Of a stretch of 59,594 nt of DNA, positions 1 to 59,594 are shown in pieces. Where the stretch lies: the NCBI GenBank assembly GCA_030682655.1, contig JAUXNU010000174.1, positions 1 through 59,594 on the forward strand. The letters run 5' to 3'. The stretch comes from Actinomycetota bacterium. Its GTDB lineage: Bacteria > Actinomycetota > Coriobacteriia > Anaerosomatales > JAUXNU01. The stretch's first letter is position 1. Each line of letters starts with the position of its first letter. The position numbers and the translations under genes were made by a program. The notes beneath the pieces are model-generated. The model made no database searches and was not told where the DNA came from. It worked only from the letters and a program-made list of their open reading frames with translations.

Positions 1-2
1 GA

Positions 3-752
3 AACGCCGTTCAGCGACTGGTGGAATGGCGGCTCCTTCGACAGGCGGACGCGTACGTCGTTCACGGCGAGCTTCTTGCGGAGCAGGCGGTCGAGCAAGC
101 GTGGTACAGGCCGGGGGCGCCAGTCTTCAGAATCCGACAGGGAATGCTGGCTCAGCCGTCGGGGGCCGCACCTCTCCCCGATGAACCAACGATTCTGTTC
201 TTCGGACGGGTCGAATACTACAAAGGCCTGGACGTTCTCGTAGATGCGGTTCCGCTTTGTGAATCGAGGCTATCGGGACTGAAGGTCATCGTCGCGGGGA
301 CGGGCGCGGATCTCGAGAGGTGTAGGGCGTTGGCGCACGGGAATCCCCGATTCGAGTGGCACGATCGGTTCATTGCCGACGAGGACATCCCGGATCTCTT
401 TGCGCGTGCGAGCGTGAGTGTTCTGCCGTATCGTGAGGCGAGTCAGAGCGCTGTTGCCGCCCTCGCGTTCTCCAACCGGCGGGCGGTTGTCGCCAGTCGA
501 GTGGGGGCGCTCCCGGAGGCGATCCGTGATGGCGTGACGGGCGCTCTCGTCCCGCCGGAGGATCCTGGGGTCCTCGCGGATGTGCTGTGCGAAGTCTTGT
601 CGAACCGAGCGAAGCTCGATGCCATGAGCGATGCTGCGCTGGAGGAGATCACGGCGGGACGGCTCTCCCGAGGAGCCATTGCAGCAGCTCACATCGATGC
701 ATACCGTAGGACGCGTGAACGACTCACGGCGGGAGGCGGAAGCCCAAGATGA
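3..752 (+). CDS. Glycosyltransferase family 4, C-terminal part (5' end outside window)
   Basis: The reading frame is open from the first bases of the window, so the gene begins upstream and only about 249 residues are visible. It shows the C-terminal Rossmann half of a GT-B, family 4 enzyme: the ILFFGRVEYYKGLDVLVDA strand-helix after the interdomain linker, VIVAGTG, then SVLPYREASQSAV and VGALPEAIRDGVTGALVPPED, the nucleotide-sugar binding region of GT4 enzymes. The donor and acceptor sugars cannot be told. The stop overlaps the start of the next glycosyltransferase (ATGA), so the two are co-transcribed. A GTG at 21 could serve as a start, but it lies inside the fold and the upstream frame is open, so truncation by the window edge is the better reading. 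Confidence 0.85.
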   Translation, partial: NAVQRLVEWRLLRQADAYVVHGELLAEQAVEQAWYRPGAPVFRIRQGMLAQPSGAAPLPDEPTILFFGRVEYYKGLDVLVDAVPLCESRLSGLKVIVAGTGADLERCRALAHGNPRFEWHDRFIADEDIPDLFARASVSVLPYREASQSAVAALAFSNRRAVVASRVGALPEAIRDGVTGALVPPEDPGVLADVLCEVLSNRAKLDAMSDAALEEITAGRLSRGAIAAAHIDAYRRTRERLTAGGGSPR

Positions 753-1933
753 ATCAGTTCACGTCCGCGGCGGATGACAGCGCTACCGCATCCACGAATC
801 GGCGAACGCTGAATGTGGTCTTCGACATCGCCGCTCTTGCTCAAGGAGGCATGGAGCGGCAACTCATCGACGTTGCGTCGGGCCTCAGAGTTCGCGGACA
901 CGGCGTGACGGTGGTAGTGAACAAGGCGGCGACAGCGTATTCCGACGAGCTGGGCAGCGGCGGCGTGGAATTGGTTGAACTCGGTTCGACGAAGCAGTTG
1001 GACTACGCTGTGCTCGCAAGTCTGAAGCGCGTGGTCGCGCGGACGTCTGCCGATGTGATGGTTGGCGTGAACTTCAATGCAACATTCTGGGCTAGGGTCG
1101 CTGCCCATTCCTGCGGGATCGGAGCAGTGATCGCAGAGCACAGTACCAACCGAGGGCGTCCCGTCAAGGTGGTACTCGGGAATCGACTGCTTGGAAGATG
1201 GACGGACGCTGTGATCGCATGTGCGGAGGCACAGATACCGTCTCTCGTGGATGAGGGCTCCCCGGCTGATCTCATTTCGGTCGTCAGGAACGGGGTGGAC
1301 GCTGAACGATTCCATAGGTCACCGGAAGAGGGCATCGCGTTCAGGGAGCGGTTTGGAGTGCCTTCTGACGTCATGACCGTCGGCATCGTCGCCGCCCACA
1401 GGATGGAGAAGCGGCACGATCGCTTTCTGGAGCTGGTCGCAGCGCTGCGTAGGATGGGGCTGCCTGTGGTAGGAATTGCTGTCGGTGCGGGGCCGCTGCT
1501 GGAAGCGAACATTGCCAAGGCCAGGCAGGCGGGACTTGAAGACAGCACTGTATTCACAGGCGGTGTTGACGATCCACGTGCGGCCTACAACGCTTGCGAC
1601 GTCTGCGTGTTGTGCTCCGATGCCGTCGAGACTCTGCCGCTAAGTCTGATGGAATCCCAGGCGTGCGGTACGCCGGTCGTGTCGATGGATATCGGGGGCG
1701 TCATCGAGACTATGGTGCCGGGTGAGACGGGATTGATCGTGGCTGAGGGTGATGTCGAGGCATTTGCGATGGAGACAAGGAGACTGATCTCCGAATTCCC
1801 ACTGCGTGAGGCTATGGGTCGCGAGGGCGAGCGGTGGGTGCGGCAAGAGCGCTCGCTCGCGTCAATGGTTGACGGATACGAACGGGTTCTTCGAATCGCG
1901 GCGAGACGCGCTGCCTCTCGACGGTCGCACTGA
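749..1933 (+). CDS. Glycosyltransferase family 4
   Basis: This is a full-length 394-residue GT-B glycosyltransferase. The N-terminal domain begins near residue 22 with VVFDIAALAQGGMERQL, the glycine-rich loop that contacts the acceptor. The C-terminal domain has VGIVAAHRMEKRHDRFLE, VGAGP, a TVFTGGVDD segment, and VCVLCSDAVETLPLSLMES with GTPVVSMDIGGVIETM, the donor-binding region with its conserved glutamate. It probably adds one sugar to a lipid-linked surface polysaccharide at the cytoplasmic face of the membrane. The start is set by the 4-bp overlap with the preceding glycosyltransferase. The gene converges on an opposing glycosyltransferase whose ancestral stop lies only 7 bp downstream. 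Confidence 0.88.
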   Translation: MNQFTSAADDSATASTNRRTLNVVFDIAALAQGGMERQLIDVASGLRVRGHGVTVVVNKAATAYSDELGSGGVELVELGSTKQLDYAVLASLKRVVARTSADVMVGVNFNATFWARVAAHSCGIGAVIAEHSTNRGRPVKVVLGNRLLGRWTDAVIACAEAQIPSLVDEGSPADLISVVRNGVDAERFHRSPEEGIAFRERFGVPSDVMTVGIVAAHRMEKRHDRFLELVAALRRMGLPVVGIAVGAGPLLEANIAKARQAGLEDSTVFTGGVDDPRAAYNACDVCVLCSDAVETLPLSLMESQACGTPVVSMDIGGVIETMVPGETGLIVAEGDVEAFAMETRRLISEFPLREAMGREGERWVRQERSLASMVDGYERVLRIAARRAASRRSH

Positions 1934-1940
1934 CGCAGGT

Positions 1941-2126
1941 TCAGGGGCCTCCGAGAGACTCGATCAGTTCGACGTAGCGGGCGCGAGGCGTGTCCACGAG
2001 AAGTGGCTGAGACGGGCTTGTGCCGCGCGAGATGCGTCGAGACCCCTGCCCGGGTCGGCGATGAGTTCGCGAACGGCGCTGGAGAGGGATTCGGCATCCC
2101 CCGGAATGAAGTACTGCGCCCCGTCA
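1941..2126 (-). pseudogene. Detached C-terminus of the frameshifted glycosyltransferase 2124-3089
   Basis: Directly after the stop at 2124-2126 the minus strand still encodes the expected end of a GT4 protein in other frames. In the +1 frame it reads GAQYFIPGDAESLSSAVREL and then a segment ending FSWTRLA. It then returns to the original frame as RYVELIESLGGP, with a stop at 1941-1943. Two compensating single-base changes explain this: one extra base in the C5 run at 2127-2131, and one missing base near 1979-1982 (GGGC; adding one C gives FSWTRLAARYVEL). Restoring both gives a protein of about 382 residues, normal for the family. Either the gene is broken or the assembly has two indels. Confidence 0.75.
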
Positions 2127-3089
2127 CCCCCTTAGCTGATCGCGGATGGTTCTGAGGTCGGAGGCAACGACCGGAATCCCAAGAGCTGCGTATTCGAAAG
2201 CCTTCATGGAATATGCCGTTCGTATGAAGGGGGAGTCCTCATACGGGATGACGCCGATGTCATACTGGGGGAGATCACGGGGCAGTTCCTCTGATGGCAC
2301 CTGTCCATGGAAGGTGACTGCGCCCCGGAGTCCGAGCGAGTCAGTCATCTGCTCGAGTGACGATCGGGCATCCCCGTCTCCGTAGATATCCAGCGAGGCT
2401 TCGGTCCCGTGTCCGTTCAGTGTAGCGAGAGCGCGCAGCAGAGTGCCGAGACCGAAGCGTTCGGAAAGCGTGCCGTGATAGACAAGCTTGACGTGGGCTG
2501 ACCGTAGCGCACGGAACTCAGGTTCCCGGCGCGTGAAGACGGACTCGTCGACTCCGTTCAAGACGATCTCTGCGTGGACACCGTGGCGTGAGGCCAGTGC
2601 GTCACGCATGTACGGGGAGGTGGTGATGACGAGGTTCGCTGTGCGGACGCTGAGTCCCTCCAGAAACTCCAGCGCCCGGACAGTCGTCCGACTGCGATCC
2701 TGAGCGATGGCGAGCTCGGGCATGACATCATGGATGTCCAGGACTGACTTGGCCCGTCTATCTCCGTAATGGGCTGCGAGCGCGAGCCAGTCTGGCGGGT
2801 TGGCGACCTGGACCACGTCGGTGGGCCACGATCGGCATCGTGATACCCAACGCAGTACATGAAGAGGAAACAGGCCGTACTCGCGCAACCGGGCACCCGT
2901 GCTGCTGACCTTCTCTCGGCGAAGGGGCGAGCGCTCGATTTGCACGCCTCGCCATGTGGACTGCGTGCTTCTGCCAGATGCCGCATATATGCGCACATCG
3001 TGGCCTGCTTCGGAGAGAGCGGCAGCCTGTCGTTGGACACGGTTCTCGGATCCCGGGAAGTCCTCGAGCACGACGAGGCAGACTCTCAC
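2124..3089 (-). CDS. Glycosyltransferase family 4, C-terminally truncated by frameshift
   Basis: The 321-residue product opens with MRVCLVVLEDFPGSENRVQRQ, a typical GT4 N-terminus. It continues through DVVQVANPPDWLAL and VLDIHDVMPEL, then the C-terminal domain with KLVYHGTLSERFGLGTLLRA, GAVTFHGQVPSEELP and IGVIPYEDSPFIRTAYSMK. It stops at DLRTIRDQLRG, about 60 residues before such proteins normally end. The missing part lies directly downstream in shifted frames (see 1941-2126). The start is GTG at 3087-3089, two bases from the stop of the glycosyltransferase at 3091-4074, so the two form an operon. The last helix that crosses back to the N-domain would be absent, so activity of the truncated form is doubtful. 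Confidence 0.8.
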   Translation of the reverse strand: MRVCLVVLEDFPGSENRVQRQAAALSEAGHDVRIYAASGRSTQSTWRGVQIERSPLRREKVSSTGARLREYGLFPLHVLRWVSRCRSWPTDVVQVANPPDWLALAAHYGDRRAKSVLDIHDVMPELAIAQDRSRTTVRALEFLEGLSVRTANLVITTSPYMRDALASRHGVHAEIVLNGVDESVFTRREPEFRALRSAHVKLVYHGTLSERFGLGTLLRALATLNGHGTEASLDIYGDGDARSSLEQMTDSLGLRGAVTFHGQVPSEELPRDLPQYDIGVIPYEDSPFIRTAYSMKAFEYAALGIPVVASDLRTIRDQLRG

Positions 3090-3090
3090 C

Positions 3091-4074
3091 TCAGCTCACC
3101 AGTTCCTCGTAGATACGGGCGATGGCGTCCGCCTCCTTGGCAGTTGAGAGGGCTGCGCAGAGCGGTATCGCATCGGGCGCCGGGTCTGAAAGCGCCCTCG
3201 TGCATTCCAGAGCGATCGTCTGGGGCTCCTCGCAGGCAACCACGCGGCAGCCGGAGAGGGGCGGGAGGTAGTCTGCCACGTCTCCCACGTCGGTGCTGAC
3301 GACGCGCGTGCCAACGCAGAGCGCCTCGCGAACGACAACGGGGCTTCCTTCGCGGGCGCTGGTCACAAGGAGCAGATCGAGTCCGGCGAGCATGACGGGC
3401 ATGAGAGTGGGATCGACCCCGTCGAACTCGATGATACGGACATCGCCGATGAGGTCCCGAAGGTGCTCGATCGTCTCGCAGAAAAGAGGGTATCTCTTTT
3501 CGGGCCGTGAAGGAGCCGCGGGGAAGCCAATGTACGTCGCGTGAGTGTCCCACCCAAGCTCGGCGCGGGCGTCAGCCTGGGACCGCGGCTGGAATCTGGT
3601 CGTGTCCACACCACAAGGCACAACGCGCGCGCGCGATTCGACAGTGGATGGGAGTGCGCGCTTCATAGCGGGAGAAACGACCACGGGAACGTCGTCATCG
3701 GACAGGAACGCGAGGGAGATCCTCCGTTTCCAAGGAATGGCCAGGTCGCTGCCGTGAAAGGTGACTACGCGTGGGCCAGTGACACCACGGGCCAGGATTT
3801 GGGCGAGGCCGAAGTGTACGTGCGTGACGTCCGGGCGGAATGTGCGTGCTGCGTGTCGCACTGTCGCGGCTCCGGTGAGATACCTGCTGGTTCGCGTGAC
3901 CGTGTCTATGTAGCTGACGTGAATGTCCCATTCCGGTCTCAGGGAGCGCAAGGCTTCGACCTCCCGAGCAATGAAGACGCCAGCGGTTGGACGTCCGGCG
4001 CTCGGGTACATGTTGCAGACGATCATGACTCTCATGGCCGCGGGCTGCGATGTGTTGGAAAGAACATGTTCCAT
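3091..4074 (-). CDS. Glycosyltransferase family 4
   Basis: This GT-B enzyme has up to 327 residues. The conserved part starts at residue 14 (MRVMIVCNMYPSAGRPTAGV), so ATG at 4033-4035 is an equally good start. Recognisable parts are VTHVHFGLAQIL and RVVTFHGSDL in the N-domain, then YIGFPAAPSRPEKRYPLFCE and the donor site DLLLVTSAREGSPVVVREAL with GTRVVSTDVGDVADYL. The SAREGSPVVVREAL segment carries the GT4 E-x7-E type motif. It is the upstream gene of a two-gene minus-strand operon with the frameshifted glycosyltransferase and probably extends the same surface glycan. The acceptor and donor are unknown. Confidence 0.87.
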   Translation of the reverse strand: MEHVLSNTSQPAAMRVMIVCNMYPSAGRPTAGVFIAREVEALRSLRPEWDIHVSYIDTVTRTSRYLTGAATVRHAARTFRPDVTHVHFGLAQILARGVTGPRVVTFHGSDLAIPWKRRISLAFLSDDDVPVVVSPAMKRALPSTVESRARVVPCGVDTTRFQPRSQADARAELGWDTHATYIGFPAAPSRPEKRYPLFCETIEHLRDLIGDVRIIEFDGVDPTLMPVMLAGLDLLLVTSAREGSPVVVREALCVGTRVVSTDVGDVADYLPPLSGCRVVACEEPQTIALECTRALSDPAPDAIPLCAALSTAKEADAIARIYEELVS

Positions 4075-4183
4075 GGGCTCCGAGAATCGGCCGCGTTGTC
4101 TATGTGGCTAGCTTATCATCCAGTCGCCTGTGCCAGGTGCGCGTATCGTCGGCGCTCGTTCGTGCGGACCGATGGAAACACGG

Positions 4184-4220
4184 CGACCTCCTCGGCTCTC
4201 TGAGAGGGCCGAGGAGGTCG
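4184..4220 (-). terminator. Hairpin terminator after the large surface-protein gene
   Basis: A perfect 13-bp stem (4184-4196 pairing with 4208-4220) encloses an 11-nt loop and lies 33 nt past the stop codon of the gene ending at 4253. On the minus strand it is followed by a short T-rich stretch (GTGTTT). It separates the large surface gene from the glycosyltransferase operon below, which would then need its own promoter in 4075-4183; no convincing one was seen there. Confidence 0.7.
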
Positions 4221-4252
4221 TGGGTGAGATGATCCGGTCTGGGGGACGGCCC

Positions 4253-7200
4253 CTATGGCAAGCTCCCCAGCAGATCGACAGCGTCTACACCTACCTTGGT
4301 GTTGGAGGCGCTCGCGTTCTTGGTGCCCGTGGGACGGATGACGACCGTGTGCGTCGTGTCAGTCAGGCCACGCGCGCTCCAGACTTGCTGCTGGAATGGC
4401 CAGTTGGGAGCGTAGAGATCCACCAAGACCGGAGCGCTGCCGTCCACCGAGACCGAGGCGATGCCGAAGTCGGGCGCCTGGTTCGCTATCCAGATGAAGT
4501 CCGTACCGCGGAAGGTGATGGTCGCCGTCGCTCCTGCGTTGACGCTATACGTGTAGTTGCCTCCAAAGGCCGATGAATGCGAGTAGGTCGTCCAGCCGCC
4601 AGTGAAGGTGATCGCTGGGCCCTGTTGATCGTAGCGTGCGAACACTACGAACGACACCGAGCGTGTTTGCTCGACGTTGCCAGCCTTGTCCACAGAGTAG
4701 TACTCGAGGGAGTACGTTCCCGTTGCGGTTGTTGATGCGGTTGTGCCAGTCTGCCACGAGCCGGAGTTGAGGCGCCACTTCGTGTGGGCGACTCCGCTGT
4801 TGACGTCGGTTGCCGTTAGAGTGATTGTCGCCGAGTCCGCGTACGTCGCCTTCGCGGCAGCGGTGGTGGTGGGCGGAGTGGTGTCGAGTGGGGCCGTGAG
4901 TGTGCCGACGAGATCGATGGCATCGATGTTGATCCTCGTTCCCGTGGACGACACGTTCTTGGTGCCAGTCCAGGCAATGGTGACGGTATGAGTCGTCTCA
5001 GCAAGACCCGAGATGCTCCAGACTCGTTGCTGGCTTGGATAGTTGGACGCGTAGATATCGATGAGTGTCGGTGCCCCGCCGTCCACAGACACACGGGCGA
5101 TTCCGGAATCCGGTGTGCGCGATGCGATCCAGTCGACAGCGGTGCCGTTGAAGGCGACCTCGACCGACGCGCTTGTGGCATAGGAGTACTTGTAGGCTCC
5201 GGCGTAGAGACTGGATTGTGTAAAAGAGCTCCACGAGCTGTTGTACACGACACGGGAATCCAGGTTGTCGTATCGGGTGAACACCGTGAATGCGGCCGTC
5301 TTCGGGGCTTCATCGTTGCCGGCGTAGTCCGTTGAGTAGTAGCTCAGGGTGTGTGACCCGGGGATGGAGGTCGTCATTGTGCCGCCTGTTGTCCACGTGC
5401 CGCCGTCGAGTCGCCACTTTGTTGTGGACACACCCACACCAGCACCATCGGAGGCGGAGAGCTTGATCGTCGCCGAGGCTGCGTACTTGTCAGTTGCATT
5501 CGTGTTCGTCACTGGTGGCGTAGTGTCCGGATACGGTGTGATGATGCCGCGTATGTTGGCAATGTCGAGTCCGACCTTGGTGTTCGTGGCGCTGGGGTTC
5601 TTGCGGCCCGTCCAGTCGATGCGAACCGTATGGGGGCCGCGCGTGAGGCCGGTGACGTTGTAGACCTGCTGCTGGAAGTAGTAGCCGCCGGAGAATAGAT
5701 CGACATCGACTGGTGCGCCGTTGTCAATCGAGACCTGGGCGATACCGAAGTCCGGAGCCTTCGCGGTGATCCAGGAGAACTCCGTGCCGTCGATTGCGAA
5801 GATCACAGAGGCGCCGGAGCTGTTCGTATAGCGGTAGGAGCCGCCTGAGTGATTGGGATGTGAGTAGACGACCCAACCACCGCGATACAGGATGTTCTCC
5901 GCCGCGTCTTCATAGATGTGTCGTGTCTGCTGGAGTTCGCCGATCATGCCCACGGTGTCGATGCCGATCTTGGTGTTCGAGGCGCTCGCGTTCTTGCGAC
6001 CCGTCCAGGAGATCTTGACCGTGTGAGACCCGTTCGCAAGTGCGGAGCGACTGAAGACCTTCTGCTGGAAGTAGTACCCCGACGAGTACAGATCGACATC
6101 GACGGGCGCGCCGTTGTCGATGCTTATCTGCGCGATGCCGCACTCGGGCGCCTTGTAGGTGTACCAATCGAACGATGTTCCCGAGAACGTGATATGTGCG
6201 ACCGAGGACGACGCATTGGTGTAGGAGTAGTTGCCCGCGTAGAGGTTTGCGTTCGAGTACGTGACCCAGCTGCCGGTATAGAGAATGTTGGAGTCCGTCT
6301 GGTCGAAGCGCTTGACCACGTCGAAGACGGCCTGTTTGGTCGTCTCGGTGTTGCCGGCCGCATCGGTCGAGTACCACTCGAGCAGATGCGAAGCGGAGAC
6401 GGTGGGCACAGTCACGCCCGTGCCGGTGTTCCAGCCGCCGCCGTTGAGGCGCCACTTCGTGGACGCGACCCCGGAGAGCGGGTCGGTGGGGGAGAGCGTG
6501 ATCGTCTGCCCGCCGTCGAGGTAGCTCGGGACCGCGTTGCTCGTCGTCACCGGCGCTGTCTTGTCGATGTAGACGTACGCGTTCTTGACCGTCTCAGCAT
6601 TGCCGCGCACGTCCACGGAGTAGTACTTGACGAGGTTCGTGCCCTCGCTCGAGACCGCAAATGCCCCCGCGTACGGCACGGTGGGATACGACCCATTCGT
6701 GGAGTAGTAGGTCGCCGCCACGCCCGTCGTCGCATCTGTACTTGCCAAGGAAACCAGGACAGTCCCGCTCTGCCAGCCCACAGGCGCATCGCACGTGGTG
6801 ACCGGAGGTACGCTATCGGGTACGAGCGCTATGTTGCCATCGATTGTGAATCGGTCCGCAGCAATTCGCGTTCCCGACGAGGACGCGTTCTTCGTCCCGG
6901 TCCACTCAATAAGCAGATAGTGATAGCTGTACGTGATGGTCCCGGAGTCCCAGAGGGCCTTGTCGTACTGAGTAGCCGCAGAGTACAGGTCCACGGTGGT
7001 CTTGTAGACGCCATCGAGATAGACATTCGCCTTTCCGAAGTTCGGCCCGAGTTCGCCGTACCAGGTCATCTTCTCGCCGTTGAAATAGACATGCGCCTGG
7101 GCGCCACTGGCGTCCGTGTGTGCCCACGAGCCGCCGCTGCCGGATCCCGTGACAGTCGTCCACGGCCCCTTCAAAACGATGTTCGAGTTGTCCTGCTGGT

Positions 7201-9103
7201 ACGTGTTGGTCGCCAGACGGACCCGGAAGAGCTTGCTCTTCGTCGTCTCGACATGCCCGGCCTTGTCCACTGAGTACCAGTAGACGGTATGCCAGCCCCA
7301 CGCGTTGATGTATGCCGACGTGCCTTGTTGCCAAGCGCCGTTGTCGAACTTGTAGTACGTCCTGTCAACGCCCGAGTGTGCGTCGGTGGGGAAGAAGTTG
7401 ATCAGCGCATCGCCGGCGTAGGTGTCGCCGCAGTCCGAGGTGGTGACCGGGGCTGTGTAGTCGATCTTCACGTAGGCGGTCTTCTCGGCCTCCGTGTTGT
7501 TGCGCGTGTCTCGCGCGTAGTACTTGACTGTCGTGGTGCCCTCGGCTGACACGGTCCATGGGCTTCCGTAGATGTTGTATGTCTGTCCGCCGTTGGTTGA
7601 GTAGAAGATCGCATCGATCTGAGAGGCGGTATCTGTCGCGGTGATCGAAACCTGGACCGGCGCCGTTACCCAACCTGTGGGACCATTGAACGTGGACACA
7701 GGGGGTTCGGTATCCGGCGGAAGAACCGAGATGTTTGCGACGGTAGGTGTTTCCACGTTGCCGGCACCGTCGGCCGAGTAGAACGCGAGCGTATGCTCGC
7801 CGAATGTGCTGATGGGAACGCTCAGTCCTGTGATCCACGATCCGCCATTCAAGCTGTACTTGGTGAAGGAGATACCCGAACCGCCGGAGTCGCTGGCGGC
7901 GAGAGTGATGAGCGCTGTCTCGACATAGTAGGGCTGTGGATTGACCATCAACGTGCTGGGGGCGGTGTTGTCGAGCTGGAGCACTCTCTCGCGCACAGGC
8001 TCCACGTTGCCGCGGTTGTCCACGGAGTAGAAGCGGACTGGGTAGATGCCCGCCTCGGCAACCAGGATTGGCCCTTCGTACAGGGTCGGCGTCTCTTCCT
8101 CGCTACTGAGGTAGTAGTAGGTAGCCGCCACTCCGGTGACATCGTCCTCGGCGTACAGGTTGATGTAGAAGGGTCCCTTGGTCCAGCCGCCCGGGATGTT
8201 GGAGTCAGTCACGGGGGGTCGATCATCGACCGGCAAGATGCTGATGAGCTTGAGCTGAGAGTTCTCTTCGTTGCCTGCGAAGTCGATCGACTTGTAGTAG
8301 AGCGTGTGGAGAATCTCGCCGCTGACTTCGATGGGGGCGCTGTAGTCTCGCCATATGTCGCCGTCGAGCTTGTACTGTATGCGCTGGACACCGGACACGT
8401 CGGGTGGCCCGCCAGCCCAGTTGTCGGTCGCAGAGATAGTCACCGTGGCCGTTCCGATGTAGCTGGCTTGGGCATCCGAAGTCGTTGTGGGAGGCGTCTT
8501 GTCGATCTTCAGCCCCGTTGTCTTCGTGAGTTCGGTGTTGCCCCGGCTGTCCACGGAGTAGTACTTGATCGGCGTGATTCCCTCGGCAGTCACCGTGAAT
8601 GGCGCCAAGTACGGCGTCGTGGGCTGGGTGCCGTTTGTGGAGTAGAACGTGGCCGTGACCGTCGTCACGGCGTCGATCGCATTCAGCGACACCTGGAAGT
8701 TGGTTTTGAACCACGTCTGATCCGAGAAGTTGGGCGTTGTCACCGGTGGGTTGTCATCGACCGGCTCGACGATAATCACCGCGTGCTGCAAGGCCTGGGA
8801 GTTTCCTGCGTAGTCGGTCGAGTACCAATAGAGGTCATACGTGCCGAGGAACGACATAGTCGCCGTGGTGCCGAACTGGGCTTGGCCGTTGTTCCACCAG
8901 TACCACGTCTCCTGAACACGGGAGAGGCTGTCTGCCGGGGTCAGCTGGACAGTCGCCGAACCGTAGTACGGGGTCGTTGTCGCGTTTGATGAGGTGGTCG
9001 GCGGGGTCTTGTCCAGTTTGACGTACTGGGTCTTGACGGGCTCGACGTTGCCAGGTCGATCGACCGAGTAGTACTTGACCGTTGTGGTCCCCTCGGTCGA
9101 CAC
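4253..9103 (-). CDS. Secreted Ig-repeat/WTGTKN-module protein, main part of a frameshifted giant gene
   Basis: This 1616-residue frame is the C-terminal four fifths of a protein that begins at 10298. Its reading frame stays open upstream to about 9244, where it joins the NHL protein by a one-base frameshift. It consists of alternating Ig-like repeats of about 85-90 residues: a chitobiase/hexosaminidase-C-like type ending in KYYSVDxRGN, and an OmpL47-like type ending in YWYSTDYAGN. After these come five copies of a module of about 125 residues ending in WTGTKNASSxxT. No LPXTG signal, membrane helix or S-layer domain is visible at the end (DLLGSLP), so it is probably secreted or held by its modules. 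Ser/Thr/Gly/Tyr richness suits an extracellular protein. The ATG at 9103 is inside a repeat and is not a plausible native start. Confidence 0.8.
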   Translation of the reverse strand: MSTEGTTTVKYYSVDRPGNVEPVKTQYVKLDKTPPTTSSNATTTPYYGSATVQLTPADSLSRVQETWYWWNNGQAQFGTTATMSFLGTYDLYWYSTDYAGNSQALQHAVIIVEPVDDNPPVTTPNFSDQTWFKTNFQVSLNAIDAVTTVTATFYSTNGTQPTTPYLAPFTVTAEGITPIKYYSVDSRGNTELTKTTGLKIDKTPPTTTSDAQASYIGTATVTISATDNWAGGPPDVSGVQRIQYKLDGDIWRDYSAPIEVSGEILHTLYYKSIDFAGNEENSQLKLISILPVDDRPPVTDSNIPGGWTKGPFYINLYAEDDVTGVAATYYYLSSEEETPTLYEGPILVAEAGIYPVRFYSVDNRGNVEPVRERVLQLDNTAPSTLMVNPQPYYVETALITLAASDSGGSGISFTKYSLNGGSWITGLSVPISTFGEHTLAFYSADGAGNVETPTVANISVLPPDTEPPVSTFNGPTGWVTAPVQVSITATDTASQIDAIFYSTNGGQTYNIYGSPWTVSAEGTTTVKYYARDTRNNTEAEKTAYVKIDYTAPVTTSDCGDTYAGDALINFFPTDAHSGVDRTYYKFDNGAWQQGTSAYINAWGWHTVYWYSVDKAGHVETTKSKLFRVRLATNTYQQDNSNIVLKGPWTTVTGSGSGGSWAHTDASGAQAHVYFNGEKMTWYGELGPNFGKANVYLDGVYKTTVDLYSAATQYDKALWDSGTITYSYHYLLIEWTGTKNASSSGTRIAADRFTIDGNIALVPDSVPPVTTCDAPVGWQSGTVLVSLASTDATTGVAATYYSTNGSYPTVPYAGAFAVSSEGTNLVKYYSVDVRGNAETVKNAYVYIDKTAPVTTSNAVPSYLDGGQTITLSPTDPLSGVASTKWRLNGGGWNTGTGVTVPTVSASHLLEWYSTDAAGNTETTKQAVFDVVKRFDQTDSNILYTGSWVTYSNANLYAGNYSYTNASSSVAHITFSGTSFDWYTYKAPECGIAQISIDNGAPVDVDLYSSGYYFQQKVFSRSALANGSHTVKISWTGRKNASASNTKIGIDTVGMIGELQQTRHIYEDAAENILYRGGWVVYSHPNHSGGSYRYTNSSGASVIFAIDGTEFSWITAKAPDFGIAQVSIDNGAPVDVDLFSGGYYFQQQVYNVTGLTRGPHTVRIDWTGRKNPSATNTKVGLDIANIRGIITPYPDTTPPVTNTNATDKYAASATIKLSASDGAGVGVSTTKWRLDGGTWTTGGTMTTSIPGSHTLSYYSTDYAGNDEAPKTAAFTVFTRYDNLDSRVVYNSSWSSFTQSSLYAGAYKYSYATSASVEVAFNGTAVDWIASRTPDSGIARVSVDGGAPTLIDIYASNYPSQQRVWSISGLAETTHTVTIAWTGTKNVSSTGTRINIDAIDLVGTLTAPLDTTPPTTTAAAKATYADSATITLTATDVNSGVAHTKWRLNSGSWQTGTTASTTATGTYSLEYYSVDKAGNVEQTRSVSFVVFARYDQQGPAITFTGGWTTYSHSSAFGGNYTYSVNAGATATITFRGTDFIWIANQAPDFGIASVSVDGSAPVLVDLYAPNWPFQQQVWSARGLTDTTHTVVIRPTGTKNASASNTKVGVDAVDLLGSLP
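4256..7201 (-). repeat. Five copies of a ~125-residue WTGTKN module
   Basis: Within the giant protein, five related modules occupy roughly 6830-7201, 5936-6310, 5543-5923, 4898-5275 and 4256-4636. Each has the order: an aromatic opening strand with YxGxWxxYS, a GxYxYTxxxxA strand, W near the middle, APDFGIAxVSIDxGAPVDVD, YFQQxV, and HTVxIxWTGTKNxSxxxT followed by a final DxxxxxG strand. Copies 2 and 3 are directly adjacent; the others are separated by Ig-like repeats. The pattern resembles a jelly-roll carbohydrate-binding module, but the family assignment is inference. Confidence 0.75.
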
Positions 9104-9244
9104 CTCGAATGGCGCAAGGTATGGGGTCTCCAGTGTCGGAGTCGTTCCATCGGCTGTGCAGTACGTGCCGTTGACGGTTGAGCTGGCGTCAAGCGCGCTC
9201 AGTGTGACCAGGACGTTGTTCTTGACCCAGTTGGGGGAGATGTT
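7205..9244 (-). repeat. Alternating Ig-like repeats (two types)
   Basis: From the frameshift at 9245 down to about 7205 the protein alternates two Ig-like repeat types, each starting at a PPVTT/APVTT junction. Type A contains WxxxxVxVxLxAxD, FYSTNG, YxAPFTVxAEGxxxxKYYSVDxRGN. Type B contains YxGxAxIxLxxTDxxSGV, YKLDGGxW and HTLYYYSxDxAGNxE. Four type A repeats (the first spans the frameshift) and four type B repeats are here. A fifth A copy and three more B copies lie between the WTGTKN modules further down. This tandem organisation could favour slippage or recombination. Confidence 0.7.
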
Positions 9245-10298
9245 GGAAAGTCGTTACCGGCGGCACCGTGTCCGGGGCTGCGGGATTCAGCTTGAGCTTC
9301 TGGACGCGGTCGTTGAGGGTATCTGCGACGTATAGGTTCCCGTCAGAGTCGATTGCCAGGTCCTCGGGCGATTTGAACTGTCCGGGGCCGCTACCGTACG
9401 TTCCGACGGTGTCAACATACGCAAGGTTGCTGTCGAACCGCACGATTCTGGAATTCTGTGTGTCAGCAACGTAGACCGTACCATCTGAGTCGATTGCGAG
9501 GCCCTGCGGGCCGTCGAACGAGTCGGAGTTGCCGAACGTGTCGACCGTGGCAATCGGAGCTCCACCTGAAGTGCTGTACTTGTAGAGCTTGTGATAGAGG
9601 GCGTCCACAACGTAGAGGTAGCCATCCGGTCCAATCTGAATACCATCCGGCCAGGCAGGCGCGGTGTTGGGAGAAGGTATGGGCAGATTCCAGTACAGAT
9701 CCTGGTAGGTCCCGCTCGAGGAGTAGACCTGGATGCGGCCATTGTCCGAGTCCGAGACGTAGATGTTGTCGCTCGCATCAACAGCGACATCCAGCGGGCA
9801 GCCGAACTCGTACCCACCTGTTCCTTCGCCGTAGGATCCGAACGTGGAATCGAACGTCCCGTCTGCTGCAAGAATCATGATGCGGTCGTTCCAGGAGTCC
9901 GCGACGACTATCCGCCCCGTGGAATCGACGGCCATGCCTGCCGGCCAGATGAACTGCGGAGGAGTGGTTGAGCTGCCCGCAGTACCGTAGACGGCAGTGG
10001 GCGTGCTTGTACTGACAGCAAGGTCGTACTTGGCGATTCCGTCTAGAACGGATTCGTAGGGCTCGGCTGTGACGGCGTAGTCGGTCTCCGTGACCAGGAG
10101 GGTGTCGTCGTCGGCAAGGACGAGAGCTTCGGGATAGCCCTCTCTACCAGCTGCTATGTCCGCTTCCCACGAGTAGCTGTCGGCTGCGGACGGGAAGATG
10201 GCCGTCGCGGGTACTGGTGCGAGCAGTGCCGACTGAGCCACAACAAGCATTCCAAGGAGGAAGCTTGTCCATCGCAGACGCCTCTTGCAGAACAACAC
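9189..10298 (-). CDS. NHL-repeat beta-propeller with signal peptide, N-terminal part of the giant surface protein
   Basis: The best start is GTG at 10298, behind GGAGGTG six bases upstream; a GTG at 10361 would give a longer frame without such a site. An N-terminal RRLRW charge cluster, a hydrophobic stretch and APVPATA make a signal peptide, so the product is exported. At least five NHL blades follow, each of the form GLAIDSDGTVYVADTQNSRI. The frame ends out of register after PDTVPPVTT, the usual opening of the Ig-like repeats that continue in the next frame. Removing one C of the TTCC on the minus strand (GG at 9245-9246) gives PPVTTFNISPNWVKNN and a continuous protein of about 2014 residues. 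The gene is transcribed divergently from the TagA-type glycosyltransferase. Confidence 0.8.
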   Translation of the reverse strand: MLFCKRRLRWTSFLLGMLVVAQSALLAPVPATAIFPSAADSYSWEADIAAGREGYPEALVLADDDTLLVTETDYAVTAEPYESVLDGIAKYDLAVSTSTPTAVYGTAGSSTTPPQFIWPAGMAVDSTGRIVVADSWNDRIMILAADGTFDSTFGSYGEGTGGYEFGCPLDVAVDASDNIYVSDSDNGRIQVYSSSGTYQDLYWNLPIPSPNTAPAWPDGIQIGPDGYLYVVDALYHKLYKYSTSGGAPIATVDTFGNSDSFDGPQGLAIDSDGTVYVADTQNSRIVRFDSNLAYVDTVGTYGSGPGQFKSPEDLAIDSDGNLYVADTLNDRVQKLKLNPAAPDTVPPVTTFQHLPQLGQEQRPGHTERA

Positions 10299-10316
10299 TC
10301 TGGTCACCTCCGTCAG

Positions 10317-10375
10317 GTCGCTCTCCCGAAGAGCGACACGACCGCATACGCCACGAGACACGAAAAAGCGTGTCT
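10317..10375 (-). promoter_or_regulatory. Leader with two hairpins before the NHL/Ig surface gene
   Basis: Two stem-loops lie just upstream of the ribosome-binding site: GTCGCTC/GAGCGAC (10317-10323 with 10331-10337) and AGACACG/CGTGTCT (10356-10362 with 10369-10375, loop of six). The first ends about 10 bases before the GGAGG motif, so it could affect ribosome access. No known riboswitch consensus was recognised. Confidence 0.4.
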
Positions 10376-10600
10376 AGGTGTGTTTTCGTCTCGCGAAGCC
10401 ATATACATTAGGGTTTGGTGAGATTGGGCACAGGTCAGCGCCCACTACACTTGGAGACGTGAAGTGGAAGGAAGTGGAACGACCAACTACGGTCGACCCG
10501 TTGTCGGGGCGGTAGTGACTCGGGTTCCGACGGCGAAGCGGGCCGATGAGACGGACGCGGGCTCTCTGGGTCGACCGCAGCATGAGCGGGGAGCTGTCGG
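10376..10600. other. Divergent intergenic region
   Basis: The stretch between the surface-protein leader and the TagA-type gene should hold both promoters. A TATACA hexamer at about 10402 is the only -10-like element I can point to, and no matching -35 was found. No gene is visible. Confidence 0.4.
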
Positions 10601-11377
10601 ATGACACATGAGTCTAGGGACGATGTAGTGGAAGTCTTAGGTTGTTCACTCAACGCGCTGACACTCCGAGAGTCGATCGAGCGCGCTGTGCGCATCGCCC
10701 AAGTCGGTGGGGCTACGCAACATGTGGTTGTGAATGCCGGCAAGTACGTTCAAATGGAGAAGGACCAGCATCTGGCGTGTATTGTGCGCAGTGCCGGATT
10801 CGTGAATGCCGACGGCATGGCTGTTGTGTGGGCGGCTCGTGTGCTGGGGCGACCTTTGCCCGAGCGTGTCACGGGCATCGACATGTTTCAAGGTCTCCTG
10901 AAACGGTGTGAGGACCTGGGAATCCCCATCTACCTGCTCGGGGCGACGGATGAAGTCCTATCCCAACTGCTTGTGGTGCTGAATCTGACGCATCCCAATC
11001 TGATCATCGCCGGGTGGAGGAATGGCTACTTCGGTGATGCAGGTAGCGCCGAGGTGGTTGATGCGATACGCGGTTCCGGCGCGCGCATGCTCTTCGTTGG
11101 CATGCCTACGCCACGCAAGGAGTACTGGCTGGCGGAGAACCTCACCCGGCTTGAAGTACCGTTCTGTATGGGTGTGGGAGGGAGTTTCGATGTCGTTTGC
11201 GGTCACGTGCGTCGTGCGCCGCTATGGATGCAGGGAGTGGGACTCGAATGGTTCTATCGGCTGGTGCAGGAGCCGAGGCGAATGTGGCGCAGATACGTGG
11301 TGGGCAACGCGACATTCATCCGATTGGTGGCGCGAGAATGGATGAGGATGCGTCTTCGTAGTCGCGACGCCCTGTGA
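10601..11377 (+). CDS. WecG/TagA/CpsF family glycosyltransferase
   Basis: This 258-residue protein matches the GT26 family throughout: HVVVNAGKYVQM near residue 43, NADGMAVVWAARVLG, then PERVTGIDMFQGLL, the conserved catalytic block with Thr-Gly-x-Asp. It continues with IYLLGATDEV, GWRNGYF, MLFVGMPTPRKEYW, MGVGGSFDVVCGHVRRAP and WMQGVGLEWFYRL. Family members transfer N-acetylmannosamine or a related sugar from a UDP donor to a lipid-linked GlcNAc at the inner membrane face. The C-terminal basic segment (VAREWMRMRLRSR) resembles the membrane-targeting tail of TagA. The UDP-GlcNAc 2-epimerase at 13182 could make its UDP-ManNAc donor. Confidence 0.9.
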   Translation: MTHESRDDVVEVLGCSLNALTLRESIERAVRIAQVGGATQHVVVNAGKYVQMEKDQHLACIVRSAGFVNADGMAVVWAARVLGRPLPERVTGIDMFQGLLKRCEDLGIPIYLLGATDEVLSQLLVVLNLTHPNLIIAGWRNGYFGDAGSAEVVDAIRGSGARMLFVGMPTPRKEYWLAENLTRLEVPFCMGVGGSFDVVCGHVRRAPLWMQGVGLEWFYRLVQEPRRMWRRYVVGNATFIRLVAREWMRMRLRSRDAL

Positions 11378-11629
11378 AACCAGCTACCGGAGGGAATCGT
11401 CTCTTCTTTGGGCGGTGGTGCGGGCTAGGGACTATGGAACGGCGACGAGCGAGAGCACTGAATGGAGTCTTTGTGAGACGCGGGAATGACTCCGTGGATT
11501 CGCGCTAGGCAACCGCGGAAGTGGCAAGAACCGTCGACGATGGTGACGACACTTCTTGGCGCGAGCGGCCAACCAGAATCACTTCGAACGCATATACTTG
11601 TTCCGTCGCGACCCCCGCAAGGAGATGAT

Positions 11630-13117
11630 GTGACCTCTTCACCGGTCGAAAGCACATCCGGTCTCCATAGCTGTGCCGCACTTTCGCGACGGATCCGTCG
11701 GAAGACTGTCCGGCTAATGCTGTTCGCCTCCGATATCGTTGCCCTGGTGGCTTCGGGATACCTGGCAACGTACGTTCGTTTCGGGAATCTCGCAGTGCCT
11801 GTCACGTTCGAAAACAGGGACATCTACGTAACCTTTGTCGCGCTGTCGATCATGGCTGTGCCGCTCTGGCTGTCTTTTCTGGCCACAGAAGGGCTCTACG
11901 ACCTCGATCGACTGTCGTGGGGGATGGGCGAGCTCGGGAGCGTAAGCCGTGCCCTGTCGCTGGGAGTCGTCGGATTCATAGTCTTCACGTATGTCTTGAA
12001 GCTTGCCGGCCTTTCGCGCGCATGGCTTTTGCTGGTTTGGGCGTTTTCCGTGGCGCTGGTCCTCGCGGGTCGCGTTATCGTGCGGGCTGTGATCATGCGC
12101 AGGCGCGTGCGCGGCGACTTCGCAAAGCCGACGCTCGTCGTGGGATCGAACGCGGAAGGAGCCGCCATCATTCGGGTCCTGAGTGCGAACCCGACTTCCG
12201 GACTGGTTCCCGCCGGGTGTCTCTCATCTTCGCAATCCGAGCGTCTCTCGCTGGACTTCTGCAGTCCGGAGATTCCATGCCTTGGGTCGGCCCGCGAACT
12301 GCGAGACGTCATAGGGGTACACAGGATCGACACCGTCGTGATTGCCTCTTCCGCGTTCGATCACGACGTGCTCGCACGCATGCTGGCGGAGCTTCGAGAT
12401 CAAGACGTTGATGTGCACGTCTCCTCGGGACTGTTCGAGATTCTTACCCGAAGGGTGCTCGTTCGCGAGGTCGGGGGAGTGCCGCTGATTACCGTCAAAG
12501 GACTGTCGCTCTCGCGTCGCAATCTGCTTACGAAACGAGTGTTCGACATCGTTGTGGCGCTGTTGATCGTGCTTGTCGGCATGCCGATCTGGCTGACAAT
12601 TGTGGCAATCATCAAGGCGACGAGTCCCGGTCCGGTGTTCTATGGTCAGGAGCGAATCGGCAAGGGCGGCCGTCCGTTCAAGATGCTGAAATTCCGGTCG
12701 ATGGTGGCCAACGCCGACCAGCTGCTTGCCGAGCTTCGCGCTGCGAACGAGGCTTCCGGGCCGCTATTCAAGATGAAGGACGACCCGCGCGTGACGAAGA
12801 TAGGGCATTGGATGCGCGGTCACTCGATTGATGAGTTCCCACAGCTTCTGAACGTTCTCATGGGCGAAATGAGCCTTGTGGGGCCCAGACCTCCACTTCC
12901 ACGTGAGGTCAACGAGTACACAGAGCACCACTGGAGGCGTCTGGAGGTTGTGCCGGGGATGACGGGTCTTTGGCAGGTCTCCGGAAGGTCGGCGCTGACA
13001 TTTGACGAGATGGTCCGTCTGGACCTCTTCTACATCGAGAACTGGTCCGTTGGGCTCGACACGTCGCTCCTGTTCAGGACGATTCCGGCAGTCGTATTCG
13101 CGCGAGGCGCATACTAG
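11630..13117 (+). CDS. Undecaprenyl-phosphate sugar-1-phosphate transferase (polyprenyl glycosylphosphotransferase)
   Basis: The start GTG at 11630 is placed by AAGGAGA five bases upstream; the frame is open to 11486 but lacks such a site there. The 495-residue protein has the WbaP/PssY-like layout: four membrane helices in the first 160 residues, a soluble CoA-binding-like Rossmann region (TLVVGSNAEG), a fifth hydrophobic segment (VFDIVVALLIVLVGMPIW), and the catalytic bacterial sugar-transferase domain. The catalytic part shows SPGPVFYGQERIGKGGRPF, KFRSM, DPRVTKIGHWMRGHSIDEFP, QLLNVLMGEMSLVGPRPP and PGMTGLWQVSGRS. It links a sugar phosphate to undecaprenyl phosphate and so starts each repeat unit of the surface polysaccharide. 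The 252 bp before it carry only a lone TATACT at 11593. Confidence 0.92.
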   Translation: MTSSPVESTSGLHSCAALSRRIRRKTVRLMLFASDIVALVASGYLATYVRFGNLAVPVTFENRDIYVTFVALSIMAVPLWLSFLATEGLYDLDRLSWGMGELGSVSRALSLGVVGFIVFTYVLKLAGLSRAWLLLVWAFSVALVLAGRVIVRAVIMRRRVRGDFAKPTLVVGSNAEGAAIIRVLSANPTSGLVPAGCLSSSQSERLSLDFCSPEIPCLGSARELRDVIGVHRIDTVVIASSAFDHDVLARMLAELRDQDVDVHVSSGLFEILTRRVLVREVGGVPLITVKGLSLSRRNLLTKRVFDIVVALLIVLVGMPIWLTIVAIIKATSPGPVFYGQERIGKGGRPFKMLKFRSMVANADQLLAELRAANEASGPLFKMKDDPRVTKIGHWMRGHSIDEFPQLLNVLMGEMSLVGPRPPLPREVNEYTEHHWRRLEVVPGMTGLWQVSGRSALTFDEMVRLDLFYIENWSVGLDTSLLFRTIPAVVFARGAY

Positions 13118-13181
13118 GCGCGTTGTATGGGTAGTAAGAATCCTTGAGAGGGGCGCGTGACACCCAGGGGGTGTTGATCGC

Positions 13182-14273
13182 GTGCGATTGATAGTGGTTG
13201 TGGGTACCCGTCCGAACTTCGTGAAGGTCGGGCCCCTTATTCCTGCGCTCCAGGCGGCAGGGCACGATGTAGCGTTGGCGTTCACTGGCTCGCGCTCTTC
13301 GAGTCGCGAGGAACCCAGCTCTGGTGAGGTCTACTTCTACGGTGTCGAAGTCCCGACACCGCGGTGGTTCCTGGACGTTGGTGATGGGACGCATGCGGTT
13401 CAGACTGGCCGCGCCCTCACAGTGCTCGAGGAACTCCTTGACTCGGAATGCCCTGACGCGGTTCTTGTCGTGGGTGACGCGAACTCGACGCTTGCGGCCG
13501 CCATCGCCGCGGCGAAGCATGGTGTTCCGATCGTGCATCTCGAGGCGGGACTCCGTTGCGGTGACATGCGCGCGCCGGAAGAGGTCAACCGGGTGTTGAT
13601 CTCGCGTGTCGCCAGCGTGCACATGGTCTGCACCGAGGAGGCGATGGCGAATCTGGTGCGGGAGGGGATCCAGCCCGACCGGGTGCATTTCGTTGGAAGC
13701 CTGATGGCGGAGTCTGTTCTTCGGCACATGGACGGGATACGCAAGCTGGACGCTGCGGCGGGATATGGGCTTGCGCTGAAGGCCTACGCTCTCGCCTTCT
13801 TCCACAGGGCAGAGAATGTCGAGTACGCGGACAGACTCCGCGGGATCATCGACGGGCTGGGGGGCCTCGACTTGAAGGTGCTGGTGCCAGACACGAACGG
13901 ATTCCGATCGGCGCTTGAGGCGTCCGGCATCGATATTCCCTCCAATGTGCGGGTGGTACCGGCGACAGCCTACTCTGACATGCTCGCGCTTCAGCGGGAC
14001 GCTCGCGTCATCGTGACGGACTCGAGCGGCATCCAGGAGGAGTCGTGCGTGATCGGCACGCCGTGCGTGAGCGTGAGGAAGACGACCGAACACAGCGCCA
14101 CTGTCGAAGTCGGTGCTAACCGGCTCGTCGACGCCACCCGGCACGCGATTGCAGTCGCGGTTGCGGAGGCCGCCGTGTCACGCGCTAGGTGGACCACGCC
14201 GAAACGCTGGGACAAGGGTGTCTCGAGCCGGATCGTCCGGGAGCTGAAGCGCGGACTGCCTCCACTCGTGTAG
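13182..14273 (+). CDS. wecB: UDP-N-acetylglucosamine 2-epimerase (non-hydrolysing)
   Basis: This 363-residue GT-B-like epimerase converts UDP-GlcNAc to UDP-ManNAc. Motifs include GTRPNFVKVGPLIPAL at the N-terminus, VVGDANSTLAAAIAA, VHLEAGLRCGDMRAPEEVNR with the conserved His-Glu and Arg, the HRAEN loop and TDSSGIQEESCVIGTPC (the usual form is DSGG; here DSSG). The GTG start at 13182 follows GAGAGGGGCG. It lies between the priming sugar transferase and a GalE-like epimerase and probably supplies UDP-ManNAc to the TagA-type enzyme at 10601. A related 2,3-diacetamido sugar epimerase (WbpI-like) cannot be excluded. Confidence 0.88.
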   Translation: MRLIVVVGTRPNFVKVGPLIPALQAAGHDVALAFTGSRSSSREEPSSGEVYFYGVEVPTPRWFLDVGDGTHAVQTGRALTVLEELLDSECPDAVLVVGDANSTLAAAIAAAKHGVPIVHLEAGLRCGDMRAPEEVNRVLISRVASVHMVCTEEAMANLVREGIQPDRVHFVGSLMAESVLRHMDGIRKLDAAAGYGLALKAYALAFFHRAENVEYADRLRGIIDGLGGLDLKVLVPDTNGFRSALEASGIDIPSNVRVVPATAYSDMLALQRDARVIVTDSSGIQEESCVIGTPCVSVRKTTEHSATVEVGANRLVDATRHAIAVAVAEAAVSRARWTTPKRWDKGVSSRIVRELKRGLPPLV

Positions 14274-14276
14274 CCT

Positions 14277-14295
14277 CTTGGCTATACTCGCCAAG
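14277..14295 (+). promoter_or_regulatory. Inverted repeat enclosing a TATACT -10-like element
   Basis: CTTGGC and GCCAAG form a 6-bp inverted repeat around TATACTC, 24 bp before the galE-like start. TATACT fits a -10 hexamer, but no -35 is visible at 16-18 bp. The right arm is also one copy of the over-represented octamer discussed in the findings. Confidence 0.35.
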
Positions 14296-14318
14296 GACCC
14301 CGGCGAAAGGGAGGCCGC

Positions 14319-15317
14319 GTGCGCGTTCTCGTCACTGGTGGTGCCGGCTACATCGGATCCATCACTACACGGTGGTTGCTGGATGCCGGCTTCACTGTTG
14401 TCGTGCTCGACTCTCTCGTGCGGGGCCACCGGGAGGCCGTAGACGATCGTGCGAGGTTCGTTGAGGCGGACGTGTCGGACGCGCCCGCGGTTCGCGATGC
14501 GGCGGACGGATGCGACGCCGTCTTGCACTGTGCCGGCTACATCGAGGTCGCGGAGTCACAGGCTGACCCTGCGCTCTATGTCGAGAACAACCTGAGGCGC
14601 CCGGTCGCGATGATGGACGCCCTGGTTGAGGCCGGAGTGGGGACGATCGTGTTCTCGTCGACCGCTGCCACGTACGGCGAGCCCGAAAGCATCCCGATCG
14701 CCGAGGACGCTCGCACGAATCCTGTGAACGTCTACGGTGCCACCAAGCTGGCGTTCGAGCGGGTACTCGATTGGTACGGAACCGCCCATGGAGTCCGTTC
14801 AGTTCGACTGCGGTACTTCAACGTAGCGGGCGCCTGGCCAGACGGGTCTCTGGGCGAAGCTCACGAACCGGAGACACACATCGTGCCAAGGATCCTCGGC
14901 TCGATCGCCCGGGGCACGCGCACGTTCGAGGTGTACGGGAACGACTATCCCACGCGCGACGGGACGTGCGTAAGGGACTACATCCACGTCTGCGACCTGG
15001 CCGACGCGCACCGGCGGGCTCTAGAGCACGCAGTCTCGGGCGGAACCGGTGTCTTCAACCTTGGCAACGGGCAGGGCTTCACGAACCTCGAAGTCGTGCG
15101 AGCGTGCGGCGAGGCGTGCGGCGAGGAAGTCGACATCACATTCGGCCCCCGGCGCAGCGGCGATCCGGCGACTCTCGTGGCATCGGCGACCCGGGCTCGC
15201 GACGCACTGGAATGGTGCCCGGCGCATCCCGGGATCGAGACGATCGTGGCGGATGCGTGGCGCTGGCATGAGGCGCATCCCTCGGGCTACCACTCCTTGG
15301 CGAAGATGGTAGAATAG
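14319..15317 (+). CDS. galE: UDP-glucose 4-epimerase
   Basis: This 332-residue extended short-chain dehydrogenase starts MRVLVTGGAGYIGSITTRWL, with the NAD-binding GGAGYIGS. It continues through VLDSLVRG, DVSDAPAVRDA, VLHCAGYIEVAESQ, FSSTAATYGEPESIPI and the catalytic YGATK (Tyr-x3-Lys), then RLRYFNVAGAWPDGSLGE, TRDGTCVRDYIHVCDLADAH and FNLGNGQGFTNLEV. These are GalE features for interconverting UDP-Glc/UDP-Gal (or the GlcNAc/GalNAc pair). The GTG start at 14319 follows AAAGGGAGG. It closes the polysaccharide locus and lies 25 bp before a tRNA gene. Confidence 0.93.
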   Translation: MRVLVTGGAGYIGSITTRWLLDAGFTVVVLDSLVRGHREAVDDRARFVEADVSDAPAVRDAADGCDAVLHCAGYIEVAESQADPALYVENNLRRPVAMMDALVEAGVGTIVFSSTAATYGEPESIPIAEDARTNPVNVYGATKLAFERVLDWYGTAHGVRSVRLRYFNVAGAWPDGSLGEAHEPETHIVPRILGSIARGTRTFEVYGNDYPTRDGTCVRDYIHVCDLADAHRRALEHAVSGGTGVFNLGNGQGFTNLEVVRACGEACGEEVDITFGPRRSGDPATLVASATRARDALEWCPAHPGIETIVADAWRWHEAHPSGYHSLAKMVE

Positions 15318-15342
15318 CCGTCGCCGTCCATGACGGCACTGC

Positions 15343-15417
15343 GGGCGATTGGCTCAGGGGGAGAGCGCTTCCTTCACACGGAAGAGGTCGTTGGTTCAAA
15401 TCCAACATCGCCCACCA
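15343..15417 (+). tRNA. tRNA-Val (anticodon CAC)
   Basis: Acceptor GGGCGAT (15343-15349) pairs with ATCGCCC (15407-15413), followed by A and an encoded CCA. The D-arm has GGCTCAGGGGGAGAGC. The anticodon stem CTTCC/GGAAG encloses TTCACAC, giving anticodon CAC. The T-arm carries GGTTCAAATCC. At 75 nt including CCA it is a complete, standard tRNA. Confidence 0.96.
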
Positions 15418-15426
15418 GATACTCCG

Positions 15427-15458
15427 AACCCCGGCTTCGGTCGGGGTTCTTTCGTTCC
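15427..15458 (+). terminator. Rho-independent terminator after tRNA-Val
   Basis: AACCCCG (15427-15433) pairs with CGGGGTT (15442-15448) around GCTTCGGT, followed by CTTTCGTTC. It starts 10 bp after the tRNA CCA end. Confidence 0.8.
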
Positions 15459-15488
15459 CGGGGGCTCCTCGGGACGCCCGTCCGACGA

Positions 15489-15504
15489 CGTGATGCGCAT
15501 CACA
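15489..15504. promoter_or_regulatory. Perfect 14-bp palindrome resembling a CRP/FNR-family site
   Basis: GTGATGCGCATCAC at 15490-15503 is a perfect palindrome. With its flanks it reads CGTGA-N6-TCACA, one base off the TGTGA-N6-TCACA pattern of CRP-family regulators. It lies 62 bp before the start of the small gene at 15566, a position suited to a regulator of that gene. Confidence 0.45.
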
Positions 15505-15565
15505 GTGCAACGCCTCTGCCGGGCGTACTCTCAGGTGTGCTAGCTGCAAAGGAGGCGGTACCGGC

Positions 15566-15958
15566 ATGTCGCGCTCGCAAGACGCGCTATGGCGTGTCTC
15601 CGAGGACGAACTCAGAGACATGAACCCGGTGCGCGCACGGGATCTCATCATCGAATGCTTCTTCAGGACCCAGAGTCAGGCGCTGCGCGTGTCCTCTGAA
15701 CGGCACCGCGACGTCCGCGACAGGGAACTACGCGACACCATGTGTGTGGCCCTGAGACTGCGCTTCGAGGACCTCGGACTAGACTTCGAGAACCCCACGG
15801 CCGACTGCATCGGGACGATTGCAGACGAACTCACGCGCGAAGCGGAGATCTGGGGCACTCCCGTGCACGTGTTGGAGCACCACATCGGCGAGCTGCGCAA
15901 GATCGAAAGCTGTCTGCGCGGCGGACCCGATGGCCGCCGACCGGCGGCGTCGCACTAG
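15566..15958 (+). CDS. Conserved small protein of unknown function
   Basis: This 130-residue acidic protein is not recognised. It starts at ATG 15566 with AAAGGAGG about 10 bases upstream. It is rich in charged residues and predicted helices, with one short cysteine pair region (IIECFFRTQSQALR) and a terminal C-R tail (ESCLRGGPDGRRPAASH). No signal peptide or membrane segment is seen. It stands alone between tRNA-Val and the convergent oxidoreductase, behind the CRP-like palindrome, so it may be separately regulated. Codon use matches its neighbours. Confidence 0.65.
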   Translation: MSRSQDALWRVSEDELRDMNPVRARDLIIECFFRTQSQALRVSSERHRDVRDRELRDTMCVALRLRFEDLGLDFENPTADCIGTIADELTREAEIWGTPVHVLEHHIGELRKIESCLRGGPDGRRPAASH

Positions 15959-16141
15959 CGTCAACAGCCCGGCTCTCCGGGATGCCCGCAGCACGTGCGA
16001 AGCCGGAGGATCTTGCGCAGCGAATTCAGGGTCACGAGATAGACCTTCCGCGGCAGTGGCATATCGACAGCGAGGTTGCGCCGAAAAGCGTCGGGCAAAG
16101 GTCCGCTATCTCCACACACAGGGAGCCCCCTTCCCGGGACG

Positions 16142-17497
16142 CTATCCGAACGCTGTCCAGTTTATCGCCTCGCAGTACGAAGGATGGATGCCAAGGACCT
16201 CCTGCAGGTCCTGCGCCGTGTGGGCGTAGCGCACGGCGAGCGCGAGTGCGTAGATCAGGTCGCTGGCGGTCGGGCCGGCGATATGTGCGCCGAGAAGCCT
16301 GCCGTCGTCCTTGGCGAAGATGAGTTTGATGAGCCCGTCGCGTTCGTCATCGATGATGGCCGCTCCAAGGAACTCGAACGGTGTAGAAGCGATGCGATAT
16401 GCGATACCCGCAGCCGCAGCGGCGGACTCTGTCATGCCTACCTGCGCGAGGTGGGGGACGGTGAACGTCGTGGTCGGCACCGCCGTCGTGTCGAACGGCA
16501 CGTCGTTCCCGGTCGCGATGCTTGCGGCAACAGTGCGGCCTTCGTAGGACGCCACGGGAGTCTGCATGAGACCTCCGGCGGCATCGCCTGCAGCCCAGAT
16601 GCGGTCGTTGGTCGTACGCCCGGCGGCGTTCACCACAAGGCGACCGCGGGCATCGAGCTCCACACCGGCTGCATCAAGATCCAGCGTACTCACAGCCGGG
16701 CGTCTGCCGGTGGCCATGAGCACACGGTCGAACGGCCCCATCGGTGGATCTTGCGACCCTGCCGAGGAGACGGCGGTGATCGATCCAGGTTGACCGCTGA
16801 GGGCAGTGACGCGTTGGCCGGTGACGAACCGCACGCCAAGGCGGTCGAGGTGGCGCACGGCGACGGCGACGATATCGGGGTCGGCCGCCGACAGAGGGCG
16901 GTCGCCGGAGGCTACCACCGTCACGCGGGAGCCGAACGATGCGTAGATTCCCGCGAATTCCAGGCCGACGAAACCACCACCGACGATCAGCAGCTGCGTC
17001 GGTGGAACGGCGTAGCCGAGGGCATCGGCGCTCGTGTCGGCCAGCTCGATGCCCGGGATATCCGGGAGCACCGGTTCGGACCCGGTGGCGATGACCGCCC
17101 GGTCGAACACGTGTGTCTCGCCATCAACCACGACTGCATCAGCGCCGACGAACCGGGCGGACCCGCGGAGCAGCTCGATGCCGCGACTCTCGAGGAGAGA
17201 CTCCTGGTCGCCGGCATAGGTCTCCTGGGCGTGCCATTTCCACGCGAGCACGGCAGGCCAGTCATAGGTGGTCGAATCGCAGTCGATGCCGAACTGCTCG
17301 GCGTCAACGGTGAGACGCAGGGCATGCGCGGAGGTCGCAAGCGCCTTCTTCGGCATGCAACCGTGCCAAAGGCACGTTCCCCCGACCTTGTCTCGCTCCA
17401 CCACGGCTACGGACCAGCCTGAGTCAGACAGGCTGCGAGCTGCTGACGTGCCGGCGGCTCCGGAACCAAGGACCAGGACTCTGCCGTTGTCTGGCAT
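16142..17497 (-). CDS. FAD-dependent pyridine nucleotide-disulfide oxidoreductase (dihydrolipoamide/mercuric reductase type)
   Basis: The start ATG at 17497 follows GGAGG; a longer open frame reaches 17725 but overlaps the divergent ABC-F gene. The 451-residue protein has the FAD-binding [17 protein letters not shown], the redox-active [13 protein letters not shown] (Cys-x4-Cys), [15 protein letters not shown], the NAD(P) loop [27 protein letters not shown], and [17 protein letters not shown]. The C-terminal dimerisation domain ends in HPSYCE, the position of the catalytic His-x4-Glu. Its disulfide substrate is not evident: lipoamide-complex genes and mer genes are absent, so lipoamide, mycothiol/bacillithiol-type disulfide or metal reduction all remain open. 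Confidence 0.87.
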
Positions 17498-17511
17498 CGT
17501 GCCTCCACTGG

Positions 17512-17517
17512 TAGACT
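17512..17517 (+). promoter_or_regulatory. Candidate -10 element of a leaderless ABC-F transcript
   Basis: TAGACT lies 8 bp before the GTG at 17526, with TTGTCT at 17487-17492 as a weak -35 (19-bp spacer). There is no Shine-Dalgarno before this GTG, which fits a leaderless mRNA. The whole gap between the divergent start codons is 28 bp. Confidence 0.35.
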
Positions 17518-17525
17518 GTGTCCTT

Positions 17526-19499
17526 GTGATTATTGCCGTCGACAACGTGACGAAAACTTTCGGGGACCGGGTCCTGTTCGCCGGGGCCACGCTCCGCGTC
17601 GGACTACGTGACCGATGGGCGCTTCTTGGGCCGAACGGGTCAGGCAAGACAACGCTGCTGGAGATCGTCTGCGGGCAGGCGGGCATCGACGCGGGAACGG
17701 TCACGCTCGCAAAGGGCGTGACCATCGGCTACCTGCGCCAAGAGGCGATCGAGATGCATGGCCGGACCGCCCTCGAAGAGGTCATGGCCGTAGGCGATGA
17801 GGTATCCACGCTCGAGCATCGGATGTCCGTGCTGGAGACCCAGCTGGGCGAGGCCGAGGAGCAGGAGCTGGAACGCCTCCTGGCCGAGTACGGCAGGCTG
17901 ACAGACCGGTTCGAGAACGCCGGTGGCTACACCTACGAGTCAGATGCGCGTGCCGTCCTGTCGGGTCTGGGCTTCTCGGAGGCACAGGTGAACCGACCCG
18001 TTGAGGAGTTCTCGGGTGGCGGGCTCATGCGCATCGCGATGGCCCGGCTGCTCCTGCAACAGCCCGACGTTCTGCTTCTCGACGAACCTACGAACCACCT
18101 CGATCTCGAGAGCGTGATCTGGTTCGAGGGCTTCCTCAAGAGCTATGAGGGCGCCGTGGTCCTGGTGAGCCACGACCGCGCGTTTCTCGAGGGACTTGTG
18201 GACCACGTCGCAGAGATCGATCAGCGCGGACTCAAGACATACACGGGTAGCTACGCACGCTACCTTGGAACACGCGAGCTCGAGGCCGAGCAGCTGAGAG
18301 CGGCGTTCGCCAACCAGCAACGCAAGATCGTTGAAACGGAGCGCTTCATCGAGCGCTTTCGATACAAGGAGTCCAAGGCACGTCAGGTGCAGAGCCGCGT
18401 GAAGATGCTGGAGAAGCTCGAGCGCATTGAGCTGCCCGAGGCCAAGAAACAGGTGCGGTTCGAGTTCCCGCAGCCCGTACGTACGGGCGAAGAGGTCGTG
18501 GTGCTGAGAGGTGTCGCGAAGGCGTTCGGCGACAACGTCGTCTACAACGACCTTGATCTGACGCTGTATCGCGGAGACCGTGTAGCTCTTGTTGGGCCGA
18601 ACGGCGCAGGGAAGTCGACGCTTCTGAAGATGATCGCGGGGGTGCTTGCTTCCGATCGCGGAGAGCGACGGCTTGGCCATCATGCGGAAGTCGCCTACTT
18701 CGCGCAGCATCAGTTGGAGGCGCTGACTCCTACGCGAACGGTTCTGGAAGAACTGGACGCAGCGGCGCCCGGCTGGACGCCGCAAGAGGGGCGTCGGCTG
18801 CTCGGGGCGTTCCTCTTCGGCGGGGACGACGTTCTGAAGAAGGTAAGCGTCCTGTCGGGCGGGGAGAGGTGCCGTCTGGCGCTTGCGAAGATGCTTGTGA
18901 AGCCCGCCCCGTTGCTCTGTCTCGACGAGCCGACCAACCACCTCGACATAGTCTCGTCAGATGTGTTGGAACGCGCACTGCAGGGGTTTGGTGGGACGAT
19001 CGTGCTTATCACGCACGACAGGCACCTCATCCGATCGGTTGCGAACAAGATCGTGGAGGTGCGGGACGGCGGGATCGTCGTCTATGCGGGTGACTTCGAC
19101 TACTACCTATGGAAACGGGAGCAGGTCGAGCAGCCGACAGGCATCCGGGCGCCGAGTGCGCGTGAGGCGGCGGATGCAGGTCGACTGCGTCGCAGCAAGG
19201 AAGACAAACGTGTCGAGGCCGAAGCGCGCAACAGAGCGTACCGGGCATCGCGTGAGAAACGCGCCCGACTCCGGGAAGTCGAAGCTGAGATCGAGACGCT
19301 CCAGACACGCGATGCAGAGATCGCGGAGGAGCTCGCTGACGAGAGAGTGTACGGCGAGAGGGGGCACTTCGAGGGACTTCTGGAGGAGTATGCGTCTGTC
19401 CGAGAGCGCCTGGGAACGCTTGAGGCAGAGTGGATCGACGTGTCCGAGCAGTTAGAGGTGATCCAGTCCGACTCGGATCGGGGTTCGGCCAGCCACTAG
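17526..19499 (+). CDS. ABC-F family ATPase (Uup/translation factor type)
   Basis: The protein starts at GTG 17526 ([18 protein letters not shown]), giving 657 residues. It has two ABC domains and no membrane part. Domain 1 has Walker [10 protein letters not shown], signature [15 protein letters not shown] and Walker [14 protein letters not shown]. The linker is charged ([20 protein letters not shown]), as in ABC-F proteins. Domain 2 has [24 protein letters not shown] and [15 protein letters not shown]-terminal coiled-coil of about 90 residues (from about residue 560, rich in Glu/Arg) resembles the Uup DNA/RNA-binding arm. ABC-F proteins act on ribosomes in the cytoplasm. It is divergent from the oxidoreductase, with only 28 bp between starts. 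Confidence 0.92.
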
Positions 19500-19572
19500 G
19501 CGCATCCGCGAAGTCGAGTGGCAGTACATCCACATCCGTGGCTACGCATGGAGCCGTTCTTTGTAACAATAT

Positions 19573-19601
19573 TTGCAAGGGGCGTTTGTTCAGCATAGAA
19601 T
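19573..19601 (+). promoter_or_regulatory. Sigma70-type promoter of the nuo operon
   Basis: TTGCAA (19573-19578), a 17-bp spacer and TAGAAT (19596-19601) make a good housekeeping promoter, with a start expected near 19608. A TTGTAAC half-site (19561-19567) lies directly upstream of the -35. An imperfect inverted repeat, GACATGGCTATGTC (19621-19634), lies in the leader. Confidence 0.65.
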
Positions 19602-19670
19602 GCCGTAACTTGGACAGAGAGACATGGCTATGTCCGTAGGGTAGGGATTCATACGTCGTCTGCCGGCCCT

Positions 19671-19689
19671 TTGTAACTGGCAGTTACAA
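19671..19689. promoter_or_regulatory. Perfect palindromic operator candidate upstream of nuoA
   Basis: TTGTAACTGGCAGTTACAA is a perfect inverted repeat (9-bp arms, 1-bp centre), 26 bp before nuoA and about 63 bp after the predicted transcription start. The half-site TTGTAAC recurs at 19561. The sequence resembles redox-type operators in composition but has an odd length, unlike the 18-bp Rex consensus, so the regulator is unknown. Confidence 0.55.
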
Positions 19690-19714
19690 GAGAGACGATG
19701 CGCAGGGGGATCTG

Positions 19715-20080
19715 ATGGAGGGGACTTCGACGCAAAGCGTCCTGTTCGTACTAGGCCTCGCCACGGCGGGCGTCGGGTTCATCGCCCTCGTCTTCTTTCT
19801 GAACTACATTCTGTCTCCCTCGAAGCCTTCAGCCGAAAAGGACGAGCCCTACGAATGTGGCATGGAGCCGATTGGTGGCCCCTGGGAGTCAGTCAGGCTC
19901 AGGTTCGCTGCCATCGCGATCCTCTTCGTAGTGTTCGACGCCGAAGCGACGCTCATGTTCGCGGTCGCCGGTGGCCTAAGGGGCAACCCGGCTGCCGTCA
20001 TTGAAGTAGGCATCTTCACCGGCCTGCTTGCCTTGGGGCTTGTGTATGCCTGGCGCAAGGGGGCACTCGAGTGGCGCTAG
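19715..20080 (+). CDS. nuoA: NADH-quinone oxidoreductase subunit A
   Basis: This 121-residue membrane protein has three helices and the NuoA loop KDEPYECGMEPIGGPWESVR with its conserved Glu-Cys-Gly. It continues RFAAIAILFVVFDAEATLMF, which carries the functional FDxE motif. It is a proton-pumping arm subunit at the junction with the quinone site. The ATG at 19715 follows a GGGGG ribosome site. It is the first gene of the complex I operon and overlaps nuoB by 10 bp. Confidence 0.95.
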   Translation: MEGTSTQSVLFVLGLATAGVGFIALVFFLNYILSPSKPSAEKDEPYECGMEPIGGPWESVRLRFAAIAILFVVFDAEATLMFAVAGGLRGNPAAVIEVGIFTGLLALGLVYAWRKGALEWR

Positions 20081-20658
20081 CAGATCGCGTCGGCGATAGG
20101 CTCGAACGCAACCCAAGCGGCATCATCCTCACCTCGCTCGATGCTCTGATCGACTGGGGGCGGGGGCATTCGCTGTGGGCGATGCCTATGGGTACGGCCT
20201 GTTGCGCGATGGAACTCATAGCCGCATCCTTCAACAAGTTCGACTTCGACCGCCATGGGACATTTCCTCGGCCGGATCCGCGACACACCGACGTTATGGT
20301 CGTCGCGGGAACGGTCACGCGGAAGATGGCACCCGCGGTGAAGAGGCTCTACGAGCAGATGCCCGAACCCAAGTGGGTCATCGCGATGGGAAACTGCGCG
20401 GTCTCCGGAGGAATCTTCTACTACGACTCGTACTCCGTGATTCGTGGTGTGGACGAGTTTCTGCCTGTCGACGTGTACATCGCGGGATGCCCGCCAAGAC
20501 CTGAGGCCTTGCAGGACGCGGTCCTGCGCCTGCGAGAGAAGATCGAGACGGAATCAATCGCCCCCGGTGTTCGTCGCGAGGGCCGATTCACGCTTCCAAT
20601 GCCCGGCGACGTGTCCTTCGGGACGCGTCCGGGCGTCGAGGAGGCTGACGAGTCGTGA
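20071..20658 (+). CDS. nuoB: NADH-quinone oxidoreductase subunit B (cluster N2)
   Basis: This 195-residue subunit holds the terminal [4Fe-4S] cluster N2 beside the quinone. The four ligands are visible: the tandem Cys44-Cys45 in GTACCAMEL, Cys109 in IAMGNCAVSGG and Cys140 in YIAGCPPRPEAL. RPDPRHTDVMVVAGTVTRKMAP is also characteristic. GTG 20071 is the start, overlapping nuoA. All cluster ligands are kept, so this is a genuine electron-transferring complex I. Confidence 0.96.
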   Translation: MALADRVGDRLERNPSGIILTSLDALIDWGRGHSLWAMPMGTACCAMELIAASFNKFDFDRHGTFPRPDPRHTDVMVVAGTVTRKMAPAVKRLYEQMPEPKWVIAMGNCAVSGGIFYYDSYSVIRGVDEFLPVDVYIAGCPPRPEALQDAVLRLREKIETESIAPGVRREGRFTLPMPGDVSFGTRPGVEEADES

Positions 20659-21116
20659 ACATCAACGAGCTAAGAGAGCACCTGTGTGCCGAGTACCCGG
20701 AACTGTGTCCGCTGTTCTCCATCGAATTCGGCGATGGTGTGCTCACGGTCGAATGCGATCTGGTGTTCAAGGCGGCAGGTGACTTGAAGGACCTCGGGTT
20801 CGACCGCTTGGGGATGGTCACTGCCGTGGACCACGGCGAAAGCTTCGAGATGGTGTATCGCCTTACATCGCGTTCGATGTCGGCCGGCATCTTCCTGAAG
20901 TGCCATGTACCGCGATCCAACCCGGTGACCGCTTCTCTGGTGCCGCTTTGGCCCGCTGCATTGTGGCAGGAGCGGGAGGTCTTTGACCTGTTCGGAATCC
21001 ATTTCGAAGGGCACCCGGACTTGCGAAGGATCTTTCTGCCCGAGGACTGGGTGGGTCACCCGCTTCGCAAAGACTACGTCGACGACCGCATGATCAAACG
21101 GCCTGACTACATCTAG
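20655..21116 (+). CDS. nuoC: NADH-quinone oxidoreductase subunit C (30 kDa)
   Basis: This 153-residue peripheral-arm subunit starts 4 bp inside nuoB. It carries LGFDRLGMVTAVDHGESFEMVYRLTS in the fold core and the family signature WPAALWQEREVFDLFGIHFEGHPDLRRIFLPEDW, followed by HPLRKDY. It contacts NuoB and NuoD and bears no cofactor. It is separate from nuoD, not fused as in enterobacteria. Confidence 0.95.
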   Translation: MNINELREHLCAEYPELCPLFSIEFGDGVLTVECDLVFKAAGDLKDLGFDRLGMVTAVDHGESFEMVYRLTSRSMSAGIFLKCHVPRSNPVTASLVPLWPAALWQEREVFDLFGIHFEGHPDLRRIFLPEDWVGHPLRKDYVDDRMIKRPDYI

Positions 21117-21148
21117 ATGACCCAAGGCGCGAGAGGGGGTGGACGACA

Positions 21149-22288
21149 GTGTATGAGGTGACCAACACACGGTACTCGACCGAGGACGGAACCCCGGTCG
21201 GGGAGTTGGTAGTCAACATCGGCCCGTCCCACCCCTCCACTCACGGTGTCTGCCGCGTGATCGCCCACCTGGACGGCGAGGTCGTTACGAAAGCCGAGCC
21301 TGTCATCGGGTACCTCCATCGCGGTATCGAGAAGATGTGCGAGAACCGCACGTATGCGCAGATCGTGCCGCTGACCGACCGTCTCGATTACGTAGGCTCC
21401 ATGTACGCCAACTGGGCGTACTGCCGGGCTGTCGAACGGCTCGCGGGGATTCGCGTTCCAGAGCGGGCTGAGTACCTGCGTGTGATCGTATGCGAACTCC
21501 AGCGCATCGCGAGCCACATGATGGCGGTTGGATCATCGGCTGCGGACACCGGCGCGGCCACCGTGTTCATCTACGCGTTCGACGAGCGCGAGCGTATCAT
21601 CGAGCTCTTCGAGGAGCTGTGTGGCGCGCGACTGACCTACAGCTACGTGCGGCCCGGAGGCGTGAGCTTCGACCTTCCCGAGGGTTGGGTCGACACGCTT
21701 CTTGAGTTCACGCGTGCGCATCCGGCAGCGGTCGCCGAGATGGACAAGCTCTTCTTTGGCAACGTGATCCTGCGTGGCCGGATGAAGGGCATAGGCGTTC
21801 TCTCCGCCGAGGACGCGGTCGCATGGGGCGCGTCGGGTCCTGTGGCGCGCGGCTCGGGCGTGAACTGGGACCTTCGCAAGCATGACCCCTACTCGGTCTA
21901 TCCGCTCTTCGAGTTCGATGTCCCCACCGGATCGGCTGGCGACGCGTATGACCGTGCGCGCGTGCGCCTGTACGAGTGCTACGAGTCGTGCAAGATCATC
22001 GAGCAGGCAGTCGAGCAGATGACCAGCGGGCCGGTCATGGCCGAGGGCCTGCCGCGTCTGCTCGCACCGCGGCCCGGCGAAGCGTACGACCACATCGAGA
22101 GCGCCCGTGGTTCTCTCGGCGTCTTCATCGTCTCCGACGGGAGTCCCCGTCCGTACCGGGTGAAGTTCAGGTCCCCCGCATTCTGCAATCTGGCCCTGCT
22201 ACCGCAGCTCGCCGAGGGCCACTTGTTGTCCGATCTCGTCGTCATCCTCGGCAGCCTCGACCCGGTGTTCGGGGAGGTGGACCGGTGA
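21149..22288 (+). CDS. nuoD: NADH-quinone oxidoreductase subunit D (49 kDa)
   Basis: This 379-residue quinone-site subunit has GPSHPSTHGVCRVIAHLDGE with the quinone-ligating histidine, then IGYLHRGIEKMCENRTYAQ, PLTDRLDYVGSM and the C-terminal DPVFGEVDR. The nickel-binding CxxC pairs of [NiFe]-hydrogenase large subunits are absent at both ends, so this is complex I and not a membrane hydrogenase. GTG at 21149 follows GAGAGGGGG and lies 32 bp after nuoC. Confidence 0.95.
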   Translation: MYEVTNTRYSTEDGTPVGELVVNIGPSHPSTHGVCRVIAHLDGEVVTKAEPVIGYLHRGIEKMCENRTYAQIVPLTDRLDYVGSMYANWAYCRAVERLAGIRVPERAEYLRVIVCELQRIASHMMAVGSSAADTGAATVFIYAFDERERIIELFEELCGARLTYSYVRPGGVSFDLPEGWVDTLLEFTRAHPAAVAEMDKLFFGNVILRGRMKGIGVLSAEDAVAWGASGPVARGSGVNWDLRKHDPYSVYPLFEFDVPTGSAGDAYDRARVRLYECYESCKIIEQAVEQMTSGPVMAEGLPRLLAPRPGEAYDHIESARGSLGVFIVSDGSPRPYRVKFRSPAFCNLALLPQLAEGHLLSDLVVILGSLDPVFGEVDR

Positions 22289-23235
22289 CAGGCTACCTTG
22301 GCGGAGTCGTGTTCGGCCTGGCCAGCGGTGTGCTGATTGCCATAGCGACGATTCTGGGCGTCTACGGCGAACGCAAGGTGGCGGCCTGGATCCAGATGCG
22401 TATCGGTCCTCAGGAGACCGGACCCGCGGGATCGCTTCAGCTCATTGCCGACCTGCTGAAGTTGCTGCTCAAAGAGGACATAACCCCGCGGCGTGCCGAC
22501 GTGCGTCCGTTCAGGCTCGCTCCGTTCCTGGTGTTCGCTCCCGTTGCGATGGCGGTCGTGGTGATCCCGTTCGCGCGTGGGTGGGCGCCGCTGGACACGT
22601 CGGTCGGGATGCTGTTCTTCCTCGCTGTCCCGTCCCTGTCTGTCCTTGGGGTGCTGGTTGCCGGCTGGTCGTCGGGCAACACCTACGCCACCATCGGCGG
22701 GCTACGCGGCGCGGCTCAGATGATCTCCTACGAACTGCCAAGGACGCTTTCAGTCCTTAGCATCGTTGTGCTCGCGGGATCGCTGCGTCCAGTGGACGTG
22801 GTCAATGCCTGGCGTTGGTGGTGGATCCCGCTCAACGCTATCGGGTTTCTCGTCTACTACATCGCATCGATCGCCGAGTGCAATCGTGGACCTTTCGACA
22901 TTCCGGAGGCGGAGTCCGAGCTGGTGGCGGGCTACTTCGCCGACTACTCGGGCATCCGCTGGGGCATCTTCATGATGACCGAGTACGGCACCGTTCTGTC
23001 GGCGTCTCTGTTCGCCGCAGCCATCTACCTGGGGACGCTCTCGTGGCTACCGAGCTGGCTGGGCATCCCGCTCTTCGTTGCGGTGACGATCCTCCTTGGC
23101 ATGTCGATGATCTGGGTGAAGTGGACCTTCCCGCGCATGCGCTCTGACCAGCTGATGGCGGTCGCATGGAAGGTTCTGACGCCGATGGCTCTCCTGCAGC
23201 TTGCGATCGTGGGGGTGGTGATCGCGTGGCTGTAG
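22285..23235 (+). CDS. nuoH: NADH-quinone oxidoreductase subunit H
   Basis: The start GTG 22285 overlaps the nuoD stop by 4 bp, giving 316 residues and eight or nine membrane helices. Conserved parts are YGERKVAAWIQMRIGPQETG, LQLIADLLKLLLKEDITP, the amphipathic quinone-chamber loop, RGAAQMISYELPRTLS and AECNRGPFDIPEAESELVAGY, with the Glu/Asp residues of the E-channel, and WVKWTFPRMRSDQLM. It forms the quinone chamber roof and the link to the pump modules. Confidence 0.96.
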   Translation: MTGYLGGVVFGLASGVLIAIATILGVYGERKVAAWIQMRIGPQETGPAGSLQLIADLLKLLLKEDITPRRADVRPFRLAPFLVFAPVAMAVVVIPFARGWAPLDTSVGMLFFLAVPSLSVLGVLVAGWSSGNTYATIGGLRGAAQMISYELPRTLSVLSIVVLAGSLRPVDVVNAWRWWWIPLNAIGFLVYYIASIAECNRGPFDIPEAESELVAGYFADYSGIRWGIFMMTEYGTVLSASLFAAAIYLGTLSWLPSWLGIPLFVAVTILLGMSMIWVKWTFPRMRSDQLMAVAWKVLTPMALLQLAIVGVVIAWL

Positions 23236-25307
23236 ACAACGAGTCTGGCGAAGTGGAAGTACAGGCAGTGAAGGACGTTCCGACATCGGTGCCGCTGACG
23301 GTCACCGTGACCGATGACTTCTCACCCGGGGTCACGGGCTTCCTGGAAAAATGGCGCTCGCTGCTGGTCGGCCTGAGCATCACCGGCCGCCGTGCCATGG
23401 AGAAGAACACGACGCTGCGCTACCCGGCCGAGAAGGTCACGATATCGCAGCGCTGGCGTGGGGCGTTGCGACTGAGGGGTCTACTCGGACGCGACGAGGT
23501 GCCGATTCTCCTCGGACCATCGCCGGAGTACAACGCGAGCATCCAGGACCTCTACGACGGGGATCGGCTGCCGCCATGTGTGGGGAACTGCCCTGCGAAC
23601 GTCGATGTCCGCGGGCAGAACTACTACGTGGCCGAGGGCAAGACAGTTGAAGCATATGAGCTCGTCAGGCGCCGTAACATCATGCCGGGCGTTCTTGGCA
23701 GGATCTGCCACAACCCGTGCGAGACGGCCTGCCGTCGCAACTTCTACGACGAGCCGATCTCGATTCGTCCGCTGCACCGTGTCACGTACGAGGAGTATGT
23801 GAAGGTTCAAGACGAGCACCTGAGACCGTTCGAGGTTACGAGGGATGAGACCGTCGCCATCATCGGATCGGGTCCATCCGGTCTCGCGGCCGCATTTGAC
23901 CTGATGAGCCTCGGGTATCGGGTCACGGCGTACGAGAAGGAGGAGAAGCCCGGCGGCGCGCTGTATTCCGGTGTGCCGTCGTATCGACTCCCTCGCGAAG
24001 TCCTGCACGGTGAGATCGACAATCTGGTGAAGCTCGGCCTCGACCTGCGGCTCGGCGTCGAAGTCGGTCGCGATATCCCTACGGATCACCTCATTGGCGA
24101 ATACAATGCCGTTCTCATCGCCGCCGGTCTGCAGCAGAGCCGCATACTGCCGATCCCCGGAAACGACGGCGACGGCGTCATCGGTGCACTGGAGTTCCTG
24201 CGCGCCGCGAACTGGAAGGGCGACGCCGGCGTGAAGAACAAGCGCGTGCTCGTGATCGGTGGCGGAAACGTCGCGGTCGACGTAGCACGATGCGCGCTTC
24301 GCCTCGGGGCTTCCGAGGTACGACTTGCATGTCTAGAGGGCGATGACGAGATGCCCTGCCATCCCTGGGAGATTGAAGAGGCAATCGACGAGGGCGTCAT
24401 CGCCATGTGCGGTCTTGGCCCGGAGGAAGTGCTGGTCGAGAACGGCAAGGTCATCGGCATGCGCATGCGCGAGTGCCTTTCCGTGTTCGACGAGAGCGGC
24501 CGCTTCTCACCCAAGTTCAGCGATGAGTTGACGGACCTGGCACTGGATGTCGTCTGTTTCGCAATCGGCCAGGCGCCGGTCCTGCGCGAAGTGGTCGCGG
24601 GGACGGACCTCGCGCTCGAAGAACGCGGACTGCTTCCCGTGGACGGAACGTTGTTCACGACGGCGATGCCCATGGTCTTTGCATGTGGCGAGGTCGTCAC
24701 CGGCCCCGGCAGCGCCATTGGCTCGATAGCGACAGGACATGAGGCCGCGACTTCCATCCACCGATACCTCTCCGGCCAGGATCTTGCCGAGGGCAGAGTC
24801 GCGCGGCCTGTCCCCATCTACGACAAGTACGCCGTGGCCTCGGTCGACGGCGTGGAGGAGGCCAGGCGTCGCGTGGAGATGCCGATGGCCCGCCCCGAGG
24901 AACGCTCTCGCGACTTCCGCCAGGTCGAGCTTGGCCTGACCCACCTGGAAGGGCTGAACGAGGCAGCACGCTGTCTGCGATGTCAGTCGGAAGTGTGCGT
25001 CGGATGCACCTTCTGTGCCCGAACATGCCCCGACTACGCGATACAGGTCGAACGCGTCGACGATCCCGGCGATCGACGAGTGACGCGATACGATCTCGAT
25101 CTGGCGAAGTGCTGCTTCTGTGGGCTGTGCGCCGAGCAGTGTCCCACCGATGCACTGAGCCACACCGGGCAGTACGAGCTGTCCTTCTACCACCGAGACC
25201 TCACCTTCTTCGACAGAGATGAGATGCTTCGCTCCGGTGAAGGCACCCGCGCTACCGGCCGCGATGGTGAGCATGGCCCGCGTTCCTCCGGGGGTGACAA
25301 GTCATGA
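23226..25307 (+). CDS. Fusion: NuoI N-terminus + GltD/NfnB-type FAD-NAD(P) oxidoreductase + NuoI 2[4Fe-4S] ferredoxin
   Basis: GTG 23226 is the start (10-bp overlap with nuoH; 693 residues). Residues about 36-83 are a NuoI N-terminus (TGFLEKWRSLLVGLSITGRR, YPAEK, SQRWRGALRL). Residues about 105-200 are a Fer4_20-like domain with Cys118, Cys122, Cys161, Cys165 and Cys169; the usual preceding RCxxC pair is absent. Residues about 207-520 hold the FAD site IIGSGPSGLAAA, the NAD(P) site VIGGGNVAVDVAR and the closing FACGEVVTGPGSAIGS. Residues 581-670 return to NuoI: RCLRC, then CVGCTFCARTCP and, after RYDLDLAK, CCFCGLCAEQCPTDA. It stands exactly where nuoI belongs, and nuoE, F and G are missing. 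I infer that it feeds electrons from NAD(P)H via FAD and iron-sulfur clusters to NuoB. A mis-joined assembly is unlikely because one frame runs throughout. Confidence 0.9.
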   Translation: MAVDNESGEVEVQAVKDVPTSVPLTVTVTDDFSPGVTGFLEKWRSLLVGLSITGRRAMEKNTTLRYPAEKVTISQRWRGALRLRGLLGRDEVPILLGPSPEYNASIQDLYDGDRLPPCVGNCPANVDVRGQNYYVAEGKTVEAYELVRRRNIMPGVLGRICHNPCETACRRNFYDEPISIRPLHRVTYEEYVKVQDEHLRPFEVTRDETVAIIGSGPSGLAAAFDLMSLGYRVTAYEKEEKPGGALYSGVPSYRLPREVLHGEIDNLVKLGLDLRLGVEVGRDIPTDHLIGEYNAVLIAAGLQQSRILPIPGNDGDGVIGALEFLRAANWKGDAGVKNKRVLVIGGGNVAVDVARCALRLGASEVRLACLEGDDEMPCHPWEIEEAIDEGVIAMCGLGPEEVLVENGKVIGMRMRECLSVFDESGRFSPKFSDELTDLALDVVCFAIGQAPVLREVVAGTDLALEERGLLPVDGTLFTTAMPMVFACGEVVTGPGSAIGSIATGHEAATSIHRYLSGQDLAEGRVARPVPIYDKYAVASVDGVEEARRRVEMPMARPEERSRDFRQVELGLTHLEGLNEAARCLRCQSEVCVGCTFCARTCPDYAIQVERVDDPGDRRVTRYDLDLAKCCFCGLCAEQCPTDALSHTGQYELSFYHRDLTFFDRDEMLRSGEGTRATGRDGEHGPRSSGGDKS

Positions 25308-25804
25308 CGTTTGACACTGCCACCGCGGTTCAGGCGGCTTTGGCCATAGCCGCGCTCCTGGGCGCATCCACCGTGGTCTTCGCCAAAGACGTTACGCGCA
25401 TGGCGGCGGGGCTGGGTCTGTTTCTGCTCTGTGTGGCCGGTTGGTTCGCGTATCTGAGTGCGTCGTTCCTGGCAGTCGCACAGGTGTTCGTCTACGTCGG
25501 CGGCGTGCTGATCCTGTTCATCTTCGCGATCATGCTGCTTCACCGGGAAGACCAGGAGAAGCCGGGCCTGACCTCCCGCCACGACATTGGCTCTGTTTCG
25601 GTGGCGCTGGCCGTGTTCGTGTTGACTTTCATGCCGCTGATCGGGGTCGCCTCGGCGGTTGGACCTGTGCGCGACACCGGCGCCATGCCGGATCTGGCCG
25701 CCATTCTGACAGGGCCGATGCTGCCCCAGTTCGAGGCGGTGGGCGTGCTTCTGCTTGCCGCTTTGGTCGCGGTCGTAGTCGTGATGGGGGGTGAGCGCGA
25801 ATGA
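25304..25804 (+). CDS. nuoJ: NADH-quinone oxidoreductase subunit J
   Basis: This 166-residue protein has five membrane helices. The conserved third helix region reads AVAQVFVYVGGVLILFIFAIML, containing the pi-bulge helix that gates proton movement near the quinone end. It overlaps the fusion gene by 4 bp (ATGA) and nuoK by 4 bp. Confidence 0.94.
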   Translation: MTFDTATAVQAALAIAALLGASTVVFAKDVTRMAAGLGLFLLCVAGWFAYLSASFLAVAQVFVYVGGVLILFIFAIMLLHREDQEKPGLTSRHDIGSVSVALAVFVLTFMPLIGVASAVGPVRDTGAMPDLAAILTGPMLPQFEAVGVLLLAALVAVVVVMGGERE

Positions 25805-26112
25805 TCCTCATCTTCATGAGTTGCGCGATCTTCGCGCTCGGTCTGTACGGGGTACTCACGCGGCGCGACCTCATCGGCGTGCTGGCTTGCGTGGAGCTCG
25901 TTCTTGGGTCGGCGACGGTGCTTCTTGTTGGCCTGGCGACGACCGTTGTCGCCCCTTCGGGTGGCCCGGTTCCCGGCGTTGTCGAGGGGGTCGGCTTGTT
26001 CGTCATCGCGCTTGCGGCTGCTGAGGCGGCGGTCGGACTTGCGCTCGTCGTGTGCGTCGCGCGACGCGTCGGCACAACGCGCTCGGACGAACTCACGGAG
26101 GTGAAGGGATGA
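25801..26112 (+). CDS. nuoK: NADH-quinone oxidoreductase subunit K
   Basis: This 103-residue protein has three membrane helices. It carries LIGVLACVELVLGSATVLLV with the buried helix-2 glutamate, and FVIALAAAEAAVGLALVV with the helix-3 glutamate, both central to proton transfer. The ATG overlaps nuoJ, and the stop overlaps nuoL. Confidence 0.95.
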   Translation: MILIFMSCAIFALGLYGVLTRRDLIGVLACVELVLGSATVLLVGLATTVVAPSGGPVPGVVEGVGLFVIALAAAEAAVGLALVVCVARRVGTTRSDELTEVKG

Positions 26113-27965
26113 TACCTTCCGTGTTCGCCGACAACGCCTGGCTGGTGTTCGTGGTGCCGGTTGTTGTCGCAGCCCTCGTGGGTGTACTCGGTTCCCGGAT
26201 GAAGGCCAGCGCGCCGTGGATAGCCATGGTGTCGCCGGTGCTCGTCATGGTCTATGGGGTCGGCGGCATGGCCCGAATCCTGTCGGAGGGTACGCCAAAG
26301 CCCTTCATGGAGTCCTCGGTCTTCGCCGACAGTGTCGCCTGGATCCCCGCGGGTGAGTCCGCTCTCCACGTGGGATGGGCATTTGACGGGCTGACATGCG
26401 TGATGCTCACCGTCGTGGGGCTCGTTGCTCTAATGGTCATGATCTTCTCGATCGGGTACATGCACGGCGAGGACGGACTTCCCAGATACTTCGCGTTGCT
26501 TTCGCTGTTCACGGGTGCGATGACTTTACTCGTCGTTGCGGACGGTCTCGTTGGACTGTTCGTAGGGTGGGAGCTTGTGGGCGCCTGCTCGTACCTGCTG
26601 ATCGGCTTCTGGTTCCATAAGCCTTCAGCCGCTGCCGCCGCAGTCAAAGCGTTCCTGACCACCCGTGTCGGCGACGTGGGGCTGTTGCTCGGACTGGCGC
26701 TGCTCTGGCGGGAGACGGGCGCGCTGAGCTACGAGGCGGTCTTTGCGAACATCGACATGTTGACGCCGACGCTTGTCACAGCAGTAGCGGTGCTTCTCTT
26801 CATCGGTGCTGCCGGGAAGTCGGCTCAGTTCCCGCTCCATATCTGGTTGCCGGACGCCATGGAGGGCCCAACTCCTGTTTCAGCGCTCATACACGCCGCG
26901 ACTATGGTCGCAGCAGGCGTCTTCCTGGTCGCGCGCACCTGGCCTGTGTTCGAAGCATCCGAGCCTGCGCGCATGATAGTGCTGGCGATAGGTGCGTTCA
27001 CGGCGCTTGGAGCCGCCACTATCGCGGTCGCGCAGACCGACATCAAGAAGGTGCTCGCGTACTCGACGATCAGCCAGCTCGGCTTCATGTTCGCGGCTCT
27101 GGGCGCCGGCGCTTGGGTGGCGGCGGTCTTCCACCTCGTGACCCACGCCGGCTTCAAGGCCTTGCTCTTCCTAGGTTCAGGGAGTGTGATTCACGGTTCG
27201 GGAACGCAGGACATGCGCCAGATGGGCGGGTTGGCGAAGAAGATGCCGGTCACGGCCGCCACCTGGGTGGCCGGTTCTGCGGCGCTCGCCGGTGTCCCGC
27301 TCTTGTCCGGGTTCTTCAGCAAGGACGAAGTCCTTCACGCCGTATGGAGTTCAAACACCATAGCCGGGGCTGCGCTGTTCGCCGCGAGCGCACTGACGGC
27401 GTTCTACATCACGCGTGCGACGAGACTCACCTTCTTCGGCGAATACAGGGGCGACGGGCATCCACATGAAGGCGGCTGGCAGATGCGTCTGCCTCTCATC
27501 GTCCTTGCCGTGCCGGCGGTTGCGGCGGGCTTCCTGGGCGGGAACATCGCAAAGCTTCTGGGTGAGCACGGGGAGGCGCTCGATCCGGTGACGGCGGCGA
27601 TCTCGGGGACGATTGCCCTGGTGTCCATCGCGTTTGCCTGGTACGTGTTCCGTGGGGGAGCCATCTCCGACATCGATCTCGAAGAGCGAATGTCGTCACT
27701 CTGGACCGTGCTCAGGAACGGGTACGGGTACGACGGCTTCGTGGGACGTACGATCGTCGAGCCGACGCAGCGCGTTTCGGGCGCGCTGTACCGCGCTGTC
27801 GACCGCGTGGTCGTGGACGGTGTGGCCGAGGGTGTCGGAGGCCTGGCGCGGAGCGTCGGGCGCGTGCTCACTCTGCTGCAGAACGGTGACGGCCAGTGGT
27901 ATGCCGCGCTTCTGGGCGCGGGCGCCGCGATGCTCGTGGCGCTTATGTACTGGGTGGGGAGGTGA
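26109..27965 (+). CDS. nuoL: NADH-quinone oxidoreductase subunit L (antiporter-like)
   Basis: ATG 26109 overlaps nuoK by 4 bp and gives 618 residues with about 16 helices. Signature segments are VGWELVGACSYLLIGFWFH (helix 5 glutamate), KSAQFPLHIWLPDAMEGPTP (helix 7 lysine and discontinuous helix), ALIHAATMVAAGVFL, DIKKVLAYSTISQLGFMF and LTHAGFKALLFLGSGSVIHG. The C-terminal lateral helix that spans NuoM and NuoN is present. It is the distal proton pump. Confidence 0.95.
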   Translation: MIPSVFADNAWLVFVVPVVVAALVGVLGSRMKASAPWIAMVSPVLVMVYGVGGMARILSEGTPKPFMESSVFADSVAWIPAGESALHVGWAFDGLTCVMLTVVGLVALMVMIFSIGYMHGEDGLPRYFALLSLFTGAMTLLVVADGLVGLFVGWELVGACSYLLIGFWFHKPSAAAAAVKAFLTTRVGDVGLLLGLALLWRETGALSYEAVFANIDMLTPTLVTAVAVLLFIGAAGKSAQFPLHIWLPDAMEGPTPVSALIHAATMVAAGVFLVARTWPVFEASEPARMIVLAIGAFTALGAATIAVAQTDIKKVLAYSTISQLGFMFAALGAGAWVAAVFHLVTHAGFKALLFLGSGSVIHGSGTQDMRQMGGLAKKMPVTAATWVAGSAALAGVPLLSGFFSKDEVLHAVWSSNTIAGAALFAASALTAFYITRATRLTFFGEYRGDGHPHEGGWQMRLPLIVLAVPAVAAGFLGGNIAKLLGEHGEALDPVTAAISGTIALVSIAFAWYVFRGGAISDIDLEERMSSLWTVLRNGYGYDGFVGRTIVEPTQRVSGALYRAVDRVVVDGVAEGVGGLARSVGRVLTLLQNGDGQWYAALLGAGAAMLVALMYWVGR

Positions 27966-29404
27966 TGGGGATGACCGCAGTCGACCTGCTCGTGCTTCTC
28001 CCCATCGCGGCGGCGATCGTCGCGGCCTTCTCGGGACGTCATGCGCGCGTTGTGGCTCTCCTCGGCACGCTGGCGACGGCCACCACGCTAGTGACCCTCT
28101 CTGGATCCGGCGTTTTCGGTGGAGCCGAGGTCAGAGGCGCGATAGTGCTCGAGCGGTTCGTTCCCTTCTGGGCGATGAAGCTCGACGGGTTGTCGACGCC
28201 GCTTGTCGCTTTGACCGCGTTCCTCTCGATCGTCGCGGTACTCGCATCCTGGAACGTCAAAGACCGGCCGGCGGCACATCATGCGCTGCTCATCGCGCTT
28301 GAGGCTGCAGTGATGGGTGTCTTCCTTGCCGAGGACATCATCCTTTTCTATGTCTTCTGGGAGGCTGTCCTGATACCGATGTACTTCCTTATCGGAATCT
28401 GGGGCCACGAGAACCGCAAACATGCCGCACAGAAATTCTTCATCTACACCTTCCTTGGCAGCGCGCTCATGCTCGCCGGGATACTTGTTGCAGTGACATC
28501 GGCACAGGCGCAGCGGATTCCCGATCTCGTGGGCGCGAATGCGACGTTCCCCGCGACCCTCGTGTTCTGGCTTCTTCTCGCCGGGATGCTCGTGAAAGTG
28601 CCGGTCGTGCCGCTGCATACCTGGCTGCCTGACGCACATGTCGAAGCACCGACAGCAGGGTCGATCATGCTTGCGGGAGTGCTGCTCAAGATGGGCGGTT
28701 ATGGCCTGATGCGAGTGGCGATTCCCTTCGCCCCGTCTGCGTACGAGGCTTCTCGCACGGTGCTGGTGGCGCTGGGAATCATCGGAATCGTCTATGGCGC
28801 TGCGATGGCGCTCGCCCAGAGCGACTTGAAACGACTCGTGGCCTTCTCGTCCGTTGCTCACATGGGATTCGTCGTTCTGGCGATCGGCTCGGGAACGCCC
28901 GCTGCATATGGCGCTGCCATGCTCGGCATGGTTAGTCACGGGGTGGTTGCCGGTCTGCTGTTCCTGCTGGTGGGACTGCTCTACGAGAGAACCCACACGA
29001 GAGAGATCGACCGTTTCGGAGGCATGGGCCGTTTGATCCCACGCTGGGCCGCCGTGCTGACGTTCGGAGCGCTGGCGAGCCTTGGGTTGCCGGGCCTCTC
29101 CGGATTCCCCGGGGAGTTCGGAGCGATTCTTGAAGGGTACCGCGCGGTGGGTTGGTGGATCGCCCCTGCGACTGTCGGTCTCGTGCTTTCTGCCGCATAC
29201 AACCTACGGGCCGTCGGCAGCGTCAATCATGGCCCCGTTGCCGAGGAGTGGCGCGGCATGAACGACCTGAACCCCACCGAGTGGATTCCCGTGAGCATCC
29301 TATGTGTCGCCATCCTTGTGCTCGGTGTGTGGCCGCGAGCCGTGCTCGATATCTCGCAGGTCGCACTCAAGCTCCTTGCACCTATCGTGGGCGGGGGAGT
29401 GTAG
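27965..29404 (+). CDS. nuoM: NADH-quinone oxidoreductase subunit M (antiporter-like)
   Basis: The start is ATG 27965 (TGATG junction with nuoL); ATG 27971 is better spaced from GGAGG and would be two residues shorter. About 479 residues and 14 helices. Motifs are FYVFWEAVLIPMYFLIGIWG with the helix-5 glutamate, KVPVVPLHTWLPDAHVEAPT, AGVLLKMGGYGLMR and DLKRLVAFSSVAHMGFV. It is a proton pump of the membrane arm. Confidence 0.95.
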   Translation: MGMTAVDLLVLLPIAAAIVAAFSGRHARVVALLGTLATATTLVTLSGSGVFGGAEVRGAIVLERFVPFWAMKLDGLSTPLVALTAFLSIVAVLASWNVKDRPAAHHALLIALEAAVMGVFLAEDIILFYVFWEAVLIPMYFLIGIWGHENRKHAAQKFFIYTFLGSALMLAGILVAVTSAQAQRIPDLVGANATFPATLVFWLLLAGMLVKVPVVPLHTWLPDAHVEAPTAGSIMLAGVLLKMGGYGLMRVAIPFAPSAYEASRTVLVALGIIGIVYGAAMALAQSDLKRLVAFSSVAHMGFVVLAIGSGTPAAYGAAMLGMVSHGVVAGLLFLLVGLLYERTHTREIDRFGGMGRLIPRWAAVLTFGALASLGLPGLSGFPGEFGAILEGYRAVGWWIAPATVGLVLSAAYNLRAVGSVNHGPVAEEWRGMNDLNPTEWIPVSILCVAILVLGVWPRAVLDISQVALKLLAPIVGGGV

Positions 29405-29407
29405 CCG

Positions 29408-30859
29408 ATGAGCCAGGAGCTGCAACTGTTGCTGCCCATCCTGCTCGCCGTCGGTGCGGGAATCGCCGCGATGGTCGTCGACGCAGTGGGCTCGCGGAAA
29501 GGTGCGACCGCGGTGGCTGCTGCTCTGCTCGCAGCGGCTACCGCCGTTGCGGTGTGGGAGGCTTTGACTCTGGAGGCTGGCGGGATACAGGGCGTCATCC
29601 TTGGCGGTTCAACGTATGCAGCCGTGCAGTCCGTCATCCTGTTCTGCGCTACGTGCGCGGTCATAGGCGGATGGACGTATTTCGTTGAGCGCCGGATGGG
29701 TGCTGGTGCGGTGGCGCTGATGGCATTCTCTGCAGCGGCGTGCGCTGCACTTGCTTCCTCGATCGACCTCTTCATGACGCTGATCGCGATGGAGACGATC
29801 GCGATCTGTGCGTATGCGTTGGTGGCCTCAGCCGGATCGTCGAGATCAGCCGAGGCGGGGATGAAGTATCTCATCCAGGGTGCAGTGGCCACCGGGCTGT
29901 TCCTAATGGGTGCCGCGATCGTGTTTGGGCTGCACGGCGGCCAGTCTTCGTACGTTGCCCTAAGTCAGATCGTCGGCGGGGCCCTCTTCTGGCCGGCGGC
30001 CACATCGATGGGCCTCATTCTGGCCGCTATCGCGTTCAAGATGGGCGCGTTTCCGTTCCATTCCTGGGCGCCGGATGCTTTCGAGGCCGCCCCTCCTGCA
30101 GCCAGTTCGTTCATGGCCGGCGCGCCGAAGCTAGGAGCGGTGCTCGCAGCGCTTCTGATCTTCGGCACCGTATACGCTGATCCGGGCTTCATCGAGCGCA
30201 TCGAGGTGCTGTGGATCGTGCTCGCCGTCGCGTCGATCGCCTTCGGCAACCTGTCAGGGTTGCGACAGACTTCCTACGGGAGGATGTTGGCGTACTCCGG
30301 CATAGCGCAGATCGGGTACGCGCTTGTCGGGTTGTCCCTCGGCGGTCCTGCGGTCTACCAGACGCTGGTGCTGGCTTCTGCATACGCGGTTGCCGTTCTC
30401 GGAGCGTTCCTTGCGGCGGAGGCCATTCGTGTCGTGCGGCCTGGATGGGACGGGTCCATATCCGGCATGGCGGGAATAGCCCGCGACTATCCGGGTCTTG
30501 CAGTTGCGTTGGCCGCAGTGATGTTCTCGTTGACCGGCATTCCGTTGACCGTTGGCTTCTGGGGCAAGCTGCTCGTCTTTGTTGCTGCCGTTGCGGCAGG
30601 GAAGACCTGGCTCGTCGTCGTCGCTGTGGTAGGGTCGGTGGTCTCGTTCGGGTACTACGGCGGAGTACTGCGGGCGGTGTTCTTCGACGATCGGTCTGAG
30701 ACGCCAGATGTCGATGATGACGAGGCCGGACAGGTGAGATCACGATCCCGCGCCGCGCGTGCGATGGTCATCGCCGTGGCGGCTTGCGTGGTCGCAGCAG
30801 GGGTCGTGCCGCTGTTCGTAGGACTGGGCTTCATGCAGAGCTTCTTCGGGTTCGCCTGA
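29408..30859 (+). CDS. nuoN: NADH-quinone oxidoreductase subunit N (antiporter-like)
   Basis: This 483-residue protein starts ATG 29408 behind GGGGGAG. It has FMTLIAMETIAICAYALVAS, with Glu in helix 5, AGMKYLIQGAVATGLFLMG with lysine, FKMGAFPFHSWAPDAFEAAP and SYGRMLAYSGIAQIGYALVG. It is the third antiporter-like pump and the last gene of the operon. No nuoE, nuoF or nuoG follows; the next genes belong to other functions. Confidence 0.94.
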   Translation: MSQELQLLLPILLAVGAGIAAMVVDAVGSRKGATAVAAALLAAATAVAVWEALTLEAGGIQGVILGGSTYAAVQSVILFCATCAVIGGWTYFVERRMGAGAVALMAFSAAACAALASSIDLFMTLIAMETIAICAYALVASAGSSRSAEAGMKYLIQGAVATGLFLMGAAIVFGLHGGQSSYVALSQIVGGALFWPAATSMGLILAAIAFKMGAFPFHSWAPDAFEAAPPAASSFMAGAPKLGAVLAALLIFGTVYADPGFIERIEVLWIVLAVASIAFGNLSGLRQTSYGRMLAYSGIAQIGYALVGLSLGGPAVYQTLVLASAYAVAVLGAFLAAEAIRVVRPGWDGSISGMAGIARDYPGLAVALAAVMFSLTGIPLTVGFWGKLLVFVAAVAAGKTWLVVVAVVGSVVSFGYYGGVLRAVFFDDRSETPDVDDDEAGQVRSRSRAARAMVIAVAACVVAAGVVPLFVGLGFMQSFFGFA

Positions 30860-30895
30860 GGGCGATGGGGTCTTAGGAAGACTTTCACAAGAGTC

Positions 30896-30925
30896 TTGCG
30901 AACGCGCGCGTGACGGCGATACAAT
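30896..30925 (+). promoter_or_regulatory. Promoter before the FlgM-like gene
   Basis: TTGCGA (30896-30901), an 18-bp spacer and TACAAT (30920-30925). The -35 overlaps an inverted repeat, AAGACT (30878-30883) with AGTCTT (30892-30897), which could be an operator. A CTGCAC-GCAA-GTGCAG hairpin (30937-30952) follows right after the expected start site. Confidence 0.55.
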
Positions 30926-30964
30926 ACACCTAGTAGCTGCACGCAAGTGCAGCGCCTTACCCCT

Positions 30965-31000
30965 GAGCCTCAAGGTGCCGGCCTTGGGGCTCCCCCTTTT
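30965..31000 (+). terminator. Terminator/attenuator hairpin in the leader of the FlgM-like gene
   Basis: GAGCC-T-CAAGG (30965-30975) pairs with CCTTG-G-GGCTC (30982-30992) around a 6-nt loop, followed by CCCCTTTT. It lies about 70 nt after the promoter and about 100 nt before the next start codon, so it could end a short RNA or act as an attenuator. No known riboswitch consensus is recognised in the 40 nt before it. Confidence 0.55.
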
Positions 31001-31104
31001 CCAGGGACCGTCTTGCAGTGACTGGACGGGCCGAGGCGATCTTGGCCGATCTGCGCTGTATGTGCGTTAAGTCCGTTGGGTTCTGGGCCGATACACAGGC
31101 CAGA

Positions 31105-31371
31105 ATGATTATCTCAGACGAGCAGGTTCGGCGAGCCGTCGAGTACCTGCAGACATCAGAAGCAGAATGGCCCGAGGCGATGAATGCAGGTTGCCCGCCT
31201 AGCTGCCCGCCCGAGCTCATCGAGCGCGTGAAGCAGCGGATGACGGCCGAGCCGGACGTGCGAGAGGACCGAATCGAGTCTGCGCGAGTCTCTCTTGCCA
31301 AGGGCCTGCTGTCTTCCGGCGAGGTTGCGTCGAAGATGATTGGCCGCATCGTCTCCGATTCTCTGAGGTAG
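31105..31371 (+). CDS. FlgM-like (anti-sigma-28 family) small protein
   Basis: The frame is open from 31018. The conserved-looking part starts at ATG 31105 (MIISDEQVRRAVEYL; AGG five bases upstream), giving 88 residues. The C-terminal half, PDVREDRIESARVSLAKGLL then SSGEVASKMIGRIVSDSLR, resembles the FlgM core (VReeRVe..k..i..G.Y....e.iA.kmi), which binds sigma-28. No flagellar gene is in the window; the nearby PilB-type ATPase makes a link to surface appendages possible. The middle CPPSCPP loop is unusual. The assignment rests on motif resemblance only. Confidence 0.5.
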   Translation: MIISDEQVRRAVEYLQTSEAEWPEAMNAGCPPSCPPELIERVKQRMTAEPDVREDRIESARVSLAKGLLSSGEVASKMIGRIVSDSLR

Positions 31372-31393
31372 GACGCAACGCGTTTGCCGTCCC

Positions 31394-31425
31394 GGGTGCG
31401 CCACGAGTGGCGTACCCTTTGTGTT
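31394..31425 (+). terminator. Terminator after the FlgM-like gene
   Basis: GGGTgCGCCAC pairs with GTGGCGtACCC across a very short loop, followed by TTTGTGTTT. It lies 22 bp after the stop at 31371 and before the small membrane-protein gene. Confidence 0.6.
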
Positions 31426-31465
31426 TGCAGCAATAATGGGTGGAGAACCTAGCCGAGGAGGCCGT

Positions 31466-31750
31466 GTGAGCGCCCGCCCGCTTCGCCCCGTCATCACTGT
31501 CCTCATGAACCTGCTGGTGATTGTCGCAGTCATAGACACCGCCAGGATCGTGGTGTCGTTCTTCGGCGCGCTTGCTGCTACCGCATGGGGAGCGGCGCTC
31601 ATCAAAGTGACCGCATACACCGTGTTTCCCCTGGGGGCGGCGGCGATCAAGACCCCGTATGGTGGCGGGTTCGATGTGGACGCTGCCGTGACGGTCGTCG
31701 CCCTGCTCATGGCCGAATGGCTTCTGAGCGTTGCACGAAATAGGGGATAA
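31466..31750 (+). CDS. Small membrane protein of unknown function
   Basis: GTG 31466 follows GAGGAGG by four bases and gives 94 residues. Two hydrophobic segments are visible: VITVLMNLLVIVAVIDTARI extending to about residue 40, and AAVTVVALLMAEWLLSVA near the end. Between them lies KTPYGGGFDVDAA. The layout is reminiscent of YggT-like proteins, but I cannot assign a family. It is 38 bp upstream of the PilB-type ATPase and may be co-transcribed with it. Confidence 0.65.
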   Translation: MSARPLRPVITVLMNLLVIVAVIDTARIVVSFFGALAATAWGAALIKVTAYTVFPLGAAAIKTPYGGGFDVDAAVTVVALLMAEWLLSVARNRG

Positions 31751-31788
31751 CTAGGACGTGCTCGAATCGGACCTGCCGAGGAGGTAAC

Positions 31789-33450
31789 GTGACCTACACC
31801 CGCGAGCGCCTGGGTGAGCTGCTTGTCAGCTCGGGCCTGCTCTCTGACGAGGAATTGGCGAAGGTTCTCGAAGACCAGAACAAGTTTGGAGGGAAGCTGG
31901 GGGAGATTCTCGTCAACCAGCTCATTCTCTCCGAGGAACAGATAGCTGGCGCACTAGCGAAGCAGAAGGGTCTCGAGCACGTCAATCTGACCTCGATCAC
32001 AATCGATCGCGGTGCAGCGAGCCTTGTCTCAGAACGGATTGCCCGCCTGCGAGAAGTGATCCCAATATCGGTGACCGACGACGAGCTCGTACTTGCCATG
32101 TCCGACCCTCTCGACATCGAGACCATCGACGACGTGGAAGTGAGAACCGGTCGCAGAGTGACTCCAGTCGTATCGAGCAGGTCTCAGATCATTTACGCCA
32201 TCGACAAGTACCTCGCGTCGTCAGACGCGTTCAGCGATGTGGTCACAGCCGCCGAGGACACCCTGAGCGAGGAGGAGATCGCAGCGGGTGAAGACGTACC
32301 CGTGGTGCGACTCGTCAACAGCCTGATCCGCGAGGCGGTGCGCGAGGGGGCAAGCGACATCCACATCGAACCCTCCGCGAAGACGGTCAACGTGAGATAT
32401 CGAGTCGACGGTGTCATGAACGAGATCATGGAGTTGCCGATTGCCGCTCGTGCGGGCATCACGAGCAGGATAAAGATCATGTCAGAGATGGACATCGCCG
32501 AGCGGCGCCGACCGCAAGACGGTAGAATCGCGCTTCGTGTAGAGAGCATGCCGGTAGACATCCGCGTCGCCTCCCTTCCGACACCGTTCGGAGAGGGACT
32601 GACGCTGCGCATCTTGAATGCGGAGCTGACCTTCCGATCCCTGACCGACCTTGGCATGAATGCCGAGCACCTCAAAGCGCTCGACGCGATGGTTGCGAAG
32701 CCATACGGTGCAGTCCTGGTTGCCGGGCCAACAGGCTCCGGGAAGTCGACGACGCTTTACGCCACGTTGCAGAAGCTGAACCTTCCGACCCGCAAGATCA
32801 TCACGGTCGAAGACCCGATCGAGTATCAGATGTCCGGAATCACGCAGATGGCTGTCAATGCGCGGATCGGGCTTACGTTCGCCAGCGGACTGCGGACGAT
32901 CCTGCGCTCCGACCCCGACATCGTCATGGTGGGCGAGATTCGCGATCCCGAGACCGCTGAGATCGCAGTTCGCGCCGCGCTGACCGGACACGTCGTGCTG
33001 TCGTCGATTCACACCAACGACGCTCCGGGAACGCTGACGCGTCTCACTGACATGGGTGTGCCGCCATACATCACGTCGTCGGGTCTCCTTGGCGTGATCG
33101 CTCAGAGGCTGGTGCGGCGTTTGTGTGACGACTGCAAGGAGGTCGTCAAGGTCTCGGGGCCGGCGCTCGTCGCCGCGGGCTTCAGTGCGGCAGAAGCAAA
33201 GAAGGTGAAAGTCCACGGGCCCGTGGGTTGCGCGCGGTGCGGCAATGCCGGATACCGCGGGCGCGTAGGGATCTTCGAGATCATGCCGATGAATGAAGAC
33301 CTCACGCGCGCCTACCTGGAGGAGGCGCCGACGGAGCGCATGCGAGAGCTGGCTCTGGAAGCAGGCATGGTCCCGCTGAGGGAAGACGCCCTAGCGAAGG
33401 TCGCTGCTGGCACAACCAGTCTTCAGGAGATCGACCGGGTGGTGATCTAG
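31789..33450 (+). CDS. pilB: PilB/GspE-type assembly ATPase with MshEN domain
   Basis: This 553-residue cytoplasmic ATPase starts at GTG 31789 behind GAGGAGG. Residues 7-59 contain two tandem motifs, RLGELLVSSGLLSDEELAKV and KLGEILVNQLILSEEQIAGA, as in the MshEN domain that binds cyclic di-GMP. The second lacks the usual glycine. The catalytic part has Walker A GPTGSGKST at about 313, the Asp box SDPDIVMVGEIRD at about 374 (Walker B) and the His box GHVVLSSIHTNDAPGT. A zinc site is formed by Cys446/Cys449 and Cys481/Cys484. It powers type IV pilus or type II secretion assembly; no other pil or gsp gene is in the window. Confidence 0.92.
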   Translation: MTYTRERLGELLVSSGLLSDEELAKVLEDQNKFGGKLGEILVNQLILSEEQIAGALAKQKGLEHVNLTSITIDRGAASLVSERIARLREVIPISVTDDELVLAMSDPLDIETIDDVEVRTGRRVTPVVSSRSQIIYAIDKYLASSDAFSDVVTAAEDTLSEEEIAAGEDVPVVRLVNSLIREAVREGASDIHIEPSAKTVNVRYRVDGVMNEIMELPIAARAGITSRIKIMSEMDIAERRRPQDGRIALRVESMPVDIRVASLPTPFGEGLTLRILNAELTFRSLTDLGMNAEHLKALDAMVAKPYGAVLVAGPTGSGKSTTLYATLQKLNLPTRKIITVEDPIEYQMSGITQMAVNARIGLTFASGLRTILRSDPDIVMVGEIRDPETAEIAVRAALTGHVVLSSIHTNDAPGTLTRLTDMGVPPYITSSGLLGVIAQRLVRRLCDDCKEVVKVSGPALVAAGFSAAEAKKVKVHGPVGCARCGNAGYRGRVGIFEIMPMNEDLTRAYLEEAPTERMRELALEAGMVPLREDALAKVAAGTTSLQEIDRVVI

Positions 33451-34647
33451 GTGAGCCCGCGCGCACCGCGCGCCATCGTTGTGGTGCTGGACAGTGTGGG
33501 GGTTGGGGAGTTGCCGGATGCTGCCGCGTACGGCGATGCGGGATCCAATACGCTTGGGAACACCGCGCGCGCGGTAGGCGGTCTCGCGATGCCGAATCTG
33601 GGCCGCATGGGTCTGGGCAACGTGACCGAGATCCTTGGCGTGGATCCGACCGAGGCGCCCGAGGCGTCCTGGGGCAAGAATGCGGAGGCGAGCGCGGGGA
33701 AGGACACCACGACCGGGCACTGGGAGATGATGGGGCTTCAGCTGACGAGCGCATTCCCGACGTATCCTGACGGTTTTCCGCCCGAGCTCATGGATGCGTT
33801 CGTGCGCGAAAGCGGATACGGATGGCTGGGCAACTTCCCGGCGAGCGGAACCGTGATCATCCAGGATCTCGGAGATGAGCACGTGGCTACGGGGAAGCTC
33901 ATCGTCTACACGAGCGCCGATTCTGTCTTTCAGATCGCCGCGCACGAAGAAGTCGTCCCGATCGAAGAGCTCTACCGGATCTGCACCATCGCCCGCGAGA
34001 GGGTGTGCGTCGGCGAGCATGCCGTGGGCCGAATAATCGCGCGTCCCTTCCTTGGCCCGGATGCCGAGGGTGTCTACACTCGCACACATCGGCGCCGTGA
34101 CTTCGCGGTCAAGCCGAGCGAACCGACGGTTCTCGACCGGCTGGCCAAGATCGCCGTCACCAGCTATGGCATCGGCAAGATCGGCGAGATCTTCGCCTGG
34201 CAGGGTATATGCGAATCGCCGCACGTCACGGACAACATGGACGGATTCACCAAGCTGGTGGAGCGCGTGGCCTCCGACGGTCCCGGGTTCGTGTTCGCCA
34301 ATCTGGTGGATTTCGACATGATCTGGGGACATCGTAACGACGTAGAGGGCTACGCGCGCGGGCTTGAGGCAGTTGACGCCCGCATGCCCGAACTTCTCGA
34401 TGCCATGGTCGACGGCGACTTGCTCGTGATCACGGCCGACCACGGCTGCGACCCTACCACCGGCTCTACCGACCATAGCCGGGAGTACACACCGCTCATC
34501 GCAAAGATGAAGGGCGTAGACCGCGGCGTGGCGCTGGGAGCGCGGGCGACATTCTCCGACATAGGGGAGACGGTACTCGACTTCTACGGAATCTCCGGTA
34601 GTTGCGGCCGCGGGACGTCCTTCCTGGCGGAGGTGGCCGGCGCATGA
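33451..34647 (+). CDS. deoB: Phosphopentomutase
   Basis: This 398-residue alkaline-phosphatase-superfamily enzyme interconverts (deoxy)ribose 1- and 5-phosphate. Motifs: IVVVLDSVGVGELPDA with the metal aspartate, DTTTGHWEMMGL with the phosphorylated threonine, NLVDFDMIWGHRNDVEGYA and ITADHGCDPTTGSTDHSREY with metal-binding Asp/His. GTG at 33451 directly follows the pilB stop. It overlaps the next gene by 4 bp, and together they degrade nucleosides. Confidence 0.94.
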   Translation: MSPRAPRAIVVVLDSVGVGELPDAAAYGDAGSNTLGNTARAVGGLAMPNLGRMGLGNVTEILGVDPTEAPEASWGKNAEASAGKDTTTGHWEMMGLQLTSAFPTYPDGFPPELMDAFVRESGYGWLGNFPASGTVIIQDLGDEHVATGKLIVYTSADSVFQIAAHEEVVPIEELYRICTIARERVCVGEHAVGRIIARPFLGPDAEGVYTRTHRRRDFAVKPSEPTVLDRLAKIAVTSYGIGKIGEIFAWQGICESPHVTDNMDGFTKLVERVASDGPGFVFANLVDFDMIWGHRNDVEGYARGLEAVDARMPELLDAMVDGDLLVITADHGCDPTTGSTDHSREYTPLIAKMKGVDRGVALGARATFSDIGETVLDFYGISGSCGRGTSFLAEVAGA

Positions 34648-35951
34648 GCGGCGCGAGCTTCGAGGAGCTCATCGAGGTCAAGCGTGACGGCAAACGTCAC
34701 ACAGCGGAGGAAGTCGATCGCATCGTCCTTGGCTATGCTTCGGGGGAGATGCCGGACTACCAGATGGCCGCGTGGCTGATGGCGGCGTACCTGCAGGGCC
34801 TCGATGCCGAGGAGACCGTCTGGCTGACCGACGCCATGGTTCGATCGGGGGCCGTGCTCGACCTGTCGAGCGTCCCCGGTGTGAAGGTCGACAAGCACTC
34901 CACCGGCGGCGTTGCCGACACTACGACCCTCGTTCTCGCGCCGCTTGTGGCGTCCTGCGGCGTGCCGGTCGCGAAGATGAGCGGGCGCGGTCTGGGGCAT
35001 ACGGGCGGCACTCTCGACAAGCTGGAGTCGATTCCCGGCTTCCGCGTCGAGCTGACTGCCGAGGAGTTCCTCGCCCAGGTACGCGATGTCGGGGTCGCTG
35101 TGATCGCGCAGTCTCCTGATATCGACCCGGCGGACAAGAAGATGTATGCGCTGCGCGATGTCACCGCCACTGTGCCGTCGATACCGCTCATTGTCGGCAG
35201 CATCATCTCCAAGAAGATCGCGGGCGGCGCCGACGCCATCGTGCTCGATGTCAAGGTCGGGACTGGCGCGTTCATGAAGACCGAAGCCGAGGCGCGAGCG
35301 CTCGCAACCGAGCTCACACGTGTCGGGCGGGCGCTCGGGCGTGAAGTCGTCTGCCTGATGAGCGACATGGAACAGCCGCTTGGCATGGCTGTCGGCAACG
35401 CGCTGGAAGTCATCGAGGCGATCGATACGCTCCAGGGCGAGGGTCCTGAGGCGCTCACGGAGCTGTGCATGGTGTTCGGCGCAAAGATGCTTGTGTTGGG
35501 CAAGCGGGCTCACGATGAAAGTGAAGCGCGGGTGATGCTGGCCGAGTCCATCCAGTCCGGCAGAGCGCTTCAGACGTTCGCGCGGTGGATTGCCGCACAG
35601 GGCGGCGATCCGAGGATCGCGGCGGACACGTCGCTGCTCGGGCTGTCGCCCTGTGCGCGCGAGATCAGAGCCACATCGGCGGGCTTCGTCGCCGGTTTCG
35701 ATGCCGAGGGCGTGGGACGTGCGGCGATGCTCCTTGGCGCAGGTCGCGCGCGCAAGGAGGACGCGATCGATCCGGGCGCGGGTCTGCTGCTTGCGGTGCG
35801 CACCGGCGATGAGATCGCGTCCGGTGACCTTCTCGCGACAGCGTATGCGGCCTCTGAGGCGCTGCTCGATGCGGGTGAAGAGCGATTCGGGACGTCCGTG
35901 CGTATCGGCGACGTCACGGTAGTCGCGCCGCCACTGTTCCACGAGCTCTAG
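34644..35951 (+). CDS. deoA: Thymidine/pyrimidine-nucleoside phosphorylase
   Basis: ATG 34644 overlaps deoB (ATGA), giving 435 residues. The NP-II family signature is visible: VDKHSTGGVADTTTLVLAPL, VAKMSGRGLGHTGGTLDKLE, QSPDIDPADKKMYALRDVT, SIPLIVGSIISKKIAGG and VLDVKVGTGAFM. It cleaves thymidine or uridine with phosphate, and DeoB then handles the sugar phosphate. Whether it is the thymidine-specific (DeoA) or broad (Pdp) form cannot be fixed by eye. Confidence 0.92.
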   Translation: MSGASFEELIEVKRDGKRHTAEEVDRIVLGYASGEMPDYQMAAWLMAAYLQGLDAEETVWLTDAMVRSGAVLDLSSVPGVKVDKHSTGGVADTTTLVLAPLVASCGVPVAKMSGRGLGHTGGTLDKLESIPGFRVELTAEEFLAQVRDVGVAVIAQSPDIDPADKKMYALRDVTATVPSIPLIVGSIISKKIAGGADAIVLDVKVGTGAFMKTEAEARALATELTRVGRALGREVVCLMSDMEQPLGMAVGNALEVIEAIDTLQGEGPEALTELCMVFGAKMLVLGKRAHDESEARVMLAESIQSGRALQTFARWIAAQGGDPRIAADTSLLGLSPCAREIRATSAGFVAGFDAEGVGRAAMLLGAGRARKEDAIDPGAGLLLAVRTGDEIASGDLLATAYAASEALLDAGEERFGTSVRIGDVTVVAPPLFHEL

Positions 35952-35959
35952 GAGCACAC

Positions 35960-38590
35960 GTGCAGATCGTCGTCGGACATGCGAACCCCGACTTCGACGC
36001 CTACGCCGCGACGGTGGCGGCTACGAAGGTGTTTCCCGGTGCCCGGGGAGTGTACCTTGGCTCGCAAAATGCCAATGTCCGGGCCTTCCACAACCTGCAC
36101 GAGGAGTTCCTCGACTTCGTGGATCTGAGGGGGCTGGACCTCTCTGCGGTGACACGGCTGGTGATGGTCGACACGCGAGACGCCAGTCGAATCGGTGAGA
36201 TCGGGTCCGTGGCCTTGCGGCCTGATGTCGAGGTCATCGTCTACGATCATCACCCTCCGGCGGAGGGTGATCTCACCGGCGTCGACGACCGGTCTCTCGA
36301 TGTCGGATCGACGACATCGATACTGGTCCACGAGATCAACCGTCGGGGTATCGCGCTGACGCCGCTCGAGGCGTCCGTGCTTCTCCTTGGCATACACGAG
36401 GACACGGGATCGCTCACGTACCCGGGGGCGACCGCGTACGATGCCGAGGCTGCTGCATACCTGATGGCTTCGGGGGCCGATATGGAGGTCCTGAACCAGT
36501 TTCTGAGCCGGGCGCTTGATAGTGCCCAGCAAGAACTGCTCGAGCGGCTCGTTGGGTCGCTCGAGATTTGGAGCATCCACGGTCAGGAGATCGCGATCGG
36601 CGTTGCCGAGGCCGACCAGTATGTGGACTCTGCGAGCGTGCTGACGCACTACATCGTTGAGGACATGGGCTACCGCGTAGCGATAGCCGTCGTGCGGATG
36701 CCGACGCGTGTCCAGGTCGTGGCCAGGAGCCGCGTCCATGGCGTGGATGTCGGTGCGGTCATGACGCGGATCGGTGGGGGCGGACATACGCAGGCGGCTT
36801 CTGCCGGCTTCCGGGACATAGAGATCCAGGAATTGCTCGACCGCATTGCGCGCGCCCTAGACGCGGAAGTCCGGCAGCCGCTCACGGCGCGCGACATCGC
36901 GTCTTCTCCCGTGCGGACGGTGACACCCGGTGCCAGCATGCACGATGCGGGTGAACTGATGGCGAGGTGGGGACACGGCGGGCTGCCGGTCGTCGAAGAT
37001 GGCACGCTCGCCGGTCTCGTGACGCGCAAGGACGTGGACAAGGCGGTGCGCCACCAGCTCGACCATGCGCCGGTCACCGGGTTCATGGCTCGCGACGTCA
37101 TTACTGTATCGCCCGGCACCGACTTGATCACGCTCGAGCACCTTCTAGCTAGCCAAGGAATCGGTCGCTTGCCGGTTGTGGAGGACCAGCGGATCGTGGG
37201 AATCGTGACCCGAAAGGACCTCCTGAGCGCCGAATTCGGCGACAAGTACCTCGACCGCAGGGTCCCCCAGGCGCGCGGGCGCTCAACCCAGCGGTTCCTG
37301 TCCTCGGTCGAGTCTCTCCTGCCCGAGGAGGCCTACGCAGCCCTGCACGATCTTGGAGCGCTGGCCGAGGAGGAGGGCTTGCGGCTGCATGTGGTGGGCG
37401 GATTCGTGCGCGACATGCTCCTTGGCAGGAAGAACCTCGACATGGATGTCGTGGTCGAAGGTGACGGGGTGGCGTTCGCGGAGAAGGCCGCGCAGACCCT
37501 CGGGGGGCGGGTGAAGGTGCACCGGCGGTTCGGGACGGCGGTCCTCGTGCTGAGCAAGACCCTTCACGTGGACATCACGAGCGCACGGACCGAGTACTAC
37601 ACGCGCCCCGGAGCCTTGCCGACGGTGGAGAGGTCGTCTCTTAGGCAGGACCTGTTCCGCCGCGACTTCTCCGTGAATGCGATGGCTGCCTGCCTCAATC
37701 CCGATTGCTTCGGCCAGATCGCCGATCCGTTCGGCGGACTGCGCGATCTGGAGCGGCAGACGCTGCGTGTGCTGCATTCGCTCTCGTTCGTCGAGGACCC
37801 CACACGGGTGCTCCGCGGCGCGAGGTTCGAGAGGCGCTACGGCTTTTCGATGGACTCTTCGACCGAAGCGCTTGCACGTCGCGCCGTCGAGATGAACATG
37901 CTCGACGAGGTCAGCGGTGCACGTCTGCGCGAGGAGATGCTCGACATCATAGACGAGGACGCACCATCCGAGGTGTTCGAGCGGTTGCGGGAGCTGGGCG
38001 TCCTGGATGTCCTGCTTCCCGAGGGTGTCAGTTCGTCCGCTGTCATCGAGGGCCTGTTCGCTGTCGAGCGTGCATACAAGCGGTTGAGCCCGATGTTTGG
38101 CCGGGAGCCCCGCAGACGTGTGACGCTTGTGGCCGCCCTGTTGGCCGGCGCCGGACATGGACCTGCGGAGCGCTGGCTGCGTCACATGCGGTTTGGTCGC
38201 GAGTATGGCGAGCCTGCGATCGCGCTCGCGGAACGGGGGCCTGCGACCGTGCGGCGACTTCGCGATGGCCGCGGTATGCGTGACAGCCGCCTGTACCATC
38301 TGCTCTCGACGGTGCCGGACGAGGCGGTCGTCTGGGTGTGGGCCACAGGAGGCACGCTGGTCCGCGAGCGAGTCGAGCACTATGTCGACGTCGTGTCGCG
38401 CATCAAGCCCGAAGTCTCAGGCAAAGACCTCATCGAGATGGGACTGACTCCGTCAGCGCGCTTCTCGGCTATACTTGCGCAGGCCCTTGACGACCGGCTG
38501 GATGGCAAGGCGGTCGGGCGCGAGGCCGAGAGAGCAAACCTGCAGCGTCTCGTCACGAAACACGAGCGCATCACTGCCAAGGAGAACTGA
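35960..38590 (+). CDS. DHH phosphoesterase - CBS pair - poly(A) polymerase/CCA-adding enzyme fusion
   Basis: This 876-residue protein starts at GTG 35960 behind GGAGC. Residues 1-about 300 are a DHH/DHHA1 phosphoesterase: VVGHANPDFDAYA, YDHHPPAEGD near 95 and GGGGHTQAASAGF near 270. Two CBS domains follow (about 313-430: GGLPVVEDGTLAGLVTRKDV and IGRLPVVEDQRIVGIVTRKD), probably nucleotide-sensing. The C-terminal half is a class II nucleotidyltransferase: GGFVRDMLLGRKNLDMDVVV with the DxD catalytic pair near 480, RRDFSVNAMAACL, and FVEDPTRVLRGARFERRYGF. It probably adds the A or CCA end of tRNA, or trims and adds with the DHH half. This domain order is known in several deep-branching bacteria. 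Confidence 0.9.
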   Translation: MQIVVGHANPDFDAYAATVAATKVFPGARGVYLGSQNANVRAFHNLHEEFLDFVDLRGLDLSAVTRLVMVDTRDASRIGEIGSVALRPDVEVIVYDHHPPAEGDLTGVDDRSLDVGSTTSILVHEINRRGIALTPLEASVLLLGIHEDTGSLTYPGATAYDAEAAAYLMASGADMEVLNQFLSRALDSAQQELLERLVGSLEIWSIHGQEIAIGVAEADQYVDSASVLTHYIVEDMGYRVAIAVVRMPTRVQVVARSRVHGVDVGAVMTRIGGGGHTQAASAGFRDIEIQELLDRIARALDAEVRQPLTARDIASSPVRTVTPGASMHDAGELMARWGHGGLPVVEDGTLAGLVTRKDVDKAVRHQLDHAPVTGFMARDVITVSPGTDLITLEHLLASQGIGRLPVVEDQRIVGIVTRKDLLSAEFGDKYLDRRVPQARGRSTQRFLSSVESLLPEEAYAALHDLGALAEEEGLRLHVVGGFVRDMLLGRKNLDMDVVVEGDGVAFAEKAAQTLGGRVKVHRRFGTAVLVLSKTLHVDITSARTEYYTRPGALPTVERSSLRQDLFRRDFSVNAMAACLNPDCFGQIADPFGGLRDLERQTLRVLHSLSFVEDPTRVLRGARFERRYGFSMDSSTEALARRAVEMNMLDEVSGARLREEMLDIIDEDAPSEVFERLRELGVLDVLLPEGVSSSAVIEGLFAVERAYKRLSPMFGREPRRRVTLVAALLAGAGHGPAERWLRHMRFGREYGEPAIALAERGPATVRRLRDGRGMRDSRLYHLLSTVPDEAVVWVWATGGTLVRERVEHYVDVVSRIKPEVSGKDLIEMGLTPSARFSAILAQALDDRLDGKAVGREAERANLQRLVTKHERITAKEN

Positions 38591-38592
38591 GC

Positions 38593-39261
38593 GTGTCCGG
38601 ATCCGACCTGACCATGTTGGTGATTCGCTTTGTCGTGCTCGTTCCCGCGATCGTCTTTCACGAGGTGGCCCACGGGTATGCGGCGTATCTCCTTGGCGAC
38701 ACGACGGCCAAGGACCGGGGCCGTCTGTCGCTGAATCCGGTCAAGCATATCGACCCGTTCGGCACGATCCTCATGCCGCTGCTCATGGTAGTGATGTTCG
38801 GCTTCGGCTTCGGGTACGCCAAGCCCGTGCCTGTGAACCCACACCGGTTCAAGGACTACCGCAAAGGCATGTTCCTGACCGGCATCGCAGGGCCGGCGGC
38901 CAACCTCCTGCTTGCGATGGTGGCCGGAATCGCGGCGCGGGCGCTGGACCTGTTCGGTGGTGCGCTGGGCGCAGTCGGTGGCTACGCGTGGCTGTTCTTC
39001 TTCTACTTCTGCCTCATGAACCTCGTGTTGATGTTCTTCAACCTCATCCCCATACCGCCTCTGGACGGCTCGCGCGTGGTGCCGTTGTTTCTTTCGGATC
39101 GCGCTATGCGCGCGTATGCGAAGTGGGAACGCTACGGGTTCGTGATCGTGTTCGGCCTGATATTCTTCGGCCCGCGGCTCTTTGGCTTCGACCCGATCGG
39201 CGTCTACTTCGCATGGACCGTCGAACCACTGCTGCGCCTGTTCGCGGGGGCCGGCTTCTAG
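38593..39261 (+). CDS. Site-2 protease family (M50) membrane metalloprotease
   Basis: This 222-residue integral membrane protein carries the zinc-binding HEVAHGYAAYLLGD (HExxH) in its first helix region and NLIPIPPLDGSR in a later one, where the aspartate is the third zinc ligand. These are the two signatures of the compact, PDZ-less M50B/YwhC type. GTG 38593 starts 2 bp after the preceding gene. The substrate is unknown. Confidence 0.9.
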   Translation: MSGSDLTMLVIRFVVLVPAIVFHEVAHGYAAYLLGDTTAKDRGRLSLNPVKHIDPFGTILMPLLMVVMFGFGFGYAKPVPVNPHRFKDYRKGMFLTGIAGPAANLLLAMVAGIAARALDLFGGALGAVGGYAWLFFFYFCLMNLVLMFFNLIPIPPLDGSRVVPLFLSDRAMRAYAKWERYGFVIVFGLIFFGPRLFGFDPIGVYFAWTVEPLLRLFAGAGF

Positions 39262-39349
39262 GCCGGTCATCCGTCGCGCCAGCCGCCGGTTGCGGTATCA
39301 TACGAACCACTTCGCAGGCCCATCTGTCGCGAGAAGGAGTCGTCTGTCC

Positions 39350-40348
39350 ATGCCCAAGAAGCGCATTCTGACCGGGTACCGCCCTACCGGCCGCCTCACG
39401 CTTGGGCACTGGTTCGGCAACCTGCTCAACATGCGCGAGCTCCAGGAGGAGTACGAGGCATACTACTTCGTGGCCGACTGGCACGCGCTCACCAGTGATT
39501 GGCAGGACACCTCCGGCATCAGGCGCTACACCGAGGAGATGATCCTTGACTGGGTCGCCGCAGGTATCGATCCCGAGAAGGCCACCATATACCGGCAGTC
39601 CGACGTTCCCGAAGTCGCGGAACTGACGCTCTACCTCACGATGGTCACGCCGATGTCGTGGCTCGAGCGGGTTCCGAGCTACAAGGAGCAGCGCGAGCAG
39701 ATCACCGACAAGGACCTCAGCAACGTTGGCTTCTTCATGTATCCGCTGCTCCAGGCCGCCGACATCGCCATCGTCAAGGGCGACATCGTGCCGGTGGGCG
39801 AGGACCAGCTCCCGCATCTAGAGCTCACGCGCGAGGTGGTGCGCCGGTTCAACACCACCTACGGCGACCTTCTCGTCGAGCCCGCCGCCAAGATCGCCAA
39901 GGAAGGCGCGCGCGTCCCCGGCACCGACGGTCGCAAGATGTCCAAGAGCTACGGCAACGCAATCTACCTCTCGGAGTCCGAGGAGGAGACCACCAAGAAG
40001 GTGATGGGCTTCGTCACGGATCCCGCTCGCAAGCTCAAGACCGACCCGGGCGACCCGGACATCTGTCCGCTGCACCAAGTCCACAAGCTCGTTGGCGACA
40101 CAGGTGACATCGCGGAGTGGGACCGGTGTTGTCGCGTGGCCGACTGTGGCTGTGTGGCGCACAAGAAGGCGTTCGCCGAGGACCTGAACGCCTACCTGCG
40201 TGACTTCCGCGAGAAGCGAGCGGAACTTGCCGCTCGCCCCGGCTACGCGTGGGAAGTCCTGTCGGCAGGAGCTGCACGCGTGCGTCCGGCGATCGACGAG
40301 CTCATGGCGAACGTTCGCCGCGAGTTGCACGTCGACGCTGCGGAGTAG
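39350..40348 (+). CDS. trpS: Tryptophanyl-tRNA synthetase
   Basis: ATG 39350 with GAGAAGGAG upstream gives 332 residues. Class I features: TGYRPTGRLTLGHWFGNLLN (the HIGH-like motif is LGHW), YPLLQAADI, VPVGEDQLPHLELTREV and the KMSKS loop in DGRKMSKSYGNAI. Near the C-terminus CRVADCGCVAHKK adds three cysteines, as in the TrpRS subtype that may hold a metal or [4Fe-4S] cluster. A TATCAT hexamer at 39296 is a possible -10. No T-box leader is seen in the 88-bp gap. Confidence 0.95.
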   Translation: MPKKRILTGYRPTGRLTLGHWFGNLLNMRELQEEYEAYYFVADWHALTSDWQDTSGIRRYTEEMILDWVAAGIDPEKATIYRQSDVPEVAELTLYLTMVTPMSWLERVPSYKEQREQITDKDLSNVGFFMYPLLQAADIAIVKGDIVPVGEDQLPHLELTREVVRRFNTTYGDLLVEPAAKIAKEGARVPGTDGRKMSKSYGNAIYLSESEEETTKKVMGFVTDPARKLKTDPGDPDICPLHQVHKLVGDTGDIAEWDRCCRVADCGCVAHKKAFAEDLNAYLRDFREKRAELAARPGYAWEVLSAGAARVRPAIDELMANVRRELHVDAAE

Positions 40349-40362
40349 GGGCAGCGCGCCCG

Positions 40363-41115
40363 ATGGGCTACCGGGTAAAGACACAAGCGTTCGAAGGTCC
40401 GTTCGATCTTCTGCTGCATCTGGTCTCGCGCCAGAAGCTGGATGTGAACTCGATCTCGGTCACCGAGGTCACAGACCAGTATCTGGAGCATGTCGATCGC
40501 ATGCAGGACCTCGATCTCGATGTTGCAAGCGACTTTCTCCTGGTAGCGGCGACACTGCTCGAGATCAAGGCGGCAAGCCTGCTTCCCCAGGATGTCGAGT
40601 ACTTCGGCGACGAGATGGACGACCTGTCTCCTGAGGAGGCCCGCGAACTGCTGGTCGCACGCCTTCTCGCATACAAGCAATTCAAGAACGCCGCCGGAGA
40701 GATCAACGCACGTATGGAGGCGGAGTCGAGGATGCATCCTCGGCAGGCAGGGCTCGAAGAGCGCTTCCTCAAACTGATGCCCGACTTCCTGGAAGACGTT
40801 ACGTTGCGCGGGCTCGCGGTCATTTGTGCTGACCTGATGTACCGCCGCGAGGAGTTCTTCCTGCTGCAATCGGAGCACATTGCTACGGTTCTGATCTCGC
40901 TCGAGCTGCATACAGAAAGCGTCGCCCGCACCCTGGCCCAGCGCCGCCGCATATCCTTCCGCGAACTGGTGGCCGAGGACCAGCGTCCCGAAGTCGTTGT
41001 CGTCACGCTCCTGGCGATTCTCGAGCTCTACAAGCGCGCATTCGCAGGCGTCCAGCAGGACAGCGTCTTTGACGACATCATCGTGACAGCACTCGACCAA
41101 GAGGGTGGGCAGTAG
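40363..41115 (+). CDS. scpA: Segregation and condensation protein A
   Basis: ATG 40363 gives 250 residues. The kleisin N-terminus YRVKTQAFEGPFDLLLHLVS and LDVNSISVTEVTDQYLEH are typical of ScpA, with the acidic SPEEARELLVARLLAYKQFK in the middle and a winged-helix C-terminus (RRRISFRELVAEDQRPEVVV). It bridges SMC heads during chromosome condensation. It is followed at once by scpB. Confidence 0.94.
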   Translation: MGYRVKTQAFEGPFDLLLHLVSRQKLDVNSISVTEVTDQYLEHVDRMQDLDLDVASDFLLVAATLLEIKAASLLPQDVEYFGDEMDDLSPEEARELLVARLLAYKQFKNAAGEINARMEAESRMHPRQAGLEERFLKLMPDFLEDVTLRGLAVICADLMYRREEFFLLQSEHIATVLISLELHTESVARTLAQRRRISFRELVAEDQRPEVVVVTLLAILELYKRAFAGVQQDSVFDDIIVTALDQEGGQ

Positions 41116-41116
41116 C

Positions 41117-41782
41117 GTGGAAGTACCCGTGAGCCTGAGAGGAGCCATAGAGGCGCTGCTATTCGTTTCCGACGAGCCGGTCTCTGCGGCACGCATAGCG
41201 CGCATTCTCGATGAGAACGAAGCGATGGTCGGTTCGGGGCTCGAAGCTCTTGCCGAGGAGTACCAGGCCGGCGAGCGCGGATTCCAGCTTCGCGAGGTCG
41301 CAGGTGGGTGGCGCCTCTACACGCATCCCGCCTACCACGAATGTATCGAACAGTATGTGCTGTCGTGGGACACGAGGCGCCTGTCGCAGGCGTCTCTTGA
41401 GGCGCTCTCCGTGGTCGCGTATCACCAACCTGTGACGCGCGCCGGGGTGAATGCCATTCGCGGAGTGAACAGTGAGGGCGTGATCAGCTCGCTCGTGGAC
41501 AAAGGGCTCGTTCGCGAGACCGGCCGCGACAAGAACCAGGGCAACGCGATCTTGTACGGAACCACGCGGAGCTTCCTCGAGAAGTTCGGCCTGAAGGACC
41601 TCGGCGAGCTACCGCCGCTGGAGGAGTTCGCGCCGAACCCCCACACGGAGCGCGCGATTCGTGAGCGACTCGGCGCACTGGACGGGTCATCCCTCGCCGA
41701 TGGTGAAGACGACTACGCCGAGGAGACATCCGAAGACACCGCCTCCGAGGAGCAGGAAGACGAGGATGGCGCAACCGCCTGA
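41117..41782 (+). CDS. scpB: Segregation and condensation protein B
   Basis: The start is GTG 41117, one base after the scpA stop and behind GAGGGTGG; a GTG at 41105 overlapping scpA is an alternative. The 221 residues hold two winged helices: LRGAIEALLFVSDEPVSAAR and SLEALSVVAYHQPVTRAGVN with the ScpB motif IRGVNSEGVISSLVDKGLV. A highly acidic tail (EDDYAEETSEDTASEEQEDE) is odd but common in high-GC actinobacteria. It binds ScpA in the SMC complex. Confidence 0.94.
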   Translation: MEVPVSLRGAIEALLFVSDEPVSAARIARILDENEAMVGSGLEALAEEYQAGERGFQLREVAGGWRLYTHPAYHECIEQYVLSWDTRRLSQASLEALSVVAYHQPVTRAGVNAIRGVNSEGVISSLVDKGLVRETGRDKNQGNAILYGTTRSFLEKFGLKDLGELPPLEEFAPNPHTERAIRERLGALDGSSLADGEDDYAEETSEDTASEEQEDEDGATA

Positions 41783-42518
41783 GCAGATAGTCCCCATGCG
41801 CGTGCAGAAGTTCCTTGCCCGCGCCGGCGTGGCGTCTCGACGCGGGTCTGAGGACCTCATGACTGCGGGACGCGTGCAGGTGAACGGCGAGCCGGTGACG
41901 TCGCTGGGTGCGAAGGTGGATCCGGCATGCGACGTCGTGACCGTTGACGGCAGGGTCGTGTCCCTTGGCGACGAACCGGTGTACCTCGTGCTGAACAAGC
42001 CGGCGGGATACGTCACCACCATGGACGACCCGCAGGGCCGTGCCACGGTTGCAGAGCTTATCCCACCCGACGAGCCAGCGCTCTTTCCCGTGGGGCGTCT
42101 GGATCGCGATACGACGGGCCTGCTTCTGTTCACGACCGACGGCGAGCTCGGGTTCAGGCTTCTGCACCCGAGCTTCCACGTCGAGAAGGCCTACCTGGCC
42201 GAGGTGGATGGCAGCCCCGCCGAGGAGGACCTGGAGCGGCTTCGGCAGGGGATAGACCTCGACGACGGTCCCACAAAGCCGGCCGGCGTGAGGCTGGTGG
42301 AGGAGCGCGACGGCGGTGCGGTAGTGGAGATCGTCCTTAGCGAAGGTCGAAAGCGGCAGGTCAAGCGCATGCTTTCGGCCATCGGGAATCCGGTCCTCCA
42401 GTTGCATCGCACGCGGTTCGGGCCCATCGACCTGGGAGATCTCCCCGAGGGACAGACACGGACCTTGAGTGCCGAGGAGATCGAGTCCTTGCGCTCTGTG
42501 GCTGGGAAGGAAGCGTAG
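41766..42518 (+). CDS. rluB: Pseudouridine synthase, RluB/RsuA family
   Basis: ATG 41766 overlaps scpB by 17 bp; a second ATG at 41796 begins the conserved MRVQKFLARAGVASRRGSED. An S4 RNA-binding domain (residues about 10-70 of the long form) precedes the catalytic domain with YLVLNKPAGYVTTMDDPQGR and GRLDRDTTGLLLFTTDGEL, where the aspartate of RLDRDT is catalytic. EIVLSEGRKRQVKRML closes the fold. It modifies a uridine in ribosomal RNA. An scpAB-rluB order is widespread. Confidence 0.94.
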   Translation: MAQPPEQIVPMRVQKFLARAGVASRRGSEDLMTAGRVQVNGEPVTSLGAKVDPACDVVTVDGRVVSLGDEPVYLVLNKPAGYVTTMDDPQGRATVAELIPPDEPALFPVGRLDRDTTGLLLFTTDGELGFRLLHPSFHVEKAYLAEVDGSPAEEDLERLRQGIDLDDGPTKPAGVRLVEERDGGAVVEIVLSEGRKRQVKRMLSAIGNPVLQLHRTRFGPIDLGDLPEGQTRTLSAEEIESLRSVAGKEA

Positions 42519-43129
42519 TGGCACTCGTCGTGATCACAGGTGGTGCGCGAAGCGGCAAGTCGTCCGTGGCACAGCGGCTTGCGAAGCAGGTCGCCAATCG
42601 TCCGACGGTCGTCGTCTTTGGCTCCGGCGAGAGCGATCCCGAGATGGCGCGCAGGATCGAACGCCATCGCGCGGACCGGCCTGAGGGCTGGGTCACCGTG
42701 GAGGCGACGGACTCCGTCGAGTGGACCGGTCGTGTCCCCGAGGACGGTCTCCTGGTGGTTGACTGCCTTGGGACGTTGCTTTCGCATGTGATGGCCGAGG
42801 TCGCTATCGACCTGGGTTCGGGCGAGTCCGGTAGCGAGACACTCTCCTCGGCAGCCTTCGAGGACGAGGTCGAGCACCGATTCGCGGCGCTGGTCGGCTG
42901 GATGGTCAAGCGGTGGAACCACACGTTGATCGTCACGAACGAAGTCGGTGCCGGCGTGGTGCCGGCGCACGTGAGCGGACGGGTGTTCCGCGACGTGCTG
43001 GGGCGGGCGAACCGCTCGCTCACCGACCGGGCGGATGCGGCATACCTTGTCGTAGCCGGCCGCTGTATCCAACTGACAACGCTACCGTGCGAGCCGCGGT
43101 GGCCCGGCGTGAAGGGCCGCAAGACGTGA
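42518..43129 (+). CDS. cobU: Adenosylcobinamide kinase / cobinamide-phosphate guanylyltransferase
   Basis: This 203-residue P-loop enzyme starts at GTG 42518, overlapping the rluB stop by one base. Motifs are VVITGGARSGKSSVAQRL (Walker A), RIERHRADRPEGWVTVEA with the guanylated histidine region, LLVVDCLGTLLSHV and IVTNEVGAGVVP. It activates cobinamide for attachment of the lower ligand. It leads the block cobU-cobT-cobS-phosphatase, all overlapping by 1-4 bp. Confidence 0.93.
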   Translation: MALVVITGGARSGKSSVAQRLAKQVANRPTVVVFGSGESDPEMARRIERHRADRPEGWVTVEATDSVEWTGRVPEDGLLVVDCLGTLLSHVMAEVAIDLGSGESGSETLSSAAFEDEVEHRFAALVGWMVKRWNHTLIVTNEVGAGVVPAHVSGRVFRDVLGRANRSLTDRADAAYLVVAGRCIQLTTLPCEPRWPGVKGRKT

Positions 43130-44235
43130 CCGAAGAAGCATTGCTCTCCGGGGAATGCGTGGGCATCGCGCGCACCGACGAGTCGGCCGAAGCGGCGGCG
43201 CGGCTTCGCTTGGATCAGCTGACCAAACCCCCTGGCTCGCTCGGCCGCCTCGAGGACATCGCGGCGCGTCTGGCGCGCGTTCAAGGCACCGACCATCCCT
43301 CCGTGAGCCGCAAGGCGATTGTGCTGATGGCCGGGGATCACGGCGTTGTGGCCGAGGGAGTATCGCCCTACCCGCAGGACGTCACCTGGCAGATGGTGGC
43401 CAACTTCGCGGCAGGGGGGGCGGCGATCAATCAGCTGGCTGCGTCGGTCGGGGCCGATATCAGGCTCGTGGACATGGGCGTGGCCAAGGACATCTCCGGC
43501 TTCGCCGGCGTCATCGACCGCAACGTGCAGCGTGGCACCGCGAACATGGCCCTGGGGCCGGCGATGAGCCGCGAGATTGCCGCGAGGGCGGTTCGCGAAG
43601 GCATGCGTGTTGCGCGCGAGGCTATCGCGGAAGGGTACGCGATCGTCGGAACCGGTGAGATGGGTATCGGCAACACCACGTCCGCCGCAGCGCTGACGTG
43701 TGCTCTCACGGGCGCGGACCCCGAAGCGGTCGTCGGCCCCGGGACGGGTCTCGACGCGGACGGAGTCGCGCGAAAGATGGAAGTGGTCGAGCGCGCGCTG
43801 CGCGCGAACGCCGTCGAGACGCTGGACGTCCTTGGCGTGCTTGCAGCGGTGGGGGGACTGGAGATCGCGGGGCTCGCGGGTGTTGTCATCGGCTGCGCCT
43901 CCGAAGGCGTTTGCGTTGTCGCTGACGGTTTCATCTCAGGGGCGGCGGCTCTTGTAGCCGTGCGCATGTGCCCCGCCGCCGCAGACTACCTGTTCGCGTC
44001 GCACCGTTCGGCGGAGCCGGGACACAGAGTGGTTCTGGAGGCACTCGGCCTACAGCCCGTGCTCGAACTCGATATGAGACTCGGTGAGGGGACGGGAGCG
44101 GCTCTGGCGATCGGCATCATGGATGCTGCATGCCGCATGCTGTCGGGAATGGCGACCTTCGCCGAGGCCGGTGTAGCCGAGGAGACCGGAGTGTCCGACT
44201 CGGACCTCGCCGAGGAGGGACCAACCCCCGCGTGA
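43126..44235 (+). CDS. cobT: Nicotinate-nucleotide:dimethylbenzimidazole phosphoribosyltransferase
   Basis: GTG 43126 overlaps cobU by 4 bp and gives 369 residues. The family signature is clear: LTKPPGSLGRLEDIAARLA, IVLMAGDHGVVAEGVSPYPQ, FAAGGAAINQLA, GTGEMGIGNTTSAAAL and GTGLDADGVARK, with the catalytic glutamate near the end. It makes alpha-ribazole phosphate, the activated lower ligand of cobalamin. An extra charged C-terminal tail of about 20 residues is present. Confidence 0.94.
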   Translation: MTEEALLSGECVGIARTDESAEAAARLRLDQLTKPPGSLGRLEDIAARLARVQGTDHPSVSRKAIVLMAGDHGVVAEGVSPYPQDVTWQMVANFAAGGAAINQLAASVGADIRLVDMGVAKDISGFAGVIDRNVQRGTANMALGPAMSREIAARAVREGMRVAREAIAEGYAIVGTGEMGIGNTTSAAALTCALTGADPEAVVGPGTGLDADGVARKMEVVERALRANAVETLDVLGVLAAVGGLEIAGLAGVVIGCASEGVCVVADGFISGAAALVAVRMCPAAADYLFASHRSAEPGHRVVLEALGLQPVLELDMRLGEGTGAALAIGIMDAACRMLSGMATFAEAGVAEETGVSDSDLAEEGPTPA

Positions 44236-45023
44236 GCGTCATCGACGACATCCGCGAAGCATTCGCCATGCTGACCGTGCTGCCGGACGCGGGCGATCCT
44301 ACCCGTCGCACCGGCACCGGTGCTGCTGGTTGGTTCCCAGTCGTCGGTTTCGTCCTTGGCGGAACTACGCTTGGAGCCCTCGCGGTCGTGAACTCGGCCT
44401 CGGTGGCCTGGGGCGATGGAGAGCTTCTCGAGCGTGGAGCGCTCGTGTTCGCGGTGTGCGTCGTTGCCGGGTGGGCGCTCGTTACCCGGTTTCTGCACTG
44501 GGACGGGCTGGCCGACGTCGCCGACGGCTACTGGGGAGGCCACGACATTGGGCGCCGTCTCGAGATTATGGCCGACAGTGCGACCGGCGCGTTCGGCGCA
44601 ATTGCGGTGACCCTCGTCGCCATCGCTCAGGTGGCGGCGATCGCCACGATCCTCGGGCGACCGACCGGAGCTGGCATGGTGATTCTGGGGGCGCCTGTCA
44701 TGGGGCGGATGGCCGCGACGTTCGCCTCGTGGCTGGGGAAGCCTGCGCGTCCGGACGGGTTGGGGAGCCGTGTCATGGGCATGTCGACGGCTTCGGGTGG
44801 GATCGCCGCAGGTGCCGCGGTCACTGTGGCTCTGGCGGTCTGCACGTGGCAGTGGGGCCTTGTCGCGCTGGCCTGGGGTGGAGCGAGCCTGCTCGCGGCC
44901 CTCGTGATCCCGCACCTCATCTCGAAGCGGTTCGGCGGCGTGACCGGAGATGTCATGGGTGCGAGCATCTTGCTCGTCGAGACATTCTCGCTGGTACTGG
45001 CTGCGTTGATAGGAAGTTGGTAG
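44232..45023 (+). CDS. cobS: Cobalamin synthase (adenosylcobinamide-GDP ribazoletransferase)
   Basis: GTG 44232 overlaps cobT by 4 bp; 263 residues. The integral membrane enzyme shows AFAMLTVLPDAGD near the start, WFPVVGFVLGGTTLGAL, FLHWDGLADVADGYWGGHDIGRRLEIMADSATGAFG with the metal-binding acidic cluster, and several later helices. It joins AdoCbi-GDP with alpha-ribazole (phosphate) at the membrane. Confidence 0.93.
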   Translation: MSVIDDIREAFAMLTVLPDAGDPTRRTGTGAAGWFPVVGFVLGGTTLGALAVVNSASVAWGDGELLERGALVFAVCVVAGWALVTRFLHWDGLADVADGYWGGHDIGRRLEIMADSATGAFGAIAVTLVAIAQVAAIATILGRPTGAGMVILGAPVMGRMAATFASWLGKPARPDGLGSRVMGMSTASGGIAAGAAVTVALAVCTWQWGLVALAWGGASLLAALVIPHLISKRFGGVTGDVMGASILLVETFSLVLAALIGSW

Positions 45024-45610
45024 TGGTGAAGGAGACCCGCATTCTGCTCGTGCGTCATCCCGAGACCGAGGCGAACGTGACCGGTCGCTGGGTTGGCCGA
45101 GGAAACGCGCCTCTCACCGCGGTCGGTCACGAGCAGGTACCCCGGCTTGTGGGGGAGATAGTGCGCTTCGAGCCCGACGCGATTTGGTCGAGCCCTCTGG
45201 GCAGGACCCTTGCGGTGGCCGAGGAGGCCGCGCGTACTGTGGGTCTCGAGCTGACCATCGACGAGCGCCTGACCGAGCTCGATTTCGGCGATGCGGAAGG
45301 CCTCACATACGAAGAGGCCGTCGAGCGCGGCATCCCGTTCGAGTTCAAGTGCGAGGATCATCCGGTCGCCCCCGGGGGCGAGTCTCGCCGCGACATCCTG
45401 CGCCGCACGGACGAGGTGCTCGCCGATGCGATGGCCTCGAGCAGCCGGATCGCCGTTGTCACCCACGGTGGCGTGTTCCGGTCGGCGCTTGTGATACTTC
45501 TCGGACTCCCGATCGCCGGCATCTGGGCCTTCGACATCCGCAACGCGCAGGTCGCCGAAGTGCGTGTCGTGGACGGTCACGGGATGCTCGTGCGGTTCCT
45601 GCAGGGCTGA
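45023..45610 (+). CDS. cobC: Histidine phosphatase, probable alpha-ribazole phosphatase
   Basis: The start is GTG 45023 or GTG 45026, both behind AGGAAG; about 195 residues. It carries LLVRHPETEANVTGRWVG, where HPE replaces the common RHGE (the catalytic His follows Arg), IWSSPLGRTLAVAEEAA, LTELDFGDAEGLTYEEA and VVTHGGVFRSAL with the second catalytic His. Its place at the end of cobUTS suggests that it dephosphorylates alpha-ribazole 5'-phosphate. The motif alone would also fit other branch-1 phosphatases. Confidence 0.8.
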   Translation: MVKETRILLVRHPETEANVTGRWVGRGNAPLTAVGHEQVPRLVGEIVRFEPDAIWSSPLGRTLAVAEEAARTVGLELTIDERLTELDFGDAEGLTYEEAVERGIPFEFKCEDHPVAPGGESRRDILRRTDEVLADAMASSSRIAVVTHGGVFRSALVILLGLPIAGIWAFDIRNAQVAEVRVVDGHGMLVRFLQG

Positions 45611-45719
45611 GCGTCCCGACTCGTTGGCCTCGAGCCCTTGCCCGCAACATCGCGACCTGCGACAATCCTCGGCAACCCTCGTGCTCCGGCATGAGGTGAC
45701 GCGACGCCGGGAGGGCCCC

Positions 45720-46820
45720 GTGGAATGGGAAGCGCTCATACGCAGCGAGCTGGACGGCATGGTGCCGTACTCCGCTGGCCTGCGCGCGAGTGAGGTCCGG
45801 GAACGCTCCGGCAAGGACCACATCCTCAAGCTCTCCAGCAACGAGCACCCGTGCGGACCGTTTCCGAGCGCCGTTCGGGCGATGGAAGCGGTGCTCCCGA
45901 AGCTCAACCGCTACCCCGACGGGTCGGCGCGCGCTCTTCGCGAACGGCTCTGCGCCAAGGTCGGTCTCGATGACTGCAATCTCGTGATCGGCAGCGGATC
46001 CAACGAGCTCATCCGCCTGATCGCCCAGGCCGTCCTGCGCCCTGGCGACGAGGTCGTATTCGCCTGGCCGAGCTTCGTGGTCTACCCGATGGTCACCCAG
46101 ATGTTCGGCGCAACCGCCGTCAAGGTGCCGCTGACCGAGGACCAGGTACACGATCTGGACGCGATGCTCGCGGCTATCACCGACAAGACCCGGCTTCTCT
46201 TCCTGTGCAACCCCAACAACCCGACCGGGACCATCTATCACCGGCTGTCGTTCGACCGGTTCCTGCGCGAAGTCCCCGACCATGTGCTGGTGGTCGTGGA
46301 CGAGGCGTACTTCGAGTTCGTTACCGATGAACACTACCCCAACGCGCTTGAGGACTTCGACGGCCACAGCCCGCTTGCAGTTCTGCGCACGTTCAGCAAG
46401 ATCTACTCCCTCGCCGGCCTGCGCATCGGGTACGGCGCGGTCCCGGCTCCTCTTCGTGCGGCCATCGACAAGATCCGCGAGCCATTCAATGTGAGCATTG
46501 TCGCGCAGATCGCCGCCTACTACTCTCTCGCGGACGCCGCGGAAGTGGAGCGTCGCCGTCAGGAGAACCAGGAACAGAAGACCTACCTCTATTCGTGCTT
46601 CGACCGGCTCGGCATGTCATACGTGCCGTCGGAGACGAACTTCGTCTACTTCATGACGGAGCGGCCGGTCGAGGTGTTCCAGGCTCTCCTCGAGGAGGGC
46701 GTGATCGCGCGCGACTTCGGAACCGCTCCTGCTCTGCGACTCGGGGTAGGTACTCCGGAGGACACGGAGATCACGATTGCTGCCTTCGAGGCCGTGGCCG
46801 AGCGGCTGGGCGGGTTCTGA
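45720..46820 (+). CDS. hisC: Histidinol-phosphate aminotransferase
   Basis: GTG 45720 with GGGAGGG upstream gives 366 residues; the frame is open to 45564 but without such a site. It is a class II PLP aminotransferase: ILKLSSNEHPCGPFPSAV, NLVIGSGSNELIRLIAQAVL, FLCNPNNPTGT, VVVDEAYFEFV and RTFSKIYSLAGLRIGYG with the PLP lysine. It precedes aroF and tyrA, so it may also transaminate aromatic keto acids, as some HisC proteins do. Confidence 0.9.
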   Translation: MEWEALIRSELDGMVPYSAGLRASEVRERSGKDHILKLSSNEHPCGPFPSAVRAMEAVLPKLNRYPDGSARALRERLCAKVGLDDCNLVIGSGSNELIRLIAQAVLRPGDEVVFAWPSFVVYPMVTQMFGATAVKVPLTEDQVHDLDAMLAAITDKTRLLFLCNPNNPTGTIYHRLSFDRFLREVPDHVLVVVDEAYFEFVTDEHYPNALEDFDGHSPLAVLRTFSKIYSLAGLRIGYGAVPAPLRAAIDKIREPFNVSIVAQIAAYYSLADAAEVERRRQENQEQKTYLYSCFDRLGMSYVPSETNFVYFMTERPVEVFQALLEEGVIARDFGTAPALRLGVGTPEDTEITIAAFEAVAERLGGF

Positions 46821-46879
46821 CCCTGGCGCTCGCGCGGCGGACCTGTCCGGACGTCCGTTGGTTGAGTGAGGGGTAGATC

Positions 46880-47905
46880 ATGCTGGTAGTCATGCGGGAC
46901 CACGCGTCCCGGCAAGAGATCGATCACGTCGTCGAACTCCTGGAAGAGGCCGGCGCTCAAGCCCACCTGTCCGGTGGCAAGGTCAAGACGATCATCGGCG
47001 TTATCGGCGACCGCGAGACCGTCTATGCGCTCGATCTTCAGGGCCTGCCCGGCGTAGAGGAAGTCATCCGGGTCCTCAAGCCCTACAAGCTCGTCAGCCG
47101 TGACTTCCAGCCCGAGGACACGGTGGTCCGGGTCGGCCCGCACGCCTCCATCGGGGGCGGAGCCATTGCGGTGATCGCGGGTCCGTGCTCGGTCGAGTCG
47201 GAAGACCAGATGATGACCGTCGCGCGAGCGGCGAAGGCTGCTGGGGCGACCATGCTGCGCGGCGGTGCATACAAGCCGCGTACCAGTCCGTATGCATTCC
47301 AAGGAATGGGCGTCGAAGGCCTGAAGCTGCTGCGCGCGGCCGGCGACGAGGTTGACTTGCCCGTCGTCACCGAGGTTCTCGACGTGCGCGATGCGTCCAC
47401 CGTTGCCGAATACGCCGACGTGCTGCAGGTCGGTGCACGCAACATGCAGAACTTCATGATGCTCGACGAGCTTGGCACCATGGGAAAGCCGGTGCTGATG
47501 AAGCGGGGCCTGTCTGCCACGATCGAAGAGGTTCTCTCGGCTGCCGAGTACGTCCTCAAGGGAGGCAACCGCGACCTCATCCTGTGTGAGCGAGGAATCC
47601 GCACCTTCGAGACGTACACGCGTAACACCCTCGACCTTGCCGCTGTCGCCGCCCTCAAACAGCTCACGCATCTGCCGGTCATCGCCGATCCGTCCCATGC
47701 CACGGGACGCCGCGACCTGGTAGCGGTCATGTGCCGGGCGGCTATCGTCGCTGGAGCCGATGGACTCATGGTCGAGGTGCATCCCGACCCCGAGCATGCC
47801 AAATGTGACGGCCCGCAGTCGCTGGTCCCGGAAGACTTCGCAGCACTGATGGGCGATCTCGCGCCGCTCGTCGAGTTGCAGGGCGCGCACTTCGGGTGGA
47901 ACTGA
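46880..47905 (+). CDS. aroF: 3-deoxy-7-phosphoheptulonate synthase (type I-beta)
   Basis: This 341-residue DAHP synthase has an N-terminal ferredoxin-like regulatory domain (residues 1-70: MLVVMRDHASRQEIDHVVEL, VYALDLQGLPGVEEV). The barrel follows with IAVIAGPCSVESEDQMM, LRGGAYKPRTSPYAFQGMG, VLQVGARNMQNFMML, LMKRGLSATIEE, LCERGIRTFETYTRNTLDL and DPSHATGRRDLV. It makes the first step of aromatic synthesis. ATG 46880 follows GAGGGGTAG. The regulatory domain suggests feedback by an aromatic product. Confidence 0.95.
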   Translation: MLVVMRDHASRQEIDHVVELLEEAGAQAHLSGGKVKTIIGVIGDRETVYALDLQGLPGVEEVIRVLKPYKLVSRDFQPEDTVVRVGPHASIGGGAIAVIAGPCSVESEDQMMTVARAAKAAGATMLRGGAYKPRTSPYAFQGMGVEGLKLLRAAGDEVDLPVVTEVLDVRDASTVAEYADVLQVGARNMQNFMMLDELGTMGKPVLMKRGLSATIEEVLSAAEYVLKGGNRDLILCERGIRTFETYTRNTLDLAAVAALKQLTHLPVIADPSHATGRRDLVAVMCRAAIVAGADGLMVEVHPDPEHAKCDGPQSLVPEDFAALMGDLAPLVELQGAHFGWN

Positions 47906-49041
47906 TGGGCTTTCGGCGGATCGCGATAGTCGGCGTTGGCCTGATGGGCGGGTCGTTCGCCGCGGCCTCGAAAGCTTTGCCGTCGCCTCCGCAGGTGTTT
48001 GGCGTGGATCCGGACACGGAGTCGCTGTCGTACGCCCGGGGCCAGCACATCATCGATGACGCTGCGACTCCTCAGGAGGCGATCGAACAGGGATGGTTCG
48101 GCCCGGGTGGAGTGGACCTCGTCGTACTGGCGACTCCTGCCCGCGTGGCCGAGGAGTGGCTCCGCATCCTTGGCGAGAACGAGTTCGATGGGGTCGTCAC
48201 GGACGTGTCGTCCACCAAGGGGCATGTCATAGACGCTGCAGAGAGATTCCTTGGCGATGCGGCGGCGTTCGTCGGCGGGCACCCGATGGCGGGTTCGGAG
48301 CGCAGCGGAGTCGAAGCTGCGCGCGCCGACCTGTTCGCGGGTGCGTACTACGTGCTGACGCCCACGCCCACGACCGACATGGACGCGTACCGGCGCCTGC
48401 ACTCGTACGTCGCGTCCCTCGGCGCGCGCGTGGTGTCCGTTGACGCCCGTGAACACGACGAGGCGGTTGCGATCATCAGCCACGTGCCACATGTCACGGC
48501 GTCGGCACTGGTTGAGCTTGCCAAGGCTCATGCCGGTGAGGGCGACGAGCTCCTGCGTCTGGCCGCGGGTGGCTTCAAGGACACGACGCGCATAGCTGCG
48601 GGAAGCGCGGACCTGTGGACGGGGATCTGCATCGACAATGCGCCCGCGCTGTCTGCCGGCATCGACGAGCTTCGCGAGGTCCTTGGCGAGTTTGCGGAGA
48701 TGCTGCGTACGGCCGATACCGAGGCGATACGTGATTGGCTTGCCCGGGCCGCCGACGTGCGGCGTTCGCTGCCGGCGCAGTGGGTCCCGGCTACGGAGGC
48801 CCTGTCTGAGCTGCTCATCCCGGTGATCGACCGGCCCGGCGTCATCAGCGAGGTGACCTCGGCGGTGGGCCGTGCGCGCTGCAACATCGAGGCGATCGAG
48901 ATCGACCACCAGTCCGAGGACAGTGCGGTGCTCGTGCTGGTCCTGACGGACGAGGGCGACATGCTTGCGCTCACTGAGGATCTGCGTTCGCGGGGCTACG
49001 ACCCGCGCCTCCGGCCACTAGACGCCGGCACAGAGAGGTAG
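47905..49041 (+). CDS. tyrA: Prephenate dehydrogenase with ACT domain
   Basis: ATG 47905 overlaps the aroF stop by one base; 378 residues. The Rossmann start IAIVGVGLMGGSFAAASK has the GxGxxG motif. VVTDVSSTKGHV, GGHPMAGSERSGVEAARADL and HDEAVAIISHVPHVTASAL carry the catalytic His. The last 70 residues (VIDRPGVISEVTSAVGRARC then NIEAIEIDHQSEDSAVL) form an ACT domain, so tyrosine or another amino acid may regulate it. Confidence 0.93.
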   Translation: MGFRRIAIVGVGLMGGSFAAASKALPSPPQVFGVDPDTESLSYARGQHIIDDAATPQEAIEQGWFGPGGVDLVVLATPARVAEEWLRILGENEFDGVVTDVSSTKGHVIDAAERFLGDAAAFVGGHPMAGSERSGVEAARADLFAGAYYVLTPTPTTDMDAYRRLHSYVASLGARVVSVDAREHDEAVAIISHVPHVTASALVELAKAHAGEGDELLRLAAGGFKDTTRIAAGSADLWTGICIDNAPALSAGIDELREVLGEFAEMLRTADTEAIRDWLARAADVRRSLPAQWVPATEALSELLIPVIDRPGVISEVTSAVGRARCNIEAIEIDHQSEDSAVLVLVLTDEGDMLALTEDLRSRGYDPRLRPLDAGTER

Positions 49042-49047
49042 ACGACG

Positions 49048-50355
49048 ATGAAGCACAACGCCCGAGAGTCCGCCGCGCCGCTTCGCGGAACGGTGCGCGT
49101 TCCCGGCGACAAGTCCATCTCGCACCGCGCCGTGCTGTTTGCTGCGATGGCGGAGGGAAGAAGTCGCCTTTCCGGGGTACTCGACAGCGCTGACGTGCGT
49201 TCCACGATCGGTGCCGTCCAAGCGCTTGGCGCAGAGGTCGGCGCGGTCACTGCCGAGGACGGAAGTCTCAGTGTGACCGTGACGGGTTGGGGAGAGTTGG
49301 GTCCCGTGGAGCCAACGACGCCGATCGACTGCGGCAACAGCGGTACGACCGCCAGACTTCTCCTTGGCATGCTGGCCGGTTGGCCCATGACCGCGACGCT
49401 GTACGGCGACGAGTCGCTGTCGAAGCGTCCTATGCTGCGAGTGACCGAGCCGCTTTCGAGAATGGGCGCGGTGTTCACGACGCGCGACGGCATGCTGCCC
49501 GTCACGGTGACGGGTGGAGGACTGGCCCCCATCTCGTTTGAGAGCCCGGTCGCAAGCGCGCAGGTCAAGACGGCGGTGCTGCTTGCCGGGCTGTGCGCGC
49601 CCGGGCACACCACGGTCCGGGAGCCCGCTCCGAGCCGCGACCATACCGAGCGCATGCTGGGCGACTTCGGTGTGGCGGTGGATGTCGACGCTGTCGCTCA
49701 TTCCGCGACCGTGAACGGCCCTGTCGTGCTTCGCGCGTCAGATTTGGCCGTGCCGGGCGATCCGTCCTCGGCGGCGTTTCTTGTGGCAGCTGCGTTGCTC
49801 GTGCCGGGCAGCGAGGTAGTGCTGACCGGGGTGGCGCTGAACCCGACGCGGACGGGCTTCCTGCGCGTGCTCGAGCGCATGGGTGCCGACATCGACGTCG
49901 CGGGCGACGAGTCGTCGGGCAGCGAGCTCGCGGGCACGCTGACCGTGCGCCACACGCCGGACCTGCAGTCGACCACCGTGACCGCCGAGGAGGTTCCGTC
50001 CCTGGTAGATGAGGTGCCGATACTCGCGGTTGTGGCCGCACGTGCGAGCGGGACGACCCGGTTCGAAGGTGTCGCAGAGCTCCGCGTGAAGGAGTCCGAC
50101 AGGTTGCAGGCGATATACGACACCTTCGGTCTCCTTGGCGTAGGCGTGTCGATAGAGCGTGATGCGCTTGAGGTCATCGGTCCTGGTGCGTTCGGGCAGG
50201 CGGAGGTCGATTCGAGCGGGGACCACCGGCTTGCGATGGCGTGGACGGTCGCCGGGCTTGTCAGCGAGAGTGGCGTGACGGTGAATCGCTTCGAGGCCGT
50301 TGACGTGTCCTATCCGCGGTTCCTGGAAGACCTGGCTGCTTTGGGCTCCAGGTAG
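49048..50355 (+). CDS. aroA: 3-phosphoshikimate 1-carboxyvinyltransferase (EPSP synthase)
   Basis: This 435-residue enzyme starts ATG 49048. Motifs are VPGDKSISHRAVLFAAMAEG with the catalytic lysine, IDCGNSGTTARLLLG, GDESLSKRPMLRVTEPLSRM, SAQVKTAVLLAGLCAPG, VPGDPSSAAFLVAAALL, LVDEVPILAVVAARASG and RVKESDRLQAI. LRKR of glyphosate-sensitive enzymes is replaced here by LSKRPM, which is common. It follows tyrA by 6 bp. Confidence 0.95.
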   Translation: MKHNARESAAPLRGTVRVPGDKSISHRAVLFAAMAEGRSRLSGVLDSADVRSTIGAVQALGAEVGAVTAEDGSLSVTVTGWGELGPVEPTTPIDCGNSGTTARLLLGMLAGWPMTATLYGDESLSKRPMLRVTEPLSRMGAVFTTRDGMLPVTVTGGGLAPISFESPVASAQVKTAVLLAGLCAPGHTTVREPAPSRDHTERMLGDFGVAVDVDAVAHSATVNGPVVLRASDLAVPGDPSSAAFLVAAALLVPGSEVVLTGVALNPTRTGFLRVLERMGADIDVAGDESSGSELAGTLTVRHTPDLQSTTVTAEEVPSLVDEVPILAVVAARASGTTRFEGVAELRVKESDRLQAIYDTFGLLGVGVSIERDALEVIGPGAFGQAEVDSSGDHRLAMAWTVAGLVSESGVTVNRFEAVDVSYPRFLEDLAALGSR

Positions 50356-50469
50356 ACATCGCAGGTGGTGCCGGGGCAGCGCGGTGTGGCTTGGGTGCGT
50401 GATATCATGTGCCGGCACGCGGCGAGTTCGTGAGTGCGAAGTACCGGACGCCCGACCAGGTGAGGACGC

Positions 50470-51138
50470 ATGATCGTCGCTATCGACGGCCCAGCGGGTT
50501 CAGGCAAGTCAACCGTCGCCCGGGCCCTCGCGCAGAGACTCCGGATGCACTACCTCGACACCGGCGCGATGTACCGAGCGGTCGCGCACGTGGCGCTCAG
50601 CCGCGGTCTCGCACTTGGCGACGAGAATGCCGTAGCGACGATCGCCGAGCGCGCCGATATCCGGTTCGAACACGAGGGCGACTCGCCTCTGGCCACGCGC
50701 GTGCTGGCCAACGGCGTCGACGTCACGCTGGCGATCCGCACGCCCGCAACGGACGCCGCGGTGAGCGCGGTCGCGCGCATGTTACGCGTTCGCGAGGCGA
50801 TGGTTTCCCGCCAGCGCGAGATCGCCGCCGGCCAGGACATCATCGCCGAGGGGCGAGACATCGGAAGCGTCGTCTTTCCCGATGCGGCCGTGAAGGTCTA
50901 CCTGACCGCCTCCGAAGACGAGCGCGCAGGCCGCAGGCACCTGGAGCTCGTCGATCGCGGCGCGACCATCGCCCGCGAGGACGTGCACCAGGGAATCGCG
51001 GCTCGAGATACCGCCGACACCGGTCGCACGGCGAGCCCGCTCACCGTGGCCGAGGACGCGACCGTCATCGACACCACCGGAATGTCAGTCGATGACGTGG
51101 TCGAACTCATCGCTGCGCTTGTCGAGGCCCGCTCGTGA
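50470..51138 (+). CDS. cmk: Cytidylate kinase
   Basis: ATG 50470 with GGTGAGG upstream; 222 residues. IVAIDGPAGSGKSTVARALA is the P-loop, followed by YLDTGAMYRAVAHVAL, REIAAGQDIIAEGRDIGSVV and KVYLTASEDERAGRRHLEL. It phosphorylates CMP and dCMP. In the 114-bp gap before it a TATCAT at 50403 is the only promoter-like element. It overlaps plsC by 4 bp. Confidence 0.95.
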   Translation: MIVAIDGPAGSGKSTVARALAQRLRMHYLDTGAMYRAVAHVALSRGLALGDENAVATIAERADIRFEHEGDSPLATRVLANGVDVTLAIRTPATDAAVSAVARMLRVREAMVSRQREIAAGQDIIAEGRDIGSVVFPDAAVKVYLTASEDERAGRRHLELVDRGATIAREDVHQGIAARDTADTGRTASPLTVAEDATVIDTTGMSVDDVVELIAALVEARS

Positions 51139-51785
51139 GTGCGCCGTCTCCGCTCGCAGATCCGCGGACATTCTTGTTCGGACGGTGTCTGCACGCCACG
51201 GTCGGGAGACTATTGCTTGCGATGTTCCGCGTTCGGGTCCTTGGCCGGGAGAACCTCCCGGATGGGGGAGCGGTGCTTGCCGGGAACCACATCTCATACG
51301 GCGATCCCGTCCTGCTCTGGTGCGCCATGCGGCGCCCATTGCACTTCATGGCAAAGAGCGAGCTGTGGTCGAACCCGCTGCTCGCTTGGGCTACCCCGCG
51401 CGTTTGGGCCTTTCCGGTCAGACGCGGACGCTCCGACCGCGAGGCCATCAGCAACGCAACCGAGCTGCTGACCCGTGGCGAGCTGGTGGGCATCTTCCCC
51501 GAGGGCACCCGAAACACCAGCGGGGACGCCACCGTCCAGGGCGGCGCCGCGTTCATCGCGATGCGCGCGGGCGTGCCGATCGTGCCGGTCGGTATCGCAG
51601 GCACGGACGCCATCAGACCGCGCGGAACGCGCATGATTCGCTTCCCACGCGTTACCATGAGTCTCGGACAGCCCGTTTCGGCCGAGGAGTTTGCCGAGGC
51701 GGGACGCAAGGAGCGCATCGAAGCCATGACGGCCGAAACGATGCGACGCATCACAGTCGAGCTCGAGCGCGCGAGGAGGTTGTAG
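51135..51785 (+). CDS. plsC: 1-acyl-sn-glycerol-3-phosphate acyltransferase
   Basis: This 216-residue acyltransferase has the catalytic NHISYGD (NHx4D) near residue 50, FPVRRGRSDREAI, and LVGIFPEGTRNTSGD with the FPEGTR substrate motif, then VPIVPVGIAGTDAI. It makes phosphatidic acid at the membrane. GTG 51135 overlaps cmk. The cmk-plsC-ispH order is frequent in actinobacteria and clostridia. Confidence 0.93.
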   Translation: MSAPSPLADPRTFLFGRCLHATVGRLLLAMFRVRVLGRENLPDGGAVLAGNHISYGDPVLLWCAMRRPLHFMAKSELWSNPLLAWATPRVWAFPVRRGRSDREAISNATELLTRGELVGIFPEGTRNTSGDATVQGGAAFIAMRAGVPIVPVGIAGTDAIRPRGTRMIRFPRVTMSLGQPVSAEEFAEAGRKERIEAMTAETMRRITVELERARRL

Positions 51786-51788
51786 ACG

Positions 51789-52622
51789 ATGCGGGTGGAA
51801 GTCGCCCGGCATGCGGGAGTGTGCTACGGGGTCGAACGCGCGCTGCGTCTGGCGGGCGAGGCGGCAGCCAAGGGCACTCACGTCAAGACCCTGGGCCCGC
51901 TCATCCACAATCCCCAGGCTGTTGCCGCGCTTCGAGAGCAGGGCGTGGAGGTTGCCGCCACTCTCGACGAGGTCACCGAGGGCATCCTCGTAGTGCGTTC
52001 GCACGGCGTCGATCCTGCGATCATCCGCGAGGCCGAGGAGCGCGGGCTCGACGTCGTGGATGCGACATGCCCGTTCGTGTCCGCCGCCCACACGTGTGCC
52101 CGCGAGCTGGCCGAGGACGGCTACAGCGTCATCATCGTGGGGGAAGAGGATCATCCCGAAGTCGAGGGGATCATGGCGCACGCCGGAGGCACGGCCCTGA
52201 TCGTCCAGTCCGCCGCCGACCTGCCCGAACGGTTGCCGTCGCGCAAGGTCGGGGTCGTCGTGCAGACCACGCAGTCGCTCGCGCGCCTCGAAGGCGTCGT
52301 GATGGCGCTTCTTCCGCGCGTGAACGAGCTGCGCGTGTGCAACACGATCTGCAGCGCCACCGCCAAGCGACAGCTGTCCGCCGAGGAGCTCGCACTCACC
52401 GTCGACGTGACCGTTGTAGTCGGCGGGCACAACTCGGGCAACACCAGCCGACTCGCGGAGATTTGTATGGCCGTCAACCCCCGAACCTATCACGTCGAAA
52501 CCGCCGATGAGCTCGAAGCTTCGTGGTTCGAGAAAGCGGAGTCGGTGGGCGTGACCGCGGGAGCGTCGACACCGGACGTCCAGATGGCCGGTGTCATCGC
52601 CGCGATCGAGAAACTCGGGTAG
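51789..52622 (+). CDS. ispH: 4-hydroxy-3-methylbut-2-enyl diphosphate reductase
   Basis: This 277-residue iron-sulfur enzyme makes IPP and DMAPP in the MEP pathway. All three cluster cysteines are visible: Cys12 in RHAGVCYGVERAL, Cys94 in DATCPFVSAAH and Cys188 in CNTICSATAKRQ. RSHGVDP, VGEEDHPEVEG, VVQTTQSLARLE and GGHNSGNTSRLAEIC also fit. ATG 51789 follows GAGGAGG, three bases after plsC. Confidence 0.95.
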   Translation: MRVEVARHAGVCYGVERALRLAGEAAAKGTHVKTLGPLIHNPQAVAALREQGVEVAATLDEVTEGILVVRSHGVDPAIIREAEERGLDVVDATCPFVSAAHTCARELAEDGYSVIIVGEEDHPEVEGIMAHAGGTALIVQSAADLPERLPSRKVGVVVQTTQSLARLEGVVMALLPRVNELRVCNTICSATAKRQLSAEELALTVDVTVVVGGHNSGNTSRLAEICMAVNPRTYHVETADELEASWFEKAESVGVTAGASTPDVQMAGVIAAIEKLG

Positions 52623-52624
52623 CG

Positions 52625-53983
52625 ATGTCTCGGCGCGCGGACTACGGCGGCGGCGCCCACGCCGCGCAGGGTGGTTGCGTCGACCGCGTGGCCGCAGACT
52701 CACCGGCCGATCGGGCAAGCATTCAGCCCGATGACGTGCTCCTCGCAGTTGACGGCACGCCCATCACCGACATCATCGAGTGGCAGTGGCTCACCGACGG
52801 CCCGGCCGTCCGCGTGACACTTGAGCGAGCGGGCGCAGGCCGCATCGACACGGCCCTCTCGCGCGCCGCCGCCGCTCCGTGGGGTATCCACTTCGCCGAG
52901 GAGATCTTCGACGCCGTCCGCACGTGCGACAACCGGTGCGAGTTCTGCTTCATGACACAGCTTCCAGGCGGGCTGCGACCCGCCCTCTACGTTCGCGACG
53001 ACGACTACCGCCTGTCGTTCCTGCACGGCAACTTCATCACGCTCACGAACCTCACCGACGCAGACGTCGAGCGCATTGCCGGGCAGCACCTGTCGCCGCT
53101 GTACGTGTCGCTCCACGCGATCGGCGCTGGCGTGCGTGCGCGGCTTATGGGTGCGCGCAGCGACAGCGCGCTAGCGCGCTTCGACGAGCTGCTCGATGCC
53201 GGAATCGACCTGCACGTGCAGATCGTGCTCGTTCCCGACGTCAACGACGGCGAGATTCTGGAGCAGACCCTCACGTGGCTTGCCGAGCGCGAGGGCGTGG
53301 CCTCGGTGGGCGTGGTACCACTTGGCTACACGCGCCACCAGACCCGCTACACGGAGTCATTCGAAAGCGCGTCGGCCGCTGCCGCCGTGATCGAGCAGAT
53401 CGAGCGCTGGCAGGCGGCTTTCCGCAAGCGAGACGGCGTGGGCCACGTGTACGCAGCCGACGAGTTCTTCTTGAACGCAGGACACACGTTGCCCGCGTGG
53501 GAGGTCTACGACGAGTTCCCGCAGTACGAGAACGGCATCGGTCTGGCACGAGCGTTCGTCGACGAGTTCGCGGAGGCCGCCGCTGCTGCATCCTGCGCGC
53601 AGCCCGACCTCGCCGGCACCCGGATCCTCACCGGCGAGCTTGCCGCGCCTCTTCTGCGCGACGCCGTCGCCTCGCTGGGCGAACCTGTCGCCGATGTCAT
53701 CGTGATCGAGGTGCGAAACGACTTCTTCGGCGGGAACGTCAGTGTGGCCGGGCTGCTCGCAGCGTCCGACATCGTTGCGGCGATTCGTGCAGACGCCACC
53801 GGCGGCAGAGCCTACCTGCTACCCGACGTGATCTTCAACGCGGATGGTCTCACGCTCGACGACGTCACTCTGGACGACCTCATACAGGACTCCGGCGCGA
53901 ACATATGCGTGGTATCCTGTGACGCTGCGGGACTGGCCGGGGTTCTCCTTGGCAGTCCAAAGCCTGAACACGAAACCCGGTGA
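52625..53983 (+). CDS. DUF512 / radical-SAM-like protein with PDZ domain
   Basis: ATG 52625 lies 2 bp after ispH; 452 residues. An N-terminal PDZ-like region (GGCVDRVAADSPADRASIQP, DDVLLAVDGTPITDI) is followed by a radical-SAM-type cluster motif, RTCDNRCEFCFMTQLPGGLR (Cys-x3-Cys-x2-Cys), and LSFLHGNFITLTNLTDADVE. The C-terminal DUF512 part has YAADEFFLNAGHTLPAWEVY and DEFPQYENGIGLARAFVDEF, LTGELAAPLL and LLPDVIFN. The protein is conserved next to der in many anaerobes; its reaction is not known to me. Confidence 0.9.
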   Translation: MSRRADYGGGAHAAQGGCVDRVAADSPADRASIQPDDVLLAVDGTPITDIIEWQWLTDGPAVRVTLERAGAGRIDTALSRAAAAPWGIHFAEEIFDAVRTCDNRCEFCFMTQLPGGLRPALYVRDDDYRLSFLHGNFITLTNLTDADVERIAGQHLSPLYVSLHAIGAGVRARLMGARSDSALARFDELLDAGIDLHVQIVLVPDVNDGEILEQTLTWLAEREGVASVGVVPLGYTRHQTRYTESFESASAAAAVIEQIERWQAAFRKRDGVGHVYAADEFFLNAGHTLPAWEVYDEFPQYENGIGLARAFVDEFAEAAAAASCAQPDLAGTRILTGELAAPLLRDAVASLGEPVADVIVIEVRNDFFGGNVSVAGLLAASDIVAAIRADATGGRAYLLPDVIFNADGLTLDDVTLDDLIQDSGANICVVSCDAAGLAGVLLGSPKPEHETR

Positions 53984-53990
53984 CACCCCC

Positions 53991-55298
53991 ATGGCCCTTC
54001 CTATAGTCGCTGTCGTTGGCCGACCGAATGTCGGCAAGTCGACGCTTGTGAACCGCCTTGTACAGGGCTCAGATGCCATCGTGCATGAGGAGCGTGGCGT
54101 GACGCGCGATCGCAGCTACCACCGTTCGGACTGGAACGGTCGCGATTTCATGCTCATCGACACCGGCGGGATCGAGACCGGCAAGGACGATCCGTTCTCC
54201 GAGTCCATCACCGCCCAGGCGATGGTAGCGGCCGAGGAAGCGGACGTCGTGATCGTCCTTGTGGACGGCAAGACAGGTGTGATGGCCGCCGATGAAGAGG
54301 TCGCGCGCAAGCTCAAGCGCGCGAAGAAGCCGATCTTCCTCGTGGTCAACAAGATGGACACGCCCAATGACGATACCGCCGCACACGAGTTCTGGGCGCT
54401 AGGGATCGGCGAGCCGTGGCCGGTGTCGGCAACACACGGCCACGGGACGGGCGATCTGCTTGACGCGGTCGTTGCCGCACTTCCGGAGACGGAGCCGCAC
54501 GTCGAGTCCGACGCGATCGACGTCGCGATCATCGGTCGCCCGAATGCCGGGAAGTCCTCGCTGCTCAACCGCCTCGTTGGGACTGAACGCGCGATCGTAA
54601 GTGACGTCGCGGGCACGACTCGCGACGCCCTGGACGTTCTCGTGGAGACCGATGGACGCGCGTACCGGTTCGTGGACACTGCGGGACTCCGCCGCAAATC
54701 GCTGATCGAGGAGGACGTCGAGTACTACGGGTTCGTGCGCGCCATGCGCGCTATCGATCGTGCAGACGTTGCGCTGCTCATGGTTGACTGCACGGTCGGG
54801 GTGACCGACCAGGACCAGCGCATCGCGCGATTCGCCGAGGAGCGCGGCTGCGGGCTCATCGTGATCTTGAACAAGTGGGACACCGTTGGTAGCGTCGAGG
54901 AACGCGACGACCTGGCGGACCAGGTCGAGACACGACTCGGCTTCGTCGGCTATGCGCCAATGCTTCGACTCAGCGCACTTACCGGTTCCAAGGTCCCGCG
55001 CGTCTACCAGGCCATCGAGAAGGTGTACGCGAACTACACCTGCGAGCTCACGACGAGTGCACTGAACAGGGTCCTTACCGAGATGCGCGACTTTGGCCAC
55101 ACCGTGAACAAGGGGGGCAAGACACTGCGTGTGCACTATGTGACCCAGACGCGCACATCGCCGCCCGGATTCACCTTCTTTGCCAATCATCCGAGACTCG
55201 CGGATGATAACTTCAAGCGGTACGTTGAGAACAGACTTCGTGCGGCCTTCGACCTGACCGGCACACCGGTGATACTCAAGTTCCGTCAGAAGGACTAG
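53991..55298 (+). CDS. der: Ribosome-associated GTPase Der (EngA)
   Basis: ATG 53991 gives 435 residues with two G domains and a KH-like C-terminus. G domain 1: VVGRPNVGKSTLVNRL, DTGGIE, VVNKMD. G domain 2: IIGRPNAGKSSLLNRLVG, DVAGTTRD, DTAGLRRKS, ILNKWD. The C-terminal KH domain holds LRVHYVTQTRTSPPGFTFFA. It acts in 50S ribosome assembly. The upstream CGAAACCCGGTGACACCCCC has no strong Shine-Dalgarno. Confidence 0.95.
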   Translation: MALPIVAVVGRPNVGKSTLVNRLVQGSDAIVHEERGVTRDRSYHRSDWNGRDFMLIDTGGIETGKDDPFSESITAQAMVAAEEADVVIVLVDGKTGVMAADEEVARKLKRAKKPIFLVVNKMDTPNDDTAAHEFWALGIGEPWPVSATHGHGTGDLLDAVVAALPETEPHVESDAIDVAIIGRPNAGKSSLLNRLVGTERAIVSDVAGTTRDALDVLVETDGRAYRFVDTAGLRRKSLIEEDVEYYGFVRAMRAIDRADVALLMVDCTVGVTDQDQRIARFAEERGCGLIVILNKWDTVGSVEERDDLADQVETRLGFVGYAPMLRLSALTGSKVPRVYQAIEKVYANYTCELTTSALNRVLTEMRDFGHTVNKGGKTLRVHYVTQTRTSPPGFTFFANHPRLADDNFKRYVENRLRAAFDLTGTPVILKFRQKD

Positions 55299-55300
55299 CG

Positions 55301-55960
55301 ATGATCGGACTGGTACTCCGATTCTGGGCGGCGTATGTCTTGGCCTACCTCCTCGGCGCGATTCCGTTCGCCCTGATTGTGGGCAAGGTCTTCTACAAGA
55401 CCGACCTGCGGGAACACGGGTCCGGGAACCTCGGTGGAACCAACGTCTACCGGGTGCTCGGGTGGAAGGCGGGCCTGGCGGTCGTGGTCCTCGATATCGC
55501 CAAGGGCGCTGCGGCCGTCGCCATCGCGATGTTGCTGCATCCGACGCACATGGGCGCGATGGTCCACGATTGGGTGTTGATCGGTGCGATGATCGCGGCG
55601 GTCCTCGGGCACTCGTACTCGCCCTACATCAAGTTCCGAGGCGGGAAGGGTGTCGCAGCTGCGGCCGGCGGACTGCTGGTGATCGAGCCGCTCGCGCTGC
55701 TGATCCTTCTCCTCGTGTTCGCCGGCGTGATCGCCGCTTCACGGATGGTCTCGCTTGCTTCGATCGTTGTTGCCGCTGCGTATCCCGCGCTCACGATCGC
55801 CCTCTACGGCGACCGGACCGCCCTCGTGGCGATGTCCTTCTTCGCGGCCGCGATCGTTCTATGGCGCCATCGGGGTAACATGGTACGTATCTGGCGACGC
55901 GAGGAAGCCAAGATCAGCTACAGGCGGCGGGAGACACCTGCCACGGAGGACAGGGGCTAG
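55301..55960 (+). CDS. plsY: Acyl-phosphate glycerol-3-phosphate acyltransferase
   Basis: This 219-residue membrane enzyme starts ATG 55301, 2 bp after der. It has the PlsY signatures YLLGAIPFALIVGKV, LREHGSGNLGGTNVYRVLGW (motif 1) and GHSYSPYIKFRGGKGVAAAA (motif 2), then a third near WRHRGNMVRIWRREE. It makes lysophosphatidic acid, the substrate of PlsC encoded nearby. The C-terminus is longer and basic. Confidence 0.95.
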   Translation: MIGLVLRFWAAYVLAYLLGAIPFALIVGKVFYKTDLREHGSGNLGGTNVYRVLGWKAGLAVVVLDIAKGAAAVAIAMLLHPTHMGAMVHDWVLIGAMIAAVLGHSYSPYIKFRGGKGVAAAAGGLLVIEPLALLILLLVFAGVIAASRMVSLASIVVAAAYPALTIALYGDRTALVAMSFFAAAIVLWRHRGNMVRIWRREEAKISYRRRETPATEDRG

Positions 55961-55961
55961 G

Positions 55962-56978
55962 GTGCGCATCTCGGTCATCGGTGCGGGTTCGTGGGGAACG
56001 GGAGTGTCGTGGCTCCTTGGCAACAAGGGTCATGCGGTGCGGCTGTGGTCGCGCGAACCCGAGATCGCCGAGGGAATCAACGCCGAACACCACAACCCGA
56101 TCTACCTGCCCGACGTCGTGCTTCCGGACACGACGTTTGCCACCCCCGACATCGAAGAGGCGCTTCGCGGCGCGGAGGCCGTTGTCATGGTGACGCCGAG
56201 CATGGGCGTACGCTCCACAGCCGAGGCGATGCGGCCGTACCTGCCGAGCGACACGCCCGCCGTCATCCTCTCCAAAGGTCTCGAGAACGGTACCTTCATG
56301 CTCATGACCGAGGTGCTTGCCGACGTCCTTGGCAACGAGAAGCGCCTTGCGGGTCTTTCCGGACCCAACCACGCCGAGGAAGTCAGCCGAGGGATCCCGT
56401 CGGCGACGGTCGTGGCGGCGTATGAGGAGAGCATCGGCCAGCTGTTCCAGGACATCTTCATGGCTCCGACGTTTCGCGTGTACACGAACCCGGACGTGGT
56501 CGGCGTCGAGCTCTGCGGCGCGTCCAAGAACGTGATCGCGGTGGCCGCAGGCATGTCCGACGGCCTTGGCTACGGCGACAACACCAAGGCGACACTCATG
56601 ACGCGCGGTCTTGCGGAGATGGCGCGGCTGGGCGAGCGGCTGGGCGCGAAGTCGCTCACATACATGGGGCTTGCGGGCGTGGGCGACCTGATCGCCACCT
56701 GCACCTCCCAGCACAGTCGCAACCGAGGACTCGGCGAGCACGTGGCCCGCGGCGGCACCGTCGCCAGCTACGAAGCCGAGACGCACATGGTCGCCGAAGG
56801 TGCCGTGGCCTGTATCTCGATCAAGGCGCTTGGCGAGCGCGAGGGCGTGGAGCTTCCTATCACCGAGCAGGTGCACTCGATACTTCACGAGGGCGGGCGG
56901 CTGGCAGATGCCGGCGACGCGCTCATGGGCCGCGAAGCGCGCGACGAGCAGCACGGCATGGGACTCGTGGAGGACTAG
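55962..56978 (+). CDS. gpsA: Glycerol-3-phosphate dehydrogenase (NAD(P)+)
   Basis: GTG 55962 gives 338 residues starting with the Rossmann motif ISVIGAGSWGTGVSWLL. LSKGLENGTFMLMTEVL, LSGPNHAEEVSRGIPSATVV, CGASKNVIAVAAGMSDGLGYGDNTKA (with the catalytic lysine region) and MGLAGVGDLIATCTSQHSRN fit the family. It supplies glycerol-3-phosphate to PlsY. It is the last gene of the der-plsY-gpsA group. Confidence 0.95.
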   Translation: MRISVIGAGSWGTGVSWLLGNKGHAVRLWSREPEIAEGINAEHHNPIYLPDVVLPDTTFATPDIEEALRGAEAVVMVTPSMGVRSTAEAMRPYLPSDTPAVILSKGLENGTFMLMTEVLADVLGNEKRLAGLSGPNHAEEVSRGIPSATVVAAYEESIGQLFQDIFMAPTFRVYTNPDVVGVELCGASKNVIAVAAGMSDGLGYGDNTKATLMTRGLAEMARLGERLGAKSLTYMGLAGVGDLIATCTSQHSRNRGLGEHVARGGTVASYEAETHMVAEGAVACISIKALGEREGVELPITEQVHSILHEGGRLADAGDALMGREARDEQHGMGLVED

Positions 56979-57000
56979 GGGCGGCGCAGGTTGACGAGTC

Positions 57001-57028
57001 CGCTATGTATACCACAGTATACATAGCG
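57001..57028. promoter_or_regulatory. 28-bp palindromic operator abutting the MNT start codon
   Basis: Perfect 12-bp arms CGCTATGTATAC (57001-57012) and GTATACATAGCG (57017-57028) surround CACA. The last G is the first base of the GTG start. TTGACG at 56991-56996 fits a -35, and the -10 would fall inside the palindrome (CAGTAT or TATACA at 57015-57023), giving a leaderless mRNA that starts at or near the GTG. Binding here would block the promoter entirely, which fits autoregulation by the encoded winged-helix protein. Confidence 0.75.
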
Positions 57029-57648
57029 TGAACGCCGACACTGACATCATCGATTCGTTGTTCGGGGGTCCTGGGCGCAACGCCGTGCTGCGGTTGCTCG
57101 CGCGTAGCGAAGAACCACTCAGTGGCAGGCAGATCGCACAAGCCACAGGACTCAGCCCCGGCGGAGCGGCCCGTGCACTAGATCACCTCTTCGAACTTGG
57201 TGTGATCGTGCGCGTAGCGGCTGGACGAGCGGTGCTCAATTCCCTCGACCGCGAGCACGAAATCGTGCGGACGTTGGTGCTGCCAGCTCTCGAAGCCGAG
57301 GACCGAATCGCGGCCGCCAGGGCTGCCAGGCCGTCGTCCGACGTGCCACCCGAGATCATCGAGTGCCTTGTGTCCGGTTTTGACCCGCTGCAGATCATCC
57401 TGTTCGGTTCTCGTGCGACCGGAGAGGGAGATGAGTCCAGCGACTTCGACCTGCTCGTGGTTCTGCCTGAGGTGACCGACAAGCACGCGACTATGGTTGC
57501 GATGCTACTGGCCCTGGGTCATTTCGCAGTGCCGGTCGATGCGGTTCCCACCGACCCCGCCGAGATCGCGAGTCGCGGTCACGTTTCTGGCACTGTGCTG
57601 GCGACCGCTCTGGAGTCGGGGAAGGTCGTCTATGAGCGAGTCGCGTGA
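57028..57648 (+). CDS. MNT-type nucleotidyltransferase antitoxin with N-terminal winged helix
   Basis: This 206-residue protein starts at GTG 57028; an in-frame stop at 56992 rules out an earlier start. Residues 10-85 form a winged helix-turn-helix (NAVLRLLARSEEPLSGRQIA then GLSPGGAARALDHLFELGVI). Residues about 110-206 are a minimal nucleotidyltransferase: LFGSRATGEGDESSDFDLLV, with GS and DxD catalytic residues intact. Together with the HEPN gene that overlaps it by 17 bp, it forms an MntA/HepT-type module in which the MNT protein adenylylates and neutralises the HEPN RNase. The fused DNA-binding domain and the operator at its start codon suggest that it represses its own operon. Confidence 0.85.
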   Translation: MNADTDIIDSLFGGPGRNAVLRLLARSEEPLSGRQIAQATGLSPGGAARALDHLFELGVIVRVAAGRAVLNSLDREHEIVRTLVLPALEAEDRIAAARAARPSSDVPPEIIECLVSGFDPLQIILFGSRATGEGDESSDFDLLVVLPEVTDKHATMVAMLLALGHFAVPVDAVPTDPAEIASRGHVSGTVLATALESGKVVYERVA

Positions 57649-58030
57649 CGGACGATCCGACCCGGCCGAGTGGCTGAGGTTCGCCGAGGAGGATCTCGGT
57701 CTAGCGACTCGCGTCTCCAAGGATTCGAGCGTTTCCCCTCGCGCCGCCTGCTGGCACGCCCAGCAGGCGGCCGAGAAGGCACTCAAGGCAGCACTCCTGG
57801 AGCAGGGTTCGACATTCCCTCGAACTCACAACCTTCTTGCGTTACGTGCGCTTCTGAATGCCGAGCGGGCGGAGCAGCTGCGCCCTGAGGATCTCGCGGA
57901 GCTCACCGCATGGGCCGTCGAGGCCAGGTATCCCGGTGATTGGGACGAACCCGATCGTGAGGCGGCCGTGGCCGCTGCGCGCATGGCCGCCGATATCGTT
58001 GCAGCAGCCACCGATTGGATTGGCGTCTGA
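57632..58030 (+). CDS. HEPN-domain toxin (HepT-like)
   Basis: ATG 57632 with GAAGG six bases upstream gives 132 residues. The all-helical HEPN fold shows EWLRFAEEDLGLATRV, SPRAACWHAQQAAEKALKAA and FPRTHNLLALRALL, where the usual active RxxxxH-type pair may be represented by Arg-Thr-His, and WAVEARYPGDWDEPDREAA, a segment frequent in HEPN partners of MNT proteins. It overlaps the MNT gene by 17 bp. By family precedent it is a ribonuclease toxin. The exact RX4-6H motif is not obvious, so it could be a non-RNase HEPN partner. Confidence 0.8.
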   Translation: MSESRDGRSDPAEWLRFAEEDLGLATRVSKDSSVSPRAACWHAQQAAEKALKAALLEQGSTFPRTHNLLALRALLNAERAEQLRPEDLAELTAWAVEARYPGDWDEPDREAAVAAARMAADIVAAATDWIGV

Positions 58031-58174
58031 CTGCAGCGCCGGGCTTCTTGGCATGTTGTCACCGCACCCCGTGTGCCCGCTGCTGCTCGATTCGACCGCC
58101 CGACAGCGCCCACACCTGCCCACTTTGCGCTACCCTGTCGGTGGGGGAACCACCTCGAACGCAGGGGAGTGCGC

Positions 58175-58846
58175 ATGTCGGACCGCATCCTGATGGCCCC
58201 GTCGATACTGTCGGCGGACTTCACGCGACTGGGCGAGGACGTGACCCGGATCGCCGAAGGTGGCGCCGACTTCATCCACGTGGACGTCATGGACGGCCAC
58301 TTCGTACCGAATCTCACCATCGGGCCTCCCATCGTCAAGGCCCTCAAGCGCGTCACCGACGTCCCGCTCGATGTCCACCTCATGATCGACAACGCCGAGT
58401 CCACCGTTGACTGGTACCTGGAAGCCGGTGCCGACTGGGTGACCGTGCACGCCGAGGCCTGCGCCCACCTTCACCGCGTGATCCAGAAGATCCAAACAGC
58501 GGGAGCCAAGGCAGGCGTTTCTCTCAATCCCGCAACGCCGGTGAACGCGCTTCGCGACATCATCGGCGAGGTCGATATGGTGCTGCTGATGAGCGTGAAC
58601 CCGGGCTTTGGGGGCCAGAAGTTCATCCCGCGCACGGTGCAGAGGCTCAACCGTCTCGCTAAGCTCTGCGCCAAGGAGAGTGCGTCGCCACTGATTCAGG
58701 TCGATGGGGGAATCGACGTGACGACCGCTCCGCTCGTGGCCGAGGCCGGTGCACGGTGTCTGGTAGCCGGGAGCGCGGTCTTCTGGGCCGAGGACCCGGT
58801 GGCCGCGATGGCCGCGATCCGAGCGGCAGGGGAGAGCGGGTTGTAG
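58175..58846 (+). CDS. rpe: Ribulose-phosphate 3-epimerase
   Basis: ATG 58175 with AGGGGAG upstream gives 223 residues. The TIM barrel shows ILMAPSILSADFTRLGEDV, FIHVDVMDGHFVPNLTIGPP with metal His/Asp, DVHLMI, VNPGFGGQKFIP and IQVDGGIDVTTAP. It serves the pentose phosphate pathway. TACCCT at 58131 is a weak -10 candidate. The frame is open further upstream, but no ribosome site supports a longer form. Confidence 0.95.
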   Translation: MSDRILMAPSILSADFTRLGEDVTRIAEGGADFIHVDVMDGHFVPNLTIGPPIVKALKRVTDVPLDVHLMIDNAESTVDWYLEAGADWVTVHAEACAHLHRVIQKIQTAGAKAGVSLNPATPVNALRDIIGEVDMVLLMSVNPGFGGQKFIPRTVQRLNRLAKLCAKESASPLIQVDGGIDVTTAPLVAEAGARCLVAGSAVFWAEDPVAAMAAIRAAGESGL

Positions 58847-58866
58847 GGCGAGCGGGTCGGGTTACG

Positions 58867-58970
58867 CGGACTGCGTAAGAATCGAGTGCAGGCCCTGGAG
58901 CTGGGGTGCTTCTGTGAAAGCGCAGGATTACACTGCGAATTGAGCTGCACACGCTTGCTTACGCAGTCTG
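58867..58970. other. Nested inverted-repeat (structured) element
   Basis: A perfect 11-bp inverted repeat, GACTGCGTAAG (58869-58879) and CTTACGCAGTC (58958-58968), encloses a second helix, CGAGTGCAG (58883-58891) with CTGCACACG (58945-58953, 8 of 9 pairs). Inside lies GTGCTT with AAGCGC (58906-58911 with 58918-58923). The whole folds as one long arm of about 104 nt between rpe and the following small gene. It could be a structured RNA leader or a small mobile-element remnant. No transposase and no target duplication are seen. Confidence 0.55.
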
Positions 58971-58981
58971 GTCAATCAAGT

Positions 58982-58990
58982 GTTAGGCCT
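58982..58990. repeat. Left arm of a 9-bp inverted repeat flanking the small membrane-protein gene
   Basis: GTTAGGCCT here matches AGGCCTAAC at 59405-59413 on the other side of the gene at 59009-59392. GTTAGGC and GCCTAAC also fit the GTTRRRY and RYYYAAC core sites of integron attC sites (see findings). Confidence 0.4.
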
Positions 58991-59008
58991 ACGAGGGGGA
59001 GGGTGATC

Positions 59009-59392
59009 GTGAGCCGAGGCACTGGCATCTTGTGGATTGCCGCAGGACTCCTCGCGGTCGTGTTGATAGGTCTGCTGATGGGTCCCATGGAGATGTTCTT
59101 CGGGATGCTGGTCGTGATCTTGGCGGGTGTGGTCCCCTTCTGCCTCGGAGTCGTTGCGCAGCTACTCATGAAGCGAGTCGATCTTCCGGCCTATGCGCCC
59201 TGGTTGCTCGGCATCGGAATGGGCATTCTTCGATTCCTGGCACCGCAGTTCGGCGGCCTCAAGCTCCTCGATAGTGAAGTCGCGAGCGCCGTGTTGACCG
59301 TCGTCTTGTCGGCGGGCTTCGCGGAGTACGGTGCCGCGCTGGCGCGAGCGATCAGACGCAGGCGTGTCGAGCGCGCCGGAGCTGCAGTATGA
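59009..59392 (+). CDS. Small integral membrane protein of unknown function
   Basis: GTG 59009 follows GGGGGAGG and gives 127 residues; GTG 59003 is an alternative. Hydrophobic segments are visible at ILWIAAGLLAVVLIGLLMG, FFGMLVVILAGVVPFCLGVV, YAPWLLGIGMGILRFLA and ASAVLTVVLSAGFAEYGAAL. It ends in a basic tail, ARAIRRRRVERAGAAV. I do not recognise a family. It starts 20 bp after GTTAGGC and ends 14 bp before GCCTAAC, with the nested inverted repeat upstream. Confidence 0.65.
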   Translation: MSRGTGILWIAAGLLAVVLIGLLMGPMEMFFGMLVVILAGVVPFCLGVVAQLLMKRVDLPAYAPWLLGIGMGILRFLAPQFGGLKLLDSEVASAVLTVVLSAGFAEYGAALARAIRRRRVERAGAAV

Positions 59393-59594
59393 CGACTGCG
59401 AGCGAGGCCTAACCCCGGCATCGAGCGGGCGGCGCGAGATAGAATCAACATGGACGGCGAAACCCGCCGCTCATGCCGTAACACGTTGATATGAGATGGC
59501 CAGTCAACCTCGTAGGTCTCATGGTGGTCTTCGCCCTTGAGTAGATGCAAGCGGGCGGGCACATGGGAACGGCGATCGACCATGCTGATATCCG
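59393..59594. other. Terminal region with imperfect inverted repeat, no clear gene
   Basis: After AGGCCTAAC (59405-59413), GGCATCGAGCGG (59417-59428) can pair with CCGCTCATGCC (about 59467-59477) with one bulged base, so the region can fold into a hairpin. A TAGAAT at 59440 is a possible -10. The minus-strand frame across 59191-59583 looks like a shadow of the membrane-protein gene. The window ends before any feature can be completed. Confidence 0.35.

Follow-up and report, generated by a model that had tools for sequence, protein, structure and literature searches.

In PMC11238625, complexes I devoid of NuoEFG are presented as widespread, their electron donor is described as an open question, and an earlier search for a common donor is given as unsuccessful. 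For Parvivirga hydrogeniphila, NuoEFG was reported missing, donors such as reduced ferredoxin were proposed, and one locus was given as NuoACDHJKLM, without NuoI (PMC9686372). In StnC, a GltD domain lies within a NuoG-like protein and electrons run linearly from NADPH through FAD to the clusters, without bifurcation; K170 is a ligand of its proximal cluster (PMC10482914). The cluster ligands of NfnB have been enumerated, and the YRR of its second Rossmann fold binds the phosphate of NADP; by experiment, the YRR-bearing DsrL-2 uses NADP(H) and DsrL-1 prefers NAD(H) (PMC7596348).

The window analysed here, a whole stretch of DNA of 59,594 nucleotides (contig JAUXNU010000174.1), belongs to a draft genome of the order Anaerosomatales (OPB41), class Coriobacteriia. 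It carries a nuo operon of the order nuoABCDH-[fusion]-JKLMN, in which the slot of nuoI is exactly filled by a fusion gene (Table 1). The encoded protein of 693 amino acids is NuoI interrupted by a complete GltD/NfnB/StnC-type flavoprotein, just ahead of the first Fe-S motif of NuoI. Gene calls by Pfam and NCBIfam agree with the preliminary description of this DNA, which had placed the fusion between nuoH and nuoJ in an operon with nuoA, B, C, D, H, J, K, L, M and N and without nuoEFG. Because nuoE, nuoF and nuoG are all absent from the fusion operon, it is not of the canonical 14-subunit type; because the insert in NuoI spans about 495 residues, the fusion is not the stand-alone 2[4Fe-4S] NuoI of a plain 11-subunit complex I either.

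Table 1. Genes of the fusion operon and segments of the fusion protein, with positions in the window.
Feature	Position	Strand	Evidence
nuoA	19715..20080	+	PF00507, 98 bits
nuoB, N2 ligands C44, C45, C109 and C140 kept	20071..20658	+	PF01058
nuoC	20655..21116	+	PF00329, 131 bits
nuoD, quinone-site His kept	21149..22288	+	PF00346; TIGR01962 above cut-off
nuoH	22285..23235	+	PF00146, 326 bits
nuoI-flavoprotein fusion, 693 aa	23226..25307	+	Frame, Pfam, NCBIfam, TIGR01971, shuffle test
NuoI N-terminal segment, residues 36-90	23331..23495	+	TIGR01971 positions 1-42; shuffle test 48/48
Fer4_20 cluster domain, residues 116-190: C118, C122, C161, C165, C169, H184	23571..23795	+	PF14691
FAD and NAD(P) double Rossmann domain, residues 209-504	23850..24737	+	PF07992; pLDDT > 90 mostly
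Predicted nucleotide-specificity triad C369-L370-E371	24330..24338	+	Alignment of 48 fusions; YRR in NADP(H) enzymes
Relocated GltD helix with CxxC pair C583/C586, residues 557-586	24894..24983	+	Conservation; modelled helix 573-587
NuoI ferredoxin half, residues 587-673, eight Cys for two putative [4Fe-4S] clusters	24984..25244	+	NuoI models
nuoJ	25304..25804	+	PF00499
nuoK	25801..26112	+	PF00420
nuoL	26109..27965	+	TIGR01974, 610 bits
nuoM (start approximate)	27962..29404	+	TIGR01972, 470 bits
nuoN	29408..30859	+	TIGR01770, 272 bits

The fusion frame is open from a GTG at 23226, within the 3' end of nuoH, to a stop at 25307, within the start of nuoJ; the alternative, an in-frame ATG at 23166, extends the protein to 713 amino acids but overlaps nuoH. 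Pfam recognizes Fer4_20 and Pyr_redox_2, at the limits given in Table 1, and a 2[4Fe-4S] domain at residues 591-643. The protein thus has the Fer4_20 domain and the FAD and NAD(P) Rossmann domains that define the GltD/NfnB/StnC type. Among the NCBIfam models, the GltD-like PRK12771 matches residues 113-645 with 430 bits, below its cut-off of 516, and NuoI matches residues 580-673 with 98 bits.

Two separate stretches of the protein match the NuoI model TIGR01971: model positions 1-42 lie ahead of the flavoprotein (23370-23495) and positions 40-121 behind it (24984-25226), and the same two-piece match is found in other genomes. NuoI has thus been cut at a single point. The N-terminal piece was examined further with a model derived from six plain NuoI sequences, against which 48 fusions were scored in comparison with shuffled sequences. 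It exceeded every scored shuffle in all 48 (median 19.3 bits, minimum 9.5, best shuffle 3.4), and the middle of these fusions had no match to NuoI in the same model (best 0.2 bits), so that NuoI is truly split. Against plain NuoI, the C-terminal half scored 60.7 bits, where the ferredoxin tail present in the GltD-like paralogue of the same genome reached 27.7. The earlier reading of the frame as a NuoI N-terminus, a Fer4_20-FAD-NAD(P) oxidoreductase and a 2[4Fe-4S] half is therefore borne out by Pfam, NCBIfam, TIGR01971 and the shuffle test alike.

In the AlphaFold2 model of the fusion, most of the flavoprotein core has pLDDT values above 90, and helix 573-587, which holds the relocated CxxC pair, is at about 90. 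The two NuoI halves have low pLDDT and are poorly modelled, because the alignment comprised only sequences of the window and related loci. A Foldseek search ranked StnC first, followed by NfnA, NfnL, GltD and DPD.

The CxxC pair at the N-terminus of GltD-type domains is absent from the fusion, which has a CxxC pair at C583/C586 instead. In the GltD of the same genome (L012:5163), the pair is part of the motif DF.EV.LG...EA..EA.RCL.C near the N-terminus; in the fusion this motif occupies residues 560-586, after the FAD domain. Both cysteines are invariant across the wider family; among the fusions, C586 is found in 48 of 48 and C583 in 47, the single exception being C583S. Because the pair is also kept in homologues that end shortly after it and have no ferredoxin (L084, L109, L122, L125, L141 and L147), it is a component of the GltD-like domain that has changed place. 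Five further cysteines (C118, C122, C161, C165 and C169) and all eight of the NuoI ferredoxin half are invariant in the 48 fusions, which brings the conserved cluster cysteines to 15, apart from the one C583S. Position 184, which aligns with the StnC ligand K170, is His in 40 and Lys in 8 of the 48; the Glu of the bifurcating subunit NfnB is absent.

Alignment with NfnB and the relocated motif suggest that the distal cluster is bound by C118, C169 and the relocated C583/C586, and the proximal cluster by C122, C161, C165 and, as a fourth ligand, the residue at position 184 (Glu in NfnB, K170 in StnC). The preliminary description had considered the first CxxC pair missing and the cluster set reduced. 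The pair is, however, present at C583/C586, and a reduced set is unlikely, since these residues stand in for the N-terminal CxxC; with the pair relocated, the set is probably complete, and four [4Fe-4S] clusters per fusion are expected. The distance from C586 to the first NuoI cysteine is exactly four residues in 47 of 47 scored fusions, a fixed spacing that ties the cluster chain of the GltD part to that of NuoI.

The four N2 ligands of NuoB are each kept in at least 95% of the NuoB proteins of 47 fusion operons, and the quinone-site His of NuoD, within an STHG motif, is invariant in 47 of 47. With the N2 ligands and the quinone-site His retained, the sequences identify the Q and P modules as those of complex I and not of a hydrogenase.

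The absence of the NuoEFG module extends beyond the operon in close relatives. The closed genome G131 has neither NuoE nor NuoG, and its matches to NuoF are weak, partial and RnfC-like in kind; G164, the genome of the P. hydrogeniphila type strain, and G185 show the same picture, with neither NuoE nor NuoG and with NuoF matches that are weak and partial. NuoE and NuoF were not found in G060, G116 or G137. Across the order, a NuoF-like match at E 1e-30 is lacking in 43 of the 60 genomes with the fusion, and no genome passes the NuoF cut-off. RnfC is encoded in the window's genome, and RnfC-like matches occur in G131 and G164.

In the genome of the window, one contig (C50) has two NuoE/F/G-like sets beside genes for CODH/ACS and formate dehydrogenase, in a Wood-Ljungdahl island, and another (C143) has a separate nuoA-to-nuoN operon with a plain nuoI. 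The preliminary description had named the finding of nuoEFG together with an ordinary nuoI elsewhere in the genome as evidence against its reading, and taken literally both are there. Nevertheless, the C143 operon is a separate one, the C50 proteins are longer and of the HydB/formate-dehydrogenase type, and relatives with the fusion lack C50-type sets. Second plain operons resembling that of C143 are also found in G131, G164, G185, G043 and G250, so that the fusion complex is one of two complex I types and not always the sole one. Given those in G131, G164 and G185, there is no need to regard C143 as a mere contaminant, even if this bin may contain contamination. The NuoEFG-like sets of C50 and the second complex I might share work with the fusion complex in the window's genome.

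A strong match to the fusion was found in 16 genomes of an even sample of 296 from the phylum, of which 15 have it at full length; the copy in G255 is split or frameshifted. Within the order itself it is present in 60 of 69 genomes and 38 of 40 genera, two of the 60 matches being shortened, both from incomplete drafts; several other families of the phylum also have it. The type strain P. hydrogeniphila Es71-Z0120T is among the carriers (68% identity), and nine members of the order, including Anaerosoma tenue M08DHBT (G299), showed no match at the threshold used. The fusion occupies the nuoI slot or a position beside nuoBCD in all 48 genomes read in detail; in the three whose arrangement diverges, it accompanies B-C-D, the genes of the hydrophilic arm. 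Judging from the clades, it has a single origin: all 48 fused flavoprotein domains group in a single clade (support 0.985), as do all 47 NuoD proteins of the fusion operons (support 0.83). A scan of named genomes gave one true fusion among the matches listed, viral contigs contained no relatives of the fusion, and plasmid matches were all below 60% identity, the five listed being without the NuoI N-terminal segment.

This distribution also decides whether the fusion could be a product of assembly or binning, or a fortuitous read-through from one gene into the next. The source of the window is a draft of 221 contigs with 4.6% contamination, and a mis-joined assembly had been named from the outset as a threat to the reading. 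Yet the same fusion recurs in 60 of the 69 members of the order, in a closed genome, in the genome of an isolate and in other lineages of the phylum, and the spacing at the junction is constant. These independent genomes rule out an artefact, which we consider to have a negligible probability.

The residues predicted to discriminate between NADH and NADPH fall into two groups. In 41 of the 48 fusions, including the window protein, the triad is xLE (C/S/M/A-L-E), and in the seven of family f22 it is YRR. Because the YRR rule is experimental in DsrL, the xLE fusions, that of the window included, are predicted to use NADH and family f22 to use NADPH.

Taken together, these observations make it quite likely that the operon encodes a proton-pumping complex I with an electron-input module built into NuoI. 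Cofactor occupancy, nucleotide specificity, the direction of electron flow and coupling to pumping are inferred as follows. The inserted GltD/StnC-type domain would oxidize a nicotinamide nucleotide (NADH here, NADPH in one family), and electrons would pass singly from FAD to the proximal and then the distal [4Fe-4S] cluster, and on to the two clusters of NuoI. From there they would reach N2 in NuoB and finally quinone, driving the NuoHJKLMN pump, with the inserted flavoprotein acting in place of NuoEFG. The closest precedent for such a linear route is StnC. Such a replacement of the input module had been proposed before; the occupied slot in 48 genomes and the lack of NuoEFG in G131, G164 and G185 speak for it; the electron transfer itself is a prediction. 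A gene of the futalosine-type menaquinone pathway (PF02621) was found in 9 of 12 genomes tested, including those of the window and of P. hydrogeniphila; among these 12 it was not found in A. tenue or in the fusion genomes G351 and G244. The acceptor is uncertain, because respiratory quinones were undetected in P. hydrogeniphila and A. tenue (PMC9686372).

The main rival is operation in reverse, in which the fusion would mainly reduce NAD(P)+, driven by the proton motive force with electrons from quinol, or with electrons from ferredoxin via NuoI, and so supply NAD(P)H for autotrophic CO2 fixation. In its favour, the isolates live on H2 or formate and have genes for fixing CO2 (PMC9686372). Close GltD-type enzymes can work both ways, as DsrL demonstrates, and an NAD type can favour reduction of NAD+ (PMC7596348); the list of parts is identical for both directions. 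Most fusions, however, have the NADH-type triad, where biosynthetic reduction would more often use NADP, and fusion genomes can carry Rnf, which could make NADH from ferredoxin; we therefore consider reverse operation as the principal mode unlikely.

It is more doubtful still that the inserted domain serves as another docking site or as a redox sensor, with ferredoxin as the physiological donor. Such a donor was proposed on account of the missing NuoEFG (PMC9686372), and ferredoxin donation is described for cyanobacteria, in work cited in PMC11238625. The published reading probably overlooked the fusion, as one locus was given as eight subunits without NuoI; that locus is most likely the fusion operon, with the fusion unrecognized as NuoI. 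Moreover, several fusion genomes also have a separate complex I of the plain 11-subunit type, which could take the electrons of ferredoxin, and the FAD, nucleotide and cluster motifs are all kept over deep divergence, which would be needless in a vestigial or sensor domain. Marginally less probable again is bifurcation at the inserted flavin, with one electron of NAD(P)H going to quinone via NuoI, with pumping, and the other to ferredoxin via the distal cluster. If it did occur, a single membrane complex would combine flavin bifurcation and complex I.

An electron input through the inserted flavoprotein would alter the published picture of energy metabolism in the Anaerosomatales. The hosts comprise a large set of uncultured and newly cultured anaerobic bacteria, and the insert probably answers what feeds their pumps, which lack the NuoEFG module. 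With the likely donor module covalently within the complex, the sequence itself tells what that module is, and the cultured type strain allows a test. In the fusion, the complex I core is equipped with a nucleotide dehydrogenase in a second way, and both NADH- and NADPH-using forms are predicted. No description of the fusion was found in the open-access literature searched.

The fusion complex can be compared with several known systems. It shares with the 11-subunit complex I (the Desulfitobacterium type and cyanobacterial NDH-1) the set NuoABCDHJKLMN without NuoEFG, and N2 plus two NuoI clusters; there, however, NuoI is a small, plain ferredoxin-like protein whose donor, where one is described, is ferredoxin, whereas the NuoI of the fusion bears an FAD/NAD(P) domain. 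The 14-subunit enzyme has the same Q and P modules and quinone-site residues, and in both cases the electrons reaching NuoI would be expected to come from a nucleotide dehydrogenase. By contrast, its FMN-containing NuoF, NuoE and NuoG are absent from the fusion operon, with an FAD domain of unrelated fold in NuoI instead. NfnB/NfnL, GltD, DPD and DsrL share the Fer4_20-FAD-NAD(P) fold and the YRR rule for NADP(H), but NfnB and GltD have their CxxC pair at the N-terminus, and NfnB, which acts together with NfnA, has a Glu as ligand where the fusion has residue 184. The fusion operon contains no NfnA gene. The nearest sequence group of the insert consists of PRK12771-type GltD-like flavoproteins with a C-terminal ferredoxin. 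They have the same relocated CxxC, although they lack the NuoI N-terminal segment and differ in spacing and ferredoxin tail; the paralogue in the same genome lies in the Wood-Ljungdahl island and not in a nuo operon. StnC, of the Stn/NfnABC transhydrogenase (PDB codes 8oh5, 9bov and 9n5u), differs in that the insertion is in a NuoG-like protein and not in NuoI, its partner is StnAB and there is no membrane pump. Even so, it is the best match to the fusion in both sequence and fold, and has in common with it a GltD-type domain within a Nuo-type Fe-S subunit and a CxxC pair after the FAD domain.

The genome to which the window belongs carries another complex I operon on contig C143 (positions 1-11319; locus L011), which has a plain nuoI, lacks nuoEFG and is followed by a catalase-like coding sequence. 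Counterparts of this second operon occur in genomes G131, G164, G185, G043 and G250. Two NuoE/F/G-like sets are located in the Wood-Ljungdahl island of contig C50 (8000-35000; L009/L010), which includes CODH/ACS genes, a gene of the PRK12771 type that is paralogous to the inserted flavoprotein, and a formate dehydrogenase gene whose reading frame is broken by one in-frame TGA that likely encodes selenocysteine. On contig C45 (80000-99000; L008), the set of genes for an NAD(P)H-dependent NiFe hydrogenase/sulfhydrogenase adjoins the Rnf complex genes.

In genome G255 (C124:4698-6544; L044) the fusion consists of two overlapping frames with a break near the Fer4_20/FAD boundary; either the gene is frameshifted here or the protein is naturally encoded by two genes. 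At three loci (L037, L038 and L182) the nuo genes are divergent, with B-C-D-fusion on one strand and A-H-J-K plus more nuo genes on the opposite one.

Other proteins encoded in the window
Protein	Position	Strand	Features
1616-aa protein	4253-9103	-	Weak chitobiase-C/carbohydrate-esterase matches
NHL-repeat protein	9189-10361		Adjoins the 1616-aa protein
876-aa protein	35960-38590	+	DHH/DHHA1, CBS and poly(A) polymerase domains in one chain
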